From positions 49,928,588 to 49,992,587 of the forward strand of contig OX467082.1 of assembly GCA_950106755.1 (NCBI GenBank): 64,000 nucleotides of DNA, in the 5' to 3' direction. Shown here piece by piece: positions 1 to 64,000 of this stretch; the first letter of the stretch is position 1; each line of letters opens with the position of its first letter. The stretch is from Climacium dendroides. Its lineage: Eukaryota; Streptophyta; Bryopsida; Hypnales; Climaciaceae. The notes under the pieces were generated by a model. The model searched no databases. It was not told the origin of the DNA and was given only the letters and a program-made list of their open reading frames with translations. A program made the position numbers and the translations under genes.

Positions 1-440
1 CCTAGCTTTACATCAAGGATTGTTGGTGCCTCATGTTGGGGAGATAGATATAATTTCCTTGGAAAAATCTCGTCAATTGAAGCCGGTAAGCTCCATTGCA
101 AATGCCAGCATACCGTAAAGTATCACGGTGTTGAGTAATGAATAAATTATCCACAACTATGGGCATAGCCTATTTGAAGAACTTTGCTTGATCATGTACA
201 CATTAAGCCCACATATCTGGGTCATCTAAATCTACAATTGGAGCTAATTTCTCTCACAATGAATTAAATAGAATCGGCTCCTATCCATATAACAACTAAT
301 AAGGGCTATATGATGCCAATGATGCTTGTCTGCTAAAACGATAACCCATAGCAATCCATGGCAACATCAAGTTCCAATCACAATGATTACCACGAAGTAA
401 TCCGTATTTTTGTAAACCATGCTTGACTATTTGGACAACC
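1..440 (-). pseudogene. Ty3/gypsy integrase C-terminal remnant
   Basis: Read on the minus strand, this is the downstream part of a Ty3/gypsy integrase. The clearest stretch is GLQKYGLLRGNHCDWN followed by LMLPWIAMGYRFSRQAS. After a stop the frame continues with LLYG, EPILFN and LAPIVDLDDPDIWA, then QHRDTLRYAGICNGAYRLQL towards the window edge. These match the usual layout after the integrase core, ending in the basic tail that precedes the 3' end of pol. Several in-frame stops show it is dead. The integrase core with its catalytic acidic residues is not recognisable upstream, so the copy is truncated or interrupted. Identity is by motif recognition. Confidence 0.75.
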
Positions 441-2215
441 AGTTCAGCCAAATCATCCACCTTAATCCCTGAACGTCCGCAAGGCCCTCTGTGGCCATAT
501 GTTTTAGTTTTATGTGTATTTGAGTGCCTGGCCACTGGAATTAGGGTTTTGTTTGCACGAGAAATTTGTAGCCACTGTGAAGGCGTGGCAAATGTGCCAT
601 TACTCGGCATAGAACATGGAGCCGTGCTTTCAAAAATTGGAGGAATATAGAACACGGGATACAATTGGCATACAAGTATGTTTCCAACAGGACCCAAGGG
701 ATCTGTGGGTCGGGAAGTGCAGACGTGGAGTGATCCGTTGGCAGTTGCACGGTGGTAGAGCAGGGGTTCTAGCGGGAGGCTATTTTCCTTGTGGGACTTT
801 GGATTCTACTACAGGAGGGTGTGGCTTCGTTGCGGAAGGATTTTCTAACTGAATTGAGAGCAATATGTAAGACAAATGTTGAATGATGGTGTGGTGTGTG
901 CGTACTTCTATTAGCGTAGTGGGATGGAACAGGGGTTGTTGCAGCCTCTCCTTTTCACGGCAGAAGCAGGACGTGAGGATGAGTGTAGTTAGTGGAATTG
1001 AGAGTGGTGGTCTAGAGTCTGTGCAATTGATAATTTGGAGTGGTGTTGGGTGGTGGCTCTGGCGTATGGGAATAAGACATACCAGCCGATTTTTGCACAA
1101 TGCTGCTACCAGAGGTGCCTGCATACGTACAAGACGAGGCAAACATTTTGCGGAGTTGGACACATTTGCGTGGAGCAACTTCCATTCAAGCAGCACGCAT
1201 TGTTGCCCTCTTGGATGTGTAGTGGATGCAAAGCATCCCATTACCTCCGCGTACCCTCAGGAAGCCGAACACTCCTCAACATTTGTGGTTCCGCTACCTA
1301 TTCAAAAGACATACAACACATATTGAGGTGGACTACAAGGTGAGAGGAGATCGATCCTGAGGGCTTCGGTAGCAAGGTAAATACCATTATACGTGAGAAA
1401 CTATTTCCTGACCCCTCACTTGCAGAAGATGGTGCGGTTGCGATCCATGGCCAGGAAGCGGGTAGAATAGTGATTTGTGGAGGAAATGACGGTACCAGTT
1501 CCGGTGGACACAACAACAATCCTCAACAAACACATAGAGGAGCCACCAAGTGGAATACTACAAACTCCACTGCAAAGCACATTGCCCAAATTGCTAAATC
1601 CAATTCCATCGAGTTCGACGGATCACGGGAGGGTGGAGAACCTTGTCACAGCAATTGGAGTAGGTCCCCCTCTCGGGAGCCAAGAGATTCTCCTCACGCC
1701 GCCACGCCACCTAGAGTCCCCATCCTACACTTGGGAGTGCATGAGCCCCATCAACGGGAGGGCCTCAGGATTATTTGTTTTACACCTCGGAGCGACACCT
1801 CAATCATCTCTGATGTCGTGGGATCCGCCAAACATCATTGTCAATCACAAACAGTTGCGGGAGGCTCTCCACAAGAAAATCAATCGCAGCCGAAGAGGAG
1901 AAAGGGGGGGTAAAGAAACGCCCGCACGATCCGACGTCAAGCACGGGTCCAAGTAAAGTATAGCGTCGTTGCCGCACGAGGTCACAACCATTAGCAAAGG
2001 CTGCCAATCGGGTTGTACCTCCCGAGTGGAAGGCACCAAAACTCCATCCACGGCACAGAAGTCCAATTCTTCTGTGGCCAAGAACTTCAGGCACAATTTT
2101 GAACTATGGTGATGGAAACTTTGATGTAGACATGGCGGGGGTAGTAGTGATGGGAGAACGCCAGGCAGCGACACCGCTGAGGTTACACCCAGATGTTATA
2201 TTAGACACAAAAAAA
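441..2215. other. Unassigned GC-richer segment between two gypsy pieces
   Basis: This stretch separates integrase-like sequence on the left from reverse-transcriptase-like sequence on the right. It is richer in G and C than its surroundings and has overlapping open frames of 70 to 160 codons on both strands. One plus frame near 1035-1343 is Cys/His-rich (CGVGHICVEQLPF, then WMCSGCKASHY), and a plus frame at 1477-1956 is open for 159 codons. I recognise no family. Because a CACTA-type end closes the segment at 2298, it may be the inside of a CACTA transposon or a gene fragment carried by one. I could not find the matching left end. Confidence 0.35.
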
Positions 2216-2298
2216 CACAAGTTGTTTTTTCCGACGTCACCTAAAATCCGTCTGAAAAAATTACAAAACGTCACCTAAAACGCGGGTTTCTTCTAGTG
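2216..2298. mobile_element. CACTA-type transposon terminus
   Basis: Read on the minus strand, the end begins CACTAGAAGAAACCCGCG at 2298. Just inside it are two subterminal copies of ACGTCACCTAAAA (plus-strand sense, about 2234 and 2268) separated by CCGTCTGAAAAAATTAC. A CACTA start plus repeated subterminal motifs is the hallmark of En/Spm (CACTA) elements. Immediately outside, at 2299, gypsy reverse-transcriptase coding sequence starts, so this end marks an insertion into the gypsy copy. The partner terminus was not found in the window. Confidence 0.65.
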
Positions 2299-3710
2299 TA
2301 GGCCTATCAAAACCTGGTCCATTACCCTCTGAAACTTAGTTGGTGCAATCTTGAAGCCAAATGGAAGAAACTTCTAGTGATAGAGTTGATCCTTGCCATC
2401 TTGATCAACTCCTCAAAATGTTGTCTTTACTTGATCTCCCATAAACAATGACAATTGGTGATAATTAGATTGCAAGTTTAAAGTATTGAAAACTCAAGAA
2501 AATCCCATTGCATCAAATATCTCCTTTGGCATTGGCATTAGATACTAATCTGATTTGGTCTTATGGTTAACTAAACGGTAATCTCCACACATCTGTTTTT
2601 CCGTTCGATTGCCAAATACATCTTTCTTGGAAGTCATAACTATAGCACAAGTATATTTGCCATTGAAAAGCTCAATCAAACTCGTGGTTAATAACTCTCA
2701 ACAACGAGTTTGGATACCATTTTTCTCTGAGACACTGAATTGATAGGGGTGTCTAAAGATTGGATGATCATCCTCCAATTGAATATGAATAGGCTTGCCT
2801 TTATAGCCCTCAAACTCCTCCAATTTAAAGGCAAAACAACTATGATACAAGCAAATAAAAGCTTGTATCCTTCGTACTTCAGCACTAGTAAGATTTGGCC
2901 CTAAGTCCAATGGCCAATCATCAAACTCTGTAGTTTCCTTTTCAATCAATGGGGCATCACTATACGCCAGTATGGCTTGTAATTATTAATCTATAGAAGG
3001 CACACTCTCCGTGCCCCAATCTTTTTACTTGAAGTCAAAAGAAAGACTTCCTTACCATAGTTTAGATGAGAGTTTGTGGTATTTGTAGGAAAGAAGGGAT
3101 CTTGAAGAAATATCTTTGAGAACATCTCTTGGGCATCTACTTTTCCAAAATCTTAAGCCAAAGCAACAAAAACACGTTGAGCCTGAAGCTCTTCCCCTGC
3201 ATGCCATTTTAAATGGAAAAATAATTTAGATTCTTCAATCTTAGTGAATTTTGGCTCTATTGCCCCTTGACTATTGCTTTCTGGTTTGAAAGTAAGCAAA
3301 TGGTCACCATGATGTTACTGAATAGCAGGACATGTGCCAATAATCTACACTAGAGTGTTGAGATCCATAGCTTGGCCCAAAAGAAAGCATTATTGACCTT
3401 CTGTGAGATCATGAGCAGTAGTGGTACTAGTCAAAAAGCCCATGGCACATTTTTGTTCATCTGCAATAGGTTCTTCAAGAGTTTGGGAGGTACTACTTCA
3501 AACCATGCCAAGACCATGTGCTCGAAATGCAAAAGAGCTTGGATATGTCACAAAAGTAGGGAAGGCAATTCATGGTGTCCCCAGCTTATTTACACAAGCT
3601 AAAGGAGACTCATCATCTTTGAAAACATCCAAAAGAATATGATGGTCATCTAAAAGATACAAGGTGGTTCACATTTTAGCATCCCTTATAAGCATATGAA
3701 ATGTAGCTAG
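2299..3710 (-). pseudogene. Ty3/gypsy gag-protease-reverse transcriptase remnant
   Basis: The minus strand gives a degenerate gag/protease region (about 3710-3000) followed by the N-terminal half of a Ty3/gypsy reverse transcriptase (about 2950-2300). Readable stretches are EEFEGYKGKPIHIQLEDDHP, then VMTSKKDVFGNRTEKQMCGD, then FLPFGFKIAPTKFQRVMDQ. The last is the conserved PFG..NAP..FQ-type block of the RT fingers and palm. Stops and frameshifts interrupt all frames. The catalytic block containing the Asp pair would lie further downstream and is lost at the CACTA insertion. The piece has the same orientation as the integrase remnant at 1-440, and both may derive from one element. Confidence 0.75.
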
Positions 3711-4200
3711 GTTGGTCCAAATCTAATGTAGGCAATAGACGTAAGTTTGAATCAGTTTTCAATTTGTGGTTATGAATGTCGTTGTAATAAGTTGTTGTGA
3801 TTGCCAGTCGGGTATGTGTGATGTTTAAAAATTTATAACAGTCCTTATTGGAGTTTATATAAAGTCTGAATGTTGTCTTATCGAATTACCAATTTGGTTT
3901 GTGTTATGTTTGCATGCTGGTGGTCAATTATGAATGAGTTGTGAGAGGAGTTTTATGAGAAGATTTAATTAAGGATGGAAGACGGAGAGTAAAATTATAA
4001 TTCCAAGTTGGCGAAGACTTGTGAAGGCTGAAATAAATCTACAAGAATCAAATCGGCAGTCAAGGAATATTCGGTCCCTGTAGGAGCAAAGACAGCAAGT
4101 GCTTAAGGTTGGTACCAAATGGGAAGATGAAAGACCAGCAGGCTCATTGGAAGAAGTACCGGTCGAGGATGGAGTGAAAGTTCCAAGTTTGGAGAAAGCG
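3711..4200. other. Intergenic, no recognisable feature
   Basis: I see no convincing coding sequence or repeat here. It is probably leader or LTR-derived sequence of the adjoining gypsy remnant, but no LTR ends could be placed. Confidence 0.4.
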
Positions 4201-4203
4201 TAA

Positions 4204-4353
4204 CACTACTAGAAAATTTCGTATTTCTGTTGTTTTGGTCGCGTTGATCCGGTCAAAATCTGACAGAAATCTATTGGTTTCAACAGATTTCTGTCAGATT
4301 TTGACCAGATCAACGCGACCAAAACAACAGAAAAATGAAATTTTCTAGTAGTG
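4204..4353. mobile_element. CACTA-type MITE (hairpin) with TAA target duplication
   Basis: This 150-bp element starts CACTACTAGAAAATTTC and ends with its inverted complement. The whole element is nearly a perfect palindrome around a short spacer (ATTGGTTTCAAC, about 4273-4284). It is flanked on both sides by TAA (4201-4203 and 4354-4356), the 3-bp target duplication expected for CACTA transposons. It encodes nothing. A transcript would fold into a long hairpin. Confidence 0.92.
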
Positions 4354-4356
4354 TAA

Positions 4357-6477
4357 GGCAGATGGAGACATAAAATTAAAGATCTAATTGGGAGCCATCT
4401 TACCCTTGTGGCCTTTAAGAGTGGAGAGTTCCTAGTTAAGAAATTAGTATATTTTGTGAGGAAAAATATTTTTTTATGCAGTAAATGAACATGTTTTTTT
4501 CTTATGATTTTTGTTGCAATGACTTATTTGGCCTAATAGTATTCTAATTAGAGACAACCCTATTAGAAAGACCTCCCTAGGAACGAACTTTACTATTGCT
4601 TTACGTATTTCAATTAGGACCTAAGCGAATCTACATTGCATCACTTGTAGTAGTAGTAGAGGAGTAACATACAAACTCAACGCTTCAAAAAACACAAGAT
4701 TTGAGTGATTTTTGAGAAAGTTATAGGGTTTTGAATTTTTTGAGTTTTTGTGATGAGTCCCTAGAGTGGAGCGCCACGTTTTCTGAAATCTAGGTTTTTC
4801 GAAGATTCTCTGAAATCTAGGTATTTTCAATATTTTTGAAATCTAGGAAATTTGAAGATTTTCAAATCTAGAACTTTGAAAGATTTCTTAATTATATTTG
4901 TAGGGTATATTTCGCAAAATACAAAATCTGTCATGTTTGTAGATTTAGAATTTTTTTTTTTTAAAAAAAAAAAATGTCTTTTCAATACCTCCTTGATTGA
5001 TTCAAGGTAGATTCTATTTTGCTTTCAAGACTCATACTAGTTGTAGTTTTTATTTTTAAATATGTTCTTATAATAACATATGAATTCATTTCTATGATTT
5101 AAAGAGAGCTAATATAACCCATGTTAACCCATGTACCCACTAAGTCTGTATGAAACTTCAAACTACTGATCTGCCTCTAAGCCATATGGCTAGATGTCGG
5201 AAATCAAAGTAAATCTAGATCAGTATCATACTAAACAGTAGTTACTCTCTGTAGAGAAGAAATTAGACCTTGTTCAAGCACGAACGAGCTGGTCTGTTAG
5301 CTTAATCAAGGCTAGATACAACAAAAAAATATAGAAACTTAAAAAAGAGCTCCAATGTCTGATGCTAGCTCCCTAAGTCTGTATCTGTATCAGAGATATA
5401 CTGAGCTAGTTCTTGTTATTTGCTGTCTTTGTTACGTATTGTGAAACATGTCTTTGTCGCAGCAAAATAGATACCTATGATACTTACATCTCTATCACCA
5501 AAATGAAGCAATTGCACTCTTGTAATACAAACATATTCACATTCCAAGCAAAGCATAAACATAGTGATGGATTTGAGCAATATAAATTGCTGCAACAATG
5601 TCCTTCATAAGCCAATAAGATTGAATGTTTGGAATTTTTCTAAAAAATTCCCCTGGAGGTGGTAATTCTCACTTGTACCCATACCAGATAACAAATTATT
5701 AGTATGCCACTTGACATGTACAAGGTGTTTACACATTAACACAACTTGTTATCGTTATTTACTTGAGAAATAAATCTCCAATTCTATAATATTTACAAAA
5801 CATTGGCGTGAGTATGTTTGCAGAATGAATACTAAGAAGGCACCACCTGTTGGCTTCTAATTTGGGAACCTCACGCCATTGCAGAGAGTTTTTGCAGCTA
5901 CATTCAAAACACTTCAACAAATGAAACTCTCTTAGCATAGATCTGGACTCTTGTACGAACAAATCAAAGGCAAGAAGACACCTCGTGTAGCGCTGGTTAT
6001 TTTCAAAAAAATTTGAAAAAAAACTGGGGAGACGGATAGCTACGTGGTAGTTTCAAAGGCCTTGCGAGCCAATGGACTGTTTGTCATTCAGCTCAGTATT
6101 AACTCCGTCCCATTTAAGGCACAGTCAAGTCCCAAAGCGCCGTTGTTCTTTACTAATAAATAGTGTATATATGACTATGATATGAGACCTGGAGGTGCAC
6201 ATTGAAGCCATGTATGAGTGAAAGCATCATCAAGATATTAGCCTTTGTACAAACTACTAGGTCCAACATGTGTAGTATGGTGCTACGTACTCATCTCTAT
6301 TAGTTTAGAAACTCTTAAACTAATATTGAAAACATTCTTTAATTTTTCCACAATAATATATATAACTATGTAATAAGTAATTATATTCCAAATGTGGATA
6401 AGCAATAGAAGTATAAAATTCAAGGAGAAAAACCAGAATTAGCTTATATTTGAGTAAAATTTGTGCTTATATTTTAT
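4357..6477. other. AT-rich intergenic DNA
   Basis: There is no supported gene. Around 4770-4880 a short phrase of the type GAAATCTAGG recurs several times as a degenerate local repeat. A homopolymer T/A switch lies near 4951-4974. Open frames here are short and lack family features. Confidence 0.4.
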
Positions 6478-6522
6478 AAAATTTTCCAAAGAATCCAATG
6501 GTGTAATTCTTTGGAAAATTTT
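6478..6522. repeat. Short perfect inverted repeat
   Basis: Two 17-base arms (6478-6494 and 6506-6522, AAAATTTTCCAAAGAAT and its complement) flank an 11-base loop. No gene lies within several hundred bases, so a terminator role is not supported. It may be a relic of a small transposon. Confidence 0.7.
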
Positions 6523-7100
6523 GACTTGATGTTTAGCCTATGTTAGTGTTTTTCATGAGCTAAATGGTTTTCTAAACACTAATTTTTCAAAATTTCCAAG
6601 AACTTTAGGCCTTTGGAGCCTAGTTAGACACCTTCAAGTGTCTACCTTTTGTTATTGTCACAAGATTGGCGACTCATGATCATCCATTGCAGGTGTTTGC
6701 CAATGGTACTAATACACACTTTTCTTGTGTTTTTGCAATTCATTGTTGGGGGAAGAAGATCCAATTTGGATTTCTTGGATTTTGTTGTGGTACCTTCCTT
6801 CATGGCAGACATTGTTGCCAACGGTTTCTAGTTTTGTCTCATTTTGTGTTCATGATTAGGCTTTCATTTTCATAGACATATTGTGGTGGTGAGATCAAAT
6901 TAATCACTAGCAAGACCATTTTCTGTACACTAAGTAGGCAGTGCTAGTTTGAATTGCAATGATTGGTAAGTAATGACCCATGAATTACAAATTTGGTGGT
7001 GATACAAGTACAGGTGTAGGTTGCCTTTAGCCTTTAGATAGTTACAAGTATTTAGATAGTCATTTTATGGTACACACTAGGAGTCGATATTATTGATCTC
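6523..7100. other. Intergenic DNA before a gypsy element
   Basis: I see no supported gene or repeat. The stretch probably includes the leader of the gypsy copy that begins at about 7100, but no LTR boundary could be placed. Confidence 0.3.
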
Positions 7101-8335
7101 TATCTCTAAATTATTTGAAGGATACTCACATTGACGACTTTAGGCCAACGGTGGATACCAATGAGGCTCTTGGGTCTATTTCAGTGTTGGATATCACTAG
7201 TAGCGAGACTAGTAGGCTTCGGGTTTGGAGTGTGGGAACATTTTACGAAATGGATGACGATCCTCATAGTATGGTGAGGAATTGATACTTTAGAAGGGCT
7301 GGAGGCATTTTTGTTCCCAACTAGAAGTTCCTATTCTGGACTTGGATGAAGGTGAGGTGTCAACAATCTCCAAACTTCAACGATTGGTATGCTTTTGAAT
7401 TGTTGTCATAGCTCTTAGAGTATGAAGTATTTCAAACATATGAGTGATGGACTGAAGAACATGCGCTCCAATTGTGCCAAGTAGAACGCTATTAGTAGAC
7501 TCATATGGAACTTATTACTGCGCTCAAGGAGGGTGCAACAATAGGTTTGATTCCCATGGAGAAAGAAGAAGGAAATTTGGAAAAGAAAGAAGATGGTTCA
7601 TTTCTTGAGGACACCAAGAGAAAGACCTTGGCACTAGTCCAACCTTCCATTATCTTATTTCAAAAAATGCAAGCCATACAAGCAACATTGGCTATAGTTG
7701 GTGATTCACCATTGTTTGAACTATTGCACCTTTTCATTACTCATTTAGAGGTTGAGTATGGAGGTTTTCAACGTAATCAAATGCAACGCATTCAAGACTT
7801 TAAGCATGAGAAGGAGGATACTCCACGCATGATGTATACAAGGTTGTCACGGTTTGTAGTTGAGTCTAGAGGTGTATTTGCAGAGAGTCAATTTGTGGAG
7901 ATTTTTTAATTCAAAATTGACAAAAGACTTTTGAATTTAGCCACACCTTGGATTATTATCAACTATGAGGATCGAGCAATGTTACTACAAGCATTTGCTG
8001 AAGTTGAGAGATGTGATAGAATTCTAAGCCAACATAATGCTACTGACATGGTTTTTTGGATGACATTTAGCACTAAGACTAATTCCAATTGCCTAAAGAA
8101 GAAGAAGGCCCAATCTACAAATAAGCCTAGACAAAAAACAGAAGTGGCCAAGGTAGGGAAAAAATCCAAGAAAAAGGAGTTGAAGTGTATTCATTGTGGT
8201 AGGCTTAACTATGATGCAGATCATTGCTTCATTTTACATCTAAAAACCCGACCTGCTTCAAAGAAAGAAAAAGCTCTAGAAGCCAAAATTGCAGAGCTTG
8301 AAAAGCACTTCAATACTATAGCTTCATTTGGCTAA
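7100..8335 (+). pseudogene. Ty3/gypsy gag remnant with altered zinc knuckle
   Basis: A chain of plus-strand frames (best at 7505-7909 and 7931-8335) reads as retrotransposon gag. It has a charged helical capsid-like part (TPRMMYTRLSRFVVESRGVF, then DKRLLNLATPWIIINYEDRA), a Lys-rich linker and a zinc-knuckle-like motif near 8186. The knuckle reads CIHCGRLNYDADHC, spacing C-x2-C-x4-Y-x4-C, so the usual His is Tyr. A coiled stretch ending ELEKHFNTI follows. Stops separate the segments (for example at 7907-7909). Upstream sequence from about 7100 continues the frame with more stops. No LTR was identified. Confidence 0.65.
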
Positions 8336-9300
8336 ATTACTATAGCCAAGTTGACTTCTCAAACTACAGCTAGTGGCTTTGCTTCAAATTTATATGTGTT
8401 TGGTGCCGCCGGAGAGATGGTGGTATCAATAGCTGCCACATGTGCCTAAACAATAGCCAAGTTAGTTGCACAACCTTTTAATATACTCAAAGATAGTGGA
8501 TGTATTCGACAAGTTGGCTTGCTAGACCATATTGATCAAGCACATTTGCTATTATTATTTGGCTTTGTAGATACTACTTCTATTATTCATTCTCATATTC
8601 CAATGACACCAATGCCACATCACCACATGAAAGGATTACTACAAATGACTTGGCTCACACTTTGACTTACAAAGTGTTATAAATGCCGGTATTTTTTTTT
8701 GTAGAGATGTTGGCTCTAAACTTTACACCAACTCAAGTGTTTCATTTAGCTGGCAAGATATTGGAGGGCAAAGTACCTATGCCATCTCTCAAAGTGTCTC
8801 AAGCTATTATTGAGCCTTCTACAAAAAAAAATTTGATAAAGTTGTGAGCTAAGCTTGCAACTAAAGCTATTGCAGTGTTTGAAGAGGGTGTTGTGCAACA
8901 AGTAGAGGTATTGCTATTATTTGATGCACCTTTGACTACGGGAGTGGATTATTTAGCAGATGTTGTAGCTAGGTCTACTTGAAAACGTCATAACTTACAA
9001 CCAGGTGTGGTACGACTAGTTAATGATAACAATATTCTTGTTGTCAACCGTACGGATGGTAATACCACTTATGTTACACCATTGTAGGTAATGATGGACT
9101 TTGGTGTTTAACCAATGATGATTGACAAGCGGCTTGCCTAAGAATTAAGTCTCACTGCAATAGATCTTGAGCCTTGTCTTTTCACCATTGTTACTTTGGT
9201 TAGAGGTACAAAGCGTGCAACTAGTTATATTAAATAGCCATTGGAGTTGATTTTTTGCATTGGACCTAGGCCACTTTAGTCACATTTCTCACTATAGTGT
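8336..9300 (+). pseudogene. Ty3/gypsy aspartic protease region, degenerate
   Basis: Downstream of gag the frame reads MLALNFTPTQVFHLAGKI, then VVNRTDGNTTYVTPL, then MMDFGV and MMIDKRLA, then ELSLTAIDLEPCLFTIVTLV. This resembles a retropepsin domain in which the active-site D-S/T-G appears as D-F-G near 9097. It contains many stops, several of which are one C-to-T step from Gln or Arg codons. Reverse transcriptase and integrase are not seen downstream. The next recognisable domain is a methyltransferase-like one. Confidence 0.55.
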
Positions 9301-9699
9301 ACAGTCACTAGTGCTACCAACTATAACATTTTGGTTGGTCAGTAAGTGTTATATCCCCTTAATTTTGGTCTTGATAATTGGACTAAAGAGGTATGGATTA
9401 GAACAAGATGGTCTTCTGGTGATGGGAAAAAAAATTCATTCCCATGGCTTTTGCAATAGCTGCTATAACTATGTCAACAAAGACTTTGTTTAATTGTAGT
9501 GCATTAGTATCAGATTTACTATGTAAACTAGTGCTTATAGAAGAAGAGACTATTACATTTATGTCTAACTCTATGGCATTGTCTGATCCATCTCCTTTTG
9601 AAGTCCCTAGCAAACATTGCAAGGACCCTATTCCTTCATGGAGTACATATGTTGAATTGTTTTAGCAATGCCAAGATATTGTGGCTTCATTGGATCCAA

Positions 9700-10275
9700 A
9701 AAATAAATGATTTGTCTCCTCTTTACTACTTTTTGCTCAACCTATTCATTGGCATCCACTAGTAGAGGGTATTATCCTTGTGGAGCTATTTGCAAGCATT
9801 GGCACCAATTTGGCAGTTGTTTTGGAGGCCAAACTTAAGATCAAATACTACATTCATATGGATAACAAGGTTACACTCAACCAAGCAGCCCACCATCATA
9901 TTCAACAATTATTGGCCTTATATCCAAAGCAATTATTTCTTTCTGCGATTCATGGTTGTTTTAGCAAACTCCCTCAAGATGTCACGTTTATTAGTAATGA
10001 GGATTTGAGGAGGTTGGGCCATATTGATTTACTCATAACTAGTTGTTCTTGTTAAGGCCATTCATGTACATGAGCTAGTAGAGGTCTTGCTGATCCTTGA
10101 TCTAGTTTATTTGCAGACTTGTTCCGTCTTATATAGTAGTGGTATACCTACTAGTCTACTCTACTAGGATGTATTTTTGAGAATGTGCCACCATTATGTG
10201 ACAGAAGGCCACAGGTTCTCAAGAATGGACACTATATTCATCAATTTCTAGGCCCTCCAACTTTTGTGGATATTA
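9700..10275 (+). pseudogene. Retrotransposon-borne C5 cytosine-methyltransferase-like domain, decayed
   Basis: One plus-strand frame, read through its stops, shows the order of a C5 DNA methyltransferase. The SAM-binding motif I appears as VELFASIGTNLAVVLEAKL (about 9780). After YYIHMDN and a helical stretch comes the catalytic loop at about 10020-10064, GHIDLLITSCSC, stop, GHS, in the place of a Pro-Cys-Gln motif. The Cys is kept, Pro is now Ser and Gln (CAA) is a TAA stop. About 100 bases on, IFENVPPL (about 10171) matches motif VI (Glu-Asn-Val). Recognisable sequence stops abruptly after GPPTFVD near 10275, so the target-recognition half is missing. In-frame stops at 10053, 10068 and beyond show it is dead. 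Its position after gag and protease in the same strand suggests it was part of the retroelement polyprotein. Confidence 0.7.
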
Positions 10276-10279
10276 CAAT

Positions 10280-11249
10280 TTCGGGTAACTCATTCAAAAT
10301 TCCTTCCAATCAATCAGACAACCCATTTGAAACCGCACACAAGCACCAACACAGCTCACAGTTTAATTATATTGACTTGGACTACAGCCATGCATCCATA
10401 CACCAACATTATGCAAATCATGACTCACTTCCACTCGGTTAACTCATTCTTCAACCATCAATTCCTGATTTATTTCCATTTCATTTATCCAACTTGGTAA
10501 CAAATCACCATTACAGACATAAAGTTTGTAATACAAAATTCGTCATCTCTTGAAATCTCACTCCGACTAGGTCCTGAATTCACTGATTTGAAACTTCCCC
10601 CTCTCCACGAGTAACACCGGGATCTCCTTCAACATTTGGCATTTAATTCACTCCGACTAGGACATTCCTTATCCTCAGTCTCTCACTTCACACAGCCAAC
10701 ATAATTATTTTCGTAAACTCTCCAACTAGGCAACTTCAAGCACCTACATAGAATCTTCAATCACCGGCACTTGAATTCCTGTTTTCGGACTCCGCAGGCA
10801 CTTCCTCAATCTGCATAAAATCTCCAACTTGAACACTCACTTCTCCAACAAGCCACACGCTGACACACTTTCAGCACGCCAATTAGAACACATAACCAAA
10901 AACAATCCAAATCAAACTTCCAATTAGGACTCACACAAACAAAACACACAAACAAACACAAATATACAACACTACTTGGCTGGGACTCCGACTGGAACTC
11001 TCATCAGTGGGTAAAGAAAAATGAATTCAAAACCAGCCTAATAGGAAACCCAGACAGTTGCCAAATCACGAAATACAATAAACCGCATCAACCACATGTC
11101 CTCCTAATTGGAACTGCATAGAAACCGTTAAAAACCAGCCTTGACAACCAAATCGGGATCAACTCCATAGAATCCGATTTGGACTTAACTTCCAGCTAGA
11201 CATAAATCGACTTGGCAACTGACTCCAACTAGGAAACTAATGGCTGACT
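10280..11249. other. G-poor, A/C-rich tract with a short recurring motif
   Basis: The plus strand is strikingly poor in G. A phrase like CTCCGACTAGG or CTCCAACTAGG recurs at about 10560, 10648, 10730, 10986 and 11222. No coding sequence is supported. The same composition resumes on the far side of the 12.1-kb transposon (from 23381), which indicates the transposon inserted into this tract. It could be an LTR or 3' region of the decayed gypsy element. Confidence 0.5.
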
Positions 11250-11260
11250 CATGTTAGCCC
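11250..11260. repeat. Candidate target-site duplication, left
   Basis: CATGTTAGCCC occurs here and again at 23370-23380, immediately outside the two inverted termini. An 11-bp duplication is within the range known for Mutator-like transposons. One unpaired base (23369) on the right leaves the exact junction uncertain by one base. Confidence 0.7.
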
Positions 11261-11345
11261 AACGACGCTAGCATGTGAGCATGTGAGCATGAGCCTATGA
11301 GCGGTGAACGTGAGCCTAAGAGCGGTGAGCAGGAATTGTGTGAGC
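11261..11345 (+). repeat. Left terminal inverted repeat with GTGAGC arrays
   Basis: The outer end is followed by tandem GTGAGC/GAGCCTATGAG-type repeats, up to GTGAGCCTG near 11348. They pair with the right terminus, allowing for small indels. Repeats of this kind near transposon ends are commonly transposase-binding sites, but that role is inferred here. Confidence 0.75.
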
Positions 11346-11461
11346 CTGAAGACTACAAATTTGAATCATGATATAATTTCTAATTTTTTTAGTTAAAAAA
11401 TTAAAAAGATTGATTTTTTTTAGCAAAGTTTATTTTTAGAAAAATATGACCTATTGCCACA

Positions 11462-11484
11462 GGACCCATGACCGTGGATTTAAA
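11462..11484 (+). repeat. Subterminal inverted block, left copy
   Basis: This block contains CATGACCGTGGATTTAAA and matches the complement of 23248-23270 with two mismatches over 23 bases. It lies about 200 bp from the left end but only about 100 bp from the right end, so the two termini are asymmetric. Confidence 0.8.
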
Positions 11485-11827
11485 AGCCTAGAAAATTGGC
11501 GCTATTGCAAGTTCAAATTTTATATCTAGGTTTGTTGGTATAAATCACGTTTTCAAAGTCAGTATTAGAGTAGGCTTATAAAGTGAAAGTACAAATAATT
11601 AATCCAAAGGAAATTCTAAAATTGACAGAAAGATAAATGCAATGAAAATACCAAAAAAAATTCTACATCTTACAAATAGTAAAATATCTTTTCATTGCAA
11701 CAAGGAATACATATTGAAATATAAATATAATACTTTGCAATATATGCAAATTTTAAAGATAATATATTGGTACTATAGATTTACTTCATATCATGCTAAT
11801 ACTCATCAACTAACTTGTTCACTAACT

Positions 11828-14800
11828 TCAATTGCACGTCTTGATGATTCCGGCAGCAACAAGTACTTGCTTAACTTCATCCAAACTGAGGGTAGGGGCG
11901 TGGATGAATGTGTCTATCTTGTAATCCAATTTACAGAAGTAACGGAAGATGTAATAAAGATGTTTGCAGTTTATATACATACCACGCTTTCCAATTGAAG
12001 TTCCATTCATACCTCCATAATGAGGACAAGTACAAGAAGGAAAATTAGAAAGCGTGATATTATAAACCTTCTGGTTAGGTTCAGTACCAGACAAAAGTGT
12101 AATAATAGCACCAAGTCCAGGGTAAGGAAGGAAGTTCACCCCAGTGATACTTGCTGTAACATTCCTTGCACTCTCCCATTGATTGCGGTGATTTTCGGTG
12201 GGGGCTTTACTACTCCGACGAACTTGCTTACCATTCCGAATAGAAGGAATTCTTTCAGCATGTGCCGGTCGAAGATGAGTCCACAACATAGGCTCAAATA
12301 TCCTTGATGAGGTGAATAGCCGTCGAGGTGACATTGGAATGCTGGATTGCAAGCGAAATCCAGCTTCTTCAAACTCTATAATTTCAGTACGAGTAAGATT
12401 GGTACCAATAAGAACAGGCCAAATCTCAGGGATCTCAGGTCGAGTAAGAACATGGGAACGCTTAGGTCCCATGACACATCGTGCAATTTGGTCAGCACAA
12501 AACCAAAAATCCTCAGTTTGAACTGTTGTCCCCTTATGCTCACGCTTTTGCCCTCTATAAGTAGGGGCAGCAGTGGATAATCCATGCCTGACAATCAATA
12601 GCTTGCATTTGGCTTGTGTGTACTTCTGAATGGCATGACATTGTTTCCTTGACTTGTGTGAAATTCTCGCTATATGCCATTCTGATGTATCACAATCGGT
12701 TTCTACAACAGATTGGGTATGGGGTAAAACTGTATTAGTTTCGACAACTACAACCCCAAGTTGCACTCTACCAACAGCTGATCTGATTTGAACCTGAGGA
12801 TGAGAGAAGTTTACTTTGTCAGGGCGATGAGAATCACCTTCAGAACCAATTGGAAGATCTAATTTCCTTTTGCTGGATCCAAATATTTCTTCACCCTCTA
12901 AATGTGGAATTCGAGTGCATATGTCTTCCGCTCCAGGCATCTCACTAAGTGCATCTGCAATTTTTTTTCCATCTCCAGATGCCATAGCCCTTTTCAATTT
13001 CAAATCTTCTTTAGAGGGGCCTTTTCCAGAAGGGCCCCCACAAAGATAAATCCTGTAGTTGGTCATTTGCATGAAGGCTTGAACCCAGTCATCACACATG
13101 GCAACGAACAAATCAGATCCACGCTTTCCTGAAGCTTGCATCCATTTGTTGTGCATTGTTTCAGCCAAATTGCATGTTGGAATATCTGCTAATTCTTCTA
13201 CTGTCAAATTCTGCAAATATATTAAATGAAGTCAGTCTTTGAAACATTGAGGATATAGGATAAAAAATAGGAAAAAAACAATGAAAGTAGATATCATACC
13301 GTATCCATGATTGCACCCCATTGACGATAGCGAAAGTGCCAAAATGCCAACCAATCCTCGAGTTCGCGAATAGCTGGTTCTGATGCAGCTCCAGAAGAAT
13401 ACCACCAAGCTTTGATTTCTAGGTACATCTTATCTACCTCCAACATTGATGTTGCATCCTTATACTGCCTGCAGAGTCGGATATGTTGTTTCTGAAACTC
13501 TTTGCTGATTAGTTTCTCCGTGTGTTTGTGCATGCTTGTCGCCCAATGGAACAAGCAAGTCCTTTCCCGGTCCACCATTGGAATAGATGGGTCCCCCGAC
13601 CCATACACAGTGCGAACTGCATTAAAGTTGGCCTGAGCACTATCGCACATAAATCCCTTGAAGTTAGGATTTGACACTCCATTTTTTATCATGACCTTAT
13701 TCAAACAACGCCAAAAAATGATCTGGCCTTCAGTGCCCTCAGTCTGCATATCACATACAGCAATGGTCATGACTTTGCAATAAGAGGAATCATAGACGTG
13801 GCAAGCAATAGTCGTCCATAGTTTCACTCTCTTGACATGATCGAATATGATAAAACAATTTTCAAGGTTGCCGCCTGGTTGCATCCGTCGTACAAGGTCC
13901 ACTCCACTTCCAGGTCCATCCACGAGCATCTTGAATAAATAGACCTTGTCTTGCCCTTGTCCTGGAAATACACTATCGTGGATATATTCCATTTTGGCAC
14001 GTCCCTTCATGTCTAGAATTCGATCAATCTCACCTCCTCCTTTGTTGTTGCTCCGAAAAGAGGAAATGATGTTGCGTACATTGGGCGAGCTAAGGAGCTT
14101 GAACTTATCCATGACATTCTCTAATGCATCACCGTGAAGCATCTCCTTTGGTCCAGGCCCATCGTGAATAAGAAACGTGTCAAGGAATTCCTTACTTGCC
14201 GCCAAGGTGATGGCAGAAGTTTTGGCTGTTGGAGTCTTAGCTACTTCGTTAGCAATTAGCCCAGTAATTGCTTCAAGAGACTCTCTACATTGACCATCAG
14301 TAACTGGATGTGAATGAACACCCAAATGGATGCATGCACGTGACAAATCTCCACTTCTGAGTACATAATAAATTTGCGAGTTACATAGACTAAGACAAGT
14401 AGGAGGTTGTCTGCAGACTTTACAGAGTACAGTAGAGTCAGGAGGAGGAATCTGACCTACACTAAAAGGATGTTTGGTGGTTCCAATCCACTCAGTTTCA
14501 TTGCTTTTCAAAGCTCATGTGCGATAGTCACATTTCGTATTTTCACAAATCAAGTGTCCAATACAATGCGATTTTCTGAACTTCAAACCTAAGTCATTAT
14601 GGATGTTTGATGTCATAGTGCGACACCATGCATGACCATCGTATCGCTTGTCCATACCTTCCATGCCTCTAGCTCCACATGTAGATCCACGACAAGGTGG
14701 TAGCTCGAAAAGAACATCCCCATCAAATCTAGATGGGAGGAACTGAACCTTCTGATAGTCAATGGCATCAAAATCAATTTGGGCAAGTTCATTTCGTGAT

Positions 14801-15441
14801 CCAGGCACTGAAGACAATTTGCGAAGGCATTCTAACACAGTTAAGGAATTGCCTTGATTGGGAGGGAGAGGGGGGCGAGAAAACACGGATGATGTTGGAC
14901 TACTAAGTGTACTACGGAAGATAGTAGGAATGGATGAATCTACCATACATGGAAAAACAACATTCGAAGAAGAAGGTTGGCAGACTTTCAGTGGCACCTC
15001 GCCTTCAGAATCGCTAGACAACTCAATTACAGGTTCTAGAGACTCGCGTTTGATATTGAACACAATTGTATTCTCAAAGCATCCACTACCTAAAGACTCC
15101 ACTTTTACAGGACATGGTAATGGATGTTCACCCTTGGAGTTATCAGAAGTAAGTTTCAATATTTCAGTTGAAGGTGGCAAGAGCTCCGACAAGAGACCAT
15201 AAACTCTATAGCGCCCTGCAGAAAGAAGCCTATAGAATCCTTCATGATCACTACATCTTGACTGCAAGATAGACTCCTTAACAACGCCGTGATCTCCTTG
15301 GACTTCTTCTTCCACAATAATAGAAGAAGGGGTGAATCCAAACCGGACATGAAGGAGATGGGCAAGTACACGAACGAAACCTTGATTATCTAGTGGTAAA
15401 ATAAATGGAACATCATGACCTTTAGCAACAATACTAGCCAT
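11828..15441 (-). pseudogene. MULE-type transposase with SWIM zinc finger, one in-frame TGA
   Basis: The gene has two exons (15441-13300 and 13210-11828) around an 89-bp intron (13211-13299) with GTATGA donor and TTGCAG acceptor. The frame encodes about 1,170 residues from an ATG at 15441. A single TGA at 14515-14517 lies in frame, and the same frame continues on both sides. The N-terminal 300 residues are low-similarity and Ser/Pro-rich. A Cys/His cluster follows (CIGHLICENTKCDY, then CKVCRQPPTC). The DDE core reads FDHVKR near residue 534, GFMCDSAQANFNAV with Asp near 600, then CLFHW, the C-x2-H signature. A C-terminal SWIM finger has CTC near 1107 and CKH near 1129 (C-x-C-x19-C-x-H). This is the order of Mutator-like transposases, which cut and paste the element by its termini. 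It is transcribed away from the ParB-like gene. Confidence 0.8.
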
Positions 15442-16117
15442 AGTGAAGCATTAAGAAAATGGGGGGCAAGACGTAGTTTGAAGAAGCAAAGAATGAAGTT
15501 TGTAAGTGCAAGAGGTGTGAATATAAAGGAGAAAATTATAGGGGTTGTTCGAAATGAATGAAATTTTTTTCATGGATGTACTGGAATTTGAAATTGGATT
15601 GATAATTTGAATGGTCATGAATAAATATTATATGGAGATTTGATATAGAAAAAGGTATATTAATAGTAGGTGTAATGAAGTTGGGTAAGACGGCGTACTG
15701 TATGGCATCAATTAACGCATGACCAATAATAAATGGATTATAGTATGAAGGATATCAATATGTATTAGACCAAGTTGACAGTGTTACAACTGTCACTGAC
15801 AATAGAAGATAAGCCGTCAAGCATAATAGTTGATGATGACGTATGACATATTTACAATTATAATTAAATATCTAGTGATAGTCTGACAAGATTAAAAAAA
15901 TAGTGGTTGATGACAATATGAATAGGAAAAAAAACTAGCCGTTATTTAATTATGAAATGAAAATATATCCTTATAAAGAGGAATTAGAGTTGTCTTATAG
16001 AATATGGAAGGTTGCAGGACATGAGGAAGCAGTAGATAGAAATGTGAGTTTCAAAGAGGGTGTGATGTAGTATGGCAGACGTTGATATTGTAATGCCTTG
16101 ATAGTTGATTATTTCAA
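15442..16117. promoter_or_regulatory. Divergent promoter region between the two transposon genes
   Basis: These 676 AT-rich bases separate the start codons of two genes facing away from each other, so both promoters must lie here. TATA-like stretches occur (for example near 15530 and 15645), but none can be assigned to a start. No inverted or tandem repeat stands out. Confidence 0.6.
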
Positions 16118-19100
16118 ATGCAAGAGGATTTGCTTTCACCATCGTTAGTGGTTGACACTCTAGTTACACACAGGAAGAAGAGGAAGAAAAGTAGCTTTCG
16201 TTATTCAAGTAGAAGGCAATTGTTAAGGGCTAGAATGATTAGACGGTTGTCTCGAATTAGTGCAGGTGATTTGTCAAGCTCAATGAGGAATTTAACATAT
16301 GGAGATATAGTTCCATGTGAAGTAATAGAAGAGGATATTGTAGAGGTTGGACGTATTTCTTGTGAAGGTCAACCAGAGATAGCTTCTGTCTATAGCGATT
16401 GTAATGAACACACTGACGAAGAAGAAAAAGATGAAGTAGATGAAGACACAGAAGAAGAGGAAGAACATCAACAATTAGCACTACGAACATTGGAGTTGGA
16501 GATAGAACTTGAAGGTACAAACATAGAGGTATGTAAATAATTTCTTCAAGCAATGGTAAATTAGAAAGTATGTGAAATTTTTTTTAAGACACATTTGTAG
16601 GAACTTTATATGATTTTGTGCGTGTCGGAAGCACGATTCCAACGGTATATAGCACGTAAAAAACGGATGCATAATGAGTGTTTTACGGCTTAAAAACTAA
16701 AACAGCATCTTGGAATCTTGCCTGAAATCTTTATAAACCGCAGATTTTTAGGCCAAATCCAGCCTTTTGATTTTCAGCAGGTTTTGGCAATTTTTGTAAA
16801 ATTGCTCGAGTGTCCAAAAAATTTGGAAAAAGATTAGGGGAAATCTGACCCGTAGAATCTATGAGTACAAAAATTTTTGGCTTTAAATCTTGAAAATTGA
16901 ATAAGTTATTCAAAAGATTCCTTTGAAGTACATCTACCAATTTTATACTTGTTTTTTTTTTTTTTTTTTTTGGAGACTTGTTTCAACCTAAACCTTGTGG
17001 TTTCGGCGCACATTGTCTTTCAACTTTTGAAGGTATCAGAGGAAGAAGAAGCTTTCCCCATGGACGAAGGAGAGGCTATAGAGGAGGCTACGGCGGAATC
17101 ATCGCGACGATTTGAGCGTGGAGCAACGATGATTCAAGAAAAAGAAGGGACAGCAAGTGTGCCGAGTGAGTCAAATTCAGGTGCGTGCCTCATTTTTTTC
17201 CGCCTCTTCAGACCCCAGCCGTTGACGGCTACGCTTTTTCCAATTCTATTTTGTTTTCAAAATTGCTTGGAATTGCCTTCATGTTTGTCTCTCCAATGGA
17301 CAGCCATTGACGGTCACGCTTTTCTGAATTCCAGTTTAGGGTTTAGGGTGCTACAATTTCGTAGAGCCCTACAATTTTTTGAGCCTTCTTAAACCCCAGC
17401 CGTTAACGGCTCCGCTTTTCTGAACTGTAATTTAGGAATTAGGATGCTACGATTTTGTAGAGTACTATAATTTTTTGAGCCTTCTTAAACCCCAGCCGTT
17501 AACGGCTACGCTTTTCTGAACTCAAATTTAGGAATTAGGGTGTTCCAATTTTGTAGAGCACTACAATTTCTTCAGCCTTCTTACACCCCAGCCGTTCATG
17601 GCTATAGTTTTGAGATACACATTTGCTTCTACAAAACATTAGGAATTTAGGCAAATGCTGAAATTTTTGGCTTCTATAGAACATTAAGGATTTCATCAGA
17701 TGCTGAAATCTTTGTAACTTTAGACCCCAGCCGTTAACAGCTATGCTTCTACAGACATAAATTTCATGTCTATACATGCTATATTGCTCAATACTTGCCG
17801 AATTGGCAAATTCTGAAAATTTTCAGGACTTCATAGACCCCAGCCGTTGACGGCCATGCTTTTAGAGACTTTTATTCTTTTCCCAATGTATGCTACATTA
17901 CTCAATATTTGTCAAATGCTGAAATTTTGCAAGACTTCATAGACCTTAGCCATTGACGGCCATGCTTTTAGAAACTTCTATTTTTTTTACTAATGTATGC
18001 TACATTGCTCAACAATAGCCAATTCCTAAAAATTTTCAGGACTTGATAGACCCTAGCCGTTGACGGCCATGCTTTTAGAGACTTCTATTTTTTTCCCCAA
18101 TGTATGTTACATTGCTCAACAGTAGCCAATTTCTGAAATTTTTCAGGGCTTCATAGACCCCTGCCGTTGACGGCCATGCTTTTAGAGACTTTGATTTTCT
18201 TCCCAATGTATGCTACATTGTTTATTTTATGTTGAAAATTTTAGGCCTCCTTAGACCACATTCATTAATGATTTCTATACGAAATGTATATATTATTGTA
18301 CATACATGTAGACTAAAACTTGTTCTAATCGTCATGTGCACATTGTTCTTGACATGTTGACAGAAAGAGATCCAGAAGCTGATGCCGCACTTCAACCTCT
18401 TTCTCAAGATGAACTTGAGTTACAGTTGCATGGATTCTTGAAGAAGGAGACTGTGAATACTTCTTCTCGTCTTGAGCGGTTGAGGTATCAACCACGACCT
18501 AAATCGAAAATCAATATTCCTTTATGTCGTATGATATCTCTATCGGTGGTAAGGCCTTTCTTGAAGAATGATGTCATGAATTTAGCTGCATACTTTGTTA
18601 CTTGTGGTTACATGGAAGGAAATGGAGTTTTCTATGTTGCCTTGGAGAACAATGAGGGGAAGACAATAGATGTTACGGATGAAATCATCAAAACATGGAG
18701 TCCAAACTGGGTGAGAGCAAATGCTACATTTGAGAGAGAATTGCAAAATGATGAGGACCTCAAAATTTTTTCTGGCAAGATGTTTATGGTATGGGATGGC
18801 AACCATCGTTTGCAAGCATGGATGCCTCTTATCAACCGAGATCATGCGGACGACTTTCAATGGCATTATGTTGTTGAAAGTATCATTTTGGAGGTCAAAG
18901 GGGATGTTGCAACTATGTTGACAGCATTACATGAAGTCAATTGGTAAACCATTATATTTCTTGATCCCTTTTTATTTTATTCATTTCTTTTGTTTTCCAA
19001 GTTTGTTTCACTTGAATCATTATCTATACTGCTATTCTGCATTCTGTTATTTCAAAGTTTTTTTTTTTATGTTCTAATATAATAAATTTTATTTTGGCAG

Positions 19101-22100
19101 GAGAAATCAGAAGTCCCATGTCTCCATAAATCTTGTTCACAAGCTCTATCGCATTCAAAATATTGCCGGACAGCCACTCTCGTATTTTAAAAAACTTGTT
19201 TCTAAGGAGGATCTTCTTGCAGCTGAAGCCAAGCAAAAATCGAAACAGAGAACTTGGTTCACTTTAACTCTTGAGGCTCTAAATGGAGTCTTATACCAGG
19301 TTCATTTCTTCATTTTCTTTTCTAGTTTTCAAATTTTTTTGAATGTATAGGTTTCTTGACATTAGCTTTTTTTTTAATTGCATTTCATATCTCTTCCTCT
19401 ACTATTCAAAACATTTGTTATCATTTGCATTTATGTTTTTTCTTACATATTCTTCACTTTTTGCAGCAAGAATTGGAGGATGCTGTTGTTGCTGCTCAAA
19501 GAAAATTCTATGAGAAGTATCCCAATCCAGTGGATTGGACTTCAAGTGCAGTTTTTGAGTGGGTTTCAAAAGCTGTTGACAAGGTCAAGGTAGCTTCTCA
19601 TTCAGAATTGAAGAAGCAACTTCCCATTGCAGATCCAAAGCATACGAGCGCATTTTTGGAGCAGATAAAGCTTCACTATGAAACTCATGACGACAATCCA
19701 GAGATGACCTAAGAAAAACTTTGGATGTTGGCAACTTCAGCGATGGATACTTCTATGAAGATCAAGTGGCTTGAGAGATGGAATAAGTCTCCTTCTCTTC
19801 GTGAGGCTCTCAAATTCCCTAAACCGAAATTCAGTGATCTCGAATTTCCTGAGTGGCTTCATAAAGCTACGTGGTGGGCTCAAGTGAGTACTTATCTTTC
19901 TTTCCTATTGTTTTAGTATTAATTCCTTGAACCTTTTGGATCAATCAAAAATTCAAAACATTATTTCTAATTTACAATTTATGTGTATGGCAGTTGGCTA
20001 TTGAGACAGAAAAACTCTTCAATGCTACAGTGGCAGATTTGAACGTATCTATTGACTATCTTCCCGATGGTATGGATCCCTTGCCTACTATTTTTGATTA
20101 TGTGGAGACTATGCGCATATTGTTGTGGAATACTGCATTCTTCCGTGAATTTGCTATCGATAAGGGGGTTCACAAGAACAACAAGATAGACAAGCAACTC
20201 AACTTCAAATCAGCCATGCAAAGGATGCTTTATAGATACTTTAAGTATGTTCTCTTCCCTGCCAAAGCCATTTCCAAAACTCCCACTTTCTTTGCCAATT
20301 ATTTGGACAAAGAAAGTGAAGAGTGCATGTTCACAGAGGGGATCATGGAATCTTGGGATCCCATGCATTGGGAAAAATGTGGGTGGTATTTGGATTGTCC
20401 CCTCAAAAGACCACCAACTTTTGATGTTGTCCTCCGAGATTCTATTGAGCCTACCCTCAAGGGTACAGCTATAGATGTTCTCAAGAAGGTCAGTAAGGAT
20501 GCAGCCAAGAAGACCAAGAAGACCAAGTCTAAGAAGTTGGTGGTTGAACTCGATGATTCCAATGAAGATGTACCAGTTCAAGATACTTTGAAGAATCTTG
20601 TTGTTACTATACCTTCTTCTTTCGATGTTGAAGCAAAACTCCCTGCTTCAAAGCGCCAGAAGACATCTTCTACTTCCGTTGTTTTGGTACCAACCTCCTC
20701 TCCTACCTTTGAGCTAGCTCCCAAGCTTAAAGGTATGATGAGTACATTGGCTCCTTTGTCTACCAATCCTACATCTCTTGATCTAATCTTAAATGATTCT
20801 TTTGTTAGAATCGTGGAAGAGAAGAAGAAAAATGGTACATTTGGTACATCATATGACAACATTATAGCTTTTCTCTCAAAGGTCAGTTCATTTTTTTTAT
20901 TTGTTTTCTTTTCATCTCATTTTTATTATTATGAAATCATACATATTCTACCCAATTTACATCTTTTCATTTTGTTCTTTTATGACTTTGACATCTTCTG
21001 TTATGAATTAACATTTTTGAAATTTATCTTTATAGGTCGGTGAAGGTAGAGAGTTCTTTTTTGATGGCAAAATTCAAAAGAGACCAGCTGTAGACCTCAT
21101 CATTGCAGAGTATCCAGATGGTCTTCCAGTTCCAGGGGTTTCAAATCCATCATCTGAAATCCCTCATTGGAATGCTAGCATTCCAAGTTTTCTCCATGTA
21201 ATGATGGCATTCTCTCTCACCTATCTTCATGATAATGGAGCATTTCTTCTATTTTATCCTGATACTTCTACGGTGAAGAGAGAAGTGTCCGGATTCTTCA
21301 AGAACTACAAGTTGAAGATCAAGGATGAGTGGACTATCATAAATTGCTTACATTTGGCAAATCCCATGAACCCATCCAAATTTGTAAGTAGTAATTTCAA
21401 TCTTTCACTTTTTATTTTGATTCACTTGTTATTGCAGTTATTTTCATTTTAAGTGTACATTCTAATTTGATTTTGATTTTGATTTGCAGACTTTGAAGTT
21501 CAAGGCTTTGCTATTGATTCAATCATTAGCCTCTGCTATTGCTAGGCAACCTCGAGAGCTTCAAATTTCTATTGATCCCTCAATTCCTGAGGTTGATTTA
21601 ACCACAGATGATGTCCTTTTCAACACTATTACGACAACAACTCAATCATGTAGAAAGGAAGATGGCAAGCCATGGAGGGGTGCTAAGGAAAAATCTGAGA
21701 TTCTCATGAAGCTTTTTGTTCATGGCTTAAGCCCTACAAATGGTATTGTGGTAGACATGACTGCCTCTACAGGTATTGTAATCTACAACATTGAATCATT
21801 ATTGTTGTATATTCTGATTTGATTTTTTTCTCTACCTTCTAATTTTGATGTTCTTATAATGTCAATATTGTGTCTTATACAGGTTCTTCCATCAGAGCAG
21901 CTCATTCATCTAATCGTCACATTCTAGCATTAGAAAGTGATGCCAAGCTTTTTGATGAGGTACTGAAGCCATTACAAACACCTACTATCATCTCTAAGAC
22001 TCTTCATTCTACTACCACGGATGATGGTATGGAGATTGATGACGACTCTCCAATTGAAGATGTCGAGTTACTTGACTTATGTGAGTAAGTTTTTTTTTGT

Positions 22101-22421
22101 TTTTTTTTTCAACAATTGCAATTCAAAATTCAATACTTTGAATTTTAATTTGTTATTACATACTCAAACATATGGTTTGTTGTTTGCAGTTGGATGAGTC
22201 CATCACCAAGACAGACCTTGCCTTTTTTCCGACACTCTGAATTTTTTAGAAGTCCTTCTCTGAGTCCTCGTGGCCTACCTATTTATGCTGAAGATTTAGC
22301 ATTAGCTTATGCTAATGTTTCATCTGATTCGTCTTCGATCTCTCTATCACCTCATAGATCTTATGATCCTAGAGTATGTTCTTATTTTGAACTCAGTGTA
22401 TCTGAGTCGGACGATATTTGA
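16118..22421 (+). pseudogene. ParB-domain / N6-N4 methyltransferase-like protein of the transposon, one in-frame TAA
   Basis: Ten exons join in frame with GT-AG introns: 16118-16528, 17033-17180, 18364-18943, 19101-19299, 19467-19883, 19994-20881, 21036-21383, 21490-21772, 21883-22084 and 22190-22421, giving about 1,235 codons. The N-terminus is basic (RKKRKKSSFRYSSRR) then very acidic. Exon 3 has a ParB/sulfiredoxin-fold core ending FMVWDGNHRLQAW near residues 327-339; the DGNHRL phrase is the nucleotide-binding signature of that fold. A Lys-rich NLS-like stretch (KKTKKTKSKK) lies near 757. Exon 7 has VDLIIAEYPDG (about 900-910) where methylases have an (N/D)PPY motif IV. Exons 8-9 have KPWRGAKEKSEILMKL, then VVDMTASTGSS and RHILALESD (from about 1084), matching motif X and motif I of the permuted (beta-type) N6/N4 methylases. 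Both catalytic motifs are altered, so activity is doubtful. A TAA at 19710-19712 interrupts exon 5. Confidence 0.72.
17205..18215 (+). repeat. Intronic array of about ten palindromic-core repeats
   Basis: Intron 2 of the ParB-like gene holds about ten degenerate copies of a phrase like GACCCCAGCCGTTGACGGC followed by (T/C)A(T/C)GCTTTT. Cores lie near 17218, 17302, 17399, 17495, 17591, 17730, 17843, 17949, 18056 and 18163, so the spacing is 84-139 bp and about 107 bp in the last four. Two cores are the perfect 12-bp palindrome GCCGTTAACGGC. In the 3' half the whole unit repeats, including a TATGCTACATTGCTCAA-like phrase. Palindromic iterated sites suit protein binding, but no binding protein is shown. 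Confidence 0.85.
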
Positions 22422-23247
22422 GTTTGATTTCATACTTTTATATTTGATTTCTATTTACTTTATTCTATTTTGAATCTAACTATACATGATGTGGCAACAA
22501 TTCCATTTGATGGCCTTAAACTTCACTCTCTGTTCAAATTGAATAATAAATTGCAAGCCTTGAATTACACTACACCATTGGACTTTATAAAATTCTACAT
22601 AATTCACTTTAATTTGGAAGTAAATTAAACTATTAAAAATTGGATTTGTTTCAAAAAAATAGTTTGATTAAGATAGTCCAAAAATAGAGGCATTGACTAG
22701 AAAAATAATTGCTTCATTCATTCTAGGTTAATACATATACCTAGTATAATAAATGAATATTTTGTACATTTAAAATATTCAAAATTCAAGATTTTCTATT
22801 TTTATTTTAAATCATTTTTAAAAAATTAAAAAAAATAAATGGACCATTTTCATTCTTTAAATTTACATGAAGGCCAACAATTAAGACTTCATTTATCACA
22901 TAATCATAAACTCAAGACCATTTTTATGATCTAATGCTTGTAATATTTTGCCTATCATCAAATTTATATTCAACATCTACAATCCATGTTTATTGCCCCT
23001 TCTATTTTTACTTGATAAATGTGCCCTTTAAATAATGGTATTACAATGCATTGTATTTATCTCATATATGTCTTGTAGTGAAATATCCTAAACCACTATA
23101 TAGACCTATTTTCATTATGTGTTACTTACAAAAATTTCCTATTTTATAATATTTCAATTTAATAAAATATATTGGTTCAATTTGGGGGGGACAAAATCAA
23201 ATAGGAACAAATTCATTTGTTGTTTATTTGGACTATAGATCCTTGCA
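22422..23247. other. AT-rich 3' region of the transposon
   Basis: I see no gene. The stretch lies between the last exon of the ParB-like gene and the right subterminal block, and probably contains its polyadenylation signals. Confidence 0.5.
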
Positions 23248-23368
23248 TTTAAATCCACGGTCATAGGACCTGAACAGATTTAGGAATCCTAAATGGATAA
23301 AAAAATGGAGGCTCATAGGCTCACAGGCTCATAGGCTCACGCTCACAAGCTCACAAACTAGCATCCCC
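23248..23368 (-). repeat. Right terminal and subterminal inverted repeats
   Basis: Complementing this stretch gives GGGGATGCTAGTTTGTGAGC at the outer end, then GTGAGCCTATGAGCC-type repeats, then a block containing ATGACCGTGGATTTAAA. The order matches the left end. The GCTCA/TAGGCTCA tandem copies span about 23310-23355. Confidence 0.78.
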
Positions 23369-23369
23369 G

Positions 23370-23380
23370 CATGTTAGCCC
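23370..23380. repeat. Candidate target-site duplication, right
   Basis: CATGTTAGCCC is identical to 11250-11260. Confidence 0.7.
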
Positions 23381-24737
23381 ACCTAACACACATGCATTCA
23401 TACAAACAAAATAGATCCCAAGTAGACAAAACATCACATCAAAACCACCAAATTGGTTACTAAAAACCACAAACAACATCCAAAACCAATATAAAACACT
23501 CATAAAAAGACACTTAAAACACCAAAATAAAATCCTATTAGCATATTTACATGCAACAATTTAAAAATTAAAATTTCGTCTTTCCACTCAAGATAGGTAC
23601 TACAAGAGAAAAGAAGCAAAATTGTTGTCAAGTGAGAAACTATGTATCTATAGACACAAAGTCAAGTGGCTCTTACTCCACAAAGGAAGAAATCCAAGAG
23701 TGCAAACGTAGGAGAGAAGGTGAAGACTTTACAAAATGAATAACATCATCTCCAAGTAAAACAAAACACAAAACTCTCTCTCAAAAACCTAAATACCAAC
23801 CCCTAAGATAGATGAACTCTAATATTTGGATGAAATCTATCCAAGACTAAAAAGAATTCCTACAAGAGTTCATTTAATACTACAAATCAATGTAGAATGG
23901 CTCTGATGTCACTTCACATGACATAGAGATATATGCTTGCAACTTGAACCATACATGGATTGTTTATTCAAATATTTAAATTTAATATAAATTTATTAAA
24001 AAATTATATATTTGCTTAAAATCTTTTGATTTTTGTACATTTGTAACTATGAAGATGTCATTGCAAATATTCAAATACCATGCCTCACAATACACAAAAA
24101 TTGTTGCAAAGTGCACCATAAGATGCGCTCCAAATTTGACATATTATAACCTAGTGCACTTCTACTTTCTATGGTTGAAATCTACATAAAAAAAATGTTT
24201 TGAAAGCAAAAAAATGAATAACTTTGTTTTTTAAAAAAGACTTCTAGTTGTGATCTAAAGGGATAAATTTGCAAAGGAGTGATGTTTGATCTTTCCTAAC
24301 AACCTTACAAAGTTGTAGCTAGCCATTTGGTTTGGGATAGAGATGCTTTCATTTTATAAATTTATTGTCATTGTCCAAAAAATGTTTAGGACAAATTACT
24401 GCAATGTAGAGATATTTGAGTTTGCAGTAATGTAAAGTAGTGTGATTCTAATAAAGTTGTATAAAATGCAAATCAAAGTAGTGTACATGGAAGAATATAG
24501 TGGACAAGTTGATAAGGCATGTAGATTTTGATTAAGATACATTTTGAGGAGCTGCAATATTGAAAAATAATATTGGAATATTTTGAAAAATACTTTCTAT
24601 TTTTAATGGATAAAATTGACACTTTTCAACCCAAAAATTTGTGAAGAGATTGATGTTGCCACATTGGAATAAATGGATACACGCTAGGATGTATAATTGG
24701 TGTTTTGCACATTTATTAAGATATTGATAAATGTAAC
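23381..24737. other. G-poor then AT-rich intergenic DNA
   Basis: The first 200 bases continue the G-poor composition seen left of the transposon. Near 23898-23915 the complement reads TGACATCAGAGCCA, two mismatches from the initiator-tRNA primer-binding site of plant LTR elements. It may mark the 5' end of an old minus-strand retroelement, but no LTR pair could be found. No gene is supported. Confidence 0.35.
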
Positions 24738-24990
24738 TATACAAAATAGTGAAATTAGGTTGCCCCTCACTAATTTCTTGACATTTCACACTATATAAAT
24801 ATGAACAATTATTGTAGAAGGATGCAATAATGTAGGAGCCATGTGTATTGCATGGGTTGGTGCATTGATTCATGACTCGAGTATAGAGAATTTCTTGTGC
24901 CTCCATCTAGACAAGTGGTGAGTCATGAGGTAACTTTTTTGAGTAAGGCAACCTAATTGTTAAGGCAACCTAATTTCACTATTTTATATA
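24738..24990. mobile_element. MITE family A, copy 1
   Basis: The inverted ends share GTGAAATTAGGTTGCC on the left (within 24738-24764) and its complement on the right (within 24964-24990), with 26 of 27 bases paired. The right end holds a second tandem GGCAACCTAAT. It has no coding capacity. A diverged relative lies at 35252-35510. Confidence 0.8.
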
Positions 24991-26396
24991 AGGCACATAA
25001 ATGGCCCAACAAAAATAGTTTTAAAATTTAAAAAAAAATCTCCAATGAGTTGTCTTAGGTGGGCCACCCATTGTATAAGAACATCTTTGCAATGGGTTGA
25101 CTTTTAAGCCCTATTGAGTGCTTTGGGGAAGAAAGTAATTGCAATAAATGCATGATCATGTCAAAATATTCCCAATTGTTTGGTACAAATTACATTTTTG
25201 CCTATGTTTTCCAACTCTCTCAAATGTTATTACTGTATCCAGTGGTTAGGGAAGACACCTCTACTAAATAATTAATCAAACTCTATAAAAATATGGGTTT
25301 TTTTTTTTCAAAAAACACTCAAAACTGCCATTTCTATTGCTATGAGCAAAAAATTGTGAAAATCAATCTTTTGCATATCTAACTATAGGATCTTGCATTA
25401 GAATAGTATAAGAATGTGTAGAAGAATTTTGAAAATTTTGCAATAGATTGTTAGAAATTTGTTTTAAAGTGAAGAAAACAAGGATTTTTTTGCAACTTGC
25501 ATGATTAGATTATTTGACTTTGAACCTTCGTAAATTTAATTTTGTTGAACTATATAGTTTGAATTTTTAAAAATTATCAAGAAAGATTGAGTTAAGAGTC
25601 TACAAATTTTTTTTTTAAATGCTTAATTTTCATGCTTAAAAAAATGTTGAATAGAAGCAAGTATGGGGTAGAAGGAAATACTAAATTGTTTATATATCTA
25701 ACATGGGATTGAAACACACTAATTCCAATGGTGAGATTGTTTTAGCAAGCAAGCTAAACTTTGTAATTTTTTGTATTTTTAATTTATTTTAAAAAGAAAA
25801 TTCAAAAATGAATCAAATTCATTATTTTCTTAAGAAGATGCTATGGATTGCCCCCCCAAAACAAGACTTCCCATCACCAATTTAAATCACTAGTTTAATT
25901 TAAATGAAACAATTCTATGTATTTTCTATGTACTTTTTATGTAGACAAAAATATGATCTATAAAAAAATGCAATTTTTATTTCAATTTCTATTTCAATTT
26001 TTGTGGATTTTTTTTGCCATCCAACGAAGTGAAGTGGCATAACTATTGATTTCAAGCACTAATTGAAATAAAAATTATATTTTGACAAAGCTAATGTATT
26101 TTTCTATCTTAAAAAAAGTTTCAAGAAGTCATGACAAAAATTGAGACTATAGGAACCTACTCAGAATCTATTATGTCCCCTAATGAGACAATGGTCTTTT
26201 AATGGTTAAAATTAGTAACTATGATTTGATACATGCTTGAAAATAGGAGGATTTTATTTTTTGTATAATTTTTTTTAATTATTAAATTTTTTACTTTAAA
26301 AAAACGTTTTTGCTAGTCTTAACATACAAGTGATACTGTATCCCCTCAATGTCTAAAGTCTTTTCTAGAATTGACAATTTGGGGAAAATGGTTATC
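24991..26396. other. AT-rich intergenic DNA
   Basis: I see no gene or repeat with support. Confidence 0.5.
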
Positions 26397-27125
26397 TAGC
26401 CCCCTAAAGCACTAAATTATTATTTTTGGCAACATAGGTATTTTGTGCAGTTTACTACAAACAAAAATTTTATTCTTTTTTGTTAAAATTTTCATACAAC
26501 ATTTTCTCGAGGAGTAGCTTCAAGGCCTAATAATTTTCATAACTTTTGATTACATGGTTAAAAAGTTATTGTGCGATGTTTCATTTTCATTGCTTGGCAG
26601 GTAACCAAGGTAGCTCTAAAAACTTCTTTAAAAATCACTTTTCAAAAAAATACAAAATTGAAATTATTCTCTTTCTATATATAAGCAGGAAGCTTTGAAT
26701 CATTCCATTTTGATTAATGAGATGAAAGTTATGAGGAGTTTTAATTTGCGGATAGGAATGCAGTCTTTGAAAACCATTCCTACCGCGAACTAAAACTCCT
26801 CATAACTCTCATCTCATTAATCAAAATGGAATGATTCAAAGCTTCCCACTTATATAGAGAGAATCAATTTCAATTTTTAATTTTTTGAAAAGTGATTTTT
26901 AAAGAAGTTTTTTGAGCTTCTTAAGTTGCTGATGAAAATAACACATCATGCAATAACTTTTTAACCATGTAATTAGAAGTTACGAAAATTATTGGCCTCG
27001 AAGTTACTCCTTGGGCACATGTTTTACAAAAATTTCAGCCAAAAAAAATTTAAAATTCTATTTGTAGTGAGCTTCCCAAAATTGCTATGCTGACCCCAAA
27101 TGCAATTTTTACCTTTAGGGGCTAG
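26397..27125. repeat. Long imperfect inverted repeat (foldback), arms about 360 bp
   Basis: The left arm (26397-26760) pairs with the right arm (26775-27125) around a spacer of about 14 bases. The inner parts are close to identical (for example ATTAATGAGATG near 26716 against its complement near 26813), and the outer parts have small indels. A transcript would form a long hairpin. The inner arm sequence recurs at about 30277-30336 and in complement at 63950-64000, so it belongs to a dispersed family. It has no coding capacity. Confidence 0.85.
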
Positions 27126-27520
27126 TACTATTTGGAAGAATATTTTGGAATTGATATCCAAATGAAAGTTGTCGGTTTTGAATTTTAAATTCCATCTCTA
27201 TGGTTAGATTCATTACTGTTGTCCCCAATATTTTTTTTATGAATTTTTAAAGGAACGTTTTTAAATTCCTTCCAAATTTGATTCCAAGCCCAATATTACC
27301 AATTTTGGAGTAAAACTTGTTGGAATGGCTTTCTAAGTAGGTTCTCTTGGCCCAGTGATTTTTTGGAATCTTTGTGTTCTTTCCATCTATGACCATTTCA
27401 TTTTGCAAAATTGGCTTGGTCCACCACTTGACCTACTTCCACATTTGTAGTTTTAGAAAAATAATGTTGGGAAAATAACACCCGATCTACAAGAACTTGA
27501 TAGAATATCTCCACGAATTA
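27126..27520. other. AT-rich intergenic DNA
   Basis: No supported feature. Confidence 0.5.
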
Positions 27521-28210
27521 AAATGACTTCCATCCCATCGTGTGTCTCCGTCTTCACCCTAGCCGACAGTCCACTCCCAGTATCACTGAAGAGATTCCGT
27601 CTTTTGCTTATCCACACCACACGGGGAGATTTGCCGTTCAGTTGCCTGGAAGTTCAGCCCGGTCCCTTTCCCCACCCGGGCCGGGCCCCCGTGTTTGGCC
27701 TACTCCACACGTGTAAGTTCGCGTCGCGTCGGACAGATGCCTGTCCAGGCTGTCCACTGAAGATGCTGTGAGGGACGGGACCGGTACAGGACGGGCAGAG
27801 CCCGAAACCACTGCCAGGTCCACGAAGGACCCCTGGCTTGGAGGTTGGGACCTGGTCTCGTCTACCGTGGACCCACCGAGGACCCATCAGTTACGTCCCG
27901 GATGCCCGCCTCCTTCCCGCGCGCACGCGCGCACTCCTCAGTCGTGAGTTGTGACCTCGTGCCCCCCAAGCCTGCGCTCTCCAGTCAACGCCTGTCATCC
28001 CCACCCGTCTAGCAAAACGGATGGCTTGTCCACCGCGGCTTGCAAAAGTGCCCCACCCGTCTTGCAAAACGGATGACTTGTTAAAAGAGAGGGCTTGCAA
28101 GTGGACCTTGGCTTGCACTTTGGGGTGGTTTGGCCTGCAAAACAGGAAGAGACAAATTGGAAGCGCCTTCCTGCCTCTTCTTCCGCGCTGTTTTTTTACC
28201 CCCTGTCATG
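27521..28210. other. GC-rich island in AT-rich DNA
   Basis: Composition changes sharply to GC-rich here (for example CACCCGGGCCGGGCCCC near 27674 and GCGCGCACGCGCGC near 27918). A phrase CCCACCCGTCTTGCAAAACG occurs twice (about 28000 and 28050), and a related one lies near 31255. Open frames overlap on both strands but show no family features, so GC bias alone explains them. It may be a GC-rich mobile element or an isolated CpG-rich segment. Confidence 0.5.
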
Positions 28211-31200
28211 CCTCGGCTGAGTTGGCATTGAAGCCATGTCCAGTAACTCAGTCACATGGTGGGGTCTTAGATTTTTATTTTTTTGAGGTTACTCCAATTG
28301 ATTTTGGGGTCCTTTGTAGATTCTGGCATTACAACAAGGAAATTTCCAACTTCATTGAATCAGGATCATGTCAGTTTCTGTATAGGCACTCTCATTGTCA
28401 AAAATAGTTTTGTTTTTTTGGATTTTAAAACAAAATGATAACAAAATTTAATTGAGAAGGCAATGAGGTACAAGGTCCATGAATGGACCATCTGAGGGCT
28501 GGTCTGCCTTTTTCATGTATTTTTTTGGATGGGAAATTTTTTAACTCATTTCAGACAAAGAAAAATAGATGAAGAATCTAATACAAGTGGTTTCATATTT
28601 TTCAGAGCATTTTTGAATTAGTTGTGAATTTTCAAATCAAATGTGTCATAGATCCCTATTTATGACCTTAGGTCTTCCATAAACCGTTCACTTTGCAACT
28701 TCTAAAGAAAAATGGGAAAGCAAAGAAAATGATTGGCTCTTGCAATTAATAGTTTTTTTTTCCTCCATTCATTCAATGACTACACTGGTCAATTTTAGAA
28801 CCATTTCATGTTGATTTAATAGCCACTTATAGGAGCGGTTCTTAATGCCCATGCAATTTTACATCCTCCTACTTTATGTCCTTGAAGTTGCCTCATTACA
28901 AAATGGTGGTGGTGGATTTGGGGAGTGGTTGAGGTGTTCTTTCACTTCCTCTCATTTCTCTGTTGGAAGAGTTCACCTTTGTATGCGTAGACTACAACCA
29001 AGAGAGTTTAAGGTGCCTTGACATTTAAAAAAAAAATCTTGTGTGGATCATTAATATTTTTGTTTAGAGAAATGCATGAAAGGTACAATTTTTTATAAGG
29101 AAATGTTAGGGAGCTTATCATTTTTTTCCTTTTGGAAATGATGTATTAGAAAAAACATTATATTTGTAATGTATCTAGAATGAACTTCCATAATCCCTGA
29201 AATTTAAATTGTTATATGAATACTAAAAATTGTCTTAACACACTAAAATGCACTTACAAAAACCTTGTTTCAAATGACAAACTATTAAATTCATTACACG
29301 ATCTACTTTGCAATTGTTGAAATATATGTATTTTTTTTAATGAGTAGAAATTCCGAAATAACTCCAAATCAGCACTTGCATATTCAAATTTTCAATAGTA
29401 AAAATCAGGAACACACTTTTAATTAGTCTTTCCATTGGGACAATTTTCAGAGCAAATGGATAAGAACATTTTTTTAGATCTCATATCAAGTATAATTGGC
29501 AAAATTTATTCTTTCACTAGGGTACATATTATATATGCTTTTGAGGACCTCTCAAAAATAAAATATTTCTATTAGTAAAAAATAAAATATTTCTATTATT
29601 AACCTACAATATTGCCTATCAATTTTTTAGACTTTTAGTAAATATTTGTTGAAAACCTTCTTGAAGGTCATTATTTATGTTCTTACTATGAGGACTATAC
29701 TTAAAAACTTGTTTAATACACAAGCAAGCATGAGAACTTAAAGTGACCTTATATAGGCAATTAGGCAATTAGGAGTTAATGGATTTTTGATGATTGGAGC
29801 ACTTATAGAAGCCCAATAATCTAGTTGAATTTGAAGTATACATTTAAAGACATATATTACATAGTAGTATTACATAGTGGTTTTCAGAAGTCATCTTTTG
29901 CACCTATCATCTATATTCCTATAAAATTAAAACACAACAAACATGTGCTTCCTCCTTCCCAAAATAATCTTCCTATCAGACAAAGTGTTCTTAAATAAAG
30001 TTTGACCCATAAGTAGAGTTTGATGCTTTCTTATTGTTCTAAAATTTTTAGTATTGGAACACATATAATTAGGATAAAAATACTAGACTGATGTTTTTTT
30101 TTGGCAAGTTTCTCTTCCATACTATAGTTTACAATAGTAGTAGGGACTTCAATTACATATATAAATTGTTGTATTGAGATAAGTTGGTAGGTAACTCAAG
30201 TTTTTTTTATGAAATCGTTTTTTAAAATTTAAAATTTAAAAACTAATTTCTAGATTTGTGTGGATGTGGAAATCTTTGAATCATTCTATTCTGATTAATA
30301 AGATGAAAATTATGAAGCATCTTAATTTGTGGGTTGTTATGGATTTTCTATTCTAAAATAAACTAAAAAAAATAAATTTAACTCCATTTTCAAATTTTCA
30401 AATAAAATAAAATTGTAGGATGTTCCTTGTTTATCTCAAAAATTACAACCATTAGGATTAGCATTTTTTAATTCCAATACTAGATTTGTAATTATTTTAT
30501 TAGTATTTTCAATCATTCTCTATTTCTTTCTACTTCTTATTTTTTCCTATGTGTTGCACCATTTCAAATGATCTAGAATTTTTCAAGCACATAGACAACT
30601 TGCTTTGAAGAATGAATCCAAAGAAGCACTACCATTTTGCACATGGATTCATTCTTCAAAGCTAGCTGATGGATGACTTGACTTGTTCACTGTAGAAACA
30701 AAGAATGCACCTATTGATCCATTAGTTGAACTGTTTTGATGATTACCTTGGTTGTGGGGGTTATGTTCTTTATGGGCTAATTTCATGCATTGTAATGTAT
30801 GACTATTTCTGAAATGACCTCTAATTGTTCATAATGTTCATCATTTTTTTTTTTACATTTTTAGCAATTTTTCCCTTTTCCTAAATTACCTAAACCTTTG
30901 GCATTTTCCAATTGAACAAGCATGAAGAAGCATATTCAAATCAAGTTTTCTAAATTTTTAAAAACTTCAACACTTTCAAAAACTTCAAAATTTAAAAACA
31001 ACAGAGCAATTTCACATCCTTGGTAGAAATTTAAAACCTCTAGTCCTTCACATTTCAGAACAATCACTTACTAATTAACAAACGATTCAAAACATTCAAT
31101 ATGTTTCAGGAAAATAACAAAAAAAACAAAAAAAACAATCGGTATGTCTCTGTTGGTTGTCATTACTTACCATGCTCTGTTTGATTCTTACCATATGCCT

Positions 31201-31948
31201 GATTTTTCTGAGCCTGTTAACAGCCTGTGGTCCCAATGGGTGGGCCTTGCTCCTCACCCGGCTTGCAAAAGTGGATGGCCTGGTGAAATGCCAACCAAAT
31301 CCACTCTGCATTTTGCCAAACAGGTGAGGATGCTCTAAGGCATTGTTAAGGTAAAACATCCCATTGCGGTCAGATGACCCATAGCGGACACCTAACGACC
31401 CCATGACAGTTTTTCAAGTCATAATCAATGTCTAACCTGACACCCATGGAGTGATTCGTGACCTCATTAGGAGCACCCAACTTTTTAGTGTAAATCATGG
31501 TAGAATGTGACTTTTTCAGGGCCTTTCACATTAAAAATTATTGTGACTGCTTTAGGTGATTAAGATGAACATATTAGATATAGTTTTTGTTGGTTATCAG
31601 GTAGCCTACTGACTCTTTTGAATAGATCAGTTCAAAAATTCATAAGAAATTCATACATTGTCTGAAAAATAGAATTTCAATTGCTCTCACTATTTTGCAC
31701 ACTTGTCTTTACGTGGGAAAAAAAATTGAAAAATTTCAGCAGTGGCATGAGGGCAGACTCCAAATTCTGACCACAATGGGCTGCTTTCCTTAACATGATC
31801 ATAATAGTTCCGTTTTCCTCCCCCTGAAAATATGAAAACTACAACGTGGAACTTACCAGCTGAGCAAAAATTACAGCTTGTGAAAAGCCAAACACCCACT
31901 TTGTGGAACTGAATTTGGCATGCACCATAGCTGATAGCCAATGTGTGG
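28211..31948. other. AT-rich intergenic DNA
   Basis: No gene is supported over about 3.7 kb. It contains a diverged copy of the foldback family (30277-30336), a short inverted pair near 30610-30660 (TGAATCCAAAG-type arms) and the relative of the GC-island repeat near 31255. Confidence 0.5.
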
Positions 31949-32661
31949 CCATAACGTGGTTAAGCCACTGGCACTCAATATCCTCCCCCAGTTGGAGGTA
32001 TAATTCTCCCAAGATGCTTGGGGAGAATTCAATTATAATCTAGGCTTTCTAATTGGCTCCTGGCAAATGTAAGTTTGCGGAGTGCTGGCTTTGGGGACGG
32101 GTTTGGTGAGTTGGCTTCAGCCATCAACCCTGGGAATTGACAAAGTCAACATGCATTCTAGGGAGATCATCATTTCGCAGAGTGGGTGCCTTTTCTATAG
32201 AAGTTGTAATTCATTTATCTTGGGTAATTCTTGACACTAAAGTCCATAACATTGTTAACTGGGGCATTCCAAATAGAAGGATAATTCCCCCTAGATACTT
32301 GGTGGAGAATTAAGTTATAATATTGACCATCTTATTGGTTGTTTACTTATGAACTGTCAATATTTGGGATGGTTTCATTGATTGGCTCATCTTCGATCCA
32401 ACCATCCCTTCCCTCCATTTGCAATTGCACAGTACTCAAGGTTCCCCTTTTTGCGGAAACAAACCATACTTGCTTAACAATGTTATGTGTGCCTCGGCCA
32501 TTCCACCATCTTGTTCTACTACCACCTATAAACTCATCTTCTAATTACTTGTACTAGCCAATTTCATCATTTGATCTTAAATTGAATTCCCCCTTCCAAG
32601 TATCTTAGAGGGAATTATACCTCTAATTAGGAAGTGAAGGTTCTCCTTAACAATGTTATGG
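31949..32661. mobile_element. Nested MITE-like repeats with CCATAAC..GTTAA ends
   Basis: Three related ends occur: plus-sense at 31949 and 32244, and complement ending at 32661. Each begins CCATAAC, is followed by GTTAA, and about 40 bases in carries a TATAATTC(T/C)CC...AAGAT.CTTGG...GAATT phrase. Either 32244-32661 (418 bp) or 31949-32661 (713 bp) is the element, with the other copy nested or duplicated. It has no coding capacity. Confidence 0.6.
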
Positions 32662-35251
32662 AGCAGGAAGGGACTATGCTGGGTCCATTCAATGCTAACT
32701 TATTATAAAAAATTAACAAAGACAAAGTAATGGCCATTTGCAAATTGCCACTTGCCGAAGAAGGAAACAACACTGATAAACTAGTTTTTCACTTGTCCCC
32801 GGTTTTATCCTTGGTGAAAACATAGGCACACGACAAGCGGGATGACAAGATGAAATTTTGAATTCATATTTGCAATTGAAGGCCATTAATTAGCGGATAA
32901 TGGTGTTGAAAATAGATTAATCAAACACAAAATAGAGGGTCTTTCTTTAAACATGCACCCTGGAACAAAAGTTGGGGACTTCACAAGGATAAGTAAGGGG
33001 AGGGGACAAAGGGTGTACAGTCTTGGTCAACGGAACCAAGGGAGACAAGCTTGTTACCACCTTAATTTGTAATTTAAACATCTTGGGGCTAACTTCAAAG
33101 AGGGCACATATTTGTCAAAGGCGTGCGCTTGTTTTGCAAATCAAATCCAAGTAGAATTATTATTTTACAAGTATAATTGTTATTAATGTGAATTTCTAAC
33201 GTGGTTTGCCCCAAAATTACAAAACTACCCACAAAGTAAAGTCATAAACTTCCCACAAACACCCTATAACTGCCTTTCCATATATCTAATAGCACTTAAG
33301 TACTCACCAATAAAGGATTGATGTATTGTTAGTTTGTCACTTGTTGGCAATGATACATTGATTTTATAAGAAAATGAATGGATTTGGATGTTTTTCTAGA
33401 TGAAATTGGGGCCAAAAATAGGATGACAAAATCAGGAAATAAATAGAATTGGGCTAGTTTACCTTAGGTACAAGTACCAATCTTAGTAAGCAGTTACCAT
33501 CCCTTTAACCCTTTAATGAAAGAGCATTATCACTGGAATACTTTAAATGACTCACAATTAAATATAGTATTGGATTAAAATTGGTGTAACATTATTACTA
33601 TCATTGAAAAAGTATAAATGAACACTTGAAATTACACTTGAAATGAACACTCTAAAATTTGCATTTGACTTGGGGGGATCAATATAGAATCCATTAGAAG
33701 AAAGCTTAAAGATAAAAAAATAATGCTATGTCAACTCATACTTAAGAGAAAAAAATATGGAACTAGAACAACTTTAAGCAATTAAGATTCTCAAAATGCA
33801 AAGTACAAGTATAGTGTCTTTGAATATGTTGAGATCATGACTTTATATATAAATTTTAGACATTATATAGAGATGTTTTTGAATTAGAGTTCAACTAATG
33901 AAATGAAGTTGAATCTGAAAGTCTAGTTTCTATTTCAATTTGAAATTTTAAAAAATATATTAAAATTTGACATTTTATTGCATTTTGAATCTTGAATGTT
34001 ATGATATCTATTTTTGCAATATTTTACACTTTTGGGGGTATTCCACATAGAAAATATTCTATATTTGATATTCCTAGGATAGATTTTTAAAATTTTAATT
34101 TTTTTAAATATTTTTTATGTTTTTTGAAAATGATTTCAAATTTTAAAGCATTTGCCCCAAAGTACAAGTACTAAAACAATGTGCAACACATAGAACAAAG
34201 GTTTCTTATAATTATTGAAAATCAATGGCCTTATATGTGTTATAACCTTTTTAGTCTTTTGTGGTAAAATATTGAAATTACTTGGATTTTAAAGAAATAA
34301 AGAGAAAGTTAAATCAAATTTAAAATATACTAAAAAACCTTGGAATTTTATCATAGGCATATACTATTATCTAGAATATTACAATTTAAATGGAAATGTT
34401 TGGTGTCATTTTATATTATAGAATGGAATTATTAATAAACTTTCAACTTCAAATTAGAGTAAAATATTAATTTGAAGGAAATTTTAATATTTTCAAATAG
34501 AATGAAATCTAAACTTGGCAAGCTTCATTTTGGTTTGATTAATATTCAAAAGCAAAAAAATCCTTTGCATGCCAAAATTATATTTTAAGAACAAAAATCA
34601 AAAGTACTAATTGAAATGAATTATAATATAGATTGTATCTTTTATTTTTGATACAATGTATAAAATCAAAAAAATCTCTCATTTAAAGTGAATTGAATAT
34701 AATAATGTATACATACAATGAACAAAATTAGACACAAAAATAAATGATGATCCATTTTTGAATAGAAAAATGAATTGTATCACCATTTAGAAGCCATTTA
34801 TTTGGCTTTTTTTGGGCTCCTGTAAGGCTATAACCATATAAGGTTGCCCCATGGGCTCTCAACCATCCATTGAGGAATGACAAATGTTATTAAAGTGTAT
34901 TTTAACTAGTTAGTAATATTTGAAGAAGCTTTTAAAAAATCATAAAATCATAAAATCATAAAAAATATGAAATAGAAAGTAGGAAGAATGTTCTATATGA
35001 GCCAATGGTATTGTAAAGGTATTTTTTGTAGGAATTTCAATTATTTATTAGCTATTTTCAAAAGTAACCTAGTTTTTAGGTTGAGTATCTAGGGATCACA
35101 ACACAACATTTTAGTTAGCACATTTTGCTTGCTCCCAAAGACAAACTTTGAATTCCTACAACATGATGAGAATTTTAATATAAAAAGTGAATACTATCCA
35201 AAATGTTTGTTGTAATTGACACTTTTATTTTAACATGAATTTTGATACTAA
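32662..35251. other. AT-rich intergenic DNA
   Basis: No gene or convincing repeat is seen over about 2.6 kb. Confidence 0.5.
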
Positions 35252-35510
35252 CTATACAAATAGTGAAATTAGACTGCTACACACTAATTTCTCAACATCT
35301 GATACCATATAAATATTTTCAGTTATTGTTCAAGAATGCACTACTTTTGAATTAGGTCTTGCTATATCTGGGACTCATAACCCTCTAAGTGTACAAATAG
35401 AAATATTTCTAGAAACATTTCTAAGCTTTGATGGCTTCTCTTGTAACTTTCTTGATGTAAAGCAATCTAATTGTAAGCAACCTAATTTCACTACTTTGTG
35501 TAGTGTTGAG
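35252..35510. mobile_element. MITE family A, copy 2
   Basis: The ends match the element at 24738-24990: TAGTGAAATTAGACTGC on the left, and on the right GCAACCTAATTTCACTA preceded by a tandem AGCAATCTAATTGTA. The length (about 260 bp) and inner CACACTAATTTCT phrase also agree. This copy is more diverged. Confidence 0.7.
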
Positions 35511-36761
35511 CAGTGAGTTCACATGAAATTTTCAACATTTAAATACTCTTTTCTTCATACTACAGTGTCCTCCGGAAGGTCAAAATTTATTTCAACGTCT
35601 TTGGGTGGGGAAAAAATGTTAAAATTTTTGTAGTGGGAAAGAGTGTGGAAAGCGGGTCGGTAACGAGTGTCAGTAACTGTCCTTGTTGACGCGCTGCACC
35701 TGATTTCATACCTCAGTTGCCCCCGAACCTCCAATTCCACACTCATGACACATGTAGCAAGCCATACCTACCGTACGAGGAATTCTCTCCACGCCATATG
35801 AAGGGCACTTTAGTTGAGTGTTGAAACCAGCACCCGTTTCGTCTGGTTTCAGACATACTCAGGGTGGACTGAAGGGTCACCCAGTCGAGACTGTTGCGAG
35901 GGTGGACTGATAAGCGGTTCGCAATTGCCACCAGACCTTCCCAGAGCGCGCCTGCGCGCCTCCCTCCCAGGGAGAGGTTCAAGCGAGCAGCTGCACGAAG
36001 AAGGACGTGAAGTAAGGACGTAAAATCCTGTAAGGGCGGATGGATGACTTCCTTGAACACTGTACTTAGTAGAAATAAAAGAAACTGAAGAATGCACTGG
36101 ACCAACAATCGGAGCACCCGAACGTATTTTGAGGACGACCTTGGTCATGGGGCCGCGCCTTCCAGGGTTAATAACTTACCTTACCGCTGACTTTCAGGAA
36201 CTGACCTCTTGCGCACGCGGACAGCGTTCTCACGTCGAGGTTTACCGCAGCGTCACGCGTGAATGCGATTTCTTCAGCCTCCGAGATCTGTTCTGTGGGT
36301 GGCATGTAAATCAGCAGCGGATGCGACAGGTTGTGAATGAAGCGGCGTTGGCTTTAGAGGATGCAGCAGCGTGCGCGGGGGAGCGGCTGAGAGATCGACT
36401 GGAGCACAGGTCCAATTTGTTCGCAACTGCTAGCTGTGAAGCGAGGCCAGTGGAGTGAGAGAGTAGGTGTGCGGGAACGACTGCGGCTTTGGCCGGTAGG
36501 AGGGCGAGGACAATCAACTTGGTGTGGGTATGCAATTCTGGAATTGGGGAGATTGAGTGCGTGAGAGCTTGAGAAGGATTTCAAGATAAGGTTTTGGCAA
36601 ATCTGTTGCCTGGAAGGCTGACTAGACAGATCGAGGCTGGCCGAGCAGGTACTAGGTTCTCCAGGCAGTGCGAATCGTTAGGGCAGAATCAGCGGATGGC
36701 CGACGGTAGGGCTCCTAGATCCAGGCGGTTTGAACTGCAGCGGCACTGGGATTCCTGTGGC
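35511..36761. promoter_or_regulatory. 5' flank and leader of the ABCG gene
   Basis: Composition rises towards GC from about 35800. No in-frame ATG precedes 36762 in the reading frame of exon 1, so this stretch probably contains the promoter and a long 5' leader. Candidate TATA or initiator positions cannot be assigned from sequence alone. Confidence 0.5.
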
Positions 36762-39700
36762 ATGGCGGGAAAAGGCAATTCAAGTCGCATGCGGGTGCCC
36801 AGGACAATGTGCAAAGTGCATCTCTTTCTTCTCCTTGTGATAAGCTTCTGGCTGGGCGGGGTGCAAGCCCAGCCTCCCGGTGTGACATTTCCACCTCCGG
36901 GCGCTGCCTTGCCACCCGGCGGGGCGTTTCCACCTCCGGGCGCTGCCTTGCCGCCCGACGTGGCCTTGCCGCCCGGGCCTCCCGTGGACCAGGCCATTCT
37001 AATTTTGCAGCAGAAGGTTCTGGCTGCGACTCAGAACATCACCACCGAGCTTCAAAAGAAGTACAGCTTTTGTATTACCAATGGGTAAGTGCCTCATATG
37101 CGATCCCAATATCTAGCTTAGTTGCTGCGCCCCGCGCTCCCCCACTGCTCGATCGATCTGTCGGAATACGATAATATGTCAGCTAGAACTTACTTCTCAT
37201 CCCATATTGTCAGGAGACCTTATTTAAATAATGAATTTCGGATCCAATTCTGCTGCGCTTAATCTCCCTAATTTTACTCAGTTTCGCCATTTTAGTACCC
37301 TAAATCGTGAGGTTACCTGCTGGTCCCGGCTCTGTAGCTTCGTCCGACGGGTTTGATGAAGTTGTTGATTTCTTTTTTTATCTCTGGTAGCTCGACGTCC
37401 GAGCTCGTTTCTTTGGTTTGCAACTTTCCAGTCAAGCTACCAATCTGTCCAGACAAACGAGATTGAAAAACTCACTTCCGATCCCAGAGAATTGAATAAA
37501 TCCGCAACAGTCATTGTTTACAGAACGATGCCCTCCAAGTGTCAGAATCAGTTCAGGATTTTCTTACCCCTCTCTCAAACCGCTGGATGCAATGTGTGCC
37601 AAGGACGCAAAGACAGGGGAAGGTAGCCGCAGATACACACTTCGACGAGAGTTGTAGTTGCGCAATAGTAAGTGGAAGAGTCGTGTTTAGGATTAAAGCC
37701 TCACCTCAATCTGAAGATTCATATTCTCGTCGAACACAGCATCGTATTCACTTTTCAGATGGTTGTATTCTGCGGTGAGGGCTTCGTAATCCCGTTCCAG
37801 CTGCTTGGTTTTCCAGCGCGCGCGACGGTTCTGGAACCAGACGGCCACTTGCCTTGGCAGAAGCCCGAGATCTCTGGCAAGCTGCATTTTTCTCTCAGAC
37901 TCGAGTTTTGTTGTTTATCTCGAAGCTCTTCTCGAGTGATCTGACTTGATCAAACGAAAGTCTTCTCTTCTTCTCGACATGTTGTGTGCAGTCATCTCCA
38001 GTATCCTCTTCGCCTGGATCTTCACCCGAGGTTTCGAAAGTGGGAGAGAAGAAGCACTTTTGACCACCACTGGACAAGGCCTCCTCCAAGCCTTCACCTG
38101 CGCGTTGAACTGTGTGATTTGCGTCTATCTGCAGGGAGAAGGAGAGGGACGAGGTGTTCGGGTTCAATTGGAGTTCATCATATTTACTGCAGTGCTTCTC
38201 CGACACCGGTACAGCTCATTCCTTCCTCACTTTCACCGTTCACTTGTTAATGAATTGAAGTTGCGATCAACGTTGAGTATGTTATAGTATGTTGATTTTC
38301 ATCATATCCAAGGCAAGTCATATCAATAGTCCAAACATACAACGTAGCTGGCCAAAAGCAAGGCCCTGAGTCTACTGTCTCTAGAAGTAACTATGTCAAA
38401 GAGCAACTGACGACCCTGTCTGAATTGCGAAGGAGGTCGTATTTTCTAACTATGAAGTCCGGTGAACAAGTGTCGTTGTCATGTCTTAGTCAAATGTCGG
38501 TGTACGTACGATAGAGAAATCAATGCACGTGCACCGGTGTGTGCACGTTCAATCAATTCGTTACATCTTACGGAATCTTGTGGAAGCCGAAGTTAGCCAG
38601 CCGAGGTTTCTCAAATGTTGGTCGTGGTCGCGGGGAAGAAGTAGGAATGCATACATGGGTAATGGTGAAGGGACATCATTTGACTTGGATGTTGGCCATG
38701 GGGATGGGTGTGCGCAGACGAGACAGTCCTAAATCGCCTGTGTGGGTATGGAGAGATCCTGTTGTACTTCAAAAATATCAAGGATTTGGATAACCCTGAA
38801 CCTAATGAAAATTGTAACTCATCTTCCTGGGGTGTGGGGTGTGAGTCGGGATGGTCTGCGATGCCACCCGTAAACGTTACAGTCGACCTCTACAGCGAGA
38901 TAGTGCCTGTTCGGAATGAAAATCCTCTGCCGTGCTGTGGTGGCTTTTTCTGTCCAAGGGGCCTCTCGTGCATGTTTCGTAAGTGCTTGCTCAGCCCCGG
39001 TGTTGGTTTGAACTCAATTTGGGATGAATATTATTACGTGTTTCACACTTTCACTTTCACCAGAATCTTTTTCTTCGTCTAACTGTGTGTATGTATCGGC
39101 TACCTTGTTTTCATTCCCTGGCAGCTTGCCCGCTTGGTGCGTATTGTCCGCGAGCGGTCTTAAACTCAACATCGGAGCTATGTGATCCGTGAGTCTGCTT
39201 TCCTCACTTCTGTATGTACCAGCTTGGGACTCTGACTACTGGGTGATAATGGTGCATTATATTCCGAGTGGAGCTTTTCCCAGCTCGTTTGATTTGTGTT
39301 TCTTCTCTGGGCCTATTGAACATTATTGAGGGAGAGAGACTGGTTTGCTGAAGAGTCTATGAGAGATATGGATCGTGCGAGCGTAAGACAGGAATTAATT
39401 GCTGGCGGAGCGAGGATTATGAGCAGCCAGGGAATTGGTCGTTTGTTGGGGATGAACGAGGATTCTTGTTGTGGTGGAATCGATATCTGACAAGGTGTGC
39501 TCTGACAATGAGAGTGGCTGTAGATATGAGTACCAGGTGCCGCACGGCGGAAATGGGATGTGCGGGGGAGCTGATAAGTGGGCGGATGTTGGCTCCACTG
39601 AAAAGATTTTCTGCCCAGCTGGGAAGTTCTGTCCTTCCACCGTCGAAGCTACCAATTGCACCTCAGGGTGAGTGACACATGCCTCCACATAGAGTTTAAT

Positions 39701-42700
39701 ACTTTGACCAAGTTCCAATGATTTGGAACATTACTCATATTGGTTCATGGGACTGCATGTCGAGAATTCAGCTAGGTGTAGTAGACCAATTCAATTGAGG
39801 CCGGACTTGCCAATGGTTAGAATCTGGAATTGAAGGCAGGGTGAGCGTGTCATCGTCAATTTCGTGAAATTGACGGCAGTACGTACGGGCGCCAAGAATT
39901 GTGATATTTTCTTCTGCACAGACCTCTAAGAACCATCGCCAAAGTGGAAAGTGCCAAAGTCGTGGAATTCCTCCAAGTTAACGTAATTGACTGTGAGGGT
40001 TGTCAGTTTTATATGTAAAAAAGCCTTTGGCCGTCTGTTTGTGCATGGAGGTCAGTCATCCTCATATATCTTCGCCTGAACGTAATGATCGTGCATTGGC
40101 AGGCACTACTGTCGGCTTGGCTCAACACATCAAGAACGTGAGTAACTCCAAGAGTCCGAGCGTGGCTCTCTGCTTTCAGCTTACTTGCTGTTCGTGCGTA
40201 CGACATGAACGAGCCTAGCCTGAGGATGGGGAAGTCATTCCTTAGTTAGCTTGGCAGTCATGGAAGGAGGGAGGTAAAGAGATCCATGTCCACTAACACG
40301 GGGGGTCTTGGTGGTCTTTGGGAATGAACAGCGTGCTCTAAGCTGACGACCTGCTCAGAGGAGGAGCTGCAGAAGGAGAATCTGACCGGAGTCGGCGGAT
40401 TAATCATTGTGAGTCCTCCCAATTTATGCATACTTTTAATGGTTTCTGACTACAAAGATCTGTTCAGTCTCCACCGATACGGCCTAGCCCAAGGAGCTCC
40501 AGTTATGTTTGAGCTTTCTTGACGTATAATCTGGATCTGCTGTCAGTCATGGCTATTCTTTTTTAGGCTAAATATCGCCAGATTTTTTCAAGTACACGCA
40601 TTGGACTATCTACAAGCCTTTAGGAAATTTAAGGAGAATATGTGTTATTGAGCCAGCCTTTTTTAGCATTTTTGTTGAAATTTGTTGTACGTCTCGAGAA
40701 ATTCCATTGTAGATACCCGAATAGCAATATTATTTACAATATTCGCCAGAATTGATACCCTCAACTGAATAACAATTGGAACCAACCCCATGAATAAGAA
40801 AATTTGATAAAAGAAAGGCTGATTGTACGTCTGTCTGTCGGAATGGCAAGTGGGAACCGATGGTGTGGACCTGGGAAATGAGCGAGAATGGTGATCATGC
40901 GGGGACTTGAAACAATGAATAATGTATGCTTGCAGGCGACTTTGACCATCACTCTGTTGCTGGTGTTTACGTGTTCCGACTGGCTCATGGACATTCGCAA
41001 GAAGCGCAAGTCCAAGGCCCGGGATAAGGCACAGAAGCAGGCCGTGGAGAGCATATCGGGCCTGGAGCGCTTCCGGCAGGCCAAGGATGCTGCCAGACGC
41101 GGCGCCACTCATTTCTCGCGGAAGCTCAGCCACAGCGTGTCTCGCAAACGGCCAGCGTTTGCCGACCGATCGGAACTTCAGGTGCGTAGGATTTTGCGAT
41201 CGTTGATGCCGAACGACCTCTAGCTTGTGGTGACCAGCCCTCCAGACTCCCCCATTAATTGATTTTCCCATCGGACTGAGAAACATTTGCATTCCCGTCC
41301 ATGCAGTCTCTGAGCACGTTTGGTGGCCCAGCGAGCCATTCCTCGACACTGGGATTTATGAGGGACACCATCCGCGAAGAAGACAGCAGAGACGGGGCCA
41401 ACATTCCCTTAAGCCCCACTACGCTTGCGCCCACACATTCGAGCGATGACCTCTACGACTACGACCATGCAGCCGCAGCAGGAACTGCGCCAGCTGTGCC
41501 GGTGGGTACCAGTGGGGAAGGATCGGTCCGCAAAAGCAAGGATGGCGGTCGGAAGCGACCGGCCATCTTGCGCATGCCGCAGACGCAGAGTCAGATCTTT
41601 GCGTACGCATATGGCGAAATTGAGAAAGAGAAGGCCACTATCAGCAGCAGCTTCAACGATGTGGAGTCGGGGGGTGACTACTATGGGGCCCCACACATGC
41701 TGGGCAAAATGCGGCCGCCCATCGAGCTGAGCTTTGTGGATCTGTCGCTGTTCCTCAAGGGCTCTGGCAAGAAGATTCTGAGCAACGTGACGGGCACGCT
41801 GAAGCCCGGCCGCGTGACGGCGGTGATGGGTCCGTCCGGCGCCGGCAAGACGACATTCCTGAATGCGCTGGCCGGCAAGGCTACGCACAGCCGCACGACA
41901 GGTGCCGTGTTCATCAATGGAAAAAGCGACTCCATTCAGTCGTACAAGAGCATCATTGGCTTCGTGCCGCAGGACGACATCGTTCACGGCAATCTCACGG
42001 TGGAGGAGAATCTATGGTTCAGCGCCCGCTACAGGTAAGGATATACGTAACTAGTGTAGAGTTCATTGGTGGTGCAGCGGCGGGAGTGGGGTCGTTACTT
42101 AGTGGTTCCTGAAATGGCTTGGAGTCATTAATTCAAATGTTCATTTCTTCAATTGAACGTGGAGCGGTGAAGACCGAATCTATCAGGGAGAGTAAGTTAC
42201 TTTCTTGTTAGCTGATCTCGAGTGGCGTGTGGTTGTGGTCTGACGGGCATGGCTATGGCGGGCTGGCAGACTGCCGGTGGGCACTAGCAAGCGCGACCGC
42301 GTGTTGGTGGTGGAAAGGATCATCGCGGCGCTGGGTCTGGGACCCATTCGCGATTCGCAGGTGGGCACGGTGGAAAAGCGGGGCATCTCGGGCGGGCAAC
42401 GGAAGCGGGTGAACGTGGGCCTGGAAATGGTGATGGAGCCATCGCTGTTGATTTTGGATGAGCCCACCTCCGGCTTGGACAGTACTTCGTCCCGCCTGGT
42501 GCTCCAGGCCTTGCGACGCGAAGCTAGTATGGGCGTCAATGTGGGCGTCGTGCTTCATCAACCGAGGTAGACTCCCCTTGAGCATGCAAGCTTGCATGCT
42601 TACATTCCACCCTCATTGACTGACTGATCAATCGTCATCATTGGTTGTGCGTTGGTGTCATTGCTACCGCTTGCTGTTGGTGAGGATGGGGATGACCCAG

Positions 42701-44557
42701 AATCATAATTTGCATGGCTGGTGTCTGATGGTGGTGCAGCTATGGACTGTTCAAAATGTTCGACGATGTGATGTTCCTGGCGAAGGGAGGGCGCACGGTG
42801 TATCTGGGGCCCGTGAGCGAAGTGGAAGACTACTTCGCAGGGATTGGGTTGATGGTGCCGGATCGCATCAACCCGCCGGATCACTACATGGACGCCCTGG
42901 AGGGCATCGCGGTGCCTGTGGACCAACCGGACTTTGACCCGCAAAACCTGCCGGTCATGTGGCTCATCAACAAGGGCTACAACATCCCCGCCGACCTGGC
43001 CACCCGGGCCGCGGAGCTTCAGTCTGGCACACCGCTTGGCAGAAGCATGAAGAAGCGGACGATTCCCGATGGGCCCAAACGCAAGAAAACGTCCTTCTTC
43101 CAGGATTTCTGGACGGAAGTGCGGGCCTTCTTCATTGTGCGCAAAGACTTGATCATCTCGTCCTTCCAAAGGGTGGACAACAAATCCGGACGTCACACGC
43201 CGGGCTTCCTCCGCCAGTTCTTCATCATTTTGCGCCGGTAGGGACTCGCTTCGTCCTGCTCTACTTCATCCGATCCATCCCTGCCCACTTTATTGGATGC
43301 TATGAAATCAGTGTATGCAATGAACCTCTGCCATCCAGGCATGCGCTTCCATAGCACGGCTTGCAATTTATTTATTTACTATGCATGGCAAGCAATTAAT
43401 AGAGCCTGACATTAACAGTGCGATTTTCCGAGCTTGTCTGCATTGAGACCCGGGGATGATGTTGTTTGGGTAGAATGACAAAGCAAGCACCTACTGCTGC
43501 GTGTCCCGTGTGCAGGTTGACCAAGCAACGTTTCCGTGAATCCCGAGTGCAGTTTCAAGACTACGTCATATTGTTGTTGGCGGGGGCCTGTCTGGGTCCC
43601 CTCTCCAACATGAAGGATACCACCCTCGGAGCCGCAGGCTATTTTTACACTCTTATTGCTCTCGGTAAGCCTCCTTTCCTTGGAGCAGGAGGTTATTTTC
43701 ACAGTCGTATCTGCAGCTCTAGAGCACCACTGTATGCAAGCTTACCTGAGCGAGAAAGGTTGATCTATCTATATTCAAATGATGGGGTTTAGCAACGTCG
43801 TGTAATTAATGTAGATAGTTCAGAATATCGATTAGAGTCTGAAGTGGCTGAACGTGAATTCCTGACCTGTTAATAATGGTCTTCAGTTGATGTCCTGCCT
43901 GCCTTGTATGCATGGGTTTCCAAGAAACTGTCTGTTTGTTTTAGTTCTCGGTGACCGGTGGCACGGTTTGACTTCCGCATGGTGTGAACTGCTGCAGCTC
44001 TTCTGATTATGATTGCTTCGTTGAGAACGTTCTCCAATGACAAGCTCACATTTTGGCGTGAGAGTGCATCGGGAATCAATCGGGTCGCTTTCTTCCTCGC
44101 CAAGGACGTGGTGGACCTCTTCAATGTAGTGATTAAGCCTGTCATTTACCTGTCCATGTTCTATTTCTTCAGTAACCCGCGATCATCATTCGTGAGTAAT
44201 TTTACGGTGACGTTGGTCCTGGTGTATTGTGTGACGGGCATTGCTTACATCTGCTCCATCCTTCTTGAACCTGCACCGGCTCAACTGGTAAGTGCAACGA
44301 CCTACGTCCTGTCCACAGAGTAATTAGTCTGCGGATGCATGGAGGAGCTTAGGGTGTGAGCTTGAAGCAGTCGAGTGACTTCGTGCTCGCAGTGCTGACA
44401 GATGCCTCTTGTTGGCGTGCATGCAGTGGTCGGTGTTTTTGCCCATTTTGGCTACTTTGATTATAACGGTCAAACGGGGCGGATTCATACTCAAACTTCA
44501 GTATCTCAGTTATGCTCGTTATGCCAACGAGGCTTACGTTATTGCGAATGCTTCAAA
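36762..44557 (+). CDS. ABCG half-transporter with Cys-rich extracellular N-terminus (3' end lost in gap)
   Basis: This is a plant ABCG transporter of the subclade with a long extracellular head (AtABCG24/28 type). Exon 1 has ATGs at 36762, 36789 and 36807. A signal peptide ([17 protein letters not shown]) and a Pro-rich repeat follow. Cys-rich exons lie near 37536, at 38718-38978 ([17 protein letters not shown]), 39125-39190, 39524-39667 and about 40336-40409. A membrane segment and basic linker are at 40936-41181. The nucleotide-binding domain spans 41307-42034 (Walker [10 protein letters not shown]), 42270-42566 ([11 protein letters not shown], then [13 protein letters not shown]) and 42740-43237. 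Membrane exons are 43516-43664, 43998-44287 and 44427-44557. The frame stops at ANAS against the N run. The last expected 40-60 residues are absent, and the exon 2/3 junction and one small Cys-rich exon are unresolved. Such transporters export lipids or cell-wall precursors at the plasma membrane; the substrate here is unknown. Confidence 0.88.
36880..36980 (+). repeat. In-frame Pro-rich minisatellite in ABCG exon 1
   Basis: A 36-bp unit encoding [12 protein letters not shown] is repeated almost exactly (about 36889 and 36925), followed by shorter Pro-rich relatives. It lies right after the predicted signal-peptide cleavage site, so it would be extracellular. Unit number probably varies between individuals or species, which is inference. 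Confidence 0.8.
37693..38206 (-). pseudogene. HD-Zip class I homeodomain fragment, antisense in ABCG intron
   Basis: The minus strand encodes an acidic N-terminal part, then [20 protein letters not shown], then after a one-base shift [20 protein letters not shown] and [17 protein letters not shown], then a leucine-zipper start ending NLQIE. This is the homeodomain plus first zipper heptads of an HD-Zip I transcription factor. The frame breaks in the run of four T at 37906-37909; removing one base restores an ordinary homeodomain, so this is either a real frameshift or a sequencing error. After QIE a GTGAGG donor-like sequence follows, suggesting a genomic copy with its intron and not a processed one. 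No second exon was found. It lies within an intron of the ABCG gene on the opposite strand. Confidence 0.75.
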
Positions 44558-44757
44558 NNNNNNNNNNNNNNNNNNNNNNNNNNNNNNNNNNNNNNNNNNN
44601 NNNNNNNNNNNNNNNNNNNNNNNNNNNNNNNNNNNNNNNNNNNNNNNNNNNNNNNNNNNNNNNNNNNNNNNNNNNNNNNNNNNNNNNNNNNNNNNNNNNN
44701 NNNNNNNNNNNNNNNNNNNNNNNNNNNNNNNNNNNNNNNNNNNNNNNNNNNNNNNNN
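44558..44757. other. Assembly gap (200 N)
   Basis: Exactly 200 N suggest a fixed-size placeholder. The missing ABCG 3' exon should lie here, so the true gap is probably larger, or sequence to the right is misjoined. Confidence 0.98.
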
Positions 44758-44885
44758 ACCTTAAATGAGGTGGTTCATTTTGTTTGTTTGTTACAGTGAA
44801 ATCTTTAAAATTGTGTTTTTCTTCCAAGTTGCATTCTTGGTATTATTAAAAAGCTTTTTGCAAAGAGGTGCATGGCCAAGGTTGT

Positions 44886-44970
44886 CATATCGGACGGGTC
44901 GAGGTGATCGGACGGGACGGACGGACGGGCAAACCGGACCGGACGTCCGGACGGATCGGACAGGCCGGAC
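44886..44970. repeat. CGGACGG-rich low-complexity tract
   Basis: Short units GGACGG and CGGAC recur about ten times in 85 bases, including the palindrome CCGGACGTCCGG near 44938. No coding function is evident. Confidence 0.8.
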
Positions 44971-45035
44971 GCCTTTGGGTTTAGAAATGTTCCAATTCAC
45001 AATTTGTTGCCCCACTGTCAGTCCATGCTGGAATT

Positions 45036-45170
45036 AGGGCGGGGACTTGAATGTCAGGGCGGGGACGAAGGGGCGTGGACGCGAATGTTAGGGCGGGGAC
45101 AAAGGGGCGTAGACGCAAATGTCAGGGCGGGGACGTGAATGTTAGGGCGGGGACAAAGGGGCGCGGACTT
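45036..45170 (+). repeat. GGGCGGGGAC minisatellite, copy A
   Basis: A unit of about 20 bases (AATGTCAGGGCGGGGACG with variants) repeats, with AAAGGGGCG(T/C)GGAC insertions. The same minisatellite precedes the second direct repeat at about 46704-46887. Confidence 0.85.
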
Positions 45171-45450
45171 GAAGAGGCAAGCATGGGACTCGAATCAAAC
45201 GCCATTGTTATGAGGGATTCCTCTTTCCAAAGGATAGGGAAACCATTAATGGAGCCAACTCTTCATTCGAGTCGAGGAATGTCTTCAAGTCAATGGCTGC
45301 ATTAAGGCTCCAACTACTTTTGGATTTCAAAGAGAATGTGTGGAAGCATGCCTCTCCCTTCTTGATGCCGGACTTTTCTTCCTTACCTTCATGGGGCACT
45401 TGAAGATTAGGATGCACCCCAAAAAATAAATCTAAAAATTGAAATTGAAA
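45171..45450 (+). repeat. Direct repeat, copy A (280 bp)
   Basis: The stretch starting GAAGAGGCAAGCATGGGACT is about 97% identical to 46888-47166, 1,717 bases downstream. Both are preceded by the same minisatellite. Between them lie two other tandem arrays. The pair could be LTRs of a small non-autonomous element or a segmental duplication. No primer-binding site or polypurine tract was identified. Confidence 0.85.
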
Positions 45451-45689
45451 TTGCAAAGAAGAAGGATAAAATTGGTGTGAGTAGAATCCCAAGGGGTTTG
45501 GAGTCAAGGTATATATTTGTTTCAATTCTAATTCAAGGATTCATTTTTCATTCTTCTTAATAGAACCTATTTGGGATTTAGGATTTGAGGTTTACAAATC
45601 AAATCATAAGAAACTTATACTTTTTTAGTTTTTTGTTTAAGGTTTTATTTTTGAAATAATTTGCTACAAGGGTTTGCATTGAAATCAAT

Positions 45690-46390
45690 TGCGATTTTTT
45701 TTTGGAAGGGGGGATGGGATCCTAAAGGGTTTTGGAATTCAAATCAAATACTCCTTAAATTATTTTGGATTCAAGTTGAACGGATTTTTTTGGATTGGGG
45801 AACCCCAAGCGGTTTGGGATTGAAATGAAATACTAGTCAAGTTAATTTCAATTCAATCATTCAACTAATAATTTTTTTGGGGAATGGAATCGTAAAAGAA
45901 TTTGGAATTCAAATGAAATCTCCTTAAGTTATTTTGGAATTCAAGTTCACCGGGTTATTTTTTGGATTGGGGAATCCCAAACAGTTTGGGATTGAAGTGA
46001 AATACTAGTCAAGTTATTTTCAATTCAATCATTCAACTAATAATTTTTTGGGGGAATGGAATCTTAAAAGGGTTTGGAATTCAAATCAAATCTCCTTAAG
46101 TTATTTTGGAATTCAAGTTAAACGGGTTTTTTTTGGGATTGGGGAACCCCAAGCGGTTTGCAATTGAAGTGAAATACTAGTCAACTTATTTTCAATTCAA
46201 TCATTCAACTAATAATTTTTTGGGGGAATGGAATCGTAAAAGAATTTGGAATTCAAATGAAATCTCCTTAAGTTATTTTGGAATTCAAGTTGAATGGGTT
46301 TTTTTTTGGATTGGGGAACCCCAAGCGGTTTGGGATTAAAATGAAATACTAGTCAAGTTAATTTCAATTCAATCATTCAACTAGCAAATA
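45690..46390 (+). repeat. About 174-bp tandem repeat, four units
   Basis: The phrase AATTCAATCATTCAACTA recurs at about 45850, 46022, 46196 and 46367. Each unit also has TTGGGGAACCCCAAGCGG, whose core GGGGAACCCC is palindromic, and TGAAATACTAGTCAA. Units differ by a few per cent. Confidence 0.9.
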
Positions 46391-46449
46391 TTTTTTTAAT
46401 GGTGCCCTATTGGATTTAGGGTTTTTAGGATTTAGGGTTTAGGGTTTGA

Positions 46450-46665
46450 ATTTGGCTTGGAGGGAGTTTAAATTTCCCTTGGAGGGGTTCAACGTTCCCT
46501 TGGAGGGAGTTCAAATTTCCCTTGGAGGGAGTTTAAATTTCCCTTGGAGGGAGTTCAAAATTCCTTTGGAGGGAGTTCAAAATTCCCTTGGAGGGAGTTC
46601 AAATTTCCCTTGGAGGGAGTTCAAATTTCCCTTGGAGGGGTTCAAAGTCCCTTGGAGGGAGTTCT
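46450..46665 (+). repeat. 21-bp minisatellite TTCCCTTGGAGGGAGTTCAAA
   Basis: About ten copies of TTCCCTTGGAGGGAGTTCAAA-type units lie end to end. Because 21 is divisible by three, all frames stay open and give repetitive peptides (for example FPLEGVQ), an artefact of periodicity and not evidence of a gene. CCCTTGGAGGG contains an inverted pair. Confidence 0.92.
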
Positions 46666-46703
46666 AGTCTGTCACTTGGATAACTTCCTGCACATACGTC
46701 CAG

Positions 46704-46887
46704 GGCAGGGCAGGGATTCGAATGTCAGGGCGGGGACTCGAATATCAGGGCGGGGACTTGAATATCAGGGTGGGGACGAAGGGGCGTGGACGCGAATGTC
46801 AGGGCGGGGACGTGAATGTCTGGGCGGGGACTTGATTGTCAGGGCAGGGACGTGAATGTTAGGGCAGGGACAAAGGGGCGCAGACGT
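46704..46887 (+). repeat. GGGCGGGGAC minisatellite, copy B
   Basis: Units such as CAGGGCGGGGACTTGAATAT repeat about nine times up to the second direct repeat. It parallels 45036-45170. Confidence 0.85.
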
Positions 46888-47166
46888 GAAGAGGCAAGCA
46901 TGGGACTCGAATCAAACGCCATTGTTATGAGGGATTCCTCTTTCCCAAGGATAGGGAAACCATTAATGGAGCCAACTCTTCATTCGAGTCGAGGAATGTC
47001 TTCAAGTCAATGGCTGCATTAAGGCTCCAACTACTTTTGGATTTCAAAGAGAATGTGTGGAAGCGTGCCCCTCCCTTCTTGACGCCGGACTTCTCTTCCT
47101 TGCCTTCATGGGGCACTTGAAGATTAGGATGCACCCCAAAAAATAAATTGAAAAATTGAAATTGAA
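46888..47166 (+). repeat. Direct repeat, copy B
   Basis: This matches 45171-45450 with a few substitutions. The two diverge after the shared GCACCCCAAAAAATAAAT phrase. Confidence 0.85.
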
Positions 47167-47377
47167 CTTACAAATGCATTGTCAATCATGGCAGAAAAGA
47201 TTTTGAATTTTGAATTTTTTTTGAGTTTTTTATTTTTATTTTATTATGATGTGGCAACGACACATGGCATATTACTTGTAATGAAGATTAATTTATTAAA
47301 AATGAAAAAAATTCATGGTTTGCTTTTGAAAAAAAAAAATGTAAAAGGAAATAGGGTCCCAAACTTCAATGTCTACA

Positions 47378-47698
47378 TGGGGAATTTTGTTAAAATGGCG
47401 GCATTCCATATGCCATTTTCAAACCGACCTCTCTGAATTGTAAAAAATACATCTATGATAGGTATAGTTTTTAGAAATCTTGGACTTTTATAGATTTAAG
47501 AAATATATGACTTCTATAGATTTCAAACCGCGTGCTCTGAATTGTAAAAGTGACATCTAGCACAAGTATAGATTTCAAACATCTAAGAATGATATAGAAT
47601 GTAAGACATCTACAATTTTTGTATACTTCAGACCATCTGCTCTAAACTATTAAAACTGCCAAAGTAGAGGAATTTCGTCATTTTAATGAAATTGCCCA
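47378..47698. mobile_element. MITE family B, copy 1, with TCTACA duplication
   Basis: The 321-bp element starts TGGGGAATTTTGTTAAAATG and ends with the near complement CATTTTAATGAAATTGCCCA. TCTACA flanks it on both sides (47372-47377 and 47699-47704). It has no coding capacity. A second member lies at 48066-48368. Confidence 0.85.
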
Positions 47699-47704
47699 TC
47701 TACA

Positions 47705-48065
47705 TTGTATTATCTTTGAGATTACATTCAAGATTACAAAATTTGAGACAATAAAGATCTTCCTAAAGTAAATCTATCAAAGTTTCTTCACAAGGCAATT
47801 CAATCAATGCATGATTTTGATTTTTGAATAGTGCAAGGTCCCATTTAGTCTAATTTGGATGAATATTGGATAAAATAGCAAGGGGTTTTGGTGACTTGAT
47901 GGCCATTTGCACCAAAGTAATGGGCTCGGTACCAAGCTTTTGAAACAAAATGGTATTAAAAGGGTAGAAAATCGCTAAAAAAATTTAAATAAAAAAAATC
48001 TTGGATGAAATTGTCAAATTGTAGATGAAAATAGAATTATGGATATGTGATATGTACTAATGTGA
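47705..48065. other. AT-rich spacer between two MITEs
   Basis: No supported feature. Confidence 0.5.
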
Positions 48066-48368
48066 TGGGAAATTTCATTAAAATGGCGATTATTCTGTGA
48101 CTTTGGCATTCTCACAATTCAAACTAGGCGGTCTAAACTCTACTAGCGTCTTAGATTTTTGAAATCTATACCATTATTACATATCTAAAATCTAAGAAAT
48201 ATGTAGATTTTTAAAACCGATTGGTCTAAAATCTACATCTTTCCTAGATTTAATACATCTAATAGTAGTATAGAGTTCACAAATCTAGAACACTAAGAGA
48301 TTTTAGACCGTCCGGTCTGAACTGTGAAAATGGTACATGGAATATCGCCATTTTAATGAAATTCCCCA
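48066..48368. mobile_element. MITE family B, copy 2
   Basis: The 303-bp element has ends TTTCATTAAAATGGCGAT and its exact complement ATCGCCATTTTAATGAAA within longer termini that begin TGGG and end CCCCA. Internal inverted phrases on AGATTT/AAATCT also resemble copy 1. The target duplication is not clear. Confidence 0.85.
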
Positions 48369-49489
48369 TTGTGGTATTTTCTATCCAATATGTGAATGAA
48401 TGTTGAAATTTGGGGCACAGCTATAACATTTAATATATTCACTTTTGTACTTCATAAAAAATGGAAAAATGGATGAAAATAGATGAAAATTGAAAAATAA
48501 TTATACTATTGTATTATGAAAAAGTATGAGGGTGATTGCAAGAAAGATTAGTCCTATTTTGTGTCACATTTAGAGTAACAAAGTTGTTTCCTACTAAAAC
48601 TTTTGATGATAGAACCCAATGAATTTGAAATTTTTATTGGACATGCTCAACTTGACTGCAATCATATCCCTTATTTTTTAGAAATTAAAAAAATCATTTT
48701 GTATTTAAAAGTCAATTTTTCTAATTTGTCAAACTTCGAAGTTTAGAAGATTTTAATACTAGAGAGTAAGTGAAATTAATAATCTAGAGCTGAAATTTTT
48801 GTGGTCTATTCCTACAATAGAAAATGTACCTACCAAAGAAAATTAAAAAGTGCATTATTTTATGGCCTCTATGTTCATACATGAATGAACATAGAGGGCT
48901 CCCTTCCTCGCACACTTTTGAACATTGAAGATGGTTTTGATTTCCATTTTTTGATGAAATGTATCACTATTAAGTCTTTACAAATGGTCAAATTTTAGGG
49001 AGGGTTTGTTCAAGATTTTCTAATTATTATTAATTTATACCTAGTTGTATCTATTTTTTATGACAAACTATCATTTTTTTCAAATAGTACTTTTTCAGTA
49101 CTTGCAAGTAGTCAAAAGTACTATTAGCCGTCGATTTTTGAAATTAGTGGCTGAGATTGTTCTATTTCATACTACTAAGCACAAAAATTGCAATTTTGGA
49201 AAAACACTACCAAAAACATTTGGTCTTTCTTGCAACCATCTACAAAAATAGTTTATTCCAATTATTTAATCTATATTAATGCAAAATTTCATATTAGTGT
49301 ATTTCACAAATTTGCATTATTCCTAAATTAGTGCAAGTTAGTATTATTATTGACAAGTGTACTAATTAGATTATCTTATGCAATACTTTTACAAAATATA
49401 TGTTAGTCCTAAAGTTAAATATGAAGATTGTTTCTTTGGCAAATACCCTAGTACAAAAATGAATAAATGTTAAACGATGAAAGCATGTA
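48369..49489. other. AT-rich intergenic DNA
   Basis: No gene or repeat with support. Confidence 0.5.
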
Positions 49490-49760
49490 TAAATCTAAAA
49501 TTTGGTCTTCTAAACGTGTGCAAATTTGGGGTCTTACTAATGTTTTTAGTATCATATTTCTTGTTCTACAATACTTGATTTAATTGAAGATTTAATACAA
49601 TTTGGAGTTCTACTTTAAATTTGGTCATCTAAACTCCTTCAAATTTGGGATTTTATAAATGCTTTTCATTCTTTTAGTATCATATTTCTTGTTCTACAAT
49701 TCCAATACTTGATATAATTGAAGAGAAATTTGATACAATTTGGAATTCTTCTTTTGAATG
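49490..49760 (+). repeat. Tandem duplication of about 130 bp
   Basis: The segment starting AAATTTGGTCTTCTAAAC is followed by a diverged second copy from about 49616 (AAATTTGGTCATCTAAAC). Both run through TATCATATTTCTTGTTCTAC and AATACAATTTGGA-like phrases. Confidence 0.8.
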
Positions 49761-50459
49761 CATTTCAATTCCCTTGTATTCCAATGTAGTTTTATTGCAT
49801 TGTGTACAATTGGGGCTTAAAGTATTTAAATTTGAGGTGAAAGGGCTGGAATTTGGTTGGAAAGTCACCATTTAATAAATCTAATGAACACTCTTAAGTG
49901 ACTTGTACACATGGCAAATGGTTCTTTCATTGTTTCAATGTATAAGAGGGTGCTTTTGGATTTTGCATTGGAACCATGTAGGAAACTATTGGAGTCACAT
50001 TAAAATCCAAAAGGACAAGAATATGGTAATCCCCATCTATGAACTACAATGGGAAGCTATATGTTTTTGCTTTGACTGCCAAAAATAAATATTTTTTAAC
50101 TCAAAAATCGAAGGTGAAATAACCCCTAATTTGCCGTTCTTTGCCCTTGCCCCCGCCCCCGCCCCCCCAAATTATGAATCCAGTGAATAGTCGGGCTTCC
50201 TACCTTAGTGCAAAAAGGTCTTCAAAAAGTTTCATGAACCAAGTGGAAAGAGCAACATCATGATGCGTGGAACACCTCCCAAAGTGCTTAATAATTGTAT
50301 AATTAGGATTCCTGATAAATGGATATTCCAGGAAATCCAACAGATTTGAGCACGCCGCTCTCTCTCCCTACCCCCTACGAGACAACGGACCGCCAACCAC
50401 GGCAGGTTGCAAATTCTGACAACTATTCGCGGGGTTCTCAGGCTTCACCACAATGCTCA
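49761..50459. other. AT-rich DNA and 3' flank of mnmG
   Basis: The only notable feature is a C-rich run near 50146-50167. The 3' untranslated end of the minus-strand mnmG gene probably lies in 50200-50459. Confidence 0.5.
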
Positions 50460-53400
50460 TCAAGCGGACACAGCTTGCTCCACTTCTTGCTCTACTTCAT
50501 CAGCTGCGCCCGTTTTGCCAGATTTTCTTGAATTTTGTCTTGGCACTCGTCCTGTTAATCCCTCCTTCTGTCGTCGTTGAACTTCTAAGTGAATAAGCAA
50601 GGCCGTTATGTCAGCTGGATTCACTCCTCCTATTCTTGAAGCTTGCCCTACATTCTGAGGTCGTATCTGCACATCCACAAGCAAGAACAAGTTTCAATGA
50701 TCTACATTTCCAGTTTCAGATAAATATGATTTTTGAACGAGCACACACCAAGATCCGATCTCGACATACAACTTCCACGGGCCCTGCAAAGGGCAACTCG
50801 GGTCACTACTTAATTCATAAATCCGACTGGCTAAAGTCAAGGGCATATCTATCTACCAGTGACGTGAGGATACTTAATTACTTCCATGCATCAGTGTTAA
50901 ATAAATACTTGTGGGTACATCACAAGCAGATTTATCAGAACTCAAAACAAGGATAGAAATCGGAAGAAAGTATCACCTTTGTTAGCTTTTCTCGAGCCTC
51001 CATTGATAATGTTTTGATAGATTGATAATCTAAATCTTCTGGTATAACCTTGTGCTGCTTGTGTGCCATCTGCTCACAGTTTTCTACCGAACATCAGATC
51101 CTGAAAAATAAAAAATAAAACCCTAGAATACTACTTATTGCCTATCGTGTTCACTAAAAGGCCTACTTAGCGACTTACCTGTTCAAGCTGGCCTTGCTGG
51201 CGCATTATAAAGCCAGCATATTTGATGTCAATCTCAACGCATTCCTTCTCCATACTCGTGAGTTCTGGATTTCCAAACCCATGCTTGTCCAGAACTGTGT
51301 AATGAACATGAGGCCGCTTTAGAACTGTCCCTAGTGGCACGGTCTCTTTTATTCCTTGCCCTGAAATCTGAGCTACCTCTTCTGCAATCTTCTCACCAGC
51401 TGCTCATGAAACAAGACGAGTCTCAAAATCGGTCGAGAAAGGGAAATAGATTCCAGTCAAAAGCATACTCAAAATGAAATGAAACACTCTTAGTCAATTG
51501 CATACGAGAAATTTTCGTTGTCTGCAGTCGTTGTTTCTCTGCAACAATGCGCGATTGTTTATCTTGAAAAAGGTTCCACATGCGATCATCGACAAGGCCC
51601 AGGTCACGGCCCAGAGGAGTTAATCGGCTGTCTGCGTTGTCAGCTCTCAACAGAAGACGATGCTCTGATCGACTGCCAACAATAATAGACAAGTTTTCAA
51701 TTAGTCCGCTAAAATCAGAACGATTGGGAGGTGTTGCGGGATCAATACGTAGCAGAGAGTGGACTCAACACAATCCTTCTAGGTCACTTCCTATAGCCTT
51801 ACATGAAGAACATCAGGAAATTTTACTGCTTCAAGGAAAAAAGAACCGTGTTCACCAACTTGAACTTTGCAAAATTCGAAAACAGATCGAACCTTGTAAG
51901 CATGCGGTAAGGCTCCCGCAAATCTTTGGTGACAAGATCGTCAATCAAGGTGCCTATGAAGCTGCTCTCGCGTTCCAACACCAACAATGGTTTACCATCT
52001 GCGCGAAGTGCAGCATTCACACCTGCTACAAGTCCCTATTGAACATCAAAGCGCGAAATTAAATCAGCGTCGATAGACCGGAGCTGGCAGGTAATGTCTC
52101 ATTTCAAAGTTAGCCCAGTACTAGTTTGTTGCAGAATATTGAGGCAGAAAGCTTAAAAGCTAAAAACTCTCTGCTTTCTGGTGGACTGACCTGTGCAGCA
52201 GCTTCTTCATAACCAGTAGTGCCATTAATTTGTCCACTGAAGAACAAACCCTCCAGTTTCTTAGTCATCAAGCTTCGGTGACATTGGTGAGCTGGCAGGT
52301 AATCATACTCCACAGCATATGCAGGTCTGAGCATTGCACACTTTTCAAGTCCAGGAAGCGTCCTCAAAAGACCTAGTTGCAATTTTTCAGGTAATCCCGT
52401 TGAAAATCCCTATGCAGTTCCAATGATACAAGAACTAGATTATAAAGTATTACTAGTCATGGAGGTGGCTTAATCTACTTTCATGACCATCTCGGACACT
52501 TAATAGTGCAGAAACTTTTCGTATCTTTCCAGAACCTACACAAGAATGACACTAGCCTGACAAATTCCTCAAAATATGCTTAAATATTAAAAACAACAAG
52601 GGAGAGGGTACTTCAAACTAGATCGAGAGTGAATGCCATGCCTACAATGGATTCACCATAGCATAGAAGTCATTCATGCTAGAAATACACGGTCATCACG
52701 AGCCTATTGGAAACTCTAATGTTTGAAAGAAACCTGGTCTTCGGCTAAAGCACGAACATACTTGGTAAATAAAACTGACCTGTACATAAAGCTCTGGCAC
52801 AGTGCGGCCTTCAGGTTCTAGAAAGATTTGATGATTTTCTTTGTCCTTGAACCTGACAATCTGTAATACGAGAACTGTCAGGTTAGGCAGACCAAGCACT
52901 ATAATCTTCTCGACGAAACAAGTGAAACATATCGGAAAGGGTAGGACAGTAATAAACACCTTGTCTTCAATAGAAGGGCAATATCGAGGTCCTTTAGCCT
53001 CAACCCAACCACCATAGGTAGGAGTCTCGTGCAAATTGTCACTAATCATTTTATGAGTAGCAGGAGTGGTACGGGTAAGGTAGCAACACATCTGCTCTCT
53101 TTCAATGTGAACCGATGGATCGTTACTAAACCATCTCACCTGCAAGAACCTCCAGTCAAAGCAGAAAAAATCCTCAGCTTTCGGCGTGGCCCCAGAAAAG
53201 TACAAGAGCAGCCGCATCTACAGTAATTAACTCTCATTACAAAGTGAACTGTGGTTTCCAATTGCCGAATGGAGATGCGGCAAACAGTCTTTCTACTTTC
53301 ATTGCATCAAGCATTCCTAGAATGTTTCTAAACCCTCCAATGTGCATACACGCATAAACTATGTTGTGGCCACAAGGTTCGTTATATTTGAAGTAGCCCC

Positions 53401-55863
53401 ACGAGAACATCATGGAGTCATAACTTCATAACATACTGATATTTCGAGGGACACATTAGCTAAGAGAGTCAACAAGAAACAGAAATCGATACATTCCCAT
53501 TTGAGGAATTCAAAGGAAACCGGGTACAAAGTCAGTTGATTAACCGACTTACCTCCTCATCTCCTGGTTGTGCATCCAGTTTTGAAAAATCCACTGAGCG
53601 AATGTCGACTCTTGCTGGAGTACCCGTCTTCAGCCTATCAGTTTCAAAACCCAAACTCTGCAGGTTTTCTGTAAGCCCTTCTGAAGCTGACTCCCCTGCC
53701 CTTCCTGCAGACATAGAAGAGCGGCCGACCCATATTTTTCCATTCATGAAGGTGCCCGTAGTCAGCACCACAGACGGTGCAATAAAATCAACTCCAAAAA
53801 ATGTGCGCACTCCTATCACATCGTCATTGCTGCCCACAAGTATATCTGTTACCATGGCCTCCCGTATGTGTAGGTTTGGTGCGCTGATCACAATGACAGC
53901 ATACAAAGTTAATCTCCAACCGAACCAGGCACATGCAGTTGGTAATATGATCCAACAGATGTACAAATAGGTACTTAAATAATTCTGGAAAAGATATGGA
54001 GTCAGAGTGACCCACTCTCAATGGCTTCCTGTATGCTTCAGTACATTCCCTCCGCAAAGAATCATTTCGCTAGTAGCAAATGATCTACGAAAATAGCATA
54101 ATTTCATGGAACTAGTAAGTAATTCAATAATCGAAACACTCGGAAGACTAGTCATATAGTTCTCAAGTGAACTTCAACCGTATTGCATACCAACGACAAA
54201 GAATACCACGAAGCTTGAAGAAAAAAAGAAAAAGAAGAGTTATCATAAGATAGACAGTACGCACTTCTCCACAATCTTCTTCATCTCCATGGCATACTCC
54301 CTCTTGTCAGTCTGAGCTCGAAGTGCCCACACAGCTGGACCTTTCGAACGATTCAATACCCTCTTTTGTAGATAGCATCTGCAGATGAAACACAGAGACT
54401 AAATCCGGGCCTTGAATACGAAATAATCTAAACGAGAATCCATCAATCTATCAAATCAAATATGGTCTAATTCAGAAAGGGAACAGAAAAGAAGAGAATA
54501 AACTTGATGGTCGTGTACAAGATAGAGAACATATGCTTAACTTTTCTTGACCGTGTTAGCAGCAATGAGCAATCAAAGTTAAAGACTAGTAATATGTTAA
54601 GTAACCCGAGACAATTCTGTTCAAGAAGCCTTTAACTGCATCCAGGAAGTTCATTAATAGGGCATCTCTACCGATGCCATCTTCTGAAATGGCAGGAACA
54701 GAGCCTCTGCCATTGCACACGGCGAAATAAAATAGAAGAGGTAGGGAGGGCACATACCTATCAGCCATTCTACCAATTTCACCACCAAGTGCATCCACCT
54801 CATGTACCAACTGCGATTTTGCGGGGCCACCTACAGCTGGATTACAAGGCTGTGCAACCGGAAGAAGCCCCCCGAGACCCAAGGGCAGTCAGAATACCCA
54901 AGATAATGCCGCAAACATGAATTGTACTTCAATGAAATTCGGACCACAAATGATTACAGCAAAAGCAAAGAGAGACACAGACAGACAGACAGACACCTGC
55001 CAGGCGATGCGGTCCAAATTCAGAGTCAGCAAAAGGGTTTGCGCTCCCATTCGTGCAGCCGCAAGAGCAGCTTCACAACCAGCATGGCCACCCCCAACCA
55101 CTACTACATCGAACCTCTCTTCATGAACAGTGCCGACTGGAACACAGAACACAACACAATGACTCAATATTTAAAGCGCACAGCCTCCACCAAATTTTTC
55201 AACGGAACTGAAACTGGGTTATCAACAAGGTCGACAATTGTTTACAAGAGACAGCCTTCATTGAAAGACAGCCCAGTTGATAGTGTAACACAATTCCGTG
55301 CCAACGTCTCATATGTCAGAGGCGAAATAATTTTCTGCTTAACGAAATCTAATCACGACTCTTTCAGCATTAGTTTTAATTTGAGCAACAGCAATAAAAT
55401 GATTAAAAAAACAGAGTGGAAGGGGCATACCACTTTGAGTGGAAGAGGATAAGGAGGCTCTGCTACATATCAATCTCCTACTTGCACGACTATCACTGTA
55501 CTTCAAATTGACGGGCGAAAAGTGATAACCCGAAAGTCCTGGAGCCCTAAACCCAACAAGTCGCTTTCCGCCAAAATTACTCAAACCCTCAGCCCTGAAT
55601 CTCGTAAGCCGCCTCTGCGTGCTCCGCAAAGCCTCGTCCTTGTTTTGCGCCGAAGGCGAAGAATGAAATTTATGGATAAAGGACGCGGCATGGAACGTCG
55701 AATTATAAGTCGAGGATGACATTCCTGAACTGCTGCTGCAATAGTTCTTGGAAGATATTGAACACGAATGCCACGCGGGAGGAGGAGACTTGAGAGATGA
55801 AATTGTGAACCGCGCCATCGCAAAATCACCACTCCAACACCAATTGGCTCTCAATTGCCTCAT
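50460..55863 (-). CDS. mnmG: Organellar tRNA uridine-5-carboxymethylaminomethyl modification enzyme MnmG/GidA (MTO1)
   Basis: Thirteen exons join in frame: 55863-55431, 55136-54997, 54849-54758, 54378-54265, 53883-53553, 53139-52960, 52860-52780, 52410-52191, 52035-51893, 51672-51506, 51402-51179, 51069-50977 and 50666-50460. The first encodes about 144 Ser/Arg-rich residues, an organelle-targeting-like extension. Then come the FAD-binding motif [20 protein letters not shown], the GidA signature [43 protein letters not shown], the second signature [16 protein letters not shown], and [20 protein letters not shown]. The C-terminus has a helical domain ending [19 protein letters not shown]. MnmG, with the GTPase MnmE, adds the carboxymethylaminomethyl group to wobble uridine-34 of certain tRNAs using FAD, methylene-folate and NADH. 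All conserved blocks are present and no stop interrupts them, so it looks functional. Targeting to mitochondria or plastids is inferred. Confidence 0.93.
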
Positions 55864-56536
55864 GCCGAAATTTTGTCCATAGTTCGCTCTCAGCGCAGTC
55901 GAAGCTCAATCGCAGTCGAATCTGACGGAACCCTAAGGAAGCCCTGGTAGAAATCAATGCATGCATACGTCTGACTCCAGCTCCTCCCTCACCCATCCAT
56001 GTTCCTGCGCTTGCTTCGCTCGTGGACTTAACCTAAGTAAAAGTATTAATTGCCAGTAGGCATTTTCTCCAACTGTACGCACTCCAAGGGTCCCGAAAAA
56101 ACAGCAAAACGTACCTGCCCCGATGTTTCAGCTGGGCGTAAACACTCCATCATTTCCAGATGCGACAACTTTCCCAAAGCGGTTACTGTACACGGGAAGG
56201 CAAACACACTCGTTGACTCCTCAAGATCCTGAAAACCTCGGTTCAACTATCCCTAATTCTGCACTACGAGGGTAGCAGATAAGAGGTCACCATTTCGCAA
56301 GGAATGGACGACCAACATAGGGCGCCGCGACATCAAACGCAAGTAGTAGACACCCGTTAAGAACGGACGGAAGCGCAGAAACCATCCGCCCTAATTCCGT
56401 TGCAATTCGAGCTTCCTTCCGCTTTCCGCACTTTCCTCGAAGTGAAGAGGGGCAGCAGGCATGAAATGTGTCCAACCCTGCCACGGATAGAAACACACAC
56501 AAAACGTTCACAAGCACAGAGAGTCGTCTCCGCGTT
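55864..56536. promoter_or_regulatory. 5' flank of mnmG up to a copia junction
   Basis: These about 670 bases precede the mnmG start codon and end at the abrupt start of copia sequence. The composition is near-balanced, unlike the AT-rich repeats. The promoter must be here or in the retroelement. No coding region is supported. Confidence 0.55.
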
Positions 56537-59500
56537 CTTGCCACAAATGAGGTAAAGTGGGACATTTAGCAAATGTATGTCGAACATCGGAATATTTTGC
56601 TAAAATATTTCAAGAAAATAAAAAATTATGTGCCCAAATTCAAAAAGCTCACACCATAAATGCATCTATGAATCCGTTTGAAGCTGAAGATGTAGAGGCG
56701 TATGTTGTTGAGAATATATCCACTTGTGAGTCTTGTGATGCGCTCTTTGACTCTGCAAATACTCATACAATCCTGCGAGATAAACAATTTTTTTATATTA
56801 ATAATTTTTCAAATTGACAAACCAGAAATTTAATGACTATGTCTAAATCGAATGTGTTTTGTTTCTAAGAGGGACCAACAAAGGTAATATTGCCTGAAGG
56901 CACCACTCTTACTTGCATGCGTACAATGTATTCACCCTCTGCACCTCGAAGCCTGATTAGCTATCGAAATGTGCATACCAACGGTTTTACCTTTCAACCA
57001 GAATTTTAAATAAAGAAGAGGCTCTAGTTTTTATGCATGATAATAAAGTAGTGAAAACAGCCTTTGCTGCGTCAAGGGCTTGTATCGGATTCCAATCCAA
57101 CCACATGTTATATCTAGTTTTGTTTTATCTACTAAAGATAATAAAATTTCTATTTGGCATAGAAGATTGGGTCATCCAAATTTTACTTTATTTTGTAAAA
57201 TTCTTTCATGTACTATTAGCCATAATTTACAACCAACAGATGTTAATTCTATGATACAATGTCAAGCATGCATGCAAAGTAAATTTATTGCCAAACCATC
57301 CTTGTACAAATTTTCACACAAATTACCACCTATATTTTCAAGGTTGCATGGTGATATTTGTGGTTCAATTACCCCTATGTCTAAACCATTTAGGTATTTC
57401 ATGGTTTTGGTTTATGCATCAGACAAGCGATCCCATGTATCATTATTATGTACAAGAAATTTGGCTTTTGCCAATTTACTTTCTACATTGATTCGTTTTA
57501 AGGCTCATTTCCTTGATTATCCTATCAAGACACTAAGGATGGACAATGCTCAAGAACTTCGGTCAAAAAAATTTGAAGATTATTGTATTGCAATGTGAAT
57601 TGACTTAACATACTTAGTTCCGTACGAGCATGCTCAAAATAGATTGGCTGAGTCTTTTATCAAACGAATTTAATTTATTACAAGGTCTTTGCTTCTTTAT
57701 GCGAGTTTGCTTTCATTTATATGGGGTCATGCAGTTCTTCATGCTACAACCCTCATTCGACTCCGTCCTTCATCTATGGAGATTACTTCTCCCCAAAAGC
57801 TTCTTTCAAAATGAGTTCCAAATGTATTTTATCTTTGAGTCTTTGATTGCTGTATTTGGGTTTCAATCCCGAAACCTCAACACCATACTATTGAAGCTCA
57901 TCAACAAAAAGGTATTTATGTTGGGTTTGACTCTTCAAATATCATCAGATACATTAACCCATTCACTAGTACGTTACTCCGTACTCGTTTTGTTAATTGT
58001 CGATTTGAAGAAAATATTTTTTTCATTTTTGAAAAGATAAGTTTCTATTCAACAACCTTCTGCAGAATTTTTATTTAAAGTGCCCGAGACATTGACATCA
58101 AATCCTGATCCTCGAACATCTTTGGTTGAAACTGAAGTTGCCAAAATTTTGCATTTGCAAAAAATTGCAGATTAAACTCATGATGGTTTCAGTGATGCAC
58201 TTAGAATTACCAAAATTCCATTAAATAAAGCTCAGAATGTTCCTACTTGAATTTCAATATCAGAGTCTGTTGCAACTTCAATTATTCAAACGTTGAGCAA
58301 ATGGACTCGTGGACCAAATAAGCAACCATGTAAACGCAAGGCAACTATTGAGGCTATTGATCCTTCTATATATTCAGCTATTACTACTAATATTATAGGA
58401 TTTATTACTTCAAATCTCCATCAACATCAAATATTACTACTATAATTGATACAAAAAAGTCTAAATTGAATACAAAGTTATCTGTAATGTACTGTGATAT
58501 TGGTGATATATAGGATAGAGTAACAACTAATATTGATGATTCATTCAATTCTATAGTGGTAGAAACATTTTCTTGCGAAAAAAATGACTTTAAACTAAAT
58601 ACTATTGAATAGGCAATGCATCGACCTGATTGATTAAAGTGGAAAACTGTTATTGAGGAGGAGTATGTTTCTCTACATAAAAGGCAAGTTTTTGAACCAA
58701 TTGTTAATAATCTTCCTTCTCGATCTCTTGAATACAAGCTAATATTTGTGCGTAAACGCAATGACAAAACTCAAATTATCCGTTACAAAGTGTGCTTGGT
58801 TGCTAAAGGTTTTATATAGAAGTTTGGTATTGATTATGATTCCACATACTCACCAATTATGGATTTCATTATTTTTTGATATCTTATTAGAATGGTTGTG
58901 CATGCCATACTTGAGATACTTCTTATGAATGTTATCACTGCTTACCTATATGGCTCATTAAATGTTAACATCTATATAAAAGTTCCATAAGGACTTAACA
59001 CTACAATCCATGCTGCACCAATTCCATGCAAACATCGTAACGTCAAATTAAAATGAACATTATATAGTCTCAAACATTTTGAATTGATGTGGTATCAGCA
59101 TATTCGACATTTTCTTATTAAGAATCATTTTACAAATGATTCATTACTTCCACGTATTTTTATCAAACGAGACAAACTTGATTTTGTCATTATTGCAGTA
59201 TATGTTGATGACTTAAAATTTGTGGGGACAAAAGACACTTGTGCTGCAACTACTCAACTTCTTGTTCGTGAGCTCGAAATGAAATTACTTGGCAAAACTA
59301 CATTTTGCATTAGTCTTTAAGTTCTTCACATGAAAGATGGCAGTGTTTTTCTTTCACAAACGACTACATCAACCGAATCCTAAAAAAATTCAATATGATA
59401 GATGCCTATCCGCTTTCTACACCTATGGTGTGTCGTAATAGTAAAAATGATGATCCATATTGTTCTTGTGAGGAGGAGGAGGAAACATTGAGTGAGCAAT

Positions 59501-60201
59501 ATCCATACCTCGCTACGGTCAGAGCACTTTTATACTTAGCCTCATCTATAAGGCCTAATATTGCATTTGCAATTAGTGTTATTGCAAGGCATAATGCTCG
59601 CCCTACACTTTGACATTGAAGTGACATCAAATACCTTTTCCGTTATTTAAAAAGAACTGTAGATTTGGAACTACACTATACTTGATCACTAAATTCAACA
59701 TTGGTTGGATATGCTGATGTTGGATATAAGTCTGATCCTGCGACATCAAAGTCTCAAACAAGTTATGTTTTCTTATGACATAGAGCTGCTATATCTTGGA
59801 AATTTATGAAGCAAACAATTACTGCAACATCATCAAATCATTTGGAAATCATTGCTCTTCATGAAGCATCTCGGGAATGTATTTGGCTACGATCTATGAA
59901 TAAATTTATTTGAACCAATTGTGAATTGTCTTATGATGAATCTTCAACTATCTTATATGAAAATAACAGTGCATGTATTGCACAAATGCAAGTGGGTTTT
60001 GTCAAAGGCGATCGAACAAAGCATATTGATCCAAAATATTTTAATTATACGCATGATTTGATCACAAATGGAACATTGGAAATCAAGAAAGTCATATCAG
60101 CAGATAATCTAGTTGATCTCTTTACCAAGGCTCTTCCATTATATACACATTATCGACTTGTTTATGGCATTGGAATGCGACGATTGAATAGTTTAGAGTA
60201 A
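56537..60201 (+). pseudogene. Ty1/copia retrotransposon, 5'-truncated and decayed
   Basis: Coding remnants follow the copia order protease, integrase, RT, RNase H. The copy begins inside the gag zinc knuckle (CHK, stop, GKVGHLANVC), where the second Cys of C-x2-C-x4-H-x4-C is a TGA. A protease-like LFDSANTHTILRD lies near 56740. GAG-pre-integrase WHRRLGHPN is near 57155, and integrase core pieces such as LHGDICGSI and LRMDNAQEL follow. The RT active site YVDDL is at 59201-59215. The RNase H region has AVIARHNARPTL-like sequence, then YENNSACIAQMQVG and, near 60102, NLVDLFTKALP, the usual copia C-terminal phrase. Many stops and frameshifts disable it. The 5' LTR and most of gag are missing. 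Confidence 0.85.
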
Positions 60202-60766
60202 GAAATTCAATAGTTTTTATTACTATTATTATGTAAACCTTTTGATATCCTTCCATGAATTTTTCCCATTGATTTTTACCATGAGAATGGATTAATAAAG
60301 GTGTTGTACTCTTTTCCTTCATTTGCATTTTTGTCCTTAAAAATAATTAAGGTTTTTCCAGATAAGGTTTTAATGAGGCAGCAACCGTAAAATTACAAAA
60401 ATACGGAAATTATATAGAAAAAGGTGGAGTCGTGGTGAGAACCACGGTTTGAAGGTCAATGCTGGAGCTTGTTAACCATCTTGGGGGGGCTTGCATCTTG
60501 TCACATTACAGCTTAGGGGTGGAATAGCTGGTCGACTATTATTCCTGCCTCACTAGCTTGCCAAGTTGCAAGTTTTCCAAACTAGTCAATGAGGCTGACG
60601 AGGATCGAACTACGGACCGATTTGTTGACCACTGACGTATGAAACCAGCCGACCAAGTTCACGACTTGACAACTATATTCGGCATTCAATTGATTTTATT
60701 GCCTTCATTGACCAATCCGTATGATTTTATTATTTTATCTTTATTATTATGTCGAGTGAAGAAGAG
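60202..60766 (+). other. 3' untranslated part of the copia element
   Basis: Non-coding sequence between the end of RNase H and the LTR. It ends in the purine-rich GAGTGAAGAAGAG (60754-60766), a likely polypurine tract directly before the LTR. Confidence 0.6.
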
Positions 60767-60969
60767 TGTTAAGAAATATAGTGTGAACGCTCCTCATAAT
60801 ACATGGTGAACTAGTCAACAAAATAGTTGGTGGTATTTTTTAGCCAATATGGAGAGAGTACTATTGATCGTCTCTCTCTCCTTTTGTATATACTTCCATT
60901 CTTCAATGTTAATGTGTATATTTTTTCTCTTGGATGCTTTGTTTTTATTTAAGTTTTGTATTCGCAACA
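60767..60969 (+). repeat. 3' LTR of the copia element
   Basis: The 203-bp segment starts TGTTAAGAAATATAG and ends TTCGCAACA, so it has the TG...CA ends of an LTR, and it is preceded by a purine tract. Only one copy exists in the window. Without the 5' LTR its right boundary is a judgement from the terminal dinucleotide. Confidence 0.65.
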
Positions 60970-61057
60970 AAATCAATAAGTACTTTCGCTTTTTCTATTG
61001 TCAACTGTGAAGTCATCCATTGAATCATAGTGGTCTGCAGCGTTCTTATTGGGTTAA

Positions 61058-61489
61058 CCCATAAATGACGTGGTGGATGTTTTTTATCTAATGAATGACA
61101 AGGAATTATCTTGTGTAGGATAGAAATGCAATTATTCTCTTTAGAATTAGATGTGGAAAGGGGAGATTCTCTATAGTAGTTTGACTCCCAATGAATATTT
61201 TTTTTTTTTTTAAACTAGATGATATCACACGGTTCCGAAAGGGCTGATTTCCACGGTCACTAGCCCGACATTTAAAGATTAAGAATAACTTTAACCTTTA
61301 AAAGATAGGTTGGTGACCATGGAAATCATTCATTAAAAAAACTCAAAAAAACTTATTGGAAGTCAAACTATTGCAAAAGACCTCCCCTTTTCACACAAAA
61401 TTTGGAGGATGAATAGCTGCACTTCTATCCCACATGGAAAGATTTTTTATCATTCATCAACCAAAATCAGCCATAGCATCATTTATAGG
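61058..61489. mobile_element. TTAA-flanked piggyBac-type MITE, copy 1
   Basis: The 432-bp element is bounded by TTAA on both sides (61054-61057 and 61490-61493). Ends are CCCATAAATGACG and the complement of CCTATAAATGATG, and imperfect pairing continues far inside (for example GATAGAAATGCAATTATTC near 61119 and AATAGCTGCACTTCTATC near 61411). TTAA targets with CCC-type ends are the mark of the piggyBac superfamily. It has no transposase. Confidence 0.7.
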
Positions 61490-61678
61490 TTAAAAAATTA
61501 TGAATTCATATTTTGGATGCACAAACTCATCTTATCAAAGGAGACTTCCCTAAGCAATAATAGTCCTACTTAGGAAACTCCAAGCATAAGTTCTAGTAAA
61601 CAAAATTAGAAGAAAATATTCTTCCATTTTTTAAAATTATTTATTTTTAATTTATGGTTTTTATTTGCATACATTTAA

Positions 61679-62405
61679 CCCAGTAACGCCGTGCCTATGA
61701 CCATGGGTCCACAACTTCCTTGCCTGGCACTTAGTTTGTGACCATTTTCGACTTGGAAATGTTTGAAATTTTTTACATTTATTTTTCAGAGATGAAGGCA
61801 CATGTCTTCTTAATCTTACAAAAAAATTTAGATTTTTTTAACGAAATTTGATTTTTATAAGAATTTTTGAAGAAAAAGTGAATAGAAAATCATATCAAAT
61901 TGAAATTTATTTCAAAAAATCTGAAAATTTCACCATGGGTGTACATTTTAGTGACAAACATCATGGTGTAAACTCAAGTATAGTGTACATCTATAATTAG
62001 AATATAGAGAACATCAAAATTACTTTCAAAGTTCAAATCCCAATAAAATATTCAATATTGCGAATTCTTCTAAAATTCCAATTGGAGTAGATACTAGAGT
62101 AGGTGCACTTCATTTCTTCAGTTGGGCTCAAATTCAAAAATCATCATTTTCAAGGAGAAAATTTGGATTTAGAGAAAGGGACAAAATACACTAAAATGGC
62201 AAATTTTGCCATCCGTTTTTTTTCCTTCTTTCTCATTCACCTGAAGACAAACACTGTCATGATTGCAAAGTAAAGTGGATATTATTCCCAACCCAAAATA
62301 CAAGGTGCACAAACTAAAAGCGGATGAAAAAATCCATTCTGGAGCTCTCCAGCTCAATTTCTATTCATCCGAATGCCACTGAATGGCGCCGGCGGCGTTA
62401 CTGGG
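61679..62405. mobile_element. TTAA-flanked piggyBac-type non-autonomous element, copy 2
   Basis: The 727-bp element has perfect 12-bp ends CCCAGTAACGCC and GGCGTTACTGGG, each abutting TTAA (61675-61678 and 62406-62409). Pairing extends one base further out on each side. No transposase coding region is seen inside. Its ends differ from the neighbouring copy 1, so two families are present. Confidence 0.85.
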
Positions 62406-62409
62406 TTAA

Positions 62410-63943
62410 AAATAATCCAAAATTGGATTTTTGACTCTATGCACATGAATATAAACCTTAAAGGATGAGGCCCTATTATCAAAGTAGTTTGACAAAAATG
62501 ATCAAATTCTTTAATGAACAAGTATATATTTTTTATTTCTAACATTTCTTAATTCTGAAGGCCCATTGTCCATTTGGAGAACAAATTGAATTTCAAGCAA
62601 GTACTTACAAACTCAATTTTTGTCATGATTTTTTGAAAATTTTTTAATATAGAAAATTTGATTATCTTTGTGGATTTTTTTTCAATTAGTGTCTGAAAAC
62701 AAAATTATGCCTAGATAAGCTTATAACAAAGGAAACCATGTAGCAAAAAAAAAATTTAAAATTTAAAATTTTATTCTCATAGATTATATTTTTGTCTATA
62801 TGTGAATCATTTGGATAAGTAATGTGAAAGCCCATTTTTCAAGAAGATGTTTAGACTGCTAAAAAACAAGAATAGTGCATTTTAAATCCATCTTAGAGAT
62901 ATTAATAATTTAGTTTTTCCTTCTATCTTATACCTACTTCTACTTATATTTTTTCTAAGAATAAAAATTAAATTTTTCTGAATTTTTTTTCTAGACCTCA
63001 ACTCAATTCTCCACCATAAGGATTTAAACCTCAAAAATCTGCAATACAATTAAATTTAAGCTAAGAAGATTGCAAGTCAAATTATCTAGTTCCACAATGT
63101 GCAAAAAAAAAATTGTTTTCTTCGCTTTAAATGCAAACATCTTGCAATTAATGCGATCAAAATTTCTGAAATGGATAAGTAACTTTCAACCAAGGCCATT
63201 TTTTCGCCAAAAAACACCTCCCATCTTTGTAAGATTAACCCCTAAATCCTACAAAGATGGGTAAGTAACTTTCAACCAAAAGCACAAAAGTATCATAAGA
63301 CCATAGTGTCTTAGAAAATTGTCTATCATAAACATGGGAGGATTCAAAATGGTAAGTAAATGCATTTAACTCCTAAATGAATTCCATGTTTTTAGACTCA
63401 AAATTGCTTCAAAGTACTCAAACCTAAAGTAAAGTTAAAATTTTCACCTATATTTATTTATTAACAAATCCAACCATAGGATCCTTTTCTTGACATATTA
63501 GAATACACCTTCCTAAAATTTCAAACTAAAAAACCTTACTAATTGCAAGATCAAGTTAATTAGATTTTAAATAGAAGTATTATCAACTCTTCCCATTCAA
63601 ATGGTTAGATTTCATCTTTCAAACTTTTTACACAAAAATGTGTAGATCCTACAACTTGTTACTCTCTATAAAATGTTGAAAAAATTAATTTGAAATAAAT
63701 ATAATAATCTCAACAAAAAAAATTTCATATTCATATTTGAAAATATAGTAAATAGAAAGAAACAGACTATGATTTAAAATACTAATTTGTTGAAAATTTA
63801 GTTATGGTAATGAAAAATGTCAATTCCAATAGTTGTAATGTTGTGATAGACAATCTACAACCAATGCATTTTTTTTAAATATTGAAAATTTAATTAAATA
63901 AAGAACTTCAAAGTTTATTTTAGAGTAGACAATCCATAATTGT
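62410..63943. other. AT-rich intergenic DNA
   Basis: There is no gene. A small local duplication, TAAGTAACTTTCAACCA, occurs at about 63177 and 63261, with an inverted pair CCCATCTTTGTA/TACAAAGATGGG (63219-63260) between the two copies. Confidence 0.55.
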
Positions 63944-64000
63944 CACAAACAAAAACTCCTCATAATTTTCATCTCATTAATTAAAATAAAGTTATTCAAA
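63944..64000 (-). repeat. Partial copy of the dispersed foldback family
   Basis: ACTCCTCATAATTTTCATCT and what follows resemble the right arm of the inverted repeat at 26775-26840. The copy runs off the window. Confidence 0.7.

Follow-up and report, generated by a model that had tools for sequence, protein, structure and literature searches.

Proteins that fuse a ParB-CTPase fold to an N6_N4 methyltransferase have been described in phages, according to the accessible part of PMC12704722. In the 64,000-nucleotide stretch of Climacium dendroides DNA analyzed here, termed the window, we delineated a transposon with a second (cargo) gene, whose product shares with the phage fusions, including the viral locus L016, the N-terminal ParB fold, a C-terminal PF01555-type domain and carriage by a mobile element. 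The cargo differs from these fusions in its long inter-domain linker and its nine introns and has lost motif IV, whereas L016 exhibits an intact TDPPYG motif; we know of no transposase partner for L016. Fusions of a ParB fold with a methylase are described from phages and bacteria; here the pairing sits in a transposon, beside a transposase. We found no description of a plant transposon with such a cargo in the open-access literature, in agreement with the original prediction for this DNA.

The VANDAL/VANC anti-silencing system of Arabidopsis, in which a TE-encoded protein binds its own motif array and removes DNA methylation, likewise comprises a MULE-type element with a second gene beside the transposase. 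Its short motifs are family-specific and occur in tandem repeats, including some within an intron of VANC21, but the available sections of PMC5735166 give no ParB- or methylase-like description of VANC, and its motifs YAGTATTAY and AGTTGTCC, given there, are not CG palindromes, unlike the transposon array. The bdelloid N4CMT is likewise a bacterial-type beta-class amino-methylase that acts at transposons in a eukaryote, but differs as an active SPPY enzyme encoded by a host gene with a chromodomain and not borne by a transposon (PMC8885841, in part). Similarly, Marchantia DN4MT1 is a bryophyte N4-cytosine methylase, but an active host enzyme (PMC8566409, in part). DndB (PF14072), a ParB-superfamily regulator as well, whose profile weakly matches cargo exon 3, differs in regulating a phosphorothioation operon. 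To our knowledge, DndB has no methylase-like domain.

A MULE-like transposon with two divergent genes

The transposon comprises 12,110 bp (Table 1) and is present in multiple copies: in its own 412.6-Mb genome 150 exon-3 matches were scored from 1,012 candidates, the 150 including the window itself and some fragments of one copy. Seven other copies, picked by us from the same genome, share their ends with the window copy and carry the inverted matches there too, which extend over 60 columns and 28 bp in the window, as expected for MULE terminal inverted repeats. The target-site duplication of 10 bp in the window and 9–10 bp in the seven copies, one of them mismatched, falls within the 8–11 bp of MULEs; the flanking repeat had at first appeared as 12 bp, before the other copies fixed the element ends. 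The predicted inverted termini with an adjoining transposase are borne out; similarity between copies stops at the element limits, and the target-site duplication flanks them.

The transposase gene contains a single intron at ~13211–13299 and an in-frame TGA at 14515–14517; with the TAA of the cargo, each of the two genes is thus interrupted by a single in-frame stop in the window copy. MULE enzymes are DDE transposases with a C-x-x-H after the second D and a SWIM finger, and FDHVKR, DSAQAN, CxFHW and SMLE, common to the window transposase and a 49% identical copy, fit this pattern. A Pfam scan yielded no MULE, SWIM or other transposase match, and a scan of viral contigs no confirmed relative. 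Both genes are divergently oriented with ~670 bp between their frames and are linked in seven of seven close copies, in line with the predicted placement of the cargo inside the transposon beside the transposase.

For the cargo gene, a GT–AG model with 10 exons and 9 introns (16118–22421; 1,235 codons, one in-frame TAA) recovered the same coordinates as predicted. Its splicing is independently supported, because the Ceratodon purpureus protein P0119 is continuous across exons 3-4-5 as modelled and all seven chosen genomic copies match the ten exons in the same order with similar spacing, except for a partial exon 2 in one and a broken exon 6 in another. A missed intron as the source of the exon-5 stop was rejected, since the stop is absent from the seven other copies. 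Exon 3 is matched by 119 proteins and exons 7–9 by 85, and the named relatives come solely from a moss. Together with the 150 exon-3 matches in the genome, these numbers speak against a chance resemblance. The full-length cargo protein yielded nothing at E ≤ 0.001 among the 7,990 scored candidates sharing most words; exon-sized queries succeeded.

Table 1 Features of the transposon, in window positions.
Feature	Position	Strand	Basis
Whole transposon	11260..23369	.	similarity to seven other genomic copies starts and stops there
Target-site duplication, left copy (10 bp, CATGTTAGCC)	11250..11259	+	
Target-site duplication, right copy	23370..23379	+	
Left terminal inverted repeat with short subterminal tandem repeats	11264..11323	.	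E 3.5e-9 against right end
Right terminal inverted repeat	23311..23365	.	
Left subterminal inverted match	11460..11487	.	E 2e-5
Right subterminal inverted match	23245..23272	.	
MULE-like transposase gene, CxC...CxH (SWIM-like) near C-terminus	11828..15450	-	no Pfam transposase match
Cargo exon 1	16118..16528	+	gene model, matches in other copies
Cargo exon 2	17033..17180	+	gene model, matches in other copies
Intron-2 array, 10 near-palindromes AGCCGTTRACGGC (≤2 mismatches), mostly in tandem units of ~96 and ~107 bp	17217..18175	+	
Cargo exon 3, ParB/sulfiredoxin-fold domain, DGNHR at 18795–18809	18364..18943	+	protein matches, structure comparison
Cargo exon 4	19101..19299	+	gene model, P0119, other copies
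Cargo exon 5, in-frame TAA at 19710–19712	19467..19883	+	gene model, other copies
Cargo exon 6, Lys/Ser-rich linker at end	19994..20881	+	gene model, matches in other copies
Cargo exon 7, EYPD at 21108–21119 as the proposed place of motif IV in the methylase-like domain	21036..21383	+	
Cargo exon 8, motif X (KPWRGAKEKSEILMKL) and first part of motif I	21490..21772	+	
Cargo exon 9, rest of motif I, motif II (ILALESD)	21883..22084	+	
Cargo exon 10, Ser-rich tail and stop	22190..22421	+	gene model, matches in other copies

The two-domain architecture is conserved across element lineages

Exon 3 has a ParB/sulfiredoxin fold, as named members of this fold account for 29 of the 31 structure matches listed, confirming the predicted signature. 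DGNHR was read exactly in 80 of the 120 exon-3 rows and as a variant in 19, some without the Arg, while 18 gave no reading and three were wrong captures; the motif may correspond to the ParB P motif with its conserved Arg. Canonical ParB partition proteins combine an HTH for parS with a C-terminal dimerisation domain and act with a ParA partner. A Pfam scan of the cargo protein showed neither a ParB nor an HTH match, and no confirmed relative emerged from scanning exon 3 in viral contigs or its profile in viral and prokaryotic contigs. The DndB profile matched weakly (8/120 rows, best E 0.0011). Other weak family matches of exon 3 were DUF5531 (20/120 rows, best 0.0046) and MC2 (6 rows).

The C-terminal exons align to DNA methylases across motifs X, I and II. 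The window and two relatives matched PHROG DNA methyltransferases at E-values between 8.4e-5 and 1.7e-5 and a third relative at 0.0031, and the hhalign profile–profile comparison reached 7e-8, upholding the predicted homology to beta-type amino-methylases. PF01555 scored 18.1 bits for the window and 21.6 for the best relative, both under the curated cut-off of 26.7, and the protein is accordingly not assigned to that family. In a column-shuffle control, the real scores of 63.9 for the second and 20.3 for the first half of the domain were each exceeded by one of 120 shuffles, with an outlier of ~134; a repeat run gave one outlier in 60, over just 17 columns, which we took for an artefact. By tblastn 18 phage records were matched (E 2–8 in the 15 rows listed), and the two checked, both from outside the Escherichia/Klebsiella records, are PF01555 methylases. 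Searching phages with P0043 by tblastn returned just weak matches to hypothetical proteins, PDB sequence searches nothing meaningful, NCBIfam no family with either of two pieces as query, and the scan of viral contigs with the exon-7/8 profile no confirmed relative. The viral and prokaryotic scans for both domains thus lend no support to the proposed capture of the module from a prokaryote. The predicted structure of the methylase-like part was of low confidence; it was based on P0162, in which exon 9 is missing and an intron is read through. Weak family matches of exons 7/8 comprised WRC (5/85 rows, best 0.02) and phrog_7178 (8/85, best 0.015).

Motif IV, (D/N/S)PP(Y/F/W), is the catalytic motif of amino-methylases. 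It occurred in none of the 63 exon-7 rows that were readable among 85 (22 were not) and in none of six distant copies, and with motif IV changed the domain is probably non-catalytic for amino-methylation. The predicted alteration of motif IV thus stands, whereas its placement at VDLIIAEYPDG is weak: in hhalign, the N-terminal half of this domain aligned at motif IV only with the first half of the phage profile (E 0.035), and against the whole phage profile its best alignment fell in another register (E 0.033), a comparison whose summary is affected by the same outlying scores as the shuffle control. Motif I (VVDMTASTGSS), which spans the exon 8/9 junction, is less altered than had been claimed, some relatives reading DLTAGTG.

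These motifs bear on a different reading, in which the cargo protein would still methylate DNA, using an unusual catalytic motif, and so mark the palindromes or transposon ends with 4mC/6mA, or methylate another target, thereby altering transposase binding or silencing. Such activity would fit the retention of motif I in all 17 readable rows, the D or E that comes first at the motif IV position in all but one of the 63 rows, the motif I of three distant copies (DCTAAT, DCTVST, DWNAST) and the motif II E and D kept in five of five readable distant copies. The bdelloid N4CMT, a captured beta-class methylase working at transposons, offers a parallel, but its activity was abolished by changing SPPY to APPA, both according to the accessible part of PMC8885841, and with the canonical motif missing from every readable row and distant copy we consider an active enzyme unlikely.

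Both domains are kept in all six distant copies, which are 35–48% identical in exon 3 and conserve DGNHR/EGNHR, motif X and motif II. The pooled pN/pS of exons 3–5 is below 1 and equals the transposase value. The gene was earlier called domesticated, a term that we reject because it moves with the transposon and its pN/pS resembles that of the transposase.

A lineage-specific palindrome array precedes the ParB exon

Across 13 loci, 49 CG-N4-CG palindromes were observed before the ParB exon versus 2.6 expected, and they are lineage-specific; the same test found none in a 28 kb control, which is partly coding and not matched in kind. A stricter test for perfect CG-N4-CG 8-mers, which misses loci with imperfect centres and gave two sites in the 28 kb control, was significant in four of the 13 loci (window, L054, L055, L061). 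In the gene model, the palindromes sit within the transcribed leader region of the cargo gene, and the terminal repeats differ in sequence from this internal array. Elsewhere, scanning for AGCCGTTRACGGC gave one further site with two mismatches at 54627, and a loose motif matched six times in the 51,890 bp that the window has outside the element.

The two-domain protein and its nearby lineage-specific palindromes suggest a self-recognition or anti-silencing device. The element in the window is a defective member of a multi-copy, MULE-like DNA transposon family, and the product of its second gene joins a ParB fold to a degenerate beta-class amino-methyltransferase domain. With confidence falling just short of even, we propose that this protein recognises its own element by the palindromes, either directly or via host factors. 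ParB clamps load at one site and then slide, and parS is palindromic; the ParB-like part may bind nucleotide through DGNHR, leading to loading and perhaps spreading along the element, and the methylase-like domain may bind SAM or DNA, its amino-methylation lost. By analogy with VANC on VANDAL, the element would thus be occupied and host silencing hindered, or its own transcription controlled. Less probable is the specific version of a ParB-type nucleotide-gated clamp with a SAM-binding pseudo-methylase that loads at its own CG-N4-CG palindromes, spreads and thereby prevents or undoes CG methylation by the host; protein and target would co-evolve, each lineage having re-tuned its palindrome arms.

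A role in repressing or otherwise regulating the element that encodes it, as in DndB or KorB, is in our view as improbable as an active methylase; the protein would then bind the leader-intron palindromes and tune transcription of one or both genes. The divergent genes ~670 bp apart, the palindromes in the transcribed leader and the DndB profile match are all compatible with it, and the accessible part of PMC12704722 presents DndB as a repressor that depends on ATP, but regulation leaves the retention of the methylase-like domain in all six distant copies unexplained. Even less probable is a co-factor role in transposition, in which the protein would bridge the element DNA or mark it for the transposase, as second proteins do in some MULEs: the linkage to the transposase in seven of seven close copies and the antisense second genes of several MULE groups (PMC6446971, in part) would agree with such a role, but the conserved array is internal and the terminal repeats have another sequence. 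Although MULEs tend to pick up host gene fragments (PMC6446971, in part), a functionless passenger captured once is hardly credible, as the conservation of both domains and their motifs at 35–48% identity argues strongly against it, and so does the transposase-like pN/pS below 1.

Returning to self-recognition, if the cargo protein binds the array, it would constitute a second, independent TE-encoded self-recognition system besides VANC. With ParB clamps loading and sliding, the action of a single protein along a whole transposon would then become directly testable. Here, in a genome rich in introns, the two-part design of the phage and bacterial fusions has long accompanied a transposase, suggesting that the methylase fold may be retained for a purpose besides amino-methylation.

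Element ends, transposase and cargo gene

The ends of the element were delimited by alignment to seven other copies, each of which carries its own 9–10 bp direct repeat at its ends, one of them mismatched. Two inverted pairs flank the transposase and the cargo gene together. The transposase diverges from the cargo gene, with ~670 bp separating the two frames, and its three pieces were not recognized in a Pfam scan. The motifs FDHVKR, DSAQAN, CxFHW and SMLE are common to the window transposase and a copy with 49% identity across 391 residues, and presumably fit the MULE pattern. The ~10-bp duplications agree with MULEs, for which a table in PMC6446971 gives target-site duplications of 8–11 bp.

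Features of the window and their coordinates
Feature	Position	Second position	Strand	Remarks
Element	~11260–23369			Onset and end of similarity among copies; 12,110 bp
Terminal inverted repeats	11264–11323	23311–23365		E 3.5e-9
Short tandem repeats inside termini	11283–11328	23309–23355		GTGAGC/GGCTCAC type; candidate transposase binding sites
Second inverted pair	11460–11487	23245–23272		Inverted match
Transposase, in-frame stop	14515–14517		minus	One stop
Cargo gene	16118–22421		plus	10 exons, GT-AG introns
Long imperfect hairpin	26529–26993			Nested inverted arms of 62–78 nt, 82–92% complementary; probably a small foldback element
GC-rich open frames	41280–43241			Walker-A-like stretch; presumably resembling an ABCG-type transporter gene
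Open frame	57047–57598			Presumably similar to the pre-integrase/integrase region of copia-type retrotransposons

The spliced model of the cargo gene has exactly the limits given by the original prediction. Its exon boundaries are supported by the splicing of exons 3–5 in a named Ceratodon purpureus protein found by protein search (P0119), as well as by 7/7 other genomic copies, in which all ten exons have matches and the spacing is similar. Exon 5 of the window gene contains one in-frame stop, and each of the eight compared copies (the window and seven others) is interrupted by one or more stops in some piece, indicating that these are decayed members of a once active family. Pooled over pairs of the eight copies, which are not independent, and for ungapped pieces only, pN/pS for the cargo gene was 0.74 (exons 1–2), 0.47 (exons 3–5), 0.52 (exon 6) and 0.78 (exons 7–9), and for the transposase 0.47 (N+M) and 0.79 (C part); some single pairs exceeded 1.

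Protein searches matched exon 3 to 119 proteins (88% to 49% identical), mostly unnamed exon-sized predictions, and exons 7–9 to 85 proteins (E ≤ 0.1; weakest E 8.2e-7). The exon-3 family includes the annotated C. purpureus proteins P0043 and P0119, where UG in the names presumably denotes the U sex chromosome, on which relatives of the element may thus lie. In the genome of the window, at least 150 exon-3 matches were listed (150 scored out of 1,012 candidates), with and without stops; their identity ranges between 100% (the window itself) and 34%, which argues for a group of related lineages rather than a single captured gene. In all six distant copies read over 10 kb, exons 3 and 7 were kept together with exon 8 and/or 9. 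Six of 12 distant copies (L052, L053, L055, L056, L058, L063) have a divergent transposase piece upstream; none was found upstream of L054, L057 and L059–L062, lineage queries included. Short flanks may explain some of these cases, the sequence of L054 ending near exon 1 while its relative L063 carries the piece; in others the piece may have been lost or have diverged.

Methylase-like domain

Against PF01555, the C-terminal part in its spliced form scored 18.1 bits and a relative 21.6, below the cut-off of 26.7. In profile searches the PHROG DNA methyltransferases were matched by the window (E 8.4e-5), by relatives (E down to 1.7e-5) and by a relative without exon 9 (E 0.0031), the PHROG and PF01555 matches covering motifs X, I and, if present, II. 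Profile–profile comparison of the family (41 sequences, 32 used) with 16 phage or viral sequences, two of which are confirmed PF01555 methylases, yielded a probability of 94.6 and E 7e-8 over 62 columns. For the first half of the domain, IAEYPDGL aligned on ITDPPFGV at the motif IV position with E 0.035, and did so only when compared with the matching half; with the whole phage profile a different register scored equally. The methylase likeness originally proposed is thus borne out at motifs X, I and II, and is weak at motif IV. The structure model of this part was of poor quality.

Of the 63 readable rows, 51 have [AV][ED]YPDG as motif IV and 12 have variants (85 rows in total, 21 without a reading and one wrong capture); six distant copies have IADMPEG, IADILEN, IADIPEN, VFDCQEN, IVDILEN and FADVPEN. 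The canonical aromatic residue at its fourth place was absent from all 63 rows and these six copies, the place being taken by an acid, or by Asn in 3/63 rows. Motif I is D-[LM]-[TS]-[AT]-[GS]-T-G in 17/17 readable rows, and DCTAAT, DCTVST and DWNAST, read up to the exon end, in three distant copies. Motif X is PWRG[AP]REK in 4/4 distant copies, and motif II retains E and D in 5/5. Judged from these motifs, SAM binding by the domain is plausible; amino-methylation, as the rival reading of the cargo protein as an active methylase would have it, is unlikely. A natural comparison is the viral contig protein L016, in which, with domains read by eye, a ParB-like N-terminal part is joined to a methylase-like part with intact TDPPYG.

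Palindrome arrays upstream of exon 3

Intron 2 contains ten near-palindromes AGCCGTTRACGGC with 0–2 mismatches, spaced 85–139 bp, whose cores show 92% column identity vs 57–69% in the ungapped flanks. Counting both strands, the window holds 19 matches of this type (0.76 expected), all but one of which lie in intron 2. Each of the 20 close copies examined, window included, has 6–10 near-palindromes in the 1.5 kb upstream of exon 3, and the database relative P0002 reads through the same near-palindrome ahead of its exon 3.

Array positions in the distant copies are given relative to exon 3; in most of these copies exons 1–2 were not located. Tandem arrays of a different palindrome lie upstream of exon 3 in 8/12 distant copies (L052–L055, L059, L060, L062, L063). 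In L061 there are four dispersed palindromes, in L056 and L058 two CG palindromes each together with AT-rich 35-bp repeats, and in L057 none of note. In the common design four bases separate two CG steps, and the arms follow the lineage: GC..GC (window), CT..AG (L052, L053, L059), TT..AA (L054, L063), GT..AC (L060–L062) and, weakly, CG..CG (L056, L058). L055 has eight copies of TCGGCGCCGA, and no strict NN-CG-N4-CG-N'N' match within the 3.5 kb that precede exon 3.

Over this 3.5 kb in 13 loci, NN-CG-N4-CG-N'N' occurred 49 times vs 2.6 expected from dinucleotide shuffles (200 per locus); the observed count was reached by 0/200 shuffles in nine loci, one in L058, six in L056 and 24 in L057. Control stretches of 4 kb from exon 3 onward (seven loci, 28,358 bp) contained none, and two sites in the 8-bp palindrome test. 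Since tandem duplication inflates the raw count, we place weight on how many lineages differ in their arms rather than on the total. L060 and L062 carry a 214-bp x 2.9 array around ATGTCGG..CCGACAT, and no transposase piece was detected in their 5.2 kb upstream of exon 3.

A putative anti-silencing cargo

ParB-fold/N6_N4 fusions are known from phages (PMC12704722), and the tables of PMC6446971 list accessory ORFs of MULEs (PMD, SET, FAR1 and ovarian-tumour type). Neither "ParB" nor "methyltransferase" occurs in the text of PMC6446971 or of the 2026 gene-capture review PMC13317346, and we found no description of a transposon with such a cargo in the open-access literature. We therefore regard it as a MULE-like element whose accessory gene belongs to a kind for which we found no description in that literature.

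As to its role, the cargo protein could be a repressor or a transposition co-factor, or the gene a passenger. We favour an anti-silencing protein, by analogy with two systems. VANC proteins strip methylation across an entire VANDAL element and recognize short motifs, often in tandem repeats, the VANC21 intron included (PMC5735166); ParB proteins act as CTP-dependent clamps, loading onto DNA and then sliding (PMC12704722). Building on the established fold, architecture, close-copy linkage and arrays, we propose that the ParB-like cargo protein would bind and load at the CG palindromes of its own element, possibly under nucleotide gating, and spread along it, and that this occupancy would protect the element from silencing. 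Such loading and spreading would account for both the array and its divergence.
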